Below, piece by piece: positions 1-44,859 of a DNA stretch of 44,859 bases. Location: positions 1 to 44,859 of the forward strand of contig CAINND010000106.1 of the NCBI GenBank assembly GCA_903851035.1, read 5' to 3'. A program made the position numbers and the translations under genes. Positions within the stretch are counted from its first letter, which is position 1; each line of letters opens with the position of its first letter. This DNA is from an uncultured Acidobacteriota bacterium. GTDB lineage: Bacteria; Acidobacteriota; Terriglobia; Terriglobales; Acidobacteriaceae. The notes beneath the pieces are model-generated. The model was given only the letters and a program-made list of their open reading frames with translations, searched no databases and was not told the origin of the DNA.

Positions 1-412
1 ATGCCGATTTCGCCGTTGTCCCTGCCGCTGCTTTCGGCAACCTTTGCCGTAACAGCCAAACTCCATCTTGCCCTTGCCCTTCAACCTCCCGATTTAATTC
101 CACCCGTGATGCCGATGGTGGATTGCGTTCGTGCGGCCAATCCCTTCCGAAATTTACAAACCTGGCGCGGCCCGGGCTGCAGAATCCTGCAATACCCGAA
201 GTCCGACAGAGCGGACTATAGTCTTTGTGTCGCAGGGTGGGAAATACTTTGTTTAGCTTGATCCATTGCGTACACGTCTGACATGCAGAACGGATGACTA
301 CTGGATACAACTACGGTCAAAGAGTGGTAACAGTTAGCGGATATTCCGGCCGTTGCCTGCCGCAAAGCCCATGCTGTATCATCCGCGTTTTCCGTAACCT
401 ACCGAGGAATCA
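1..412. other. Left-edge region without a supported gene
   Basis: No convincing gene is visible here. A plus-strand open frame over 1-261 has no ribosome binding site, a proline-rich low-complexity start and no family resemblance, so it is not called. On the minus strand, codons from about 59 down to 1 have plausible third-position GC and could be the start of a gene leaving the window, but no good start signal supports it. The only useful signal is the promoter near 353-382. Confidence 0.5.
353..382 (+). promoter_or_regulatory. Putative sigma-70 promoter of the hydrolase gene
   Basis: TTGCCT at 353-358 and TATCAT at 377-382 are separated by 18 bp and match four of six and five of six consensus bases. 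Transcription would begin near 389, leaving a short leader that carries the GAGG ribosome binding site at 404-407. Called by eye only. Confidence 0.4.
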
Positions 413-415
413 TTG

Positions 416-1270
416 ATGAACGAACGATTGGGTGCCAACGCTGCGACCGGAGAGGTAAAAGAGCTTACGGTGCAGGGAAGAGGCTTTTCCTATTTTGAAA
501 CCGGTTCTGGGACGACCATCGTGCTGGTGCACGGGCTCTTTGGCGACTATCTTGACTGGGCTCCCGTGCTCGCTCCGCTCTCTGACCACAATCATGTCAT
601 CGCCCTGGACCTGCCGGGCTTTGGCCATAGCGATGCACCGGCAGGCGGCTGCACGCTGGATGCCTACGCCGAATCGCTGGAAGCTTTCTTCGCCGCGCTC
701 GATCTCAAGGACTTCCTGCTGGTGGGCAACTCGCTGGGCGGAATGATTTGCAGCTACTACGCCTCGCGGCACCCGCAGCGGCTGCGTGGATTGGCACTTG
801 TCTCCTCGGCCGGCATGCGGGCGTACACGGATGCGGAGAGGGCGCTGGCCGCGGAGCGATTCTCCGCCGAGATGCTATCGCTTTTGCAGCCAGAGCACAT
901 TGAGCCGCTGTTCACCATCAACTTTGCGCGGCGCACAGCGCAGCGCGAAGCCTACATGCAGCACCAGCGTACAAAGCTCAACTGGCCGCACCGCGCGGAG
1001 TACTCGCAGGTGCTCTCCGCCTGCGCGCAGATGGCCTTTGCCCATGAGGTGCTTCCCTGGCTGGAGGGCCTGGCGAAACCCATCCTGCTGCTGTGGGGCG
1101 ACGCCGACCCGGTCTTCCCCCTGGAGCTGGCGCAGGCGGCATTGCCGCGCCTGCAGCGGCCCAAGCTGGAGGTCATCCATGAGGCCAGCCACATGCCGCA
1201 GATGGATCAGCCGGAGGGTTTTGTGGCGGCCGTGGAGGGTTTTCTGCGTGCGGCGAAGGGTGCTGCGTAG
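416..1270 (+). CDS. Alpha/beta-hydrolase fold protein
   Basis: A 284-residue alpha/beta hydrolase of the esterase/C-C-bond hydrolase type. The oxyanion-hole HG motif is at residues 39-40, the nucleophile elbow GNSLG at 104-108 (Ser106), the likely acid Asp231 in WGDADP, and the catalytic His259 in EASHMP, so the triad is complete. No signal peptide is seen, so it is probably cytoplasmic. ATG 416 is preferred over TTG 413 because GAGG at 404-407 is well spaced from it. It opens a plus-strand run with a TetR regulator, an outer-membrane receptor and fatty-acid-type enzymes, so an ester or acyl substrate is likely. The exact substrate cannot be read from the sequence. Confidence 0.85.
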   Translation: MNERLGANAATGEVKELTVQGRGFSYFETGSGTTIVLVHGLFGDYLDWAPVLAPLSDHNHVIALDLPGFGHSDAPAGGCTLDAYAESLEAFFAALDLKDFLLVGNSLGGMICSYYASRHPQRLRGLALVSSAGMRAYTDAERALAAERFSAEMLSLLQPEHIEPLFTINFARRTAQREAYMQHQRTKLNWPHRAEYSQVLSACAQMAFAHEVLPWLEGLAKPILLLWGDADPVFPLELAQAALPRLQRPKLEVIHEASHMPQMDQPEGFVAAVEGFLRAAKGAA

Positions 1271-1411
1271 AAAAATCTGCAACGCGGTTGCGAAAGACTC
1301 TTGACAAGCAGAATGGGGCAAAGTAATGTTCCGCCCCGCAAGTACCAGATGCAAGTTGGCAGAGGTCTGGAGTGCAAGAAAAACGGTCATTCGTTTTTAT
1401 TTAAGGAGCCC

Positions 1412-2119
1412 ATGCCCAAGCTCAAAGAACAAGCCGTCGAGCGTAATCAGATACGCATCGAGGATGCCGCCCTCGGGGTTTTTACCCGCCAGGGCTACAA
1501 CGGCACCAGCGTGCGGGAGATTGCCGAGGCCGCCGGCGTTTCGCTGGGCAACATCTACAACTACTACGACTCCAAGGAACAGATTTACACCAGCCTGGTG
1601 CGCCGCTACGGAATGAAAGTGGCGGCCCTGCAGGCGGAAAAGATTGCCCCACTGGCGGGCAACATTGAGCCTGAGAACCTGACCCGCCTGGCCGAGGCCA
1701 TCCGCGAGATCGTGGCGGAGAACTCGGATTTCTGGCGGCTCATGTACATTGACGTCGTTGAGTTCGGCAACAAGCACTTCTCCCACATCTTTCGCGCAGT
1801 GCCGGCGACCCTGCGGGCGATGAATCCGCAGGCGTATGAGGAGTCATCGCCGGGCGATGGGCAAGCCAAGGAATTTGCCTATGCCGCCATCTACATGCAG
1901 TTTGTGACCTACTTCCTGATTGAAACGTTATTTGGTGGAAAGCAGCATCTTGGAATCACTGATGAGGAGGCTATTGCACGGCTGATTGGGCTTGCGACGG
2001 CAAGCCTGGACAAGAGCAGCGGCAAGGCCACGAATGTGAAAACTGGAGGAACATATGCGTCGAAACATCACATGGATCCTGCTGTGCGCCGTTCTGCTGG
2101 CACTGGCCGGCACGCTTAG
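1412..2119 (+). CDS. TetR/AcrR-family transcriptional regulator
   Basis: A 235-residue regulator. An N-terminal TetR helix-turn-helix lies at about residues 12-60, with the recognition segment near VREIAEAAGVSLGNIYNYY followed by the typical SKEQIYTSL helix. The rest is a divergent ligand-binding domain. ATG 1412 is chosen because AAGGAG at 1403-1408 precedes it; an upstream in-frame start would add 37 unlikely residues. Its 3' end runs 65 bp into the next gene, so the two are probably translationally coupled. TetR proteins beside acyl-CoA enzymes often sense acyl-CoA; here that is inferred from context only. Confidence 0.85.
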   Translation: MPKLKEQAVERNQIRIEDAALGVFTRQGYNGTSVREIAEAAGVSLGNIYNYYDSKEQIYTSLVRRYGMKVAALQAEKIAPLAGNIEPENLTRLAEAIREIVAENSDFWRLMYIDVVEFGNKHFSHIFRAVPATLRAMNPQAYEESSPGDGQAKEFAYAAIYMQFVTYFLIETLFGGKQHLGITDEEAIARLIGLATASLDKSSGKATNVKTGGTYASKHHMDPAVRRSAGTGRHA

Positions 2120-5100
2120 CGCGCAAACGGCTACCACCGGCCAGATCACCGGCCTGGTCAGCGACCCCGCAGGTGCGGTGGTCCCGGGCGCCAAAATCGT
2201 GGCCATCAGTGAGGCCGGATCGAAGCGCGAAATTGCCACCGATGCCTCCGGCTATTACCGCCTGCCGCAACTGGCTCCCGGCGTGTATCGCGTGGAGATC
2301 AGCGCCAAGGGCTTTACGGCCGCCAAGGTCACCGGCGTCGTGGTGGAGATCACCAAAACCACGGTCACCAACGTCACTCTGAAGATCGGCACGCAGAGCG
2401 AGGTCATCGAGGTTACCGGCCAGGCCCCGGTCCTGCAGACTGAGTCGGCGGCAACCGGCCAGGTCATCGAGCAGGACACCATCCGTCAACTGCCTTTGCC
2501 GACCCGCAACTTCCAGCAGTTGCTCACGCTCAGCACGGGCGCGCAGGGCAGCCTGCAGAATTCCAGCGACCTGGGCCGCGGCGATGCCACGATCAGCGTC
2601 AATGGCAACCGCACCACCTCGAACTCGGTGGTGGTGAATGGCGTGGATGCCAGCTCGATTGGCACCGGTGCCACGCCCAACCTGGCCGTGCCCGCCACGG
2701 ACACCTTGCAGGAATTCATCGTGCAGACCAGCCTCTATGACGCCACGCAAGGCCGCAACGCCGGCGGCGTGGTGGCTGCGGTCACCAAGAGCGGCACCAA
2801 CAAGTGGCATGGCAACGTGTACGAGTTCCTGCGCAACACCGTGCTGAACGCCAACAACTACTTCCTCAACGAGGGCAAGATCAAGCGCCCGGATTACAAG
2901 CGCAACCAGTTTGGCGGCACCATCGGCGGACCGCTGATGAAGGACCGCGCATGGCTGTTCTTGAGCTACCAGGGAACGCGTGAGACGAACGGCACTTCGC
3001 TGACCAACTCGCTGTCCTCGACCTTCGAGACATCCAAGTACCTGACCGATGATCGCAGCCTCACAGGGCTGAACAACGTGATGGTGAATGAGACCGGGTT
3101 GCCGCTGGCCTACATGGCGCCGCAGGCCTATAACATGCTGACCGCCACGCTGCCGAATGGCCGTCCACTGGTGCCCAGCACGCAGGGCAACGCCAGCGGA
3201 CTGGTCACCATACCGACCATCTCCACGTACCGCGAAGACCAGATGAATGGCAACCTGGACTTCAAGCTGAGCAACGCCAATCACCTCTCGGTGAAGGCCT
3301 TTTTGGCCAACAACCCCACGGTGCAGGGACTGTACAGCTTTGCCGGCATCGGCAACGCCTTGCAGGCTCCGGGCGCGCCCACGGGCTTCAACATGCACCA
3401 GCGGGTGTATGCCGCCACCGACACGCACCTGATTAATCCGCGCACCATCAACGAGTTCAGGTTCGGCTACAGCGGCATCGGCGCACGCTTCCTGCCGCAG
3501 GAGCCCTTTACGGGAGCTGATTTTGGAATCAGCGGACCGTTGCAGGGCCTCTTCCCCGGCGCGCCTACCGTCTCCATCATCAACAAGGTGGATATAGGGC
3601 CCTCGCCGCTGGCTGACAACTTCAGCCAGGTGGAGACCTTCACCTTTGGCGACATGCTGACGCTGAACCGCGGCAAACACACATTTAAGGCCGGCGTCGA
3701 GTACAAGCGGCAGGTGGTGAATATGTTCTTCAACGCCTATACCCGCGGCCAGGTGTTCTTCTCCAGCACGGCTGCCTTCCTGGAAGGCATTCCGCTGATT
3801 ACCCTGCAAGGCTCTGGCGTCAACAACCGCAACATCCGCGCCAACGACTTCTCCGGCTATTTGCAGGACGACTGGAAGGTCAACAAACGCCTGACCGTGA
3901 ACCTGGGTTTGCGCTACGACCTCTTTAACCCGTTCTACGAGACCCACGGCAGGTTTGTGGCCTTTGATCCCGCGCTGGCCAGTGAGAACACCTTCGGCGC
4001 ACTGACCTCCGGCTTTGTGCAGGCCGGCAACGGCAGCCTGCCCGGCATCCCCAAGGTGCAGAACGGCCTGGTTCCGACCGACTACAACAACCTGGCTCCG
4101 CGCATCGGCTTCAGCTACCGGCCCAACTCCAAGAGCAACTCGCTGGTGTTCCGCGGCGGCTTCGGCATGTACTACGACCGCATGAACGCCCGGCTGTACA
4201 ACAGCCAGGTCTTCAACTCGCCGTATGACATGATTGCCATGAACCTGGCTACTTCCAGCTCTTGGCCGTATTTCGGTGCTCCCTTCGTGCAGGTGCCACT
4301 GCCCTCGCAGTTCCCGGTCAGCTTTGGCAACGCAGGCTACTTCCCCTACGGCGGCCCGCCCTGGGTGCTGCCGTCCACCAACGTGAACTTCCCCAGCTAC
4401 ACCATCACGACCAGTCCCACGCTGGTTCCGGTCAGCGGCATCTATCCCAACCGCCACAATTTTGTGACGCCTTATGTGGAGCAGTACAACCTGGATATGC
4501 AGTGGGAAGTGCACAAGAACACCGTGCTGGACATTGGTTATGTGGGCAGCACCGGCCGCAAGCTGACGCAACTGCGTGCTCTCAACCAGCAGACGTATAA
4601 CAACAATCCGTACAGCGGCCCATACTCGGTGGCCATGTCGGCCCTGGCCAGCCCGGTGCTGGGCACCTACTCGGAGGCGACTAGCGCCGCCTCGAGTTAC
4701 AACTCATTGCAGGTTTCGCTGACCGAACGCGGCTGGAAGGGCTTCAGCGGCCTGCTCTCCTACACCTACTCACATTCGATTGACGACTACTCCGGCGGCG
4801 ACGTGAACGACCTGGATGGCATCCCGGGCAACACGCTGCACAACTACTACGCCAGTTCGGACTTCGATCGCCGGCATCGCCTGATTGCCAGCGGAACCTA
4901 TGATGTGCCCAAGCTGTATCACGGCACGGGCGCGGCCAAGTACCTGGCCAACGGATGGCAGTTCGGGACAATCATCACCTTCCAGAGCGGCATTCCGTTC
5001 AACATCATCGGCTACGACTCGGCCTTCGCCTACACGTACTCCAACCTGGCGCCGGGACGCACCATTGGCAGCGCCAAGGGCAGCGGACGTCCGGAGAGCC

Positions 5101-5402
5101 GCCTGGGCGAGTACTTTGACACGACGGCCTTCCAGTTGCCGACAGCCTACAGCACCGACTTCGGCAACCTGCGCAACGTGCTGGTAGGACCGCCACAGAA
5201 GAACATGGACTTTTCCATCGTGAAGTTCATCCCCATCACGGCGGGACAGAAGTTTGAGTTCCGCACGGAGTTCTTCAACCTCTTCAACCATCCGAACTTC
5301 GCCAACCCGGTCAATATTCAGTCCTCGTCGGCCTTCGGAGCAATCGTGAAGACGGCTACCGGACCGCGCGTGGTCCAGTTCGCCTTCAAGTACAGCTTCT
5401 AA
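2055..5402 (+). CDS. TonB-dependent receptor, Oar-like, with N-terminal carboxypeptidase-regulatory domain
   Basis: A 1115-residue outer-membrane protein. A signal peptide ends near residue 23 (LSAQ). A carboxypeptidase-regulatory-like beta-sandwich spans about 27-115, a plug domain about 125-240 (with the VNGNRTTSNSVVVNGVDAS region) and a long beta-barrel the remainder, ending in a terminal aromatic residue (KYSF) as is usual for outer-membrane barrels. This architecture is greatly expanded in Acidobacteriota and generally serves energised uptake of large or hydrophobic substrates. The start at 2055 has GGAGG at 2046-2050, inside the TetR gene. Placement between the regulator and fatty-acid-type enzymes suggests it imports the substrate of this cluster, but no ligand can be assigned. 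Confidence 0.9.
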   Translation: MRRNITWILLCAVLLALAGTLSAQTATTGQITGLVSDPAGAVVPGAKIVAISEAGSKREIATDASGYYRLPQLAPGVYRVEISAKGFTAAKVTGVVVEITKTTVTNVTLKIGTQSEVIEVTGQAPVLQTESAATGQVIEQDTIRQLPLPTRNFQQLLTLSTGAQGSLQNSSDLGRGDATISVNGNRTTSNSVVVNGVDASSIGTGATPNLAVPATDTLQEFIVQTSLYDATQGRNAGGVVAAVTKSGTNKWHGNVYEFLRNTVLNANNYFLNEGKIKRPDYKRNQFGGTIGGPLMKDRAWLFLSYQGTRETNGTSLTNSLSSTFETSKYLTDDRSLTGLNNVMVNETGLPLAYMAPQAYNMLTATLPNGRPLVPSTQGNASGLVTIPTISTYREDQMNGNLDFKLSNANHLSVKAFLANNPTVQGLYSFAGIGNALQAPGAPTGFNMHQRVYAATDTHLINPRTINEFRFGYSGIGARFLPQEPFTGADFGISGPLQGLFPGAPTVSIINKVDIGPSPLADNFSQVETFTFGDMLTLNRGKHTFKAGVEYKRQVVNMFFNAYTRGQVFFSSTAAFLEGIPLITLQGSGVNNRNIRANDFSGYLQDDWKVNKRLTVNLGLRYDLFNPFYETHGRFVAFDPALASENTFGALTSGFVQAGNGSLPGIPKVQNGLVPTDYNNLAPRIGFSYRPNSKSNSLVFRGGFGMYYDRMNARLYNSQVFNSPYDMIAMNLATSSSWPYFGAPFVQVPLPSQFPVSFGNAGYFPYGGPPWVLPSTNVNFPSYTITTSPTLVPVSGIYPNRHNFVTPYVEQYNLDMQWEVHKNTVLDIGYVGSTGRKLTQLRALNQQTYNNNPYSGPYSVAMSALASPVLGTYSEATSAASSYNSLQVSLTERGWKGFSGLLSYTYSHSIDDYSGGDVNDLDGIPGNTLHNYYASSDFDRRHRLIASGTYDVPKLYHGTGAAKYLANGWQFGTIITFQSGIPFNIIGYDSAFAYTYSNLAPGRTIGSAKGSGRPESRLGEYFDTTAFQLPTAYSTDFGNLRNVLVGPPQKNMDFSIVKFIPITAGQKFEFRTEFFNLFNHPNFANPVNIQSSSAFGAIVKTATGPRVVQFAFKYSF

Positions 5403-5415
5403 CCGCACCGCAATC

Positions 5416-5455
5416 CACTCCGGCTGACTGGCATTTGCCAGCCAGCCTGGGTGGA
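5416..5455 (+). other. Long hairpin between receptor and reductase genes
   Basis: Arms at 5423-5433 and 5438-5448 pair at 10 of 11 positions around an ATTT loop, and flanking bases 5416-5421 and 5450-5455 can extend the stem. There is no T-run after it, so it is not a standard intrinsic terminator. It could stabilise or process the mRNA, or tune expression of the downstream enzymes relative to the receptor. Confidence 0.45.
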
Positions 5456-5483
5456 GGTGTGGCCGGAATGAGTGGAGGCAACG

Positions 5484-6266
5484 ATGAAAGAGACAGGATT
5501 GAAAGATAAGGTCGTACTGGTTACCGGCGCGGCGGCCGGCATTGGACGAGCCACCGCCCTGCGCTTTGCCGAAGAGGGCGCGCGCGTGGCCGGTTGGGAT
5601 GTGAGCGACAAGGCGTTTGCCGAACTGGAGCGCGAGATCGTCGCCCGCGGCGGCAAGGCAATGCTGAGCGTGGTCAACGTGACCGACACGAAGGCCGTGG
5701 AGGCCGCTGTGGCCGCCATCGTCAGTCACTGGGGGAGGCTGGATGTGCTGGTGAACAACGCCGGCATCACCCGCGATTCGCAACTCATCAAGTACAAGGA
5801 CGGCGCGGTGCAGGCCACCATGACCGATGAGCAGTTCGACGCCGTCATCAACGTGAACCTCAAGGCGGTCTTCCTCTGCACGCGAGCGGTCTCACCGCAG
5901 ATGATCGCGCAGGGCGGCGGCGTGATTCTGAACGCCAGCTCGGTGATCGGCATTTACGGCAATTTTGGGCAGACAAACTATGTGGCCACCAAGGCGGGCG
6001 TCATCGGCATGACAAGAACCTGGGCGCGCGAGCTCGGCAAGTTCAAGATTCGCGTCAACGCCATCGCTCCCGGCTTTATCGGCACGGAGATGGTGCGGGC
6101 CATGCCTCCAAAGGTGGTGGAGGGTATGATGGCGCGCACTCCGCTGGGCCGGTTGGGCGAGCCGGAAGACATTGCCAACGCCTACTGCTGGCTTGCCAGC
6201 GACCAGGCCAGCTTCATCAGCGGAGCCGTGCTGAGCGTGGACGGCGCCATCGTAATTGGAACGTAG
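5484..6266 (+). CDS. Short-chain dehydrogenase/reductase, FabG-like
   Basis: A 260-residue SDR. It shows the Rossmann glycine motif TGAAAGIG near residues 14-21, NNAG, a catalytic serine in NASSVIG and the YxxxK pair in YVATK. The C-terminal region (APGFIGTEM, SGAVLSVDG) is typical of 3-oxoacyl-ACP reductases. It is longer than a typical FabG because of a short insertion after NNAGITRDS, before the MTDEQFDAV helix. ATG 5484 is preferred over the GTG at 5472 because GGAGG at 5474-5478 is correctly spaced. With the adjacent KAS III-like gene and acyl ligase it probably reduces a 3-oxoacyl intermediate with NAD(P)H. Assignment to housekeeping fatty-acid synthesis is not implied. Confidence 0.85.
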   Translation: MKETGLKDKVVLVTGAAAGIGRATALRFAEEGARVAGWDVSDKAFAELEREIVARGGKAMLSVVNVTDTKAVEAAVAAIVSHWGRLDVLVNNAGITRDSQLIKYKDGAVQATMTDEQFDAVINVNLKAVFLCTRAVSPQMIAQGGGVILNASSVIGIYGNFGQTNYVATKAGVIGMTRTWARELGKFKIRVNAIAPGFIGTEMVRAMPPKVVEGMMARTPLGRLGEPEDIANAYCWLASDQASFISGAVLSVDGAIVIGT

Positions 6267-6312
6267 TACTTAAATATCGCACGCGGAATTTATTCATCGC
6301 AGGAGGCACTTC

Positions 6313-7302
6313 ATGGGACGTTACGCTCGCATCGCTTCCACCGCCATGTACCGGCCGGAGCGGCTCATCAGCAACGATCAGATGCGCGAGTGGTTCAAGC
6401 ACCTGCCGGATTTTGTGGACAAGATGGAAGAGGGCACAGGCATCCGCCAGCGCTGGTGGGCGCCCGAGGATTGGGCTACCAGCGACGTTGCGCTACCCGC
6501 CGCAAAGCTGGCGTTGGAGCGCGCAGGGAAAAAGCCCGAAGACGTGGACCTCATCATCCTGGGCACCGACTCGCCGGATTACGTGACACCCGCCACCAGC
6601 GTGGTGTTGCAGCACAAGCTGGGCGCAAAGAACGCCGGGACGTTTGACGTGGGCTGCGCATGCGCCTCGTTCCCCACGGGCATGACGGCCGGTGCGGGCA
6701 TCATCGCCGCCAATCCGTCCATTAAGACCGTGCTGGTGGTGGGCGTGTATATGATGCACAAGCTGAGCAGCTTGGCAGACCCGATGATCTTCTTCTACGG
6801 GGATGGCGCTGGCGCTGCCGTGCTGGAGGCCGCGGATAAGCCCGGCTTTGCGGGCGCGGCCTTCCAGGCCGATGGCTCCTACGCTAAGAACTGGCTTATC
6901 CCTTCGAGCGGAACCGCCGAGCCGGTGAGCGCCGAGTCGGTGGCCGCTGGACGTCACAAGGTCACGCTGGCCATGCGCTATCCTCCGGAGATCAACGACG
7001 ACGGATGGCCGAAGCTGGTACACAAGCTCGCCACCGGTAACGGATTTAATGTGCAGGATATCGACTTCCTCATCTTTACCCAGGTGCGCAAGGCCACCGT
7101 GGAGCTGGTGATGGGGCGGCTTGGCCTGCCGATGACGAAGACGCACACCATCATGGAAGAGTTCGGCTACACCGGTTCGGCCTGCGTCGGCATGGCGCTG
7201 GACGATGCCGTCGCACACAAGAAGATTAAGGCTGGCGACCTGGTGGTGCTGGTGGGCAGCGGCGTGGGATACAACCAGGCGGCATGCGCCTTCCGCTGGT
7301 AG
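6313..7302 (+). CDS. KAS III (FabH)-like thiolase-fold protein with altered active site
   Basis: A 329-residue thiolase-fold protein of the 3-oxoacyl-ACP synthase III group. The nucleophile is retained: Cys117 in the DVGCACASF segment. The other two canonical residues are not. The family motif HQAN is replaced by TQVR (Thr256 where His is expected), and the Asn of the GNTSAAS motif is replaced by Tyr286 in FGYTGSA. The C-terminal glycine loop (VGSGVGYNQA) is intact. Decarboxylative condensation normally needs His and Asn, so this protein may instead transfer an acyl group or use another chemistry (inference). AGGAGG at 6301-6306 sets the start. It lies between the FabG-like gene and the acyl-CoA ligase, in the same orientation. 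Confidence 0.8.
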   Translation: MGRYARIASTAMYRPERLISNDQMREWFKHLPDFVDKMEEGTGIRQRWWAPEDWATSDVALPAAKLALERAGKKPEDVDLIILGTDSPDYVTPATSVVLQHKLGAKNAGTFDVGCACASFPTGMTAGAGIIAANPSIKTVLVVGVYMMHKLSSLADPMIFFYGDGAGAAVLEAADKPGFAGAAFQADGSYAKNWLIPSSGTAEPVSAESVAAGRHKVTLAMRYPPEINDDGWPKLVHKLATGNGFNVQDIDFLIFTQVRKATVELVMGRLGLPMTKTHTIMEEFGYTGSACVGMALDDAVAHKKIKAGDLVVLVGSGVGYNQAACAFRW

Positions 7303-7320
7303 ACGTGGAGAAATGCTGAG

Positions 7321-8829
7321 TTGATTGCGGGAGACATACTGGGCGAACGCGCGCGGATTCATCCGCACAAGACGGCGCTCGTCTATGTGCCGACGGGTGT
7401 GCGCTACAGCTATGCCGAGCTGGATGCGCATGCCCGCCGCATGGCCGCCCTTTGGTGCGGGCCGCTCGGCCTCGCCAAGGGTGATCGCATCGGCATCCTG
7501 GCGCACAACTCGGTGGAGTACGTGGCGGCCTTCTTTGCCGCGGGTAAGAGCGGAGTTGTGCTGGTTCCGCTGAACGCACGGCAGACGGCGCATGAGCTGG
7601 CATTTGTGGTCGAGGACGCGGGCCTCAGCGCGCTGCTCTACGAGACCGAGTTCGAGCCACTTGCCCGCGAGTTGCAATCTACGCGTCCGGAGATGAAGTT
7701 GCAGCCGCTCGACGGCCCTGCATGGGACGCGGTCGTCGCGGCCGTGGATGAGAATTTTACGAACGCTACATGCTCGCCTGAAGATGTCTACTGCCTGCTC
7801 TACACCAGTGGCACTACGGGACGGCCCAAGGGCGTGATGCTGCCGCACCGGATGATCGTGTGGAACGCCTACAACACGGCCATCAGTTGGCAACTGCGCG
7901 ACTCGGACGTCATCCCCATTTTCACCCCCATGTATCACGCCGGTGGGCTGACGGTGTTTCTAACGGCCGGGCTGCTGCTGGGCTGCACCATGGTGCTGCA
8001 TCGCGGCTTTAACGCCGGCGAAGTGTGGCAGTGGGTGGAGCGTGAACGCGTGACGGTGCTGATGGCTGTGCCGACGATCTTCAAGATGCTGATGGAGGCT
8101 CCTGAGTTCGCGACCATTGATCTTTCCGGCGTGCGCTGGTTCATCAGCGGCGGTGCGCCTTTGCCGCTCTATCTCATTGAGGCTTACCTCCAGCGCGGCA
8201 TTCTCTTCAAGCAGGGCTACGGACTCACTGAGGTGGGCGTGAACTGCTTTGCCATCAGTGATGAAGACGCGCGCGTGAAGCTCGGCTCCATCGGACGTCC
8301 GTTCTTGTTCACCCAGGCGCGGCGCGTGGATGAGCAGGGAAGAGATGTTGCGGCCGATGAGATCGGCGAACTCTTGCTGCGCGGGCCGCACGTCTGCCTC
8401 GGCTACTGGCAGAATCCGCAGGCCACTGCCGCAGCGCTCGACGCCGAGGGTTGGTTCCATACCGGCGACAAGGCGCGGGTGGACGACGAAGGCTTCTATT
8501 ACATTGTGGGCAGGGCCAAGGAGATGTTCATCTCCGGCGGCGTCAACGTCTACCCGGCGGAGGTTGTGTCAGCGCTGCTGCTGCACCCGTCAGTGGAGGA
8601 CGCTGCCATCCTTGGCGTGGAGCACGAGAAGTGGGGCGAGGTTGGCGCGGCATTCGTCGTGCTGCGCGCGGGCTCCGTGGCCAGCATCGAAGAGTTGACG
8701 GAGTTTCTCTCCCAGCGGCTGGCGCGATACAAGGTTCCGCAGCATTGGCAGTTCGTCCGCGAATTGCCGCGCAACGCCTACGGCAAGGTCATCAAGGCCG
8801 AACTGGAAAAGCTGCTGCCAAAAAAATAG
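7321..8829 (+). CDS. AMP-forming acyl-CoA synthetase/ligase
   Basis: A 502-residue adenylate-forming ligase. It shows the phosphate-binding loop YTSGTTGRPKG, the A5 motif YGLTE, the TGD motif, and the C-terminal lysine region PRNAYGKVIK needed for adenylation. These enzymes activate a carboxylic acid with ATP and load it onto CoA. The N-terminal segment (GDILGERARIHPHKTAL) matches the family's usual start, so the TTG at 7321 is taken as the start; a GGAG at 7307-7310 lies 10 bp upstream and no better ATG exists. It ends the plus-strand lipid-type cluster and converges on nuoN. Medium- or long-chain or aryl acids are all possible substrates. Confidence 0.88.
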   Translation: MIAGDILGERARIHPHKTALVYVPTGVRYSYAELDAHARRMAALWCGPLGLAKGDRIGILAHNSVEYVAAFFAAGKSGVVLVPLNARQTAHELAFVVEDAGLSALLYETEFEPLARELQSTRPEMKLQPLDGPAWDAVVAAVDENFTNATCSPEDVYCLLYTSGTTGRPKGVMLPHRMIVWNAYNTAISWQLRDSDVIPIFTPMYHAGGLTVFLTAGLLLGCTMVLHRGFNAGEVWQWVERERVTVLMAVPTIFKMLMEAPEFATIDLSGVRWFISGGAPLPLYLIEAYLQRGILFKQGYGLTEVGVNCFAISDEDARVKLGSIGRPFLFTQARRVDEQGRDVAADEIGELLLRGPHVCLGYWQNPQATAAALDAEGWFHTGDKARVDDEGFYYIVGRAKEMFISGGVNVYPAEVVSALLLHPSVEDAAILGVEHEKWGEVGAAFVVLRAGSVASIEELTEFLSQRLARYKVPQHWQFVRELPRNAYGKVIKAELEKLLPKK

Positions 8830-8851
8830 GCCGCAGCGCAAGGCAGCGGCC
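8820..8851 (-). terminator. Rho-independent terminator of the nuo operon
   Basis: On the minus strand a GGCCGC/GCGGCC hairpin (8829-8851) is followed by TATTTTTTT. It lies just after the nuoN stop and overlaps the last codons of the convergent acyl-CoA ligase gene. Confidence 0.75.
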
Positions 8852-8871
8852 CATCCATTCCGAACAATCTG

Positions 8872-10401
8872 TTAGCGAATCTGCGCCACTCCGGTAGGAC
8901 CTATCAAGGTGCCCGCCCAGTTTGCTGCCTGGATAAAGATATTCGGGAAAATACCAATCAGCACGGTTGCCGCTGCCGTGATCCACAGTGCCAGGTTCAT
9001 TGCCGGAGGCGTAACCGGCGCGCCCTCTCCCTGCGGCTTGCGCATGAACATGGCGTTGGCCACGCGCAGGTAATAGTAGGCTGCCACCACGGAGTACAGT
9101 ACGGCCACCCCGGCCAGCAGGTAGTGACCCGTCTCAATCAGACTGAGGAAGATAAAGTACTTGCCGTAGAAGCCCGCAAAGGGCGGAATGCCGGCCAGCG
9201 AGAGCAGGAAGACCAGCATCAGGATGGCCTCCACCGGCGCGCGCTGGACAAGGCCGGCGATGTCGTCAATGTCATCGCCCAGGATGTTGCGCCGCCGCAG
9301 CGAGGTGAGCACGGCGAAGGCGCCCAGGTTCATGAAGGTGTACACCAGCAGGTAGAAAAGGATGCCGCGAATACCCGTGCGGTTGGCGACTCCATCGCTG
9401 GCGATAAGGCCGAGCAGCATGTAGCCGACGTGCGCAATAGACGAGTAGGCCAGCAGGCGCTTGGTATTGGTCTGCGTGATGGCTGCCAGGTTGCCCGTGG
9501 TCAGGGTCATGATGGCGGCAAAGACCAGCACCGGCACATACTGCACGCGCAACGGATAGAGTCCGCAGAGCAGCACGCGCAGGATGAGCGCCCAGCCCGC
9601 GGCCTTGACCGAGACCGACATGAAGCCCGTCACGCTGGTCGGTGAGCCTTCGTACACATCCGGAGCCCACATGTGGAAGGGCGCGGCGGCGATCTTGAAG
9701 AGCATGCCGGTCATCGTCGTCAGCAGGGCCAGCAGCATAATGGGATTACGCGGCTCGGTGGCGGCGCGGCGGGCCAGTGACGCACCCACTTCGGCCAGGT
9801 TCGTTGAACCCGTCAGGCCGTAGAAGAGCGAAAGTCCGTAGGCGAAGATGGCAGAGGAGAATGCGCCCAGCAGCAGATACTTCAGTGCAGCTTCGTTTGA
9901 GCGCTTGTTGCCACGCAAAAAGCCGGCGAGGATGTAGGTTGTGATGGCCATCAGCTCCAGGCCGATGAAGATCAGCACGAAGTCCGCACCGGCGGCCATG
10001 CACATCATGCCCGTCACGGCAAAAAGAATGAGGGCGTAGAACTCTCCGTGACTCTCGCGCTCAACCTCCAGATAGCGGATGGAGATCAGCACGCTGACTG
10101 CGGCACCGGCCAGGAAAAGGTAGAAGAAGTACACCGACATCGGGTCCAGCACCAGGGTGCCGAAGAAGGCATACAGCGCGCCCGACGCGGGCAATACCTG
10201 CTGAATCTTCCACGTGCCGTAGGCGGCCACGCCCAGCCCCAGCAGCGCGGGGATGGAGCAGTAGTGCTTGTGCCGCGCCGGAAGGAAGAGATCCAGGCAG
10301 AGGATGCCGAGCGAGAAGAGCGTCAGCACGATCAGCGGCGCGCCCAACCGGTAATCGGCTGCGGTGAAGGGCGCAAACAACATCATGGCCACCGGCGTCA
10401 T
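8872..10401 (-). CDS. nuoN: NADH-quinone oxidoreductase subunit N
   Basis: A 509-residue polytopic membrane protein, one of the three antiporter-like proton-pumping subunits of complex I. It carries the hallmark PFHMWAPDVYEGSPT segment and a glutamate in the IGLELMAITTYIL helix, and has about 14 hydrophobic segments. It is the last gene of the minus-strand nuo operon, begins 3 bp after the nuoM stop, and is followed by a clear terminator. Length and motifs are normal for NuoN. Confidence 0.93.
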   Translation of the reverse strand: MTPVAMMLFAPFTAADYRLGAPLIVLTLFSLGILCLDLFLPARHKHYCSIPALLGLGVAAYGTWKIQQVLPASGALYAFFGTLVLDPMSVYFFYLFLAGAAVSVLISIRYLEVERESHGEFYALILFAVTGMMCMAAGADFVLIFIGLELMAITTYILAGFLRGNKRSNEAALKYLLLGAFSSAIFAYGLSLFYGLTGSTNLAEVGASLARRAATEPRNPIMLLALLTTMTGMLFKIAAAPFHMWAPDVYEGSPTSVTGFMSVSVKAAGWALILRVLLCGLYPLRVQYVPVLVFAAIMTLTTGNLAAITQTNTKRLLAYSSIAHVGYMLLGLIASDGVANRTGIRGILFYLLVYTFMNLGAFAVLTSLRRRNILGDDIDDIAGLVQRAPVEAILMLVFLLSLAGIPPFAGFYGKYFIFLSLIETGHYLLAGVAVLYSVVAAYYYLRVANAMFMRKPQGEGAPVTPPAMNLALWITAAATVLIGIFPNIFIQAANWAGTLIGPTGVAQIR

Positions 10402-10404
10402 CGG

Positions 10405-12003
10405 CTAGCGCCCCGCTTCCTGCGCGTTGGCGGGCTTGGCGGCAACCTGCACCGCTGCGGGCGGCGCGGCGGCGTTGTATAGCTTGGGATGGTTCACCTG
10501 CTCCACAATCTGCGCCACGGGCTGCTCCAGGATTTCGAAGAACGGCTTCGGGTAGAGGCCAATCCACAGCGCGATGGCGATGAGCGGCAGGAAGGTGGCC
10601 AGTTCGCGCGGCGTCAGGTCGGTGAGCTTTTCGTTCTTGGGGTTTTCCACCTTGCCGAAGAAGACGCGCTGGTAGAGCCACAGCAGGTAGGCCGCGGCAA
10701 GCACCACGCCGGGCACGGCCCAGGCAGCCCACTTCCAGTTGGCCATGTATGCCGCCTGCAGGATGGTGAACTCGCCGACGAAGCCGTTGAGAAGCGGCAG
10801 GCCCATGGAGCTGAGGAACATGATCAGCGAGATCGTTGCGTAGACGGGCATCACCGTGGAGATGCCGCCGTACTCGGAGATGTCTCGCGTGTGGCGCCGC
10901 TCATACAAAATGCCGACGATAAGGAAGAGCGCGCCGGTGCTGATGCCGTGGTTAATCTGCTGCAAGACCGAGCCGCTAAGGCCGGGGCCGTTGAGTGCGA
11001 AGATGCCCAGGGTGCAGAAGCCCAGGTGGCTGACGGAGGAGTACGCCACTAGCTTCTTCATGTCCTTTTGCACCAGGCTAACCAACCCGCCATAGATGAT
11101 GCCGATGATGGAGAGCGTGACCATCAGCAGGCGCACCTTGGGGTATTGCACCACGGCAGGGAAGAATGGCAGCGAGAAACGGATCAGTCCGTAGGTTCCC
11201 ATCTTCAACAGCACGCCGGCCAGGATGACCGATCCGGCGGTGGGCGCTTCCACGTGCGCGTCCGGCAGCCATGTGTGGAAAGGGAACATGGGAACTTTGA
11301 TGGCGAAGGCCAAAAAGAATCCGAAGAAGAGCAGCGTGGCTACCGTGGTGCCGTACACCGAAGGAATCAGCGGAGCCGTGTGATAGAGCTCCTGAATGCT
11401 GAAGGTGTAAATGCCGGTCTGCGCGTGGTGGAAGAAGTACAGGAAGATCACGCTCAGCAGCATGAGCACCGAGCCGAGCAAGGTGTAGAGGAAGAACTTG
11501 ATGGCCGCATACAGACGCCGCGGTCCGCCCCAGATGCCGATCAGCAGATACATCGGCACCAGCATCGCCTCCCAGAAGACGAAGAAGAGGAAGAAATCCA
11601 GGGCCATGAAGACGCCGAGCATTCCGGTTTGCAGCAGCAGGAACCAGGCGTAGTACTCCTTCACGCGGTCGTCGATCGCCGTCCACGAACTGAGGATGCT
11701 GATGAAGCCGAGGAAGGTCGTCAGCATGATCAGCAGGAAGCTGATGCCGTCGATGCCCAGGTAGTAGCCCGCGCCGATGGTGGGAATCCAGTTGTTGGGC
11801 GAGCCCTCAAGGAACTTGAAGCCTACCTCCGCCTTGCGCTCCCAGAACCAGGGCACCAGCGGCAGCGAGACCACGAAGCCGAGCAGGGCAAAGGCGTTGG
11901 CCGTCCAGCGGATGAGCGTCTTGTTAGCCGCCGGAATCAGCATCAGCACGGCGGCGCCCACGAGCGGCGTAAACAGAATGATGGAAAGAATGTGGTTATA
12001 CAT
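10405..12003 (-). CDS. nuoM: NADH-quinone oxidoreductase subunit M
   Basis: A 532-residue antiporter-like membrane subunit of complex I. The hallmark segment FPFHTWLPDAHVEAPT is present, and the proton-channel glutamate lies in FVFWEAMLVPMYLLIG. The C-terminal 30 or so residues after the last helix are rich in alanine and proline, an extension not needed for pumping. It lies between nuoL (47 bp gap) and nuoN (3 bp gap) in the operon. Confidence 0.93.
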   Translation of the reverse strand: MYNHILSIILFTPLVGAAVLMLIPAANKTLIRWTANAFALLGFVVSLPLVPWFWERKAEVGFKFLEGSPNNWIPTIGAGYYLGIDGISFLLIMLTTFLGFISILSSWTAIDDRVKEYYAWFLLLQTGMLGVFMALDFFLFFVFWEAMLVPMYLLIGIWGGPRRLYAAIKFFLYTLLGSVLMLLSVIFLYFFHHAQTGIYTFSIQELYHTAPLIPSVYGTTVATLLFFGFFLAFAIKVPMFPFHTWLPDAHVEAPTAGSVILAGVLLKMGTYGLIRFSLPFFPAVVQYPKVRLLMVTLSIIGIIYGGLVSLVQKDMKKLVAYSSVSHLGFCTLGIFALNGPGLSGSVLQQINHGISTGALFLIVGILYERRHTRDISEYGGISTVMPVYATISLIMFLSSMGLPLLNGFVGEFTILQAAYMANWKWAAWAVPGVVLAAAYLLWLYQRVFFGKVENPKNEKLTDLTPRELATFLPLIAIALWIGLYPKPFFEILEQPVAQIVEQVNHPKLYNAAAPPAAVQVAAKPANAQEAGR

Positions 12004-12050
12004 TTTCTATTCCTGGGTTTCCGTTTCCTGCGGGCCAGCCCGCACATCTC

Positions 12051-14174
12051 CTAGTGGAGCAGGTAATACCAAAGCAATCCGGCAACGCCGAAGACCATGA
12101 CCAAGGCGTACCACTGCAACAATCCCGCCTGCAGCAGACGCATGGGATACGAGAGCATTCTGACGACGATGGCCGGACCGTTCACGCCAACGCCATCCAC
12201 CGCCCACTTGTCCCACCACGAACTCAATCGTCCGGCGGCGCGTGTCATCCATCCGCCGCCGTTCACGCCTCCGTCAATCACGTTGGCGTCGAACTTCCAC
12301 ATGGCCTCGCCCGCGCCAATGGCGCCCAGCCGCACCGGGCCAAGCTTGGCGCGTCCGGTAAACAGCCGGTCGTAGAGCTCATCCACGTAATACTTGTTCA
12401 GCAGCGTGCGATACACGGGCGGCGCAGCGGCGTTGATCGGCTCGCGCACATCCTTGCCCGGCCGGTCGTAGGCCTTCCATCCGGCGAATATGCCGGCAAA
12501 GGCCGCGGCCACCGAAAGGCCCATCAAGCCGTACTCCATCAGCCCGCCTTCCTCTTTCTTTTCGCCCGGCTTCTCGCTTGCGGCAGAGGCCTCTGCCACC
12601 GCGCCTTCGACGCTGGCGTGATTCTCAAAGACCGGTGCCAGGAAGTGCTCAAAGTGATTGCTGCCGCCCAGGCTCGGCCCCACACCGAGGTATCCGGCAA
12701 AGATCGAGCAGAAGGCCAGCACCATCAGCGGCACGGTCATCGAGCGCGGCGACTCATGCAAGTGATGTTCTTCTTCGTGCGTCATGCGCTTATCGCCGAA
12801 GAAGGTCATAAAGATGAGCCGGAACATGTAGAACGAGGTCATCAGTGCCGTGAGGAATGCGACTCCCCATAGCACACGGAACTGCCCGTCGTGCGCCGAC
12901 CACGCCTGCCACAGGATCTCGTCCTTGCTGAAGAAGCCTGCCAGGCCGGGAACTCCGGCGATGGCCAGCGTGCCAATCAGCATGGTGGCAAAGGTAATGG
13001 GAATCTTTTTGCGGAGCCCGCCCATGCCGCGCATATCCTGCTGACCGCTCATGGCGTGGATGACCGAGCCGGAGCCGAGGAAGAGCAGGGCCTTGAAGAA
13101 TGCGTGCGTGAAGACGTGGAAGACTCCGGCGGCGAATGCTCCTACGCCCAAGGCCAGGAACATATATCCCAACTGGCTGATGGTCGAATAGGCCAGCACG
13201 CGCTTGATGTCGTTCTGCACCAGTCCGATGGAGGCGGCGAAGATGGCCGTGAGCGCGCCCACCACGGCGACGACCTTCATCGTCTCCGGCGCCAGCACGA
13301 AGAGGGCATTGCTGCGCGCCACCATGTACACGCCGGCAGTCACCATGGTGGCCGCATGGATGAGCGCGGAAACCGGCGTGGGGCCTTCCATGGCGTCCGG
13401 CAGCCAGACGTAGAGTGGAAGCTGTGCGCTCTTGCCGCAGGCTCCCACAAACAGTGCCAGCGTGGCCATGGTGATGATCGTCGTACCCATCAGCGTGGCA
13501 GACTGTGCCCGCGCCAGCTCGGTGACCTTGACGAAATCAAATGTGCCGAAGAGCCAGAAGATGGTCAGCGAGCCCAGGATGACTCCCGCGTCGCCGATGC
13601 GGTTGGTGATGAACGCCTTGTTGGCCGCCGTGCTGGCCGAGTGCTTGTGGAAGTAGAAACCGATCAGCAGATAGCTGCACAAGCCCACACCTTCCCAGCC
13701 GACAAACATCATCAGGTAGTTATTGGCCAGAATCAGGGTGAGCATGGAGAACATGAAGAGGTTCAGATAGCCGAAGAAGCGGTAGTAGCCGCCCTCATGG
13801 CTCATGTAGCCCGTGCTGTAAATGTGGATGAGCGTGCCCACGCCGGTGACGAAGAGCAGCCAAACGCAGCTCAAGGGGTCGAGCAACACACCGGCGCCTA
13901 CGTGGAAGGCTGCGTGTCCGCCACCGTAAAGGGTGAAGACCTGCGCGCCACTGCCCGTGCCCAGCCAGGTGTATAGTTCGGCCTCGTAGCGTGGCGCACC
14001 CGAGTGCAAAAAGGCCAGCACGGCCGCGACGGTCCACAAAAAGCTCATGGCCACGGCGCCTACGCAAATTCCATTGACCACGGGCTTCGGCAGCCGCCGT
14101 CCCAGCAGCAGCATGATCGCCGCGCCCGCGGCGGGCAGCAGCGGCACCATCCAGATGTGAGTCAAAAAGTACAT
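12051..14174 (-). CDS. nuoL: NADH-quinone oxidoreductase subunit L
   Basis: A 707-residue antiporter-like subunit, the most distal proton pump of complex I. Diagnostic segments are GWEGVGLCSYLLIGFYF and LPLYVWLPDAMEGPTPVSALIHAATMV. As expected for NuoL rather than NuoM, a long C-terminal region follows the core, containing the lateral helix and a final transmembrane helix. A Glu/Lys-rich loop near residues 545-560 separates the core from it. The gene starts 39 bp after the nuoK stop. Confidence 0.93.
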   Translation of the reverse strand: MYFLTHIWMVPLLPAAGAAIMLLLGRRLPKPVVNGICVGAVAMSFLWTVAAVLAFLHSGAPRYEAELYTWLGTGSGAQVFTLYGGGHAAFHVGAGVLLDPLSCVWLLFVTGVGTLIHIYSTGYMSHEGGYYRFFGYLNLFMFSMLTLILANNYLMMFVGWEGVGLCSYLLIGFYFHKHSASTAANKAFITNRIGDAGVILGSLTIFWLFGTFDFVKVTELARAQSATLMGTTIITMATLALFVGACGKSAQLPLYVWLPDAMEGPTPVSALIHAATMVTAGVYMVARSNALFVLAPETMKVVAVVGALTAIFAASIGLVQNDIKRVLAYSTISQLGYMFLALGVGAFAAGVFHVFTHAFFKALLFLGSGSVIHAMSGQQDMRGMGGLRKKIPITFATMLIGTLAIAGVPGLAGFFSKDEILWQAWSAHDGQFRVLWGVAFLTALMTSFYMFRLIFMTFFGDKRMTHEEEHHLHESPRSMTVPLMVLAFCSIFAGYLGVGPSLGGSNHFEHFLAPVFENHASVEGAVAEASAASEKPGEKKEEGGLMEYGLMGLSVAAAFAGIFAGWKAYDRPGKDVREPINAAAPPVYRTLLNKYYVDELYDRLFTGRAKLGPVRLGAIGAGEAMWKFDANVIDGGVNGGGWMTRAAGRLSSWWDKWAVDGVGVNGPAIVVRMLSYPMRLLQAGLLQWYALVMVFGVAGLLWYYLLH

Positions 14175-14213
14175 GGCAACTCCCCGGCCCGGCCGTATTG
14201 CGGCCGATGCCGG

Positions 14214-14525
14214 CTAACCCTTCAGTAAGTCCACTTCGTCCATGTTGACCGTAGTGCGGTTGCGGAAGAAGGCGATAAGAATGCCCAGTCCCACGGCGGC
14301 TTCGGCGGCGGCGTCGGCGGCAATGAACAGGGCAAACACCTGGCCGTGCAGGCCGTACAGCCGGCTGAAGGCCAGAAGGTTCAGGTTCACCGCGCTCAGC
14401 ATCAGCTCAATGCACATAAAGATGATGACTACATTGCGGCGCGTGATGACGCCGATCAAACCAATTAAAAAGAGGATGGCGGCCACCATCAGGTAATGCA
14501 GCGTGCCGATCTCCAGCATTCTCAC
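14214..14525 (-). CDS. nuoK: NADH-quinone oxidoreductase subunit K
   Basis: A 103-residue protein with three transmembrane helices, the usual size of NuoK. Two membrane glutamates important for proton transfer are present, in [17 protein letters not shown] and in [17 protein letters not shown]. Its start codon overlaps the nuoJ stop by 4 nt (ATGA), indicating translational coupling. Confidence 0.93.
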
Positions 14526-15043
14526 ACCCTCCTTTTGGCCATCACGACGGCGCCGACGACGGCCACCAGCAGCAGCACGCTGGCAATTTCAAAGGGAAAC
14601 ATGTAGTAGCCGGTCTGCGGGCCATAGAGCAGCATTCCAATTTCCTGCGAATTCGTCTGCTCAGGATGGTTGACGATCTGCTGCGGGAACGAGCCCGCGC
14701 CCTTGTACAGCGCGCCCAGTACCAGCGAGCCCAGCACCAGCGCGGCCAGCAGTGCGATCACCCACTGCCGGTTCATCATCTTTTCCACATATAAGTGCTC
14801 GATGTTCACCAGCATCATCACAAAGAGGAACATCACCAGAATGCCGCCGGCGTAGAGCACGATCTGCACGCCGGCCATGAAGGGCGCGTACAGCATCAGG
14901 TAGAGTCCGGCGCTGGCCAGCAGGGTCACAATCAGCGCCAGCGCGGAGTGCACCGGGTTCACCTTGGTGATCATGACCAGGGCGCTGATGATGGCGACGG
15001 CGGAGAGGAAGTAAAAGAAAAACGGCGTGGCGACCGGGGTCAT
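14522..15043 (-). CDS. nuoJ: NADH-quinone oxidoreductase subunit J
   Basis: A 173-residue membrane subunit with five predicted helices, including the conserved [19 protein letters not shown] helix characteristic of NuoJ. The same frame stays open further upstream, but those codons are only a shadow of nuoI. The start at 15043 is supported by the 4-nt ATGA overlap with the nuoI stop. Confidence 0.92.
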
Positions 15044-15498
15044 TTCTCGTACACCTTTCTCTCGATTCCGTCTTCCAGTTGCGGACGCTGCAACTCCATG
15101 CCCTCGCGGGTGTACAGCGCCAGCTCGTAATCCGGAGATAGCAGGATGGCGTCGCTCGGGCAGGCCTCCTCGCATAGTCCGCAGAACATGCAGCGGCCCA
15201 GGTCGAAGTCGAACTCGGTCAGCACTTTTTTCTTCGTCTCCGGATCGCGCACGCTGCCCACCTTGATGAGCTTTTCCGGGCAGGCCAGGGCGCAGGCGCC
15301 GCAGGCGGTGCACAGCAGCTTGCCGTCCTCACCTTTCATCAGGCGGGGCTGGCCGCGGAAGCGGTCGCTGATATCCGGACGCTGCAAGGGATACTGCTCG
15401 GTCACCAGGTCAGCCGGATTCTGATGGCGGAATGTGACCCACATGCCTTGCAGCAGATCCACCAGGAAGAACCTTCGCAGCATTTCGCGAATGGTCAT
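15040..15498 (-). CDS. nuoI: NADH-quinone oxidoreductase subunit I, 2[4Fe-4S] protein
   Basis: A 152-residue iron-sulfur subunit of the peripheral arm. Two CxxCxxCxxxCP motifs (CTACGACALACP and CMFCGLCEEACP) bind the N6a and N6b clusters that pass electrons toward the N2 cluster on NuoB. With NuoEFG absent here, NuoI is a plausible docking surface for reduced ferredoxin, as proposed for other complex I-like enzymes without the NADH module; for this protein that is inference. It overlaps nuoH and nuoJ by 4 nt each. Confidence 0.93.
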   Translation of the reverse strand: MTIREMLRRFFLVDLLQGMWVTFRHQNPADLVTEQYPLQRPDISDRFRGQPRLMKGEDGKLLCTACGACALACPEKLIKVGSVRDPETKKKVLTEFDFDLGRCMFCGLCEEACPSDAILLSPDYELALYTREGMELQRPQLEDGIERKVYEK

Positions 15499-16787
15499 CG
15501 CCTACCTCCAAACCAGGAAGAGAAAAGCAGGGCGAGCAGTTCCTGCCGCACGCCAATCACGGCCGTCAGCACCACCACGGCAATCGAGATGGGGAGCAGG
15601 AACTTCCATCCGATCTTCATCAATTGGTCAAAGCGATACCGCGGAAACGTGGTGCGGTACCAGATGTAGAGATACATGAAAAAGCCGACCTTGATGGTGA
15701 ACCAGAAAATATCCTGCACGCGGGTGCGCACGCCGGGCAGCAACATGAACAATCCCATTGCAGCCAGGAAAGCACCGAAACCGGCCAGTCCCAGCAGGTT
15801 GCCGCGCATGGAGCGCAGCTTTGGCATCTTCACCGCGTAGAAAAGGCACAGCGCGCCCAGCAGGATGAAGCCCAGTCCCGGCACCAGCGAGAAAGCCGTG
15901 TCCCAGTTGGCGCCGCCCAGCAGGTGAGGGAAGGGCCTGAGCCATCCGCCCAGCCACAGCGTGGTGGCAATGGCGCTGACGGCCATCATTCCGGCGTATT
16001 CGGCCAGGAAGAAGAGCGACCAGCGGAAGCCGCTGTATTCCGTCAGGAAGCCGGCCACCAGTTCGCTCTCCGCCTCCGGCAGGTCAAAAGGCGCGCGATT
16101 GGTCTCCGCCACCATGGCGATGGCAAAGACGCCGAGCGCCGTCAGCCCGACGGGGAAGAACGAGAAGGCGAACCACATGTGCTGCTGCTCCTGCGCCTGC
16201 ACAATGCCGATCATGCTCATGGTTCCTGTGCCGGTGACGAGGCTGGTCATCATCACGGCCGAGACCACGCTCATGCACATGGCCACCTCGTAGCTGACCA
16301 TCTGCGCGCCCGAGCGCAAACTGCCCATCAGCGGATACTGCGAGTTCGACGCCCAACCGGCCATGATGACGCCCAGCACGCCCAGCGACGAAACGCCCAG
16401 CATGAAGAGCACGCCGATGTTCATGTCCGTAATGGCGTGGGTGCGGCCGAAGGGCACCACGATGAAGCCGCAGAAGGCGGTCATCACCACGCAGACCGGA
16501 GCGAACCAGAAGACGATCTTGTCGGCGTGCGCCGGCATCAGGTCTTCCTTGATGATCAGCTTCAGGGCGTCGGCAACGGGTTGCAGCAGGCCGTGCGGAC
16601 CCACGCGCATGGGGCCGATGCGAACCTGCATGTGGGCCATTACCTTGCGCTCAAACCAGTTCATGAAGATGACGCCCACCGAGATGCCGAGGAAGACCAG
16701 CAGCACATAGACGGTCACCCAGAAGAGGTTGCCCGCCTCGCCCGGCGTCACGTCGGAGTGCAGATATCCCAGGATGTATTCGATCAC
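15495..16787 (-). CDS. nuoH: NADH-quinone oxidoreductase subunit H, enlarged
   Basis: A 430-residue version of the membrane subunit that forms the quinone pocket. Conserved stretches are [22 protein letters not shown], at the N-terminus, and the acidic loop [20 protein letters not shown]. The protein is longer than the roughly 320-350 residues usual for NuoH. The excess lies mainly between the GGWLRPFP segment and the final [13 protein letters not shown] helix, where a roughly 70-residue insertion appears to add two hydrophobic segments. It overlaps nuoD and nuoI by 4 nt each. Confidence 0.9.
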
Positions 16788-17980
16788 CGGTCCACCTCTC
16801 CCAGCACGATGTCCAGGGTGCCGATGATGGCCACCACGTCTGCCACCAGGCTGCCCACGGCCATCTTTTCCAAGGCCTGCAGGTTGATGAACGATGGCGG
16901 ACGCACGCGCACGCGGTAGGGCTGCTGGGTGCCGTCGCTGACCATGAAGTAACCGAGCTCGCCCTTGGGCGCCTCGATGGAGTGATAGACCTCGCCGGCC
17001 GGAGGCTTCAGCACCTTGGGCAGCTTGGCAATCACCGGCCCTTCGGGCAAGCCCTCCATAGCCTGGCGGATGATGCGAATGGACTGCCGCATCTCCTCCA
17101 GCCGCACCAGGTAGCGGTCAAAGGTATCTCCGTTCTTGCCGATGGGAATGTCGAAGTCGAAATCCTCGTAGCTCGAGTATGGCTGTGCCTTGCGCACATC
17201 CCAAGGGATGCCGCTGCCGCGCAGCACCGGGCCGGTTATGGCGTAGGCGATGCAGTCTTCCGGAGAGATGTAGCCCACGCCCTTGGTGCGCTGCAGCCAG
17301 ATGCGGTTGCCGGTGATCAGGTCGCGGTACTCATCAATCTTCGGGCCCAGGTCGTCACAGATGTGCAGTACCTCGCGCGCCATGTCCGGGTAGGCATCCC
17401 AGCGGCAGCCGCCAATGCGGAAGGCGTGCGTGGTGAGCCGTGCGCCGCAGTATTTCTCGAAGATATTGAGGATCATCTCGCGGTCGCGGAAGGCGTAAAA
17501 GAGTGGCGTTACGGCGCCGATGTCGAGCACATGCGTGCCCAGCCAAACCTGATGGCTCGCCAGCCGGCACAGCTCGGTCAGGATGACGCGCAGGTATTGC
17601 GCCCGCTTGGGAACCTCGGCGGCCAGGAGTTTTTCTACGGTCAAACAGTAGCCCAGGCTGTTGCTCACGGCAGCCGTGTAATCCAGCCGATCCACAAAGG
17701 GACCGAACTGTGCCCAGGTACGGTTCTCGGCGATCTTTTCTATGCCGCGGTGCAGATAGCCGATGATGCACTCCAGCCCGTTCACCTTTTCGCCATCCAG
17801 CTTGAGCACCACTTGCAGCACGCCGTGCGTGGAAGGGTGCTGTGGCCCCATGTTCAGCACGATCTCCTTGGAGTCCATGAACGTGCGGCCGGGCTGTACT
17901 TCTTCCAGCGAGTCGTAGAATTGCGAATCGGAGAGTTGTGAATCCCGGGTTAGCGAATCGCGGAATCGTTCGTCGCTCAT
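16784..17980 (-). CDS. nuoD: NADH-quinone oxidoreductase subunit D
   Basis: A 398-residue peripheral-arm subunit of the [NiFe]-hydrogenase large-subunit lineage, forming the quinone site with NuoB and NuoH. Diagnostic motifs are [22 protein letters not shown] and [15 protein letters not shown]. The nickel-binding cysteines of hydrogenases are absent, as expected for complex I. The first 35 or so residues are a polar extension with loosely repeated DS-containing units. The start at 17980 is chosen because it forms an ATGA overlap with the nuoC stop; a longer frame begins at 18070 inside nuoC. Confidence 0.92.
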
Positions 17981-18573
17981 TGGCCACTCTCGATTCCCAG
18001 ATTTTTCTGCACCCAAGCCTGGTCTTGTAGTGAGGGCGCGTAATCCTTGCGCAGGGGGTGCCCCGTCCACTCCTCGGGCATCAGGATGCGGCGCAGGTCG
18101 GGATGCCCGGCAAAGCGCACACCGAAGAGGTCAAAGACCTCGCGCTCCGGCCAGTTAGCGCCCAGCCACAGATCGGTCGCCGATTGCACCATCTCGCCTT
18201 CGGCAAAGCGCGCCTTTACGCGGATGCGCTCGCTGGCCTGCATGTTGTAGATGATCCACACCAATTCGAACGGGCGCTCGTCCTTGGGATAGTGCACGGC
18301 GGTCAGATCGGTCAGGCTGGTGTAGCCGCAGCTTTCTTTCAGGTGGGCGAGCACGGCGTGCGCCGCCGCGCCTTCAACTGTCAGATAGTTCTGCCCGGCA
18401 TAGGTTGCGGCATCGCGAATCTGCTCGCCAAAGGCCTGTCGCAGCCCATCCACCAGCGCGCCCTGCCAGGGCACGGGGGCGGGCTTGGCGGCCACGGGCG
18501 GCGCGGCGGGTGCGGCAGGCGCTGCCGTCTCCGGCGTCGGGTTTGGCGGATTCCCCTCGGGAACTTCAGGCAT
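17977..18573 (-). CDS. nuoC: NADH-quinone oxidoreductase subunit C
   Basis: A 198-residue peripheral-arm subunit. The C-terminal half carries the family signature [22 protein letters not shown], followed by GHPLRKDY. The first 35 or so residues are an alanine/proline-rich tail of unknown role. NuoC and NuoD are separate proteins here, unlike the fused NuoCD of Escherichia coli. The gene follows nuoA after a 74-bp gap where nuoB would normally lie. Confidence 0.92.
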
Positions 18574-18647
18574 TGATCATGCTCCGGTATTCGATCCTGC
18601 GTACAGGCCGTTACTTCTCTGTCAGCGTCTTGCTAAATTCACCCCAG

Positions 18648-19004
18648 CTAAATCCACTCCAGCGCGCCCTTCTTCCACACCCAGGCAAAGCCCAGTACAA
18701 GAATGCCGAGAAAGACCAGCATCTCCACCAGGCCGAAGACGCCAAGCAACTTGAACTGCACGGCCCAGGGGAATAGGAAGATGGTTTCCACGTCAAAAAC
18801 GACGAATAAAATCGCGATGATGTAAAAGCGCACGGTGTGGCGCTGGCGCGAGCCTTCCTGCGCCTCAATGCCGCACTCGTAGGCCATCCCCTTCACCTTT
18901 TCCGGGTTGGAGGGACGCACCATCTTGGCGATGATCAGGGTTCCGGCGGCCACGGCAAAGGCCACCAGCAGAAAGACGAAGATCGGAATGTAGTTCTGTG
19001 GCAT
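18648..19004 (-). CDS. nuoA: NADH-quinone oxidoreductase subunit A
   Basis: A 118-residue, three-helix membrane subunit. The conserved YECGIE motif and the FDVETIFLFPWA segment are present. The start at 19004 gives a normal NuoA length; an upstream extension in the same frame would precede the membrane helix with 50 unlike residues. It is the first gene of the minus-strand operon nuoA-C-D-H-I-J-K-L-M-N. A perfect CRP-type palindrome lies about 160 bp upstream. Confidence 0.92.
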   Translation of the reverse strand: MPQNYIPIFVFLLVAFAVAAGTLIIAKMVRPSNPEKVKGMAYECGIEAQEGSRQRHTVRFYIIAILFVVFDVETIFLFPWAVQFKLLGVFGLVEMLVFLGILVLGFAWVWKKGALEWI

Positions 19005-19412
19005 AAGCTTTCGGCACCCCGCCGTTGCATCCCACATTTGCCCGTCGCCGTTTGCGGCACACTCCACGGGTGAAGCAAATTGCGCTTCCGGCCAATGGAT
19101 AATTCCGCGAAAAAAGGCTGGCGAAAAAGTGGAAAAACTGTACTGCCTGGACAAACCCCGAATCTGTGATTTTCGTCACAGAAAAAATTTGTTCGGCTGT
19201 CCGCCTGCATCCACGCACAACTGCGCTGGCGCATGGCGCGGCGCAATCAGTCGCTTCAGCACAACGGAAGCCACATCCCCACTTTGGCGAACTGGTGAGA
19301 TTACTACACGCCGTCCTTTTCGGCAGCAAATTCTTTCCACACGAGCGGCCCGGGTTGTAGGATTGGGGCGCCGGCGCCGCCAGGCGCAGGTCAAATGTGG
19401 GGAGGAACACCA
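19005..19412. promoter_or_regulatory. Divergent control region between nuoA and the methyltransferase gene
   Basis: No gene is visible in these 408 bp. The region holds a CRP-type operator at 19164-19181 and a possible minus-strand -10 box (TACAGT, 19137-19142). A weak plus-strand promoter is also possible for the methyltransferase (TTTCCA at 19334-19339, TAGGAT at 19358-19363, 18 bp apart). The segment at 19364-19390 is very GC-rich. Confidence 0.5.
19164..19181. promoter_or_regulatory. CRP/FNR-family operator upstream of nuoA
   Basis: The sequence is CTGTGA-TTTTCG-TCACAG, a perfect 6-bp inverted repeat that equals the Escherichia coli CRP consensus TGTGA-N6-TCACA. Read toward nuoA, a TACAGT -10-like hexamer lies 30.5 bp from the dyad centre, which would place the site near -42, the class II activator position. 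Two related sites lie at 20910 and 28200. Confidence 0.6.
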
Positions 19413-20114
19413 ATGGCCGATGCAGACGAGAAACTGAGAGTCGAGTTCAACCAGTGGGCCGCCGATGGCCGCGGCGAGGAGATGGAGTCCCATCACCTGT
19501 GCATTGCCCAGCCCATGTTCCAGCGCATGGCACTGGCGCCCGGCGAGCGCGTGCTCGACCTGGGCTGCGGCACCGGCTGGGCCACCCGCCTGGCCGCCCA
19601 CTCCGTGGAGGGCGGTCCCGGCATGGCCGTCGGCCAGGACATCAGCGAGGAGATGATCGCCCGCGCCCGCGCCGCCAGCGTGGATATCGAAAACGTCCTC
19701 TTCTCCACCGGCGCCGCCGACGAAATTCCCTGGCGCGAGGATTACTTCCACAAAATCTTCTCCATTGAGAGCTTCTACTACTACGCCGACCAGCAGGCCG
19801 TGCTGCGCGAACTGCTGCGCGTCCTGGCTCCCGGCGGACAGCTTTTCATCCTGATTAACCTCTACACCGAGAACCCCTACTCGCTGCGCTGGGTCAAGGA
19901 GTTGAACGTGCCGGTACACGCTCGCTCGGAGAAGGAGTACGTCAAGATGCTCTCCGAGATTGGCTTTGTAGATGCCGTCAGCGAGCGCATCCCCGACCCC
20001 ACGCCCACGCCGGAGACGTATAGCGGCAAGTGGTTTGCCAACGCCGAAGAGCTACGCGACTTCAAGCGCATCGGCGCCCTGCTGCTGGTGGCGCGCAAGC
20101 CTCCGGAGAAATAA
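19413..20114 (+). CDS. Class I SAM-dependent methyltransferase
   Basis: A 233-residue methyltransferase. Motif I VLDLGCGTGWATRLA is near residues 45-60, an acidic residue in GQDISEEMI follows, then a motif near AADEIPW and post-motif APGGQLFILINLY. ATG 19413 is preferred over ATG 19395 because GGGGAGGA at 19399-19405 is well spaced. The substrate is not evident; it resembles small-molecule methyltransferases of the UbiE/arsenite-methyltransferase type. It sits between nuoA (divergent) and nuoB (same strand, 106 bp downstream). A role in quinone methylation is possible but unsupported by specific motifs. Confidence 0.8.
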   Translation: MADADEKLRVEFNQWAADGRGEEMESHHLCIAQPMFQRMALAPGERVLDLGCGTGWATRLAAHSVEGGPGMAVGQDISEEMIARARAASVDIENVLFSTGAADEIPWREDYFHKIFSIESFYYYADQQAVLRELLRVLAPGGQLFILINLYTENPYSLRWVKELNVPVHARSEKEYVKMLSEIGFVDAVSERIPDPTPTPETYSGKWFANAEELRDFKRIGALLLVARKPPEK

Positions 20115-20132
20115 TACTGGCGGGGAATGGGG

Positions 20133-20138
20133 TACAAT
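20133..20138 (+). promoter_or_regulatory. Possible -10 box of nuoB
   Basis: TACAAT matches five of six consensus bases and would give a leader of about 75 nt before nuoB. No clear -35 is seen, and read-through from the methyltransferase gene is equally possible. Confidence 0.3.
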
Positions 20139-20220
20139 GCTCAGTCAACGGGGCGAGCCATGACAGGATGGCGGATCGCCCTACGCAGGTGTGATTCGTT
20201 GTTACACGGGTGAGGATGCT

Positions 20221-20817
20221 ATGAGCAGTTGGTTGGACGATCGCTTCGAAAACAACTTCATGATCAGCACGGTGGACTACGTCTTTAACTGGGCGCGCAA
20301 GTCCGCCATCTGGCCCATGACCTTCGGCCTGGCCTGCTGCGCCATTGAGATGATTGCCAGCTCCACCTCGCGCTTTGACATTGCACGCTTCGGCAGCGAG
20401 GTCTTCCGCCCCTCGCCGCGCCAGAGCGACCTGATGATCGTCGCCGGCACCGTCACGCTCAAGATGGCGCCGGTCGTGCAGCGCATCTACGCCCAGATGC
20501 CCGATCCCAAGTGGGTCATCGCCATGGGCGCCTGCGCCAGCGTCGGCGGCCCGTTCAACTCGTACTCCGTGTTGCAGGGCGTGGATAAAATTGTGCCCGT
20601 GGATGTGTACGTGGTGGGCTGCCCGCCGCGCCCGGAGAATCTTTTTTACGGCCTGCTCAAGCTGCAGGACAAGATTGACCAGATGTCGGTCGCGCGCCGT
20701 CCCACGGCCATCCGCCTGAAGGAGGAGATGGTGGAGGATTTTGCCCAGCGCATGCAGGTGGCACAGCAGGTTAAGCCCGGCGCGGTCAGCGAGATTGCCG
20801 ACACCCACGGCGCCTGA
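20221..20817 (+). CDS. nuoB: NADH-quinone oxidoreductase subunit B, unlinked from the main nuo operon
   Basis: A 198-residue subunit that carries the terminal N2 [4Fe-4S] cluster next to the quinone site. The four ligand cysteines are visible: adjacent cysteines in [10 protein letters not shown], one in GACASVGG and one in [12 protein letters not shown] 20221 is chosen over an upstream in-frame start because GAGG at 20212-20215 precedes it. The gene is normally between nuoA and nuoC. Here it is on the opposite strand, 1.2 kb beyond nuoA and behind a methyltransferase. A strong terminator follows. Confidence 0.92.
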
Positions 20818-20842
20818 TTCCAACTCCTTTTCATTGCACATC

Positions 20843-20873
20843 GCGGCCCTGTCAACCGGGCCGCTTTTCTTTT
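20843..20873 (+). terminator. Rho-independent terminator after nuoB
   Basis: A perfect GCGGCCC/GGGCCGC stem (20843-20849 and 20858-20864) with an 8-nt loop is followed by TTTTCTTTT. Confidence 0.85.
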
Positions 20874-20889
20874 GGACGATCCTGGCGCT

Positions 20890-20953
20890 GGCCAATGGTC
20901 ACCGCCCTATGTGACGCCCATCACTTCCCATTGGCCCGCCCAACCCACAGAAT
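20890..20953 (+). promoter_or_regulatory. Control region of the ferredoxin/kor operon with a CRP-type site in a larger inverted repeat
   Basis: Perfect 9-bp arms GGCCAATGG (20890-20898) and CCATTGGCC (20928-20936) enclose a CRP-like palindrome, TGTGA-CGCCCA-TCACT at 20910-20925 (nine of ten consensus positions). A -10-like CAGAAT lies at 20948-20953, 30.5 bp from the palindrome centre. This is the same spacing as seen upstream of nuoA. Confidence 0.5.
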
Positions 20954-20977
20954 GTGCGGTTGGCGTGAGGAGGTTCC

Positions 20978-21238
20978 ATGGCGCGTGGAAGTGTGTCTAT
21001 AGTCGTTGAGCGGTGTAAAGCTTGCGGCTTTTGTGTTGAGTTTTGTCCCAGCAAAGTGCTGGCCCTTTCCGATGCATTCAATTCCAAGGGGTACCATCCG
21101 CCCCATGCCGTGAATCCCGACAAATGCAGCGGCTGCGATCTTTGCGGCATGTATTGTCCGGACTTCGCCATTCACGGCTACCGCCCCGGCAAGCCCGAAG
21201 CGGCCGACGCGGCGGAAAAAGAGAAGGAGGCCGAATGA
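20978..21238 (+). CDS. korD: 2[4Fe-4S] ferredoxin subunit of 2-oxoacid:ferredoxin oxidoreductase
   Basis: An 86-residue ferredoxin-like protein with two cluster motifs, CKACGFCVEFCP and CSGCDLCGMYCP, and a charged Ala/Glu/Lys tail. It corresponds to the delta subunit of archaeal-type and bacterial 2-oxoacid:ferredoxin oxidoreductases. It would pass electrons from the catalytic subunits to a soluble ferredoxin or directly to a partner. GAGGAGG at 20966-20972 sets the start. Its stop overlaps the next start (ATGA), so it is co-translated with the alpha subunit. Confidence 0.87.
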   Translation: MARGSVSIVVERCKACGFCVEFCPSKVLALSDAFNSKGYHPPHAVNPDKCSGCDLCGMYCPDFAIHGYRPGKPEAADAAEKEKEAE

Positions 21239-22398
21239 CGCACGCAGATCCCGTCGGCGTACTGACCGGAGCGCACTTCCTGGATGGCGACCACGCCGCC
21301 TGCGAAGGCGCCATCTGTGCCGGAGCACGCTTCTCCGCCGGATATCCCATCACGCCATCCACTGAGGTTGTCGAGCGCTTCAGCCATCGCGCGCCCAAGA
21401 TTGGCGCCACGTTCATCCAGATGGAAGACGAACTGGCGGCCTCCATCGCCATTCTCGGCGCCGTCTGGGGAGGCGTGAAGGCCTTCACCGTCACTAGCGG
21501 CCCCGGCTTCAGCCTGATGATGGAGCACATTGGCTACGCCGTGATGACTGAAACTCCCTGCGTGTTTATTGACGTGCAGCGCGGCGGCCCCAGCACAGGC
21601 CTGCCCACCCTGCCCGCGCAGGCAGACATGATGCAGGTCAAGTGGGGCTCGCATGGCGACTACGAGATCATCGCGCTCTGCCCCAACTCGCCGCAGGAGT
21701 GCTTCGACCTCACCATCAAGGCCTTCAATCTCTCGGAGAAGTATCGCGTGCCGGTCTTCGTCATGATGGATGAAGTCGTGGGCCACATGACGGAGAAGGT
21801 CGTCATTCCCCGCGCCGAGGAGATCGAGATTGAGCCGCGCCACTTCACCACGCAGGACAAGAGCAGCTTCCAGCTCTACGCGCCCGTGGGCGAGGAGCAG
21901 ACGCCGGAGATGGCCAAGGCCGGCGACGGCTACAAGGTGCACGTCACCGGACTGACGCACGATGAGCGCGGCTATCCCAACATGACGCCCGCCGTGCAGG
22001 AGCGCATGGTCAAGCGGTTGGTCACCAAGATTCGCGACAACGCCGAAAAGATCTGCATCACCGAACAGAATGAGGTAGAGGGCGCCGACGTGGTCGTCGT
22101 CAGCTACGGCATCACCTCTCGCGTGGCGCAGCGCGCCGTGGAAATGGCGCGCGCCAAGGGCCTGAAGGTGGGCACGGTGCGGCTGATTACCGCATGGCCA
22201 TTCCCGGATCACGTCATCCGCGCCATCGCCCCCAAGGTGAAGGGCTTTGTGGTGGCCGAACTTAACCTGGGCCAGATGGTCCGCGAGGTGGAGCGCTCGG
22301 TGGCAGGCAAGTGCCGCGTCGCCCACGTGGGCCATGCCGGCGGAACCGTGCACAAGCCCGAAGAAATCCTGAAGGCCATTGAGGAGGTGGCGCGATGA
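21235..22398 (+). CDS. korA: 2-oxoacid:ferredoxin oxidoreductase, alpha subunit
   Basis: A 387-residue alpha subunit. The pyrimidine-binding region of the TPP enzyme fold is recognisable (SAGYPITPSTE, then MEDELAASIAILGAVWGG and TSGPGFSLM), and the C-terminal transketolase-like domain follows. Separate alpha, beta and gamma proteins and the sequence style favour 2-oxoglutarate as substrate (KorA) over pyruvate, but 2-oxoisovalerate cannot be excluded. The reaction oxidatively decarboxylates the 2-oxoacid to acyl-CoA with reduction of ferredoxin. AGGAGG at 21225-21230 and the ATGA overlaps on both sides fix the start and end. Confidence 0.88.
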   Translation: MTHADPVGVLTGAHFLDGDHAACEGAICAGARFSAGYPITPSTEVVERFSHRAPKIGATFIQMEDELAASIAILGAVWGGVKAFTVTSGPGFSLMMEHIGYAVMTETPCVFIDVQRGGPSTGLPTLPAQADMMQVKWGSHGDYEIIALCPNSPQECFDLTIKAFNLSEKYRVPVFVMMDEVVGHMTEKVVIPRAEEIEIEPRHFTTQDKSSFQLYAPVGEEQTPEMAKAGDGYKVHVTGLTHDERGYPNMTPAVQERMVKRLVTKIRDNAEKICITEQNEVEGADVVVVSYGITSRVAQRAVEMARAKGLKVGTVRLITAWPFPDHVIRAIAPKVKGFVVAELNLGQMVREVERSVAGKCRVAHVGHAGGTVHKPEEILKAIEEVAR

Positions 22399-23276
22399 GC
22401 ACACCCATTTGTATTCAGAAGGCCCCGGAGAATCCGGTAGAGAGCTTCCTGCGCACCGACCGCATGCCGCACATCTGGTGTCCCGGATGCGGCATCGGCA
22501 CCACGGTCAACTGCTTTACCCGCGCGCTGATTGACAGCAAGACCGACCTCAACAAGCTGAGCATCGTCAGCGGCATCGGCTGCACCGGCCGCGTGGCTGG
22601 CTACGTCAACCTGGATAGCTTCCACACCACGCACGGCCGCGCCATACCCTTTGCCACCGGCCTCAAGCTGGCCAGCCCGGAGATGACCGTGGTGGTTTAC
22701 AGCGGCGACGGCGATCTGTTCGCCATCGGCGGCAACCACCTCATCCACGCCGCCCGCCGCAACGTGGATCTCAAGGTCATCTGCGTCAACAACCTTACCT
22801 ATGCCATGACCGGAGGCCAGACCGGCCCGGCCACCCCGCTGGATGTCATCACGGCCACGGCACCTTACGGAACTTACGACCCGGCCTTCAACCTGCCGTA
22901 CCTGGTCGAAGCAGCCGGCGCCGTGTACGTCGCACGCTGGACGACCTTCCACGTCAAGCAACTGGCCAAGTCCATGCAGGAGATGTTCAAGAAGAAGGGC
23001 TTCTGCTTTATCGAAGTCGTCTCGCCCTGCCCGACGCTTTACCAGCGCCGCAACAAGATGGGCGATGCGCTGGACACCATGAAGTTCTACAAGGAAGTCA
23101 GCAAGGTCAAGCACGGAGCGCCCACCAACGAGGTCGGCCTCAGCAAGAGCGGAGAGATCATCGTGGGCAAGTTCGTGGATCGCGAGCGGCCGGACTTTGA
23201 GACCATGATGAAGGCGCACCTTGAGGCGTCACTTGGAGAGAAATACATCCCGGCGGAGGCTCCCACATGCAGCTAA
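22395..23276 (+). CDS. korB: 2-oxoacid:ferredoxin oxidoreductase, beta subunit (TPP-binding)
   Basis: A 293-residue beta subunit. It holds the thiamine diphosphate/Mg motif starting GDGDLFAIGGNHLIHA and ending VNN. The cysteines of a [4Fe-4S] cluster lie in WCPGCGIG, GIGCTGR and the later CPTLYQR segment. It forms the catalytic core with KorA. It overlaps korA by 4 nt and korC by 10 nt, so the three subunits are made in a fixed ratio. Confidence 0.9.
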   Translation: MSTPICIQKAPENPVESFLRTDRMPHIWCPGCGIGTTVNCFTRALIDSKTDLNKLSIVSGIGCTGRVAGYVNLDSFHTTHGRAIPFATGLKLASPEMTVVVYSGDGDLFAIGGNHLIHAARRNVDLKVICVNNLTYAMTGGQTGPATPLDVITATAPYGTYDPAFNLPYLVEAAGAVYVARWTTFHVKQLAKSMQEMFKKKGFCFIEVVSPCPTLYQRRNKMGDALDTMKFYKEVSKVKHGAPTNEVGLSKSGEIIVGKFVDRERPDFETMMKAHLEASLGEKYIPAEAPTCS

Positions 23277-23863
23277 CTGAACTTCGCATTGCCGGCTTCG
23301 GCGGACAGGGCGTCATCATGTGCGCCAGCGTCATCGGCCGCGCCGCCTCTATTGTGGAGAACGGCTACGCCACCATGACGCAGAACTTCGGCCCGGAGGC
23401 GCGCGGTGGAGCCTGCTCGGCGCAACTCGTGCTCTCGCCCACGCCCGTGCTGTATCCCTACGTCAACAAGGCGGACCTGATGGTGCTGATGTCGCAGGAG
23501 GCCTACGTGAAGTTTGCGCAGGACATCAAGCCCGGCGGCACGCTCATCGTGGAGCAGGACCTGGTGCGTGTGCAGGGCCTGGACATTCCGGACGTCAAGG
23601 TCTTCGCCATTCCGGCCACGCGCATTGCCGAGGAGTTGGGCAAAAAGATGGTGCTGAACGTGGTGATGACCGGCTTCTTCGGCGCCATCAGCCAGCTCAT
23701 CTCGCGCGAGTCGCTACGCAAGGCCGTGCTGGATTCGGTGCCCGCGGCCTTTGCCGAGTTGAACGGCAAGGCCTACGACGCCGGCTACGAATACGGCCTC
23801 AAGCACATGCAGTCCGGCGCGCTCGACCTGGGCGAGGAAGACCCGGTCACCATCACGGAGTAG
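23267..23863 (+). CDS. korC: 2-oxoacid:ferredoxin oxidoreductase, gamma subunit
   Basis: A 198-residue gamma subunit of the pyruvate/2-oxoglutarate ferredoxin oxidoreductase family. The N-terminal GFGGQGVIMCASVIGRAA segment and the NFGPEARGGACSAQL motif are typical. The start at 23267 lies within the last codons of korB and has GGCGGAGG at 23252-23258. It completes the plus-strand korD-A-B-C operon. An imperfect hairpin at 23878-23902 without a T-run follows. Confidence 0.88.
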   Translation: MQLTELRIAGFGGQGVIMCASVIGRAASIVENGYATMTQNFGPEARGGACSAQLVLSPTPVLYPYVNKADLMVLMSQEAYVKFAQDIKPGGTLIVEQDLVRVQGLDIPDVKVFAIPATRIAEELGKKMVLNVVMTGFFGAISQLISRESLRKAVLDSVPAAFAELNGKAYDAGYEYGLKHMQSGALDLGEEDPVTITE

Positions 23864-23947
23864 ACTTCCATGGCGTAGTGGCGTCGTGCACAACGGCGCC
23901 ACGCGCACATCGCTCCGCCTGTGGCACAATGGAACTGCATCCCACGG

Positions 23948-24031
23948 GCGGGGATGGTGAAATGGCAGACACACTAGCCTTAGGAGCTAGCGCCGCAAGG
24001 CATGGGGGTTCAAGTCCCCCTCCCCGCACCA
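23948..24031 (+). tRNA. tRNA-Leu (anticodon UAG)
   Basis: The acceptor stem GCGGGGA pairs with TCCCCGC and is followed by an encoded ACCA. The anticodon stem CTAGC/GCTAG encloses the seven-base loop CTTAGGA with anticodon TAG at 23981-23983. The T-arm GGGGGTTCAAGTCCCCC is perfect, and the long variable arm is typical of leucine tRNA. Confidence 0.96.
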
Positions 24032-24040
24032 AATAATTTT

Positions 24041-24084
24041 CGCAATGAAAAGGGCCGGTCTTCGCGACCGGCCTTCTCGCGTCT
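24041..24084 (+). repeat. 44-bp repeat, left copy, containing the tRNA-Leu terminator hairpin
   Basis: The segment is 37/44 identical to 35217-35260, with a 21-bp identical core at 24055-24075. The hairpin is GGCCGGTC/GACCGGCC with a TTCGC loop (24053-24073), followed by TTCTCG, a weak T-run. It lies 10 bp after tRNA-Leu. It may be half of an island boundary or a commonly reused terminator. Confidence 0.6.
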
Positions 24085-24085
24085 C

Positions 24086-24241
24086 CGGCAGATGATGGCT
24101 ACAGAGCTACTGAGCAAAGGCGTAGCGATAGAATCCGTTACAGCTATTCACGGTAACTCTCCAGCAATCGTTTACAAACACAATGCTCCGTGGGTTGCGT
24201 CACGGCAGAAAGACTTGGATAAAGCCGTAAAGTTGGTTTGA
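24086..24241 (+). pseudogene. C-terminal remnant of a tyrosine recombinase (phage/island integrase)
   Basis: About 50 codons encode a segment that matches the extreme C-terminus of tyrosine recombinases: ATELLSKGV, then a GNSPAIVYKH box, APWVASRQ and a final helix ending before TGA at 24239. In intact members the KHYAPWV-type motif holds the catalytic tyrosine; here that position is asparagine. The rest of the catalytic domain is missing, and the sequence is joined directly to the tRNA terminator. Codon choice (ATA, GTA, CTA) is less GC-biased than its neighbours. It is therefore a dead integrase fragment at a tRNA, a classic island-edge scar. Confidence 0.7.
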
Positions 24242-24432
24242 CGGTAAAAGCTCTGGACCGTTTGCTAGTGATTCTGGCCGCGTCGCGATGGTGTTGAAAG
24301 TAGTTGCCCGCTGAAAGAGGCATTTCTGGATGAGAATGATGCATTTGGGGGTTTGTCACTACATCCGCAGCTAACTGCTGCGCATCGCACCGGAGCGCTA
24401 TCACGATCAGTTGTAACCCTGCAGCCGTAACC

Positions 24433-25353
24433 CTACAGATGAATCCACCCGCTACGGATGAGTATCAGCATGATGGGGGCGACCAGCGCCCATAGCAGAA
24501 GCCCCTGGGCCAGCGGACGCACGCCAACCTGCCTTAGCGTCTGCCGCGAGAGTCCTGTGCCGATGAGGTAGAGCGTGACGGTGAGGCCAACGGTTCCCAG
24601 GTGTGCCAACGTTTGAAAAAGGTGAGCAGGCAGCGGCAGATAGCTGTTGGCCAGTGCTGCCAGGCAGAAGTATCCGATGAACCAGGGCCACTGTACCTTC
24701 GCCGTGCTTTTGCGGATGAAGGCCGAGACCATTGTCAGGGGGACAATCCAAAGAGCGCGCGCCAGTTTGACCGTGGTGCCGATGGCAAGTGCCGTGGCGC
24801 CGTACTTGGCCGTGGCTCCGACAACGCTACTGGTGTCATGAATGGCGAGGGCCGACCACAGACCGAACTGCTCCTGGGTTAAATGCAGTGCGTGGCCAAT
24901 CTGCGGAAAGGTGAGCAGTGCTACTGAGTTGAGCACGAAGACCGTGCCCAGGCTGACGGCCATCTCCTCGTCGGTGGCCTGCATGACAGGGCCGACGGCG
25001 GCAATGGCAGAGCCTCCGCAGATGGCCGTGCCTGTGGTGATGAGGAATGACGACGTCTTTGGAACGCGTAGCAGCCAGCCTATCAGGCGGCCCGCCAGCA
25101 TAATCGCGAGAATGCTGATTGCCGTATAAAGGAAGCCTTCGGTGCCGGTGCGCACCACCTGGCGCAGGTTCATTCCAAAGCCAAGCGCAACAACAGAGAT
25201 CTGCAGAAGAAATCGCGAGAGCTTGCGTGCATCCAGATGATAGGGGTGGGGGACTGTGAGGCCGTAAAGCAATCCGCCGGCCAGGGCCAGCGGTGGGGAG
25301 ATGAGTCCGCTGGCAGCCAGAATCATCCCCACAAAAAAGACATTCTTCTCCAT
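24433..25353 (-). CDS. yeiH: YeiH/UPF0324-family putative sulfur-anion exporter
   Basis: A roughly 306-residue membrane protein with about ten hydrophobic helices. Family signatures include VVALGFGMNLRQV, the glycine-rich TGTAICGGSAIAAVGPV and HDTSSVVGA. Members are annotated as putative sulfate exporters, and Escherichia coli YeiH is linked to sulfite handling through the LysR regulator YeiE (from memory). ATG 25353 is preferred over a TTG 36 bp upstream that has no ribosome binding site, although the GGAG before 25353 is rather close. It is the third gene of the minus-strand run mccA-rhodanese-yeiH, 102 bp after the rhodanese-like gene. This supports removal of toxic sulfite or a sulfur product. 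Confidence 0.8.
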   Translation of the reverse strand: MEKNVFFVGMILAASGLISPPLALAGGLLYGLTVPHPYHLDARKLSRFLLQISVVALGFGMNLRQVVRTGTEGFLYTAISILAIMLAGRLIGWLLRVPKTSSFLITTGTAICGGSAIAAVGPVMQATDEEMAVSLGTVFVLNSVALLTFPQIGHALHLTQEQFGLWSALAIHDTSSVVGATAKYGATALAIGTTVKLARALWIVPLTMVSAFIRKSTAKVQWPWFIGYFCLAALANSYLPLPAHLFQTLAHLGTVGLTVTLYLIGTGLSRQTLRQVGVRPLAQGLLLWALVAPIMLILIRSGWIHL

Positions 25354-25455
25354 GTCTCCATTGTGCGGCAGGAATTCGACGGGCGCCAATCACTATTCAT
25401 GATGAGTGATTTGCCGTGAATGTAGCCTGTTTGTGCCATGCCGCCAAAGCGGCGG

Positions 25456-25878
25456 CTAGTGCTTGGCGTCCTTCTCCACGGGAAGGCCTGCCAGCACCCA
25501 TCCGCTTATGCCATCGGGCATAACGAAGACCTTGCTGTAGCCGAGTTTGACGGCCTCGTGGGCAGCGGAATGGCTGGCCGAGCAGCGGCGGTTATAGCAG
25601 TAAAAGACAACGGTGGCCTGGTGATCAGCGGGGAGAAAACTCTGCAGCTGCTCGCTAGTGACCCACACCGAACCGGGCACATGGTACTGGGCATGCACCT
25701 CGGGTTCGTTGCAGTCCAAGAAGAAAACTCCGGGCTTGCCGTGCAGCGCATTGGCCTCACGCAGGCTGACCGTCTGGTACTGCTCGCCTTCCACGGGCGT
25801 GGAGGCCAGCAAAGGGATTGCGGTAACCAAGAGCGCGGCCAGGGCCAGCGCAAGCAAAGATAGTTTCAAAATTCGCAT
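25456..25878 (-). CDS. Secreted single-domain rhodanese-like protein
   Basis: A 140-residue protein with an N-terminal signal peptide (hydrophobic core LSLLALALAALLVTAIPLLAS) and one rhodanese domain. The active-site loop reads YCYNRRCSAS, with the sulfur-accepting cysteine and the arginine four residues later, as in PspE-type periplasmic rhodaneses. The start at 25878 has GGAG four bases upstream; a longer frame from 25935 would put 19 polar residues before the signal. A periplasmic sulfurtransferase beside a periplasmic sulfite reductase could move sulfane sulfur, for example thiosulfate to sulfite. It lies 78 bp after mccA. Confidence 0.82.
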   Translation of the reverse strand: MRILKLSLLALALAALLVTAIPLLASTPVEGEQYQTVSLREANALHGKPGVFFLDCNEPEVHAQYHVPGSVWVTSEQLQSFLPADHQATVVFYCYNRRCSASHSAAHEAVKLGYSKVFVMPDGISGWVLAGLPVEKDAKH

Positions 25879-25956
25879 CGATCTCCACATCTGAAAGCGA
25901 GATGGGACGGCGTACGGCAGGATCCGCCGCCCCAATCTCTCAGGAGGTTACATCCA

Positions 25957-27972
25957 CTACTTCTGTGCCACCTGCTTGTTCAGCAGGATGGCGTTAGCGC
26001 CCTTGGCCAGCACTTTGGCCTCGTTCACCTTTTGCAGGGTGTACTCAGGAGCATGCACGCCCCAGGAGCCGTCCTTCTGCACGCTGTCGATGCTGGCCTG
26101 CGCCTGGTTGAGCATGACCTGCACCTGGGCGCGCTGCGTGTCGGTCAGCTTGGCATTCATCAGCCTCGATGTTGCCAGCGTCAACTGCGTTTTGACCTCG
26201 GCGACGCCTTCTTTGACGGGCTTCTGCCAAACCATGACGCGGTCGTAGATCATCTTCTGGTTGGTGAACTGCAAAGGCTTGGGCTGTGCGCTCTGCGCCG
26301 GGCTGTGGCAGCCACCGGCCTCAAGCACGTTGCCGTCACTAAAGCTGGTGCGGCCGCAGGACCACATCAGGTCAATGTAGGGCTTGCCGTTCTTCTTGGC
26401 CAGGCGCCAGGCACCATCCTTGAAAGTGCGGTCTTTACCCGGCGGAGGATTGAGCGTCTTCTCCTCGGGATCCACGTTGATCTTCCAGATATGGGCCGCA
26501 CGAGTGTTGTCAAAGCCACCGTAATCGGGGTACTGGATGGTGTTGAAGTTCTCGCAGCTCATCATGACGGGCATATGGCAACTGGTGCAGTCGTGGCCGT
26601 TATGCACATTGCTCTGCTTGGCGTAGCTAGCCTGCTCGGTGTGGCAGTCCTGACAGTTTTTCCGCAGGCCGGGCTTGGTGAAGGAATCCTTCCAGTCGTT
26701 CTGCGTGACCTCGTGCGGATCGTGGCAGGTGCCGCATCGCATGCCCTTTTCATAGTGAGCGGTGTTGTACGCCTGCGAGCCTTCGGTGCCGCAGCTGGGG
26801 CACTTGCTCTTAAAGTACGAGCTGAAGGGCTTGTCGGGATTGGCCTTGGCTTCGTCGCCGTTCCAGGCAAAGCGCTGATGGCAGCGCTCGCAGTTGCTGG
26901 GCATGCCGGCGCCGCGCGCGCCCACCAGGTGAGCTCCCGCGCCGTGGCATTCTTCGCAGGTGATGCCCTTGTTGATGGTGTGCTTGCGCAGTTCTTCGGG
27001 CTTGCCAAGCGCGGCCATCAACTCCTGCTGGCTCTTGAAATCAAACTTGAAGCTGTGGCAGACCTCGCAGTAGCTGGTGGCGGGCTGGAAGAGCATGGCC
27101 TTGCGATTCTTAGCGCCATAGCTGGTCATGCCCCATACCTTGCTGCCGTTGTCGCCGAAATCTTCAATCTTAGTGGGGAAGCCCGGAACGTAGGCGGCAA
27201 TCTTCTGCGCCATCTCCGGCGTAAGCGACTCCGCCCAGTGGTGGCTGTGCTGGTTGCCACCGGCGACGAGTTTGCCGGTGCCATCCTTCAGCATGCCGTC
27301 CTCGATGTGATACGTTCCGCGGACCAGCCACTTGTCGATGAATCCATACTTGGTGCGCGGCGTGCCGATGATGGCGAAAACGTCATCCTTCGTGATGCCC
27401 TCGGGCAGCACAGCGGCCTGTGAACCATAGAGCGGCTTGTTCAGATCTTTATTGGGGACTTCCACCATCTCATCGGGGAAGCGGACCACCTTGGCGTGGC
27501 GGGATTTTTCCCACTTGCGATACTGCGCGGGATGGCACTCGCCGCATTTTTTGGCGCCGACAAAATTATTGGGCAAGTCAAGGATGGACTCCATGCCCAG
27601 GCGATACGTCATGGCCACCTGCTGGTTGTCGTTCGCCTTGGCGTACTCCTTGCCGCCGCCGAAGTCTACAAACTCCTCCTCGCGGTCGCTGATGGAGTAC
27701 TTGCCGACCAATCGGCCTTCCTTCTCATACTTGAAGATGGGGTGCGAGCTGAGCAGCAGCTTGTAGAAGTCCTTCTCCTGCTCGACGTAGCCCTCCAGAG
27801 TGCGGGGCTTGTCAGATTCTTTCTCTGCGTGCTGGCTTGGGGCGTGGGATGCAACTGGCATTGCGAGTTGCGTGCCGGGCTTAGCTTCCGGCTGTGCGGG
27901 GGTTTGCGAGAATGCAAACGCACCCAGAACCACGAGCAAAATGCCCGCGGCAAGGCAACGAGATGAGCGCAT
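25957..27972 (-). CDS. mccA: Octaheme c-type cytochrome, MccA/SirA-like sulfite reductase
   Basis: A 671-residue exported multiheme cytochrome with a signal peptide over residues 1-22. Seven classical CX2CH motifs are at C143, C302, C339, C361, C413, C440 and C462. An eighth unusual motif, CX15CH, runs from C539 to C555-H556. Seven CX2CH plus one CX15CH is the signature of MccA/SirA, the heme-copper sulfite reductase of Wolinella and Shewanella. Extra cysteines C391, C394 (a CPSCG segment) and C473 are candidates for the copper ligands. It should reduce sulfite to sulfide in the periplasm. AGGAG precedes the start. No membrane electron-donor genes and no dedicated heme lyase are in the window. 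Identification is by motif pattern, not alignment. Confidence 0.75.
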   Translation of the reverse strand: MRSSRCLAAGILLVVLGAFAFSQTPAQPEAKPGTQLAMPVASHAPSQHAEKESDKPRTLEGYVEQEKDFYKLLLSSHPIFKYEKEGRLVGKYSISDREEEFVDFGGGKEYAKANDNQQVAMTYRLGMESILDLPNNFVGAKKCGECHPAQYRKWEKSRHAKVVRFPDEMVEVPNKDLNKPLYGSQAAVLPEGITKDDVFAIIGTPRTKYGFIDKWLVRGTYHIEDGMLKDGTGKLVAGGNQHSHHWAESLTPEMAQKIAAYVPGFPTKIEDFGDNGSKVWGMTSYGAKNRKAMLFQPATSYCEVCHSFKFDFKSQQELMAALGKPEELRKHTINKGITCEECHGAGAHLVGARGAGMPSNCERCHQRFAWNGDEAKANPDKPFSSYFKSKCPSCGTEGSQAYNTAHYEKGMRCGTCHDPHEVTQNDWKDSFTKPGLRKNCQDCHTEQASYAKQSNVHNGHDCTSCHMPVMMSCENFNTIQYPDYGGFDNTRAAHIWKINVDPEEKTLNPPPGKDRTFKDGAWRLAKKNGKPYIDLMWSCGRTSFSDGNVLEAGGCHSPAQSAQPKPLQFTNQKMIYDRVMVWQKPVKEGVAEVKTQLTLATSRLMNAKLTDTQRAQVQVMLNQAQASIDSVQKDGSWGVHAPEYTLQKVNEAKVLAKGANAILLNKQVAQK

Positions 27973-28268
27973 GACGACTCTCTCCTAAAATGAGATGTTC
28001 GTCGCCGCCCGCTCCTACTGCTCCGCCCGTTTCGGGTATAAGTATGAGATCCAAATGCGCGGGCGAAAACAGCTCCCGCAATTGCGCGGATATAAAAACC
28101 GGCAGCGCGACAGGGGAATCTTGCCCCCTTTCCACTGAAGTGTCTATCGCAAAGAATTTATCTGCGATAACTACTCCTTATCGAAGCGTCCGCAATGGCT
28201 GTGATGGTCATCACGCAAGGTGCGCAAGTGCTTGTGTAAGCTGATGGTGCAGCGTCTGGGGGCCCGTA
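27973..28268. promoter_or_regulatory. Divergent mccA/lysR control region
   Basis: This 296-bp region between two diverging genes carries three signals. An inverted repeat TATCGCA-N11-TGCGATA spans 28145-28169, with an overlapping dyad TTATC-TGC-GATAA at 28158-28170 that fits the T-N11-A LysR-box pattern. A CRP-like TGTGA-N6-TCACG lies at 28200-28215. An 11-base motif CTTATCGAAGC at 28177-28187 recurs upstream of the cysteine synthase gene. A small GGGG/CCCC hairpin lies near 28113-28127. Confidence 0.6.
28200..28215. promoter_or_regulatory. CRP/FNR-like palindrome in the mccA/lysR region
   Basis: TGTGA-TGGTCA-TCACG matches nine of ten consensus positions, and the internal GTGAT-GGTC-ATCAC is a perfect dyad. 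It lies 54 bp before the lysR start. No good -10 at the expected spacing is evident in either direction. Confidence 0.45.
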
Positions 28269-29171
28269 ATGGAAAACTTCCGACTCAAAGTATTCCGCAG
28301 TGTCTGTGAGCAGCTCAGCTTCCGCCGGGCCGCCGAAGAATTGCACCTCAGTCAACCGGCCATCACGCAGCAGGTAAAAGCGCTGGAGGACGAGCTGGGC
28401 ACACGCCTGTTTGACCGTACCGGGGGACGAGTGGTGCTGACCCCGGCTGGACGCATCCTGAAAAAGCGCGCCGCGGAACTGGCCGAATTGGCCGCGCGTA
28501 CCCAGGAGGAGATTGCCGCCTTAAGCGGAGAGCATTCCGGCCTGCTGAGCGCCGGTGCCAGCACCAGCATTGCGCAGTACGTGCTGCCGCGCATGCTGGG
28601 CGACTTTAAGCGCCAGCATCCCAAGGTCAAGCTGCAAATACGCAGCGGCAACACGGAGCAGGTGGTGGAGTGGCTGGTGGAAGGGCGCATCAGTATCGGA
28701 TTGATCGAAGGACCAGCCCTGCGCAAAGACCTGCGCGTGGAACCATTCATGGAAGATGAACTGGTGCTGCTGTTTCCTTCCGGCCATCCGTGGAGCAAGC
28801 GCAAAGAACTGACCGTAGAGGACCTGAAGGGCGCGCAGTTCCTGCTACGCGAGCGCGGCAGCGGCACGCGCCGCGTGCTGGAACTGGCACTGGAAAAGGC
28901 CGGATTGAAGATGCGTGAGATCGATGTGGTGATGGAGCTGGATTCGAGCGAGGCCATCATCAGCAGCGTGGAACTGGGCCTGGGTATTGGCTTTGTGACA
29001 CGTGCTGCCGTGCTGCCCCGGCTGCCCCTTGGCAAAATTGCCACGGCGCGCATCAAAGGGCTGCATATCCCGCGTAACTTCTCCTTTGTCTACCCGGCGG
29101 GACCCAAGCCGGATGGACTTGCCGGAGCGTTGCGCAAATTCACTCTGGAGGAGTCGGCGCGCTGGCGGTAG
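28269..29171 (+). CDS. LysR-family regulator, probably of the sulfite module
   Basis: A 300-residue LysR-type regulator. The N-terminal winged helix-turn-helix spans residues 1-60 (FRRAAEELHLSQPAITQQVKALEDELG), and a two-lobed effector domain covers about 90-295. It is transcribed divergently from mccA across a region with a LysR-type dyad, the standard arrangement for a regulator of the adjacent operon. The sequence style and the presence of yeiH in the target operon suggest a YeiE-like sulfite sensor; CysB-, CbbR- and YeiE-type proteins are hard to separate by eye. The ribosome binding site is weak (GGGGG). Confidence 0.85.
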   Translation: MENFRLKVFRSVCEQLSFRRAAEELHLSQPAITQQVKALEDELGTRLFDRTGGRVVLTPAGRILKKRAAELAELAARTQEEIAALSGEHSGLLSAGASTSIAQYVLPRMLGDFKRQHPKVKLQIRSGNTEQVVEWLVEGRISIGLIEGPALRKDLRVEPFMEDELVLLFPSGHPWSKRKELTVEDLKGAQFLLRERGSGTRRVLELALEKAGLKMREIDVVMELDSSEAIISSVELGLGIGFVTRAAVLPRLPLGKIATARIKGLHIPRNFSFVYPAGPKPDGLAGALRKFTLEESARWR

Positions 29172-29235
29172 GCCGCACATACTTCCCACACACTAGTTAG
29201 GAAACACATTAAGCCGAGGCAGGGTGCTCCACATT

Positions 29236-29275
29236 ATTTTAAAAATAAAGCAGCCAGCGGGAGCGCCGCTGGCTG
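29236..29275 (-). terminator. Rho-independent terminator of the split-Soret cytochrome gene
   Basis: On the minus strand a perfect 10-bp stem (29251-29260 with 29266-29275) and a 5-nt loop are followed by CTTTATTTTT. It lies between the converging lysR and cytochrome genes. Confidence 0.8.
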
Positions 29276-29303
29276 AGCTGTTTATGCCAAGTTCTGCCTG
29301 ACC

Positions 29304-30086
29304 CTAAATACCGTGACCAGCCTTAATCTGCACCTGATGGCAACCACCACATTCCATTTTGGCGCGGATATTCTCCACCATCCCGCCCTTTTCGTGGCAG
29401 GTGGAACAGTTCTGCGTCTGAGTGGACTGTGCCAGGCCAGCCATCATTTTGCCGGCGGCCTGCTCGTTGAGCAGCATAACGGTTTTGCGCGCCACGGAAG
29501 CGGTCAGGGTGCCGCAACGTTCCACCCGCTCGGGTGAGTAGGCCTTCTTCCCGGCCTTTTTGCACCAGTGTGCGATGGACTCATGGCAGAGCGGCGTACC
29601 GGCCGCCGAACGAATCTCAGGAAACTTGGCGCCCTTGGGATAGAAGTTCGGCAAAGGCTCCGTCTCGTACCAGGACATCAGGGTATCGATTACGGGATTG
29701 GGATTTGGCGAAAGCAACTGGATCGCCGCCAGGCTGCCGTTCAGCGCGCCGCACAGCGTACCCCAGCCATTCGCGCCGCCGGCGCCGTACTTGAACATCA
29801 TGAATGGGAAGCTCTTGTAGGGGTCGCCGAGCTGCTCGGCCACGGGACCCACAATGGCCTCAAACGAGCCGTACATGCAGTGCCCCTTCAGATAGGACTC
29901 ATAGGCGCGCTGGCCAGCCACTTCCGGGTCAATCGCCTTATAGGGCCACGGAGTCTGGGCCATCGGACTAGCCGAGGCCGCAGGAGAAGAGGTTGGGGTG
30001 GAGGCAAAGAGGCTGACCGCTGCACCGGCACCGGCAAGGCCCCCGATCAGTGTGACCAACTGACGACGATTCAAGGAAGAAGACAT
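29304..30086 (-). CDS. Split-Soret-type diheme cytochrome c, C_GCAxxG_C_C family, Tat-exported
   Basis: A 260-residue protein. The N-terminus has a twin-arginine-type signal (NRRQLVTLIGG) with an Ala-rich cleavage region. The middle carries the spaced cysteine pattern of the C_GCAxxG_C_C family (GHCMYG, TLCGALNG, PLCHESIAHWC), likely binding an iron-sulfur centre. The C-terminus has two close CX2CH heme motifs, CSTCH and CGGCH. This combination is that of split-Soret cytochrome c known from Desulfovibrio, whose physiological role is not settled. Its own promoter region is shared with the divergent cysteine synthase gene. An electron-transfer role with MccA is conceivable from location only. 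Confidence 0.75.
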   Translation of the reverse strand: MSSSLNRRQLVTLIGGLAGAGAAVSLFASTPTSSPAASASPMAQTPWPYKAIDPEVAGQRAYESYLKGHCMYGSFEAIVGPVAEQLGDPYKSFPFMMFKYGAGGANGWGTLCGALNGSLAAIQLLSPNPNPVIDTLMSWYETEPLPNFYPKGAKFPEIRSAAGTPLCHESIAHWCKKAGKKAYSPERVERCGTLTASVARKTVMLLNEQAAGKMMAGLAQSTQTQNCSTCHEKGGMVENIRAKMECGGCHQVQIKAGHGI

Positions 30087-30259
30087 ATAAATAAACTCCG
30101 CGATAGGCGATGCCTACACGCGTTAAGGATGGTCCGAAACACCAGGTGTGTCCAGATGAAATTAGTAATCAGCGATTCGCTGAGCTTATCGAAGCTTGGA
30201 TGTGTGGGGTTACCTTTGCAAGCGCGACAAAGAAGTATTATAAAAGTTGCGCAATTACT
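30087..30259. promoter_or_regulatory. Divergent region between split-Soret cytochrome and cysteine synthase
   Basis: It contains AGCTT-ATCG-AAGCT, a perfect dyad at 30183-30196. The 11-base core CTTATCGAAGC (30185-30195) also occurs in the mccA/lysR region at 28177-28187, suggesting a common regulator. TTGCGCAA lies just before the cysteine synthase start. No clear Shine-Dalgarno is seen for that gene. Confidence 0.4.
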
Positions 30260-31309
30260 ATGAGTGTCCTTCCTATGACCGACATCGCAAGTAGTGCCCG
30301 GTTCGCGGGACTCGCGCCAATGGTTGGCAACACTCCGTTGTTGAAAATTGCATTTGAGTTCCGCGGCCGCCAGCGCTTTCTCTACGCGAAGTCCGAGCAG
30401 CTGAGTCTTACCGGCAGCATCAAGGACCGCATGGCGCTGCACATCCTGCGGGAGGCCTATCGCGACGGCCGCATCCATCCCGGAGACACCATTGCCGAGG
30501 CCACCAGTGGCAACACCGGCATCTCATTTGCCGCCATCGGTCGGGCGCTCGGCCACCCGGTCAGAATCTTCATGCCGGACTGGATGAGCAGCGAACGCCA
30601 GGGCCTCATCCGCAGCTACGGTGCGGAGATCGTACTGGTCAGTGCCGAACAGGGGGGCTTCCTCGGCAGTATTCGCCTCTCCGAAGAATTTGCCGCCAGC
30701 CGCACGGATGTGTTTCTTCCGTGCCAGTTCTCGAATGCCGCCAATGCCGAGGCGCACGAAACCACGACCGGTCCGGAGATATGGGCGCAGTTGGAATCCG
30801 CTGGAATTTATCCGGATGCATTTGTCGCAGGCGTCGGTACCGGCGGAACCGTGATGGGAGTGGGGCGCTGCCTCCGCGCTCACAATCCGGCAATCAGAAT
30901 TCATCCCGTCGAGCCGGCCGAGTCTCCCACCATCTCCACCGGGCACAAAGTGGGCAAACACCGTATCCAGGGCATCTCGGACGAGTTCATCCCAGCAATT
31001 CTGGACCTATCTCTCGTGGATCCGGTCATCGCGGTATCGGACGGCGACTCGATCCTGATGGCACAGAAGCTGGCATCCAGTCTTGGCCTTGCCGTGGGCA
31101 TCTCCTCAGGATGCAACTTTCTGGCCGCCTTGCAGGTGCAGGAAGAACTTGGGCCGGAGGCTGTGGTTGTCACCGTCTTTGCCGACGACAACAAAAAGTA
31201 CCTGAGCACCGACCTGATGCACGTTGAGCCGGTGCGCTCCATGTACCTCACGCCGGAGATCACGCTGACAGGAATGTCGGCGCTGCCGCGCGTTTGTAGC
31301 TTTTGTTAG
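30260..31309 (+). CDS. PLP-dependent cysteine synthase family protein
   Basis: A 349-residue fold-type II PLP enzyme. The PLP lysine is Lys55 in [10 protein letters not shown], the phosphate/substrate loop is SGNTG at 83-87, and the glycine loop [10 protein letters not shown] follows. It joins sulfide to an activated serine (O-acetylserine or O-phosphoserine) to make cysteine. The protein ends in a CxxC (VCSFC), unusual for CysK/CysM and possibly metal- or sulfur-binding. The start at 30260 is chosen because upstream in-frame codons cover the promoter region; ATG 30275 is an alternative, and neither has a good ribosome binding site. Beside a sulfite reductase it would capture the sulfide formed. 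Confidence 0.85.
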
Positions 31310-31860
31310 GGGCACGGGGAATGAATAATAGGAAAACAGCCTAAACATATAGGTTTGGCCCTTTTCAGCCTTGAGCACTACACCTCTCCCAATCGTCACT
31401 TCTTGTTCTTGCCTACTAACTCATTTATTAGCAAGCGCTTACTGGCGATTCACGATACAAAGTATTTGCCTCACTGTTGATTCCGGGTCTTTCTCAAAGC
31501 AGGCAGCCGGACAACATAGTGCAGGCCACAAAAAGAGGACACCTATACGCGAATCGTTTTTATTGCGCCCCCATATTTCTCCATCACTGACCCCACTTTC
31601 GTGTTGACAGAATTCTTACTCGGGAATAATGTGGCCAACCGCATGCCGCTTTTCCCAAATTGCTCCCGTCTGGAGCGCATTCCCATATTGGAGCGGCATG
31701 GACATCCGCTAGTAACGGTTTGATTCCTATGCACTTTCACGATTACACATCGACAACTATGAGCTACACAATCCGCGACACTCCCCCTGTAAGCGGACCA
31801 AGCTTTCACAGGTAAGATTCTGTTCTGCGGATTCGTGAGCCCTGAGATAGGGGTTCATTT
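31310..31860. other. Intergenic region, AT-richer, with possible distal promoter
   Basis: No supported gene in about 550 bp. A perfect -35 TTGACA at 31604-31609 is followed after 15 bp by AATAAT (31625-31630), a possible promoter giving a leader of about 220 nt for the downstream secreted protein. The base composition is visibly more AT-rich than the flanking genes, in keeping with an island. Confidence 0.45.
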
Positions 31861-34800
31861 ATGGATAAGCAGCGCTTTGTAATTTTCAGTCTTTTAGTTG
31901 CTCTCCTGCTGTGTATGGTTTTACCTTCCCTGGCACAAGGCCAGAAGTCAATCCAACCCATCCCCGCCTCCATCAAGAGCAACGCCACCACGGGTGGCAT
32001 CACGGGATCGTATGAGTGGTCGCTGGTGGCGCAGGCGACGCCGGACGAGTGCTTTTCTGGAAACGCCAACAATGGTCTGACGCCCGCGCAGGTTCAGGCC
32101 AACAATGCGTCCTTCCTTTCCAATTACCCTGCCGGACTCTCTGCCTCCAGTCTTCAGTCCTGCATTGCCGGGGGATCGCTGCCCAAGGTGAACCAGGCTT
32201 ACGTCTGGGGCATGACCATGACCGGTAACCAAATCTGGTACGGTACGGCGGCGAACGTCCTATGCCTGGTGGAAGACACTTTCTACGGATCCGTGCCGGC
32301 GCCTTTCGAAAACAATTCCTGGGTCTGTGACTTGAATGATGGTGAAGACTTCAAACCGCCGCGCATGTTTATGTATGACACCGGCGCCAACACCCTCACC
32401 GATTTAACGCCCAGCATCATCGCCGGAGGAGATCTCACCCTGTTGAAGTCCGTGGTAGGCATCCGCTCCGCGGGCAACTTTAACGGCATTGTCTTTTTTG
32501 CAGGCATCAGCCGGGGTGCCAATAAGACAAGCCCAGTGGCCATGTTTGCCTTCAATGCGCAAACGCAGCAATACCTGGGCTCGTATCTGTATGACGGGCA
32601 GACGCACACTGATGGCACGCATCCCTACTACAGTGACATCCGCCAGTGGAAGGTGGTTCAGAACCAGCTCTTCACCGGTGTAGGAATCCCCGGCGGCGGC
32701 TTGATGCTGCTGTGGACAGGATCGCTGGCTGCGCCGTTCTCGTTTACGCCCGTGGGACAGCTGGCAGGTGAGCCTGCCTATTTTGTTGCCCACACCGATG
32801 GACATATCTATGTGTCCACCTGGGGGTCGGCCGGGAACTCCTATGGCATGTCGCTATACATGAGTCCCACGCTGCATGCTCCAACTGGTTTGGATAGCAC
32901 GGATCTGAATAACTGGACCGAAGTATGGAACCTGAATGATTATGAGGTGGAACCTTCTGCCGTGCAGGTGGGCGGTGCCATCGAATCATTTGGCGGCTAT
33001 CTATATTTCGGCACCATGCAGGTTCCGGGCACCGGAGTTGTGGCCTTTGAGAAACTGTATCCAGGAGTGCCGACGGACAACACGACGTTCCTCAATACGT
33101 ATCGCGCGATTGCCATCTTCCAGTCGGCCGGCTTTGATCCTTCAGTCGTCACCACTCCGCCGGTGCAATTGTTGTATGGCAGCGCCACGCTGGAACAGTA
33201 CAACGCCGGCACAAATACATGGAGCTCAGTGCCCAACAACATGGGACAGTCGCCCACATATGGTGCGGCCGGCTTTGGAAATCCTTTCAACAACTACACA
33301 TGGGCCATGAAGGTCTTCCAGAACCAGCTTTACGTAGGCACCATGGATTGGTCCTACCTTGCCACCAATGCCGGCGAGTCTACACAAATACCAGCGGCAA
33401 TCCTTACTATAGCTCCGGCATTCTATGGCGCTGACCTGTGGATGTTCAGTGACACGGGCAGCGCGGCCATCCCTATCAGCATGGATGGCATGGGCAACTA
33501 CACGAGCTATGGCATCCGCAACATGGTGGTCGGCAATAACGCGCTATGGCTGGGCATGGCGAACCCGATGAACCTGCGGACTAACCAGAGTAACTATCCG
33601 GGCGGATGGAAGTTGATCGATTTTCCGACGCAGACCGGACAACCGGTCGTCACCTGGACGAATCCCGCTGATATTACCTACGGTACTCCGCTGAGCGCGA
33701 CGCAGTTGGATGCCACGGCAAACGTGCTGGGCGCGTTCACCTATTCGCCTCCGGCAGGTACGATGCTGTCAGCCGGGCAGGCACAGGTGCTTTCCTCCAC
33801 GTTTACGCCCGCCAACAGCGGCAACCAGTACAGCAACACGGTAAGCATCAATGTAGATAAACAACCGCTGGTCGTGACCGCCACCAGCGCATCCATGGTG
33901 TATGGCACTACGCTGCCAATCATTACGGGAACGCTGACAGGCGTGGTGAACAATGATGGCATCACCGCATCGTTCTCCACTACCGGCACCAACAGCAGTC
34001 CGGTGGCCCAATACCCCATCACGGCTACTCTTATTGATCCCAACAACAGACTGGCTAATTACGCGGTGACAAATACCCCCGGCACACTTACCATTCAGCA
34101 GGCCGGCACGAATTCACTGCTCTCCGCGAGTGCCACATCGTTGTTAGTGCAAAACACTCTGACTCTGCGGACACAAACCGCTTCGACAACAACCGGTACT
34201 CCGACCGGCACGGTCACATTCAATGACGGAACAACAACCATCGGTTCTGCATCGGTCGATGGGAGCGGGATGGCTACAATTTCCGTCAGCACCCTGGCCG
34301 CCGGAACGCACTCCATCACTGCAACCTACTCAGGCGATACCAACTTCAAGGCTTCCACGACATCGGCCATAAGCGTGCTGGTGCAGGACCTTGTGTTGGC
34401 GCCTGCATCTGGCGGGAGCGTCTCGATCACTACACGGCCGAATGGGACAGCCGTTTTCAACCTCCAGATTAACCCCATAGATGGAACCACATTCCCCGCC
34501 GCGGTTACATTTACTTTATCCGGGCTGCCTGCTAGCTGGAGCTATTACATCAATCCGGCTGTAATTCCAGCTGGTGCCGGTGCGCAGGCGGTCAATGTCT
34601 ATGTAAATGTGGGGTCGAACACAGGCAGCGTTTCCAAAGTACGTACGGGACTGCTGTTTGCCGCGTTGCTGCCAATCTTGGGGTTGGTGAGCCTCAAACG
34701 CCGGTCGAAGGCAGTCATCATGTCTCTGCTGTTCATTCTGACGCTGTTTATCGCAATGTTCGGGATGGTCTCCTGCAGCGGCAGTTCGGCAGCGCCGGTC

Positions 34801-34875
34801 ACCTATCCGCTTACGTTGACCGCAACCAGTGGCCCATTACAGCGGACGATCAGTCTTTCACTAACAGTTCAATAG
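31861..34875 (+). CDS. Large secreted protein with Ig-like repeats and C-terminal membrane anchor
   Basis: A 1004-residue exported protein. A signal peptide ends near residue 25 (SLAQG). Residues 30-590 are rich in Gly, Tyr and Trp with recurring WxxxxxxNQLxxG-type strands, suggesting a beta-propeller-like fold of unknown function. A MBG/YGT-type Ig-like domain begins near residue 595 and a Big_3-type Ig-like domain (GTPTGTVTFNDG, GTHSITATYSGD) near 750. After a further beta domain come a hydrophobic segment and basic stop (ALLPILGLVSLKRRSK), a second hydrophobic helix, a Cys-Ser-rich turn (VSCSGSS) and a short beta tail. This tail layout is common in acidobacterial surface proteins. The ligand is unknown. 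Confidence 0.75.
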   Translation: MDKQRFVIFSLLVALLLCMVLPSLAQGQKSIQPIPASIKSNATTGGITGSYEWSLVAQATPDECFSGNANNGLTPAQVQANNASFLSNYPAGLSASSLQSCIAGGSLPKVNQAYVWGMTMTGNQIWYGTAANVLCLVEDTFYGSVPAPFENNSWVCDLNDGEDFKPPRMFMYDTGANTLTDLTPSIIAGGDLTLLKSVVGIRSAGNFNGIVFFAGISRGANKTSPVAMFAFNAQTQQYLGSYLYDGQTHTDGTHPYYSDIRQWKVVQNQLFTGVGIPGGGLMLLWTGSLAAPFSFTPVGQLAGEPAYFVAHTDGHIYVSTWGSAGNSYGMSLYMSPTLHAPTGLDSTDLNNWTEVWNLNDYEVEPSAVQVGGAIESFGGYLYFGTMQVPGTGVVAFEKLYPGVPTDNTTFLNTYRAIAIFQSAGFDPSVVTTPPVQLLYGSATLEQYNAGTNTWSSVPNNMGQSPTYGAAGFGNPFNNYTWAMKVFQNQLYVGTMDWSYLATNAGESTQIPAAILTIAPAFYGADLWMFSDTGSAAIPISMDGMGNYTSYGIRNMVVGNNALWLGMANPMNLRTNQSNYPGGWKLIDFPTQTGQPVVTWTNPADITYGTPLSATQLDATANVLGAFTYSPPAGTMLSAGQAQVLSSTFTPANSGNQYSNTVSINVDKQPLVVTATSASMVYGTTLPIITGTLTGVVNNDGITASFSTTGTNSSPVAQYPITATLIDPNNRLANYAVTNTPGTLTIQQAGTNSLLSASATSLLVQNTLTLRTQTASTTTGTPTGTVTFNDGTTTIGSASVDGSGMATISVSTLAAGTHSITATYSGDTNFKASTTSAISVLVQDLVLAPASGGSVSITTRPNGTAVFNLQINPIDGTTFPAAVTFTLSGLPASWSYYINPAVIPAGAGAQAVNVYVNVGSNTGSVSKVRTGLLFAALLPILGLVSLKRRSKAVIMSLLFILTLFIAMFGMVSCSGSSAAPVTYPLTLTATSGPLQRTISLSLTVQ

Positions 34876-34924
34876 GAGGGGTAAACACGAGGCAGTAAAT
34901 TTCCACTGAACGTGTACTGCCAAC

Positions 34925-34950
34925 GCAGGCTGCCGGCAACGGCAGCCTGC
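34925..34950 (+). terminator. Strong hairpin after the secreted-protein gene
   Basis: A perfect 11-bp stem (34925-34935 with 34940-34950) is closed by a GCAA tetraloop. Only a short T-run follows (ACCTTTAG), so termination may be partial. Confidence 0.6.
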
Positions 34951-35216
34951 ACCTTTAGCATCCATGTTGGTATGGTGTGGAATGAAGAGGGGACAATTAG
35001 ATTAACTCTCTTGTGGGCCGTCACTCAACTCATAGCTATGCACACGGAATCGTCTTCGAGCGCACATTTCGTGCTTTACGAAACTTGCTGCCGAATGGAA
35101 AGTGGCATATTTACCGCATATATTTTGTACGCACTGTTATCTTAAGGAAGCCGCCTGATGTTCCGGGCTCAATTAAAAACAGTTACGTCTGGCAATAAGA
35201 AATACGAGAAATGTAT

Positions 35217-35260
35217 CGCAGTGTAAGAGACCGGTCTTCGCGACCGGCCTTTTCGTGTCT
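35217..35260 (+). repeat. 44-bp repeat, right copy, with hairpin
   Basis: The segment is 37/44 identical to 24041-24084 and shares its 21-bp core (35231-35251). The hairpin CCGGTC/GACCGG with a TTCGC loop is followed by CCTTTTCG. There is no tRNA upstream. On the other side lies the 3' end of the pilin operon, for which it could act as a terminator. Confidence 0.6.
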
Positions 35261-35272
35261 GTGCGGTGATAT

Positions 35273-37075
35273 CTACCAGGGAGTCCAACTGAACTGCGTG
35301 ATTGCGAAGGTGGCGCCGCCGGGGCTCGACTGATAGGTCTGGAAGCCACTTGTCGTGTTGGCCAGGTCGGCGTCGTAGTAAAGATGGCCGCCGTTGGTAA
35401 TGTTGATCGTCTTGGAGATGACTGCTCCGTAGATTGCGCCATTGGCAGAGAACGTCACCGGTGCGTTGGGCGCGTAGATGGTGCCGTAAAACGCGTTGTT
35501 GCTGATGCTGGCAATGGATACGTTGTTGGTGCCGTTATAGAGGAATGTCAGCTTCGATGGATCGGCGGCCGTGTTCGTCACCGAGCCGCCGGTAAAGTTC
35601 AGCGGCGTGGAGTTGCCACTGGCGTTCAGGATGTAAATCTGCACATTGCCGCTGGCGGGCAATATGAGTTGTGCGCTGCCGCTGAGGGTCAGTGTGTCAA
35701 AGTAATAGACGCCGGCGGAAAGTTGTACCGCGACGTTGTTTTGAAACGTCACCTGCCCGTAGTTGTAGGGGCTGCTCGCAGTGTTGGGCGACGCGTCGCT
35801 GGGCGGCAGCGTGATATTCGGATTGTAGTATCCGTATACGGCGCCGTTAGGACTGCCGCTGCCGTTGCCTCCGGCGCATACCGGGGGAGTGGCGTACAGA
35901 TTGCCGTAGGTGCAGGTGCCGGCGTTGGCCGGAGGAGTTTCCAGCGTGGTGCCGCTGATGACCGGGTACGCCGCGTTGCCTTAGGTGGTGCTGGTGTAGG
36001 CGCTGGGCAGCGGCTGCGGATCGTTGCTGCAACTGGAGGTGCTGGCGGAGGTGCAGTCCACGCCGCTGCTGTTGCTTTGGCTGATCCACTCGGCATACAG
36101 CGGAGACTGCGAGGCCTGGCAGCCGTCGTTGTTGTTGTAGGACTTGCCATTGGGCGCGTAGCCGGTAACGCCGGGCAGTTTAATGCTGTTCGAACCCTGC
36201 GTGGCATCAAATTTTGCGTAGCCCGGTGCGTAAAGGTTGCCCATGATGTAAGCACTGCCAATCAGCGTGGCGCTGCCGAAGGTGGCCATGCTGCCTCCGG
36301 TGTTCAACATCGAGGGCGAAGTCTTGCTGGCGCTTGCACCATAGCTGTAAGCGTTGGTGCTGGAGCCGCCGCTCATGTAGATGGAGTTGCAGCCCGCGCC
36401 GGTGGCAAAGCCGCCATAGTTGAAGCCCTTGAACGGCACCGGCAACAGCGTGCTGCTGCCCGGCGCGAACTCCACGATCTCCTCCACCTGTGCCAGTCCG
36501 CTGCCCACTCCGCCGCTGGCGCCGCTGGAGCCGGCGTTGCCCACCGAGCCGCGTGAAGTGATGCGCCAGCGCGTCAGGTTAGTGCTGGTGTTGACGTAAA
36601 GCAGTTGCGCGGCCACGGCAATCTTCGCCGTGGAGATTGAACCTTGCAGCGTCGTCTGGAAGCTGCTGATCTTGGCGTCGAACGCGGCGTCGCCCGCAGA
36701 ATCAAAGGACGAGTAGGTGTCGCTCAGGTTCCCGAAGTTACTGCTGGCCATCACGATGTTGCTGTTGTTGCTGCTGAAGGTGATCGGGTAGCTGGTCAGC
36801 GTGAAACTCGATGTGGCGGGCAGCGTCCAGGTGTTCTTCAGGTAATAGATGGCGGCCTGTGCGCCACCCTCGGCCACATAGCGCGCCTGCGTCGTCGCCC
36901 GGAAGTTTGCGTTCGTCCACATCTCCTGCTGCGATGTTGTGATCATGGCGGTCACCACCAGCGACAGCACGAACAGCATCAGCAGGGCAGTAACCAGCGC
37001 CACCCCGGACTGTTTTCCCAGGCGGCCTTTCGCGCGATGAGAGGCGCGGCGAAGTGAGATGTGGGGACGGGTCAT
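35273..37075 (-). pseudogene. PilX-like pilus assembly protein, interrupted by in-frame TAA
   Basis: The reading frame from ATG 37075 encodes a PilX-type N-terminus: a basic leader, then GVALVTALLMLFVLSLVVTAMI and a helical spine, followed by a large Ser/Thr/Gly-rich extracellular domain. A single TAA at 35981-35983 interrupts it after SAYTSTT. The same frame continues open without a break through GNAAYPVISG to TAG at 35273, adding about 236 residues of beta-rich sequence of the same composition (VAVQLSAGVYYFDTLTLSG). Intact length would be about 600 residues. The nonsense change may be a real mutation, a sequencing error or a recoded codon. Its start overlaps the PilW-like stop by 4 nt. Confidence 0.75.
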
Positions 37076-38130
37076 GGCAGTGTTGTGCTCGCAAAGATTC
37101 CGGTCTGTGGCGTCCATTGGCGGTACACCTTATCCTGCGCGATAGCATTGATCATGTTGCGCGGCTGGATGTTCTCGTATGACTTGGTCACCGTGAACGG
37201 CTGGCCGGTCACCGGGTCATTCGAGTCCGAGTTGGCAGTGATGTAAAGGTTTACCGCCTGCACAATGTAATAGTTGTTCAAGTGGTCAGAGGGGCCGGCG
37301 GGCAGGTAATTGATGTACGGCGAACCAGCGTCGTCGGAATAGTCGAAGTAGCAGATGACGTTATCCAGCAATGTGGCGGTGTTGCCCGTGGTGTTTGCCG
37401 CCGCCGTAAAACTCCACACCGTGCGGGTCAGTGTGCCGCCGGTGTTGCCGCTGGTGGCGGAGCACTTATAGCGCACCAGCACCGGCGTTCCACTCTCGTC
37501 GATGTCGCCCATCAGCAGCAGTTGCGAGCTGGTGCTGGCGATGCCCGTGCGATTCTGCGATAGGATGCCTTCGGCAAATATGCCCACCGGATAAAAGGGC
37601 GTGGCCCCGGCGTGCGCATAGTTGGCTGCGCTGGCCGAGCGCATGACGGAAAGCGTGCTGGTGCTGCCCAGGTTGATGCTGCCGCAGATCCAGCCCTGCT
37701 CCTGGGTGGCGGCGCCGGAGTCGATCAACACGCTTTCGCCCAGGTAAAGGTTCGCAGCGGAATTATTTGTGGTGATGGTGGCTACCTGGAAGGTGCTGCC
37801 CGCGGAGCTGCCGCAGGCCGTGCTGCCACTGCCGTTCGTGTAAGTGGTACTGGAGGATGCGCTGGCAAAGCTGGCGGATGTGAAAAGCAGCGTGTCCGGC
37901 GCCACGGTCTTGCCGGCCTGGCCCACGTCGTGAATGATCATCTCCGAGGCGGCCCGCACGCGATCCTGCAGGTTAGAGCGAATTTCGTTCGTCCGCCGTG
38001 TCTGCTGTGTCTTCATCATGCTGCTCATGATGGCCGCCGAGAGCACCATGAAGAGCCCAACACTGATCATCAGCTCGATGATCGAGAAGCCCTTCGTGCG
38101 GATTGTGCCTTGCCTGCGCATAGTTTTCAT
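37072..38130 (-). CDS. PilW-like minor pilin
   Basis: A 352-residue type IV pilin-like protein. The prepilin peptidase site lies in TKG-FSIIEL (residues 14-20), with Glu at position 5 of the mature protein, followed by the hydrophobic helix MISVGLFMVLSAAIMSSMM. The C-terminal domain is long and Ser/Thr/Ala-rich. Minor pilins of this class prime assembly of type IV pili or type II secretion pseudopili. It is the third gene of the minus-strand minor-pilin operon, 2 bp after the PilV-like gene and overlapping the next by 4 nt. Confidence 0.82.
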   Translation of the reverse strand: MKTMRRQGTIRTKGFSIIELMISVGLFMVLSAAIMSSMMKTQQTRRTNEIRSNLQDRVRAASEMIIHDVGQAGKTVAPDTLLFTSASFASASSSTTYTNGSGSTACGSSAGSTFQVATITTNNSAANLYLGESVLIDSGAATQEQGWICGSINLGSTSTLSVMRSASAANYAHAGATPFYPVGIFAEGILSQNRTGIASTSSQLLLMGDIDESGTPVLVRYKCSATSGNTGGTLTRTVWSFTAAANTTGNTATLLDNVICYFDYSDDAGSPYINYLPAGPSDHLNNYYIVQAVNLYITANSDSNDPVTGQPFTVTKSYENIQPRNMINAIAQDKVYRQWTPQTGIFASTTLP

Positions 38131-38132
38131 TT

Positions 38133-38678
38133 TCAGTTCAGTGACTTTACGGCCACCAGAGTCGTGGAAGGCGATAGCATTGCGCGCCCCGCGCTGTAGT
38201 CCGCGCCGGAGAGCGCCACCACGTACACCGTGATGCTCTTCGATGCCGCCGCCGCGTCATCCACGATTCGCCACTCGCGCATATAGGCAGCGTTGGCCGA
38301 GGAGTTCGACGCCGTGCCCGCAAAGGAGATGTAATCCACATAGCAACTGCTGGGCGTGGTGAAGACGCAGCTTGGGTTGGCCGTTAATCCCACGCCTGTG
38401 CTTTGAACCCGGTTGTTGAGGCTGGATTGCGTCAGATCGGTCGTAGTGTCAATGCCCTGGGTGGAGCTGTAACCCAGCGCCAGAATCTGCTCCATCTTGT
38501 CCTGCGCATACTCCACGGTCTTGGTGCCCTGGTCGCCGTGCCCGCTGGTCTTGGCAATGGCCACCGTGGCCAGGGCCATCAGTCCGGTGATGCCGATGAA
38601 AAAGACGGCTGCGGCAATCAGCATCTCAATCATGGTGAAGCCGCCCTGAGCGCGCCGGATTTTGCCGTGACCTTTCAT
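38133..38678 (-). CDS. PilV-like minor pilin
   Basis: A 181-residue prepilin. The cleavage/methylation motif is QGG-FTMIEM at residues 11-18, followed by the helix LIAAAVFFIGITGLMALATVA. This is the usual size and style of PilV/GspI-type minor pilins. It starts 1 bp after the stop of the FimT-like gene and is followed immediately by the PilW-like gene. The order FimT-PilV-PilW-PilX is the classic minor pilin set. Confidence 0.82.
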   Translation of the reverse strand: MKGHGKIRRAQGGFTMIEMLIAAAVFFIGITGLMALATVAIAKTSGHGDQGTKTVEYAQDKMEQILALGYSSTQGIDTTTDLTQSSLNNRVQSTGVGLTANPSCVFTTPSSCYVDYISFAGTASNSSANAAYMREWRIVDDAAAASKSITVYVVALSGADYSAGRAMLSPSTTLVAVKSLN

Positions 38679-38679
38679 G

Positions 38680-39372
38680 CTAGTTGCTCACCGCCGTCCA
38701 CGCGGAGCCCGTGTATTGATAGACCGTTACATTGCCGGAAAAATCCATGCCCACGGCCCGCGCGTTGCCGCTGGTATCCACTAGGTAAAAAACGTAGGAA
38801 GGTGCCGCGGAGATGGAGGAGAAGGTGCCGCTGTAGGACGCTGCCGGCAGTCCGCGGCTGTTGACGATCATGCAGTAGGGCGTGGTGGCTCCCACGCTGC
38901 CGCAAGTGGCGCTGCCGCTGGTCATGCTGGGTGAGGCCGCACTCTGCGGCCCGGCCCCAAAGGTGGCTCCGGAAGGGTAACCGAGGCTGACGCCCGGTGA
39001 CAAAGACATGGCCAGGTCCTGGCTGACGCTGGTGGCCACGGTCGGCGAATCATAGGTAAAGTAGGCCAGTTTGCACGGGGTCGGCGTCAGGCTGGCATCG
39101 CAATAAACCACTACACGGCTGAAATTGGCGGCGGCTTTCATGCGTGCCGCATTCACCAGGCTGGCCAGGTTGCGGGCATCATTCTGCACCCGATAGCTGG
39201 CCGTCGAGCTCTTGTAGGCCATGAGCGCCCCGGCCATTAAAATCATGGAGATGCCGACCACCACGGCCAGTTCCAACATGGTGAAGCCGCACTCCTTCCG
39301 CGACCCTTTGTGGTGGCCCAGTTGTACTGGATTTGTCCTGATTGCACGGAAAGAAAGAATGCGCGACAACAT
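38680..39372 (-). CDS. FimT/GspH-like minor pilin
   Basis: A 230-residue prepilin with the motif ECG-FTMLEL, then the helix AVVVGISMILMAGALMAY and a GspH/FimT-type globular domain. ATG 39372 is chosen because AGGGG lies about 7 bases upstream; it gives a 29-residue leader, near the upper limit for prepilins. The frame is open further upstream to 39453, but without support. It is the first gene of the minor pilin operon. Confidence 0.8.
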   Translation of the reverse strand: MLSRILSFRAIRTNPVQLGHHKGSRKECGFTMLELAVVVGISMILMAGALMAYKSSTASYRVQNDARNLASLVNAARMKAAANFSRVVVYCDASLTPTPCKLAYFTYDSPTVATSVSQDLAMSLSPGVSLGYPSGATFGAGPQSAASPSMTSGSATCGSVGATTPYCMIVNSRGLPAASYSGTFSSISAAPSYVFYLVDTSGNARAVGMDFSGNVTVYQYTGSAWTAVSN

Positions 39373-39580
39373 CAACAACCCCTGGGGTCCCTGGTTCGGC
39401 CCAACATGACGAAAAACAATGATTCCGCATGCCGCATTAACGGCGACATTCAATACACTTCCATTGTGGCGGCAACCCAGCAGTCAAGTAAAGTTACCGA
39501 AGGCACTTTGAGCGGCAAATCAGACAGGGTGGAATAACTATACGAAATGTTTTTTCGCCCGGGTCATCGGGTGCCCGCGT

Positions 39581-40513
39581 TTAGCGGTGCAGGAAGTGCA
39601 GCAGCCCATCCAGCCCGCAATGTTGCACCCGGAAGGCCGCCGCAGCCCTCACCACGGGCTTCGCGTGATAGGCCACTCCGGTGCCGGCCACGGCCAGCAT
39701 GGGCAGGTCGTTGGCACCATCGCCTGCGGCCACGGCCATTGCCAGCGGAATCCCCTCGCGCTCGGCAAAGTTCTTTAATTCCTGAGCTTTACGCGCACCA
39801 TCCACAATCACCGAAGCCAGCCTGCCGGTCAGCATGCCGTCGGCAATTTCCAGCTCATTGGCGCACAGGTAGTCAAAGCCAAGTCGCTCTTGCAGATAGC
39901 TGCCAAAGAAGGTGAATCCGCCACTGAGGATGGCCGTGCGGCATCCTTTGGCCTTCAGCCCCGCCATCAGCCCTTCCAGCCCGTCGCCCAGTCGGATGGT
40001 CTGCCGCAACCCGTCCAGCTTTTCCGCCGGAATCCCCTTCAGCAAGCCGACCCGACGGGTCAGGCTGGTGGGGAAGTCAATCTCGCCCCGCATTGCCGAC
40101 TCCGTTATGGCCGACACCTGCGGTTTGACCCCGGCCAGCGCCGCCAGCTCGTCCACCACCTCGGCCTGGATCAAGGTCGAATCCATGTCGAAGGCAAAGA
40201 GCCGTCGCGGGGTGTGGAAGAGCTCTTCGCTTTCGGCGAAAACATCCAGGCCATCGTGCTCGGCGGCAAGGCGCAGGGTGGCCCGGGCTTCGGGGCTCGG
40301 CTCGCCCGTGGCGCGCGCGCGCTGCATGGTCAGCGAGGTGCCGGGCAGCGTTTCAACCGGGCCGGGCTCAATCGCCATGCCAGCCTGTCGCGCCGATTGC
40401 CAGAAGGCCTCCACGCGGGCTGCGTCCCACTGCCGTGCCAGCAGGGTGATGACGATGGTCTTGTTCAGCGTTGAACCGAGCAACACTGAATCGGGCATCT
40501 TTGAATCATGCAT
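39581..40513 (-). CDS. serB: Phosphoserine phosphatase
   Basis: A 310-residue HAD-superfamily phosphatase. Motif I is FDMDSTLI, with the nucleophile Asp109 and general acid Asp111; motif II is the serine in ILSGGFTFF; motif III a lysine in GARKAQEL; motif IV GDGANDLPML. The first 90 or so residues form an ACT-like regulatory domain, as in longer SerB proteins. It removes phosphate from 3-phosphoserine, the last step of serine synthesis. It diverges from the aminotransferase and serA genes of the same pathway. The start at 40513 is the longest supported; ATG 40498 is an alternative. Confidence 0.9.
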   Translation of the reverse strand: MHDSKMPDSVLLGSTLNKTIVITLLARQWDAARVEAFWQSARQAGMAIEPGPVETLPGTSLTMQRARATGEPSPEARATLRLAAEHDGLDVFAESEELFHTPRRLFAFDMDSTLIQAEVVDELAALAGVKPQVSAITESAMRGEIDFPTSLTRRVGLLKGIPAEKLDGLRQTIRLGDGLEGLMAGLKAKGCRTAILSGGFTFFGSYLQERLGFDYLCANELEIADGMLTGRLASVIVDGARKAQELKNFAEREGIPLAMAVAAGDGANDLPMLAVAGTGVAYHAKPVVRAAAAFRVQHCGLDGLLHFLHR

Positions 40514-40576
40514 CTCTGGAGCCTACCTCATGCAGCCGGAGCAAAGAATTGGAGGTTCCATTGAGGAATAGCACTT

Positions 40577-40585
40577 TGCTAGAAT
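40577..40585 (+). promoter_or_regulatory. Extended -10 promoter of the aminotransferase-serA operon
   Basis: TGCTAGAAT is a TGn-extended -10. Transcription would start near 40592, 73 bp before the gene. No good -35 is seen. The same nine bases occur upstream of the RNase D gene at 43507-43515. Confidence 0.45.
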
Positions 40586-40664
40586 CCGGAGCAAGCTCTT
40601 CCGCTCCGGTATTCACCAGCCAACCGCGGTTCGCCGCCTCACTTTGATAGCAGGAGATGGATTC

Positions 40665-41840
40665 ATGTTCCGCAAAACGCGTTTATTTACTCCCGGCCCA
40701 ACCCCTTTGCTGCCCGCCGCACAGTTTGCCATGGCTGCCGCCGACCTGCATCACCGCACGCCGGAGTTCCGCGCCCTCTTCCTGAAGGTGCTGGCCCAGC
40801 TTAAGACGTTTATCGGCACCAAGAATGACGTAATTGTGCTGGCCTGCAGCGGTACCGGCGCCATGGAGGCCGCGGTGACCAACCTGACCAGCCCCGGCGA
40901 CAAGGTGCTGGTGCTCAGTGCCGGCAAGTTCGGCGAGCGTTGGGTTGCCCTGGCCAAGACCTTCGGCTGCGAAGCCGTTGTGCTCACCAAGCCCTACGGA
41001 GAAACCTTCCCGCTGGACGAGGTCAAGGCCCTGCTGACCCCCGACGTAAAGGCCGTCTTTGTGCAGGCCACCGAGACCTCGACCGGTGTGCGCCATGACG
41101 TTGCCGGACTCGCCCGCCTGGTGAAGGGAAGCGACGCGCTGCTTGTGGTGGATGCCATCACCGGACTCGGCACCACGACCTTCGACGTGGATGGCGATGG
41201 CATTGACGTCATCATCGGCGGCTCGCAGAAGGCCCTGATGATTCCTCCCGGCCTGGCGTATCTGGCCGCCAGCGAAAAGGCCTGGGCGCGCATGGAGACC
41301 AGCAAGCAGGCGCGCTACTACTTCGATCTCCGCAAGGAGCGCAAGAACGCCGCCAAGGGTGAGAGCGCCTACACGCCGTCCGTCGCGCTGATCGCCGCCA
41401 TGGGTGCCGCGCTCGACTATCTTGAGCAGCAGGGCGAAGGCGACCTGGCCAAAGGCCGCGATCTTCTGATCGCCAACGCCGAACTCACCGCCATGGCCAC
41501 TCGCAAGGCCGCCAAAGCCCTCGGGTTGGAGCTCTTCGCCGCATCGCCTTCGGCTGCTGCCACGGCGCTCAAGGCGCCCGCCGGCGTCAGCTCTACCGAC
41601 ATCGTCAAGGGCTTCAAAAAAGAGTTCGCCGGAGTTCTAAGCGACGGTCAGGGTGAGATGAAGGGCCAGATCGTTCGCATCGCGCACATCGGCTACCTCG
41701 ACTATCTCGATTGCGTCGCCATCCTCGCCGGACTCGAGCAAGTGGTCGCGCAGCTTAAGCCGGGCAGCTTCCAGTATGGAGACGCCGTGCGCATTGCCCA
41801 GCAGGTTTACGCCGATGCTCGCAACGCGGGAGTGAAGTAG
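40665..41840 (+). CDS. Class V aminotransferase, likely phosphoserine aminotransferase
   Basis: A 391-residue PLP aminotransferase of the serine-pyruvate/alanine-glyoxylate group. The N-terminus FTPGPTPLLP and the PLP-lysine segment GGSQKALMIPPG are diagnostic. Its place between serB and serA, with a 1-nt overlap with serA, argues that it converts 3-phosphohydroxypyruvate to phosphoserine, a role this subclass fills in several lineages lacking classical SerC. AGGAG at 40652-40656 sets the start at 40665. Alanine-glyoxylate activity is an alternative. Confidence 0.85.
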   Translation: MFRKTRLFTPGPTPLLPAAQFAMAAADLHHRTPEFRALFLKVLAQLKTFIGTKNDVIVLACSGTGAMEAAVTNLTSPGDKVLVLSAGKFGERWVALAKTFGCEAVVLTKPYGETFPLDEVKALLTPDVKAVFVQATETSTGVRHDVAGLARLVKGSDALLVVDAITGLGTTTFDVDGDGIDVIIGGSQKALMIPPGLAYLAASEKAWARMETSKQARYYFDLRKERKNAAKGESAYTPSVALIAAMGAALDYLEQQGEGDLAKGRDLLIANAELTAMATRKAAKALGLELFAASPSAAATALKAPAGVSSTDIVKGFKKEFAGVLSDGQGEMKGQIVRIAHIGYLDYLDCVAILAGLEQVVAQLKPGSFQYGDAVRIAQQVYADARNAGVK

Positions 41841-43414
41841 TGAAAATCGTCGTCGCCGAAAAAATCGCCGCCGCAGCCATGGAGCTTCTTCAGTCCGTGC
41901 CGGGCTGCGCGCTCATCACTCCCGAGCAGTTCGCCGCCGCGCCCGCCGAGTCCATGCAGGGTGCCGATGCGCTCATCGTGCGCTCGGCCGTGCAGGCCGA
42001 CGCAGCACTCATCGACCTTGCGCCCGAGCTGCGCGTGATTGGCCGCGCCGGAGTGGGCGTGGATAACATTGACGTCGAGACCGCGACGCGCCGCGGCATC
42101 GTGGTGATGAACGCCCCTGGCGCCAGCTCCACGGCCGTCGCCGAACTCGCTCTTGGATTGATGATCGCCATGGCGCGCCACATTCCCAAGGCCGACCACA
42201 CAACGCGCGCCGGCCGCTGGGAGAAGAAAAGTTTGCAGGGCACCGAGCTTTCCGGAAAAACCCTCGGCATCCTCGGCCTCGGCCGCATCGGCACGGAGGT
42301 CGCCCGCCGCGCCCAGGCCTTCGGTATGAAGGTCATTGGGAGCGACCCCTATCTGGCTCCCGCACGCGCCAAGGAGCTCGGCATCGAACTCATTCCGGCC
42401 GACGATGTCTTTGCCCGCGCCGACTACCTCTCCTTGCACCTGGCGCTGACGCATCAGACGGCGGGGATCATCAACGCAGAGAGACTGGCGAAGATGAAGG
42501 CCGGGGACAGTCTCATCAACTGCTCCCGCGGCGAACTGGTGGACGAAGCCGCGGCTGCGGCCGCTCTACGCTCCGGCCACCTCGGTGGCGCCGCGCTCGA
42601 TGTCTTCTGCGAGGAGCCGACGCACAACTCTGCGCTGCTCGAGGCTCCGAACCTTCTAGCCACGCCGCACCTCGGCGCCTCCACCAAGGAGGGGCAGGAG
42701 GCCGTTGGCATTCAGATCGCCCGCCAGGTACGCGATTATCTGGTGCGCGGCATCGCGCAGAACGCCGTCAATCTGCCCTCGCTCACCGACGTTGAGTACA
42801 AGCAGATTTCGCCTTACATGGACCTGGCCGCGCGCCTGGGCCGCTTTGCCGCGCAGCTCTTCAACTCGAACCTCAGCGAAATAGAGGTGCGCTACGAGGG
42901 CGAGGTGGGCCAGTGGAAGACCGATCTGATCCGCGCCTCCGCCGTTGCCGCTATTTTATCGGCGGATGCGGATAGCGACTCGCAGGCCAACCTCATCAAC
43001 GCGCAATCCGCCGCCGAGGAGCATGGTGTGGTGGTGCGCTCCTCGCATGTGGAGCCCAACGCCCGCGTCAGCCAGTTGCATCTGCGCCTGACCGGCCCCA
43101 CCGGTGCCGTGGAGTGCAGCGGAACCCTGGTGCATGGCACTTCGCCGCGGCTGGTGCAGCTCAACGGCATTGATATTGAATCGCGCCTTGAGGGCGACTT
43201 CGTGGTGGTCGCCAATCTCGACGCCCCCGGCGTGGTGGGAGCCATCGGCACGCATCTGGGCGCACATGGAATCAACATTGCGCGCCTTTCGCTGGGCAGG
43301 GAAGGCCGTGAGGCGCTGGCCATCGTCGAGGTGGATGGCGTCGTAAGCCAGGATGTGCTGGCCGGGCTGAGGGCCGCACCCTCGGTGCACCAGGTCACCA
43401 GCGTTCGCGTGTAG
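41840..43414 (+). CDS. serA: D-3-phosphoglycerate dehydrogenase
   Basis: A 524-residue long-form PGDH. The substrate/NAD domain has GLGRIG at 146-151, the catalytic Arg230 in NCSRGELVDE, Glu259 in CEEP and His277 in ATPHLGAST. An allosteric substrate-binding domain spans roughly 315-440 and a C-terminal ACT domain (VVVANLDAPGVVGAIGTHLG) covers the last 75 residues, the usual serine-feedback site. The start is GTG at 41840, sharing one base with the upstream TAG. It catalyses the first committed step of serine synthesis, and serine in turn feeds cysteine synthase in the nearby sulfur cluster. Confidence 0.93.
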   Translation: MKIVVAEKIAAAAMELLQSVPGCALITPEQFAAAPAESMQGADALIVRSAVQADAALIDLAPELRVIGRAGVGVDNIDVETATRRGIVVMNAPGASSTAVAELALGLMIAMARHIPKADHTTRAGRWEKKSLQGTELSGKTLGILGLGRIGTEVARRAQAFGMKVIGSDPYLAPARAKELGIELIPADDVFARADYLSLHLALTHQTAGIINAERLAKMKAGDSLINCSRGELVDEAAAAAALRSGHLGGAALDVFCEEPTHNSALLEAPNLLATPHLGASTKEGQEAVGIQIARQVRDYLVRGIAQNAVNLPSLTDVEYKQISPYMDLAARLGRFAAQLFNSNLSEIEVRYEGEVGQWKTDLIRASAVAAILSADADSDSQANLINAQSAAEEHGVVVRSSHVEPNARVSQLHLRLTGPTGAVECSGTLVHGTSPRLVQLNGIDIESRLEGDFVVVANLDAPGVVGAIGTHLGAHGINIARLSLGREGREALAIVEVDGVVSQDVLAGLRAAPSVHQVTSVRV

Positions 43415-43417
43415 GCG

Positions 43418-43458
43418 GCGGCTCAAATTGAGACGAAATCGATTTGAGCCGCATATTT
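43418..43458 (+). terminator. Hairpin terminator after serA
   Basis: A perfect 11-bp stem (43418-43428 with 43442-43452) encloses a 13-nt loop and is followed by ATATTT. A second, nested pairing GAGACG/CGTCTC (43430-43435 with 43472-43477) could compete with it. Confidence 0.6.
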
Positions 43459-43506
43459 CCTGATCGAAATGCGTCTCGAAATTCCTGCTCACCTTTCCGC
43501 ACTTCC

Positions 43507-43515
43507 TGCTAGAAT
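43507..43515 (+). promoter_or_regulatory. Extended -10 promoter of the RNase D gene
   Basis: TGCTAGAAT would start transcription about 16 nt before the GTG start, leaving almost no leader and no clear Shine-Dalgarno. Confidence 0.45.
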
Positions 43516-43537
43516 GTGAGACGGAATCCTAATTGTA

Positions 43538-44722
43538 GTGAATACCCTGACCACATCTCTCTATGTTGACGACGCGCAAAAGCTCGGCGAGCTCCTGCGC
43601 GATCTGGCATCCCAGCCCGTCATCGGCCTGGACACGGAGTTCATCTCCGAGGGCCGCTACGAGCCGGAGCTCTGCCTGGTGCAGCTCTCCACCCCCGACC
43701 AGATCTACATCGTCGATCCGCTGGCGCTCAGCGACCTGAAGCCGATGTGGAAGCTACTGGCCGAGCCCGGCCGCGAACTGGTCACGGTGGCCGCCCGCCA
43801 GGAGATCAAGTTCTGCCAGAAGGGTGCCGACGCCGCTCCCAGTTGCGTGCTGGATTTGCAGGTGGCCGCCGGATTGCTCGGCTTTGGCTATCCGCTCTCC
43901 CATACCAACCTCTGCCATCGCGTGATTAATGCCCGCGTCAACGGCGGAGAGAGCTTTACCGACTGGCGCAAGCGCCCCCTGCGTCCCGTGCAGCTTGAAT
44001 AAGCTGCCGACGACGTGCGCTACCTGCTGCCGATGCGCGACAAGCTGCTGGCCAAGGCCGCCAAGCTTAATCGCACCGAGTGGGTGCGCGGCGAGTGCGC
44101 CTCGCTGGTCGAGGTGTGCACGCGGGAGGATGAACGCTGGCGCGTCAGCGGCAGTGCCCGCCTCAACCGCCGCCAGCTTGGTGTGCTGCGCGAGGTGTGG
44201 CGCTGGCGAGACCGCCAGGCCCGCCAGCTCAACAGTCCCGCCAGCCGCGTGCTGGGCGACAGCATGTTGATCGAAGTGGCGCGCCGCGCTCCGGCCACCG
44301 CCGAAGACCTCTTCAGCATTCGCGGTCTGGATGGACGTGGTTTGCGCAAGGCCGAGAAGGACATTCTTGACGCCGTGGCCGCGGCTCGCCAGTTGCCGGA
44401 AGACACGCTGCCCACGAACGAGCGTCGCGAAGACCCTCCGCAGGTGGCCGTGCTCACCAAACTGCTTTCGGTGGCCGCCAGCAACCTGGCCGCGGAGTGC
44501 GACGTGGACACCGCGCTGCTGGCCACCACCAGCGATTTGCAGGAGATCGTACGCTGGTTCCTGAACCCCGAGGATAACCCGCAGCCGCAGGCGCTCATCG
44601 GCTGGCGCGGCGAACTGCTGCAGGAGGCGCTGATCGGCTTCCTGGAGGGCAAGCGCGTGGTCCGCGTGGGCAACGCCAAGCGCCCCAATCCACTGGTTTT
44701 TGAGCCTTTTTCCCGCGACTGA
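43538..44722 (+). pseudogene. rnd: Ribonuclease D with in-frame stop at the catalytic tyrosine
   Basis: The frame from GTG 43538 encodes an RNase D 3'-5' exoribonuclease of the DEDDy family. Exo I (LDTEF) is intact. At Exo II the expected Asp is Glu (ARQEIKF instead of the usual xQD/ED type). At Exo III, the YxxxD motif, codon 155 is TAA (44000-44002) exactly where the catalytic tyrosine belongs: QLE-stop-AADDVRYLLP. The frame then continues uninterrupted through HRDC-type helical sequence (LLGVLREVWRWRDRQAR region and beyond) to TGA at 44720. Full length would be about 394 residues. Either the gene is dead, the base is wrong, or the stop is read through. Confidence 0.85.
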
Positions 44723-44793
44723 AGGGTTTTTGCAACCCCTCGGGCGGCAACATCATCCAAAGATTACAGCCTATTGCCGCCCCCGGTTGCGCA

Positions 44794-44855
44794 TCACAGC
44801 GTTATGTGACGTTTACTCCGGGATTTTGCTATAATCGGCCACAGGTTCCAAGGAG
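44794..44855 (+). promoter_or_regulatory. Strong extended -10 promoter and RBS of a gene beyond the right edge
   Basis: TGCTATAAT at 44827-44835 is a perfect extended -10. Transcription would begin near 44842, and AGGAG at 44851-44855 is the ribosome binding site of a gene whose start lies outside. A dyad TCACA-GCGTTA-TGTGA at 44794-44809 overlaps the -35 region and could be an operator. Confidence 0.6.
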
Positions 44856-44859
44856 ATCA

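Follow-up and report, generated by a model that had tools for sequence, protein, structure and literature searches.

An MccA-type octahaem cytochrome c in a rewired genomic setting in an uncultured member of the Acidobacteriota

Background

Octahaem sulfite reductases and split-Soret cytochromes have been described before, as have rhodaneses beside SirA-like octahaem cytochromes (Dethiobacter, PMC10376724). The unusual CX15CH haem of such reductases is attached by specialised lyases, CcsA1 in Wolinella and SirEFG with CcmI in Shewanella, according to one study (PMC6976685), and a review holds that CX15CH cytochromes are accompanied by dedicated lyases wherever they are found (PMC10663686). A review on NrfD lists 51 gamma- and epsilonproteobacterial species with the membrane protein MccD (PMC8076601). 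Here we analyse a stretch of 44,859 nucleotides (the window), contig 106 in an acidobacterial genome of 3.26 Mb (G000, 98.9% complete), which encodes an MccA-type protein, and compare it to these systems.

Data sets

G001, G002 and G003 are congeners of G000, the first with MccA and the other two without; G200 is an Oryzomonas MAG and G395 is a further sampled member of the Acidobacteriota. Neighbour counts were obtained by tblastn over 45 fetched mccA loci, among which L005 and L102 have an upstream flank of just 2.3 and 1.4 kb. Campylobacterial neighbourhoods were examined for 21 of the 37 carriers in the 56-63% identity group and for 18 of the 48 in the 47-52% group. Whole-genome lyase searches covered G000 to G003 and G200 to G202.

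Results

Table 1 Features of the window. Positions refer to the window. Residue numbers refer to the MccA-type protein. Signals marked by eye were recognised by inspection.
Feature	Position	Strand	Remarks
YeiH-like (Cons_hypoth698) membrane transporter, distant	24433..25389	-	108 bits vs cut-off 232.6 (TIGR00698)
Rhodanese-like protein, export signal (by eye), CX4C loop CYNRRC	25456..25935	-	True start probably downstream of listed TTG
Octahaem cytochrome c gene of mccA type (671 aa); export signal at the N-terminus (by eye)	25957..27972	-	Motifs, 4rkm homology, alignment, dN/dS
CX15CH haem site, C539 to H556	26305..26358	-	CX15-18CH in 47/47 MccA; active-site haem by homology
C473 codon	26554..26556	-	Aligns with 4rkm chain position 507
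C394 codon	26791..26793	-	Aligns with 4rkm chain position 411
C391 codon, extra cysteine of CPxCG motif	26800..26802	-	27/47 MccA, none Wolinella-type
Divergent LysR-type regulator	28269..29171	+	Nearest NCBIfam model: selenium-metabolism-associated LysR, 244.3 bits vs cut-off 250; next YeiE, 197 vs 480
Terminator-like hairpin between split-Soret gene and lysR	29251..29275		
Split-Soret cytochrome c homologue (260 aa) with two CXXCH motifs and RRQLV as Tat-type signal (by eye)	29304..30086	-	C_GCAxxG_C_C domain, 1h21 homology
Cysteine synthase (CysK/CysM-type PLP enzyme)	30110..31309	+	Cluster membership uncertain

Identity of the octahaem cytochrome

The first-pass annotation had described the protein as an octahaem cytochrome with the MccA/SirA signature, and our analysis confirms this. 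The first cysteines of the seven CXXCH motifs are residues 143, 302, 339, 361, 413, 440 and 462, C539-X15-C555-H556 is present, and the sequence has no CXXCK and eight CH motifs only. In a phmmer search of PDB sequences the window ORF matched Wolinella MccA (4rkm) with E=1.4e-195 over residues 33-659, and the eight haem sites were collinear, which excludes chance as the source of the motif match. The remaining three PDB sequences at E<=1 were weak haem-motif matches; NrfA was not among these four, and the protein is not assigned to the NrfA family. The match to 4rkm is full-length, and the protein lies inside the MccA tree. By its sequence the protein belongs to the MccA/SirA octahaem family, where we file it, and the enzyme very probably reduces sulfite to sulfide. 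Pfam and NCBIfam gave generic or sub-cut-off multihaem names only, so that automatic annotation would overlook it. The ratio dN/dS against the congeneric copy (81% identical) was 0.17, which indicates that mccA is under purifying selection.

All 47 aligned MccA sequences share every cysteine and histidine of the eight motifs, and in the campylobacterial rows the loop corresponding to X15 has 17 or 18 residues. Apart from the haem motifs the window protein has cysteines 391, 394 and 473, and C6 in the signal region. The first three had been proposed as candidate Cu(I) ligands. For two of them the alignment agrees with the proposal: C394 and C473 are likewise invariant in 47/47, and the 4rkm positions with which they align are 96 residues apart, the same spacing as that of Cys399 and Cys495, which we take to be the published Cu(I) ligands of Wolinella MccA; a constant offset of 12 thus accounts for both pairings. 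In this alignment C394 and C473 are the counterparts of those ligand cysteines, and they would hold a Cu(I) at the active site. C391, which sits three residues ahead of C394, is by comparison an additional cysteine; the position is C in 27 of the 47 sequences, G in 19 (all of the Wolinella-type rows) and H in one (G395). Copper delivery by NosL was considered and rejected: NosL is absent from G000 and G001 and present in G200 and G395, and it does not explain how copper would be delivered. An AlphaFold2 model from a five-sequence alignment was unusable (mean pLDDT 36.8), and what would place C539 and C555 near enough to each other for one haem is the alignment with 4rkm.

Distribution and phylogeny

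MccA was found in 2 of 200 relatives (G000 and G001), in 2 of 396 sampled Acidobacteriota (G000 and G395), in 1 of 395 genomes of the phylum of the Oryzomonas MAG, in 86 of 298 Campylobacterota and in 2 of 279 Pseudomonadota. Of the 86 campylobacterial carriers, 37 show 56-63% identity and 48 show 47-52%; the last one has a broken fragment (G1090:C33:65487-65957; 160 residues with 39% identity, interrupted by 10 stops), an apparent gene loss. No MccA relative was seen among the plasmid or viral-contig sequences searched.

In the maximum-likelihood tree of 47 rows the enzymes of the window, G001, Oryzomonas and G395 form one subclade (100/100), and this subclade of four joins 21 campylobacterial enzymes in a 25-row clade (100/100) whose members come from Acidobacteriota, Geobacteraceae and Campylobacterota. 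The 19 Wolinella-type rows, 4rkm included, form a separate clade (100/100), and the pseudomonadotal L006 is a long branch of unsure placement. The Oryzomonas enzyme is 72% identical to that of the window. Misbinning of the Oryzomonas contig was rejected as the explanation: its tetranucleotide correlation is 0.86-0.92 with other contigs of its own genome, and nine stretches from G000 and G001 (one of them the window) give 0.64-0.76. The contig is therefore compositionally native, and transfer between phyla is likelier than misbinning.

Neighbourhood of mccA

Queries with MccB, MccC, MccD and CcsA1 had matches in 18/18 Wolinella-type loci, and MccC and MccD lie beside mccA in both pseudomonadotal loci. 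In the 25-row clade tblastn at the locus level found MccC/MccD beside mccA in none of the 25 loci (0/21 campylobacterial, 0/4 acidobacterial/geobacterial). The first-pass annotation had seen neither membrane partner nor lyase in the window, and indeed tblastn with MccB/C/D, SirB/C/D/E and CcsA1-type queries gave no match there at E<=1e-4. Since the window and the other three subclade loci showed no MccC/SirC and no MccD/SirD by tblastn, the quinol module of an Mcc/Sir respiratory operon, and no dedicated lyase was recognised, we do not file the window system as such an operon; it probably works like one.

A stripped-down version, one of the two readings offered earlier, is too simple a description, as the absence of MccC/MccD beside mccA extends to the whole clade and other conserved neighbours, which the first-pass annotation had not linked to the cytochrome, are found there. 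The order in the window and in G001 is lysR (divergent), mccA, rhodanese, yeiH-like, and in G200 it is split-Soret gene, mccA, rhodanese and a 36-aa yeiH-like piece (L139 8641-8748), as would be left if yeiH had decayed in a block of like order. A stand-alone rhodanese adjoins mccA in three of the four acidobacterial/geobacterial loci (window, G001 and G200) and in both pseudomonadotal loci; tblastn found none near mccA in G395 or in the 18 Wolinella-type loci. The CX4C loop is kept in all four stand-alone rhodaneses aligned (window, G001, G202 and G200). In Salmonella sulfite is bound by YeiE, and YeiH makes the cells resistant to it (PMC12880088), and the lysR-mccA-rhodanese-yeiH-like block of the window may accordingly be a sulfite-responsive cluster, whose regulator and exporter are distant YeiE and YeiH relatives scoring below the cut-offs.

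The block is flanked by genes for complex I subunits, of which one Proton_antipo_M protein and one NADHdh protein were typed, and by a cluster for a 2-oxoacid:ferredoxin oxidoreductase (12051-16787 on the minus strand, and 21043-23863). A 1004-aa protein with Big_3_5 (bacterial Ig-like) and MBG domains is encoded at 31861-34875, within a lower-GC stretch (0.55-0.57).

The campylobacterial members of the clade have a different neighbour. In 21/21 of these loci mccA is directly followed by the gene of a fusion protein, about 670-700 aa long, that unites a rhodanese-like domain with six CXXCH motifs and a membrane cytochrome b (e.g. L106 10357-12429); tblastn found it in 0/18 Wolinella-type loci. 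It looks like an unnamed replacement quinol oxidase partner. In 14 of the 21 fusions G or A takes the place of the cysteine in the rhodanese loop, and 7 retain it (the L127 row of the rhodanese alignment, which is not an MccA neighbour, was excluded from this count). This suggests that in the campylobacterial fusions the domain probably serves docking and not sulfur transfer.

Candidate electron donors

The split-Soret cytochrome of the window was assigned by its C_GCAxxG_C_C domain, its two CXXCH motifs and its homology to Desulfovibrio 1h21 (E=1.4e-35, residues 47-251, both CXXCH covered); its NCBIfam score was 183.9 against a cut-off of 400. Such a cytochrome is encoded in all four carriers of subclade MccA (G000, G001, G395 and G200) and is absent from the MccA-less congeners G002 and G003 and from G202, which has MccC/D. 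It was found in 14 of 396 Acidobacteriota. Both copies at >=60% identity belong to the two MccA carriers (hypergeometric P=0.0012 for both carriers having the cytochrome, with n=2 genomes only), and the other 12, at 35-42% identity, constitute a second subtype in sampled Acidobacteriota without detected MccA (e.g. L179 9021-9827 and L183 8910-9983). The gene lies directly upstream of mccA in G200 and elsewhere in the genome in G001 and G395. In the window it is outside the mccA operon, as lysR and the terminator-like hairpin intervene, and owing to the hairpin it is probably a transcription unit of its own. Both the intervening elements in G000 and the separate location in G001 and G395 count against a fixed partnership with MccA. 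The 12 more distant copies in Acidobacteriota without detected MccA weigh on the same side. The literature search yielded no paper linking a split-Soret cytochrome with MccA among the matches listed, and the portions of the literature covered give no role for split-Soret cytochrome c. We tentatively regard this protein, at somewhat less than even odds, as the most likely last electron carrier to MccA in the acidobacterial/geobacterial subclade.

The second reading offered earlier was that the partners are encoded elsewhere. NrfD-family proteins do occur at five places in G000, but the genome searches speak for dedicated partners being absent. One of these modules could oxidise quinol and feed MccA in an ordinary MccA respiration to which the split-Soret cytochrome is unrelated, and Fe-S proteins 26-30% identical to SirC/MccC do adjoin NrfD-family genes in these regions. 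However, the best MccD match by tblastn was 24% identical (E=6e-6) and confined to one of the five regions, whereas true MccD/SirD from different phyla share 52-54% identity; four of the five places have similar matches in the MccA-less G002 (five in all); and MccC/D are missing beside mccA throughout the 25-locus clade. We consider such an ordinary respiration unlikely. A cytochrome b pair of G000 resembling the fusion partner (on C2) was not preferred as quinol module either, as it is present also in G002 and has only a 32% match in G001. That either the NrfD-family proteins or this pair could be the quinol module is counted against the preferred reading, namely a route through the split-Soret cytochrome.

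Haem attachment

Following a suggestion of the first-pass annotation, the genome was searched for a dedicated lyase, and none was recognised. G000 encodes four Cytochrom_C_asm proteins: a CcmF/NrfE-type protein of 691-694 aa whose gene adjoins CcmH, a CcsB of 483-486 aa, a weaker CcsB-like protein of 280-301 aa and a protein of 233 aa on C59, where the typed neighbour is an ABC ATPase scoring as CcmA. None of them is encoded near mccA. The MccA-less G002 has the same four by size (690, 481, 275 and 238 aa), where equality was judged by Pfam match and size and the comparison covered lyases with a recognisable Cytochrom_C_asm domain. G003 has neither a CcmF-sized protein nor MccA and is neutral in this respect. 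The CcmF of G000 is 38% identical to SirE of L171 over 359 aa. The protein encoded beside CcsB (L121 7348-8826) is a probable ResB by clustering and a weak match, with no NCBIfam match at 1e-10.

As no dedicated lyase was found in this 98.9% complete genome and the lyase set equals that of the MccA-less congener, we would assign attachment of the CX15CH haem to a general lyase, either CcmF/CcmH or CcsB, a conclusion that we hold to be somewhat better than even. The CcmF/CcmH pair would be the simplest candidate. In the campylobacterial flanks a CcsBA-type lyase match was present in 13 of 21, with weak ones counted (in L112 110 aa aligned).

Physiological role

No protein of the NIR_SIR family (siroheme sulfite/nitrite reductases) was found in G000, G001 or G200 by genome search, for which the control was positive in 11/14 genomes, and MccA is therefore the only sulfite reductase recognised in those genomes. 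This would fit a role of MccA mainly in sulfite detoxification or in supplying sulfide for cysteine synthesis, with periplasmic sulfide fixed in the cytoplasm by the neighbouring cysteine synthase, and so would the cysteine synthase gene adjoining the block in the window and a regulator and YeiH-like exporter suited to a sulfite response. On the other hand, the cysteine synthase gene is not beside mccA in the other three acidobacterial/geobacterial loci, and G395 has a NIR_SIR protein besides MccA. Such a role is possible in our opinion, with the odds against it.

The true substrate might also be another oxyanion, such as selenite, nitrite, or a sulfur intermediate like thiosulfate delivered via the rhodanese. 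The best model for the window LysR is the selenium-metabolism-associated one, just under its cut-off; rhodaneses are found repeatedly among the neighbours, and in Dethiobacter one is reported to adjoin distant SirA-like octahaems (PMC10376724). Against this, the active-site cysteines and the CX15CH-type site are as in sulfite reductases in 47/47 sequences, and the cysteine replacement in 14/21 campylobacterial fusions means that a sulfurtransferase step is not general. We find another substrate quite improbable.

Discussion

The window protein is truly of the MccA type and its genomic setting is rewired; for electron donor, lyase, copper and activity we infer the following. The proposal as a whole, which we consider likely, is that of an exported MccA-type sulfite reductase in a sulfite-handling cluster, fed without MccC/MccD and matured by a general lyase. 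The enzyme would carry out the six-electron reduction of sulfite to sulfide at the CX15CH haem, next to a putative Cu(I) on C394/C473 and at a predicted extracytoplasmic location. The cluster would consist of the divergent LysR regulator, mccA, the exported rhodanese and the YeiH-like exporter. Enzymes of the 25-row clade would have to receive their electrons by another route than adjacent MccC/MccD; the last carrier may be the exported split-Soret cytochrome in the subclade of the window and the membrane-bound rhodanese-hexahaem-cytochrome b fusion in its campylobacterial sister. G395, which lacks both C391 and a rhodanese near mccA, counts against the proposal. A further-reaching version, in which a partner-switched third lineage combines a split-Soret donor (a first function for that cytochrome), a general lyase and copper perhaps on C391, C394 and C473, seems doubtful to us.

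The acidobacterial/geobacterial branch appears to break the rule of a dedicated lyase, and it belongs to a clade of 25 loci without MccC/MccD at the locus. The literature covered describes neither a partner-switched clade nor a missing lyase nor a split-Soret association. If functional, the system would offer natural material for asking what the X15 loop demands of a lyase, how an NrfD module can be replaced and what a split-Soret cytochrome does. It would also mean that MccA reduces sulfite in Acidobacteriota genomes in which searches for a siroheme sulfite reductase found none, and surveys based on dsr genes would overlook this route.

Comparison with known systems

Compared to mccABCD-ccsA1 of Wolinella, the window protein is collinear with 4rkm over residues 33-659 and shares the eight haem sites, both presumed Cu cysteines and the CX15CH motif, whereas its gene has no adjacent MccB, MccC, MccD or CcsA1, the protein has the extra C391, and the neighbours are a rhodanese, a YeiH-like protein and a LysR regulator. 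With the sir operons of Pseudomonadota (L171 and L006, and Shewanella SirA by literature) it has CX15CH, C391 and an adjoining stand-alone rhodanese in common. In contrast to the window, L171 and L006 have SirC, SirD, SirB and a CcmF-type SirE next door, and their enzymes are 50-52% identical to the window protein. L171, from the pseudomonadotal G1507, contains two nearly identical tandem sirA-rhodanese-FKBP-TPR-sirC-sirD blocks (7516-13304 and 13724-19501), with CcmF/CcmH-type genes on the opposite strand.

The campylobacterial MccA of the shared clade (100/100) resemble the window protein in C391, in an adjoining rhodanese-like domain and in lacking MccC/D, and they differ in their membrane-bound fusion partner, in CX17-18CH and in the CcsBA-type lyase match of 13/21 loci. 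Finally, the split-Soret cytochrome of Desulfovibrio desulfuricans (1h21) has a homologue in the window, but the copy in the window accompanies MccA.
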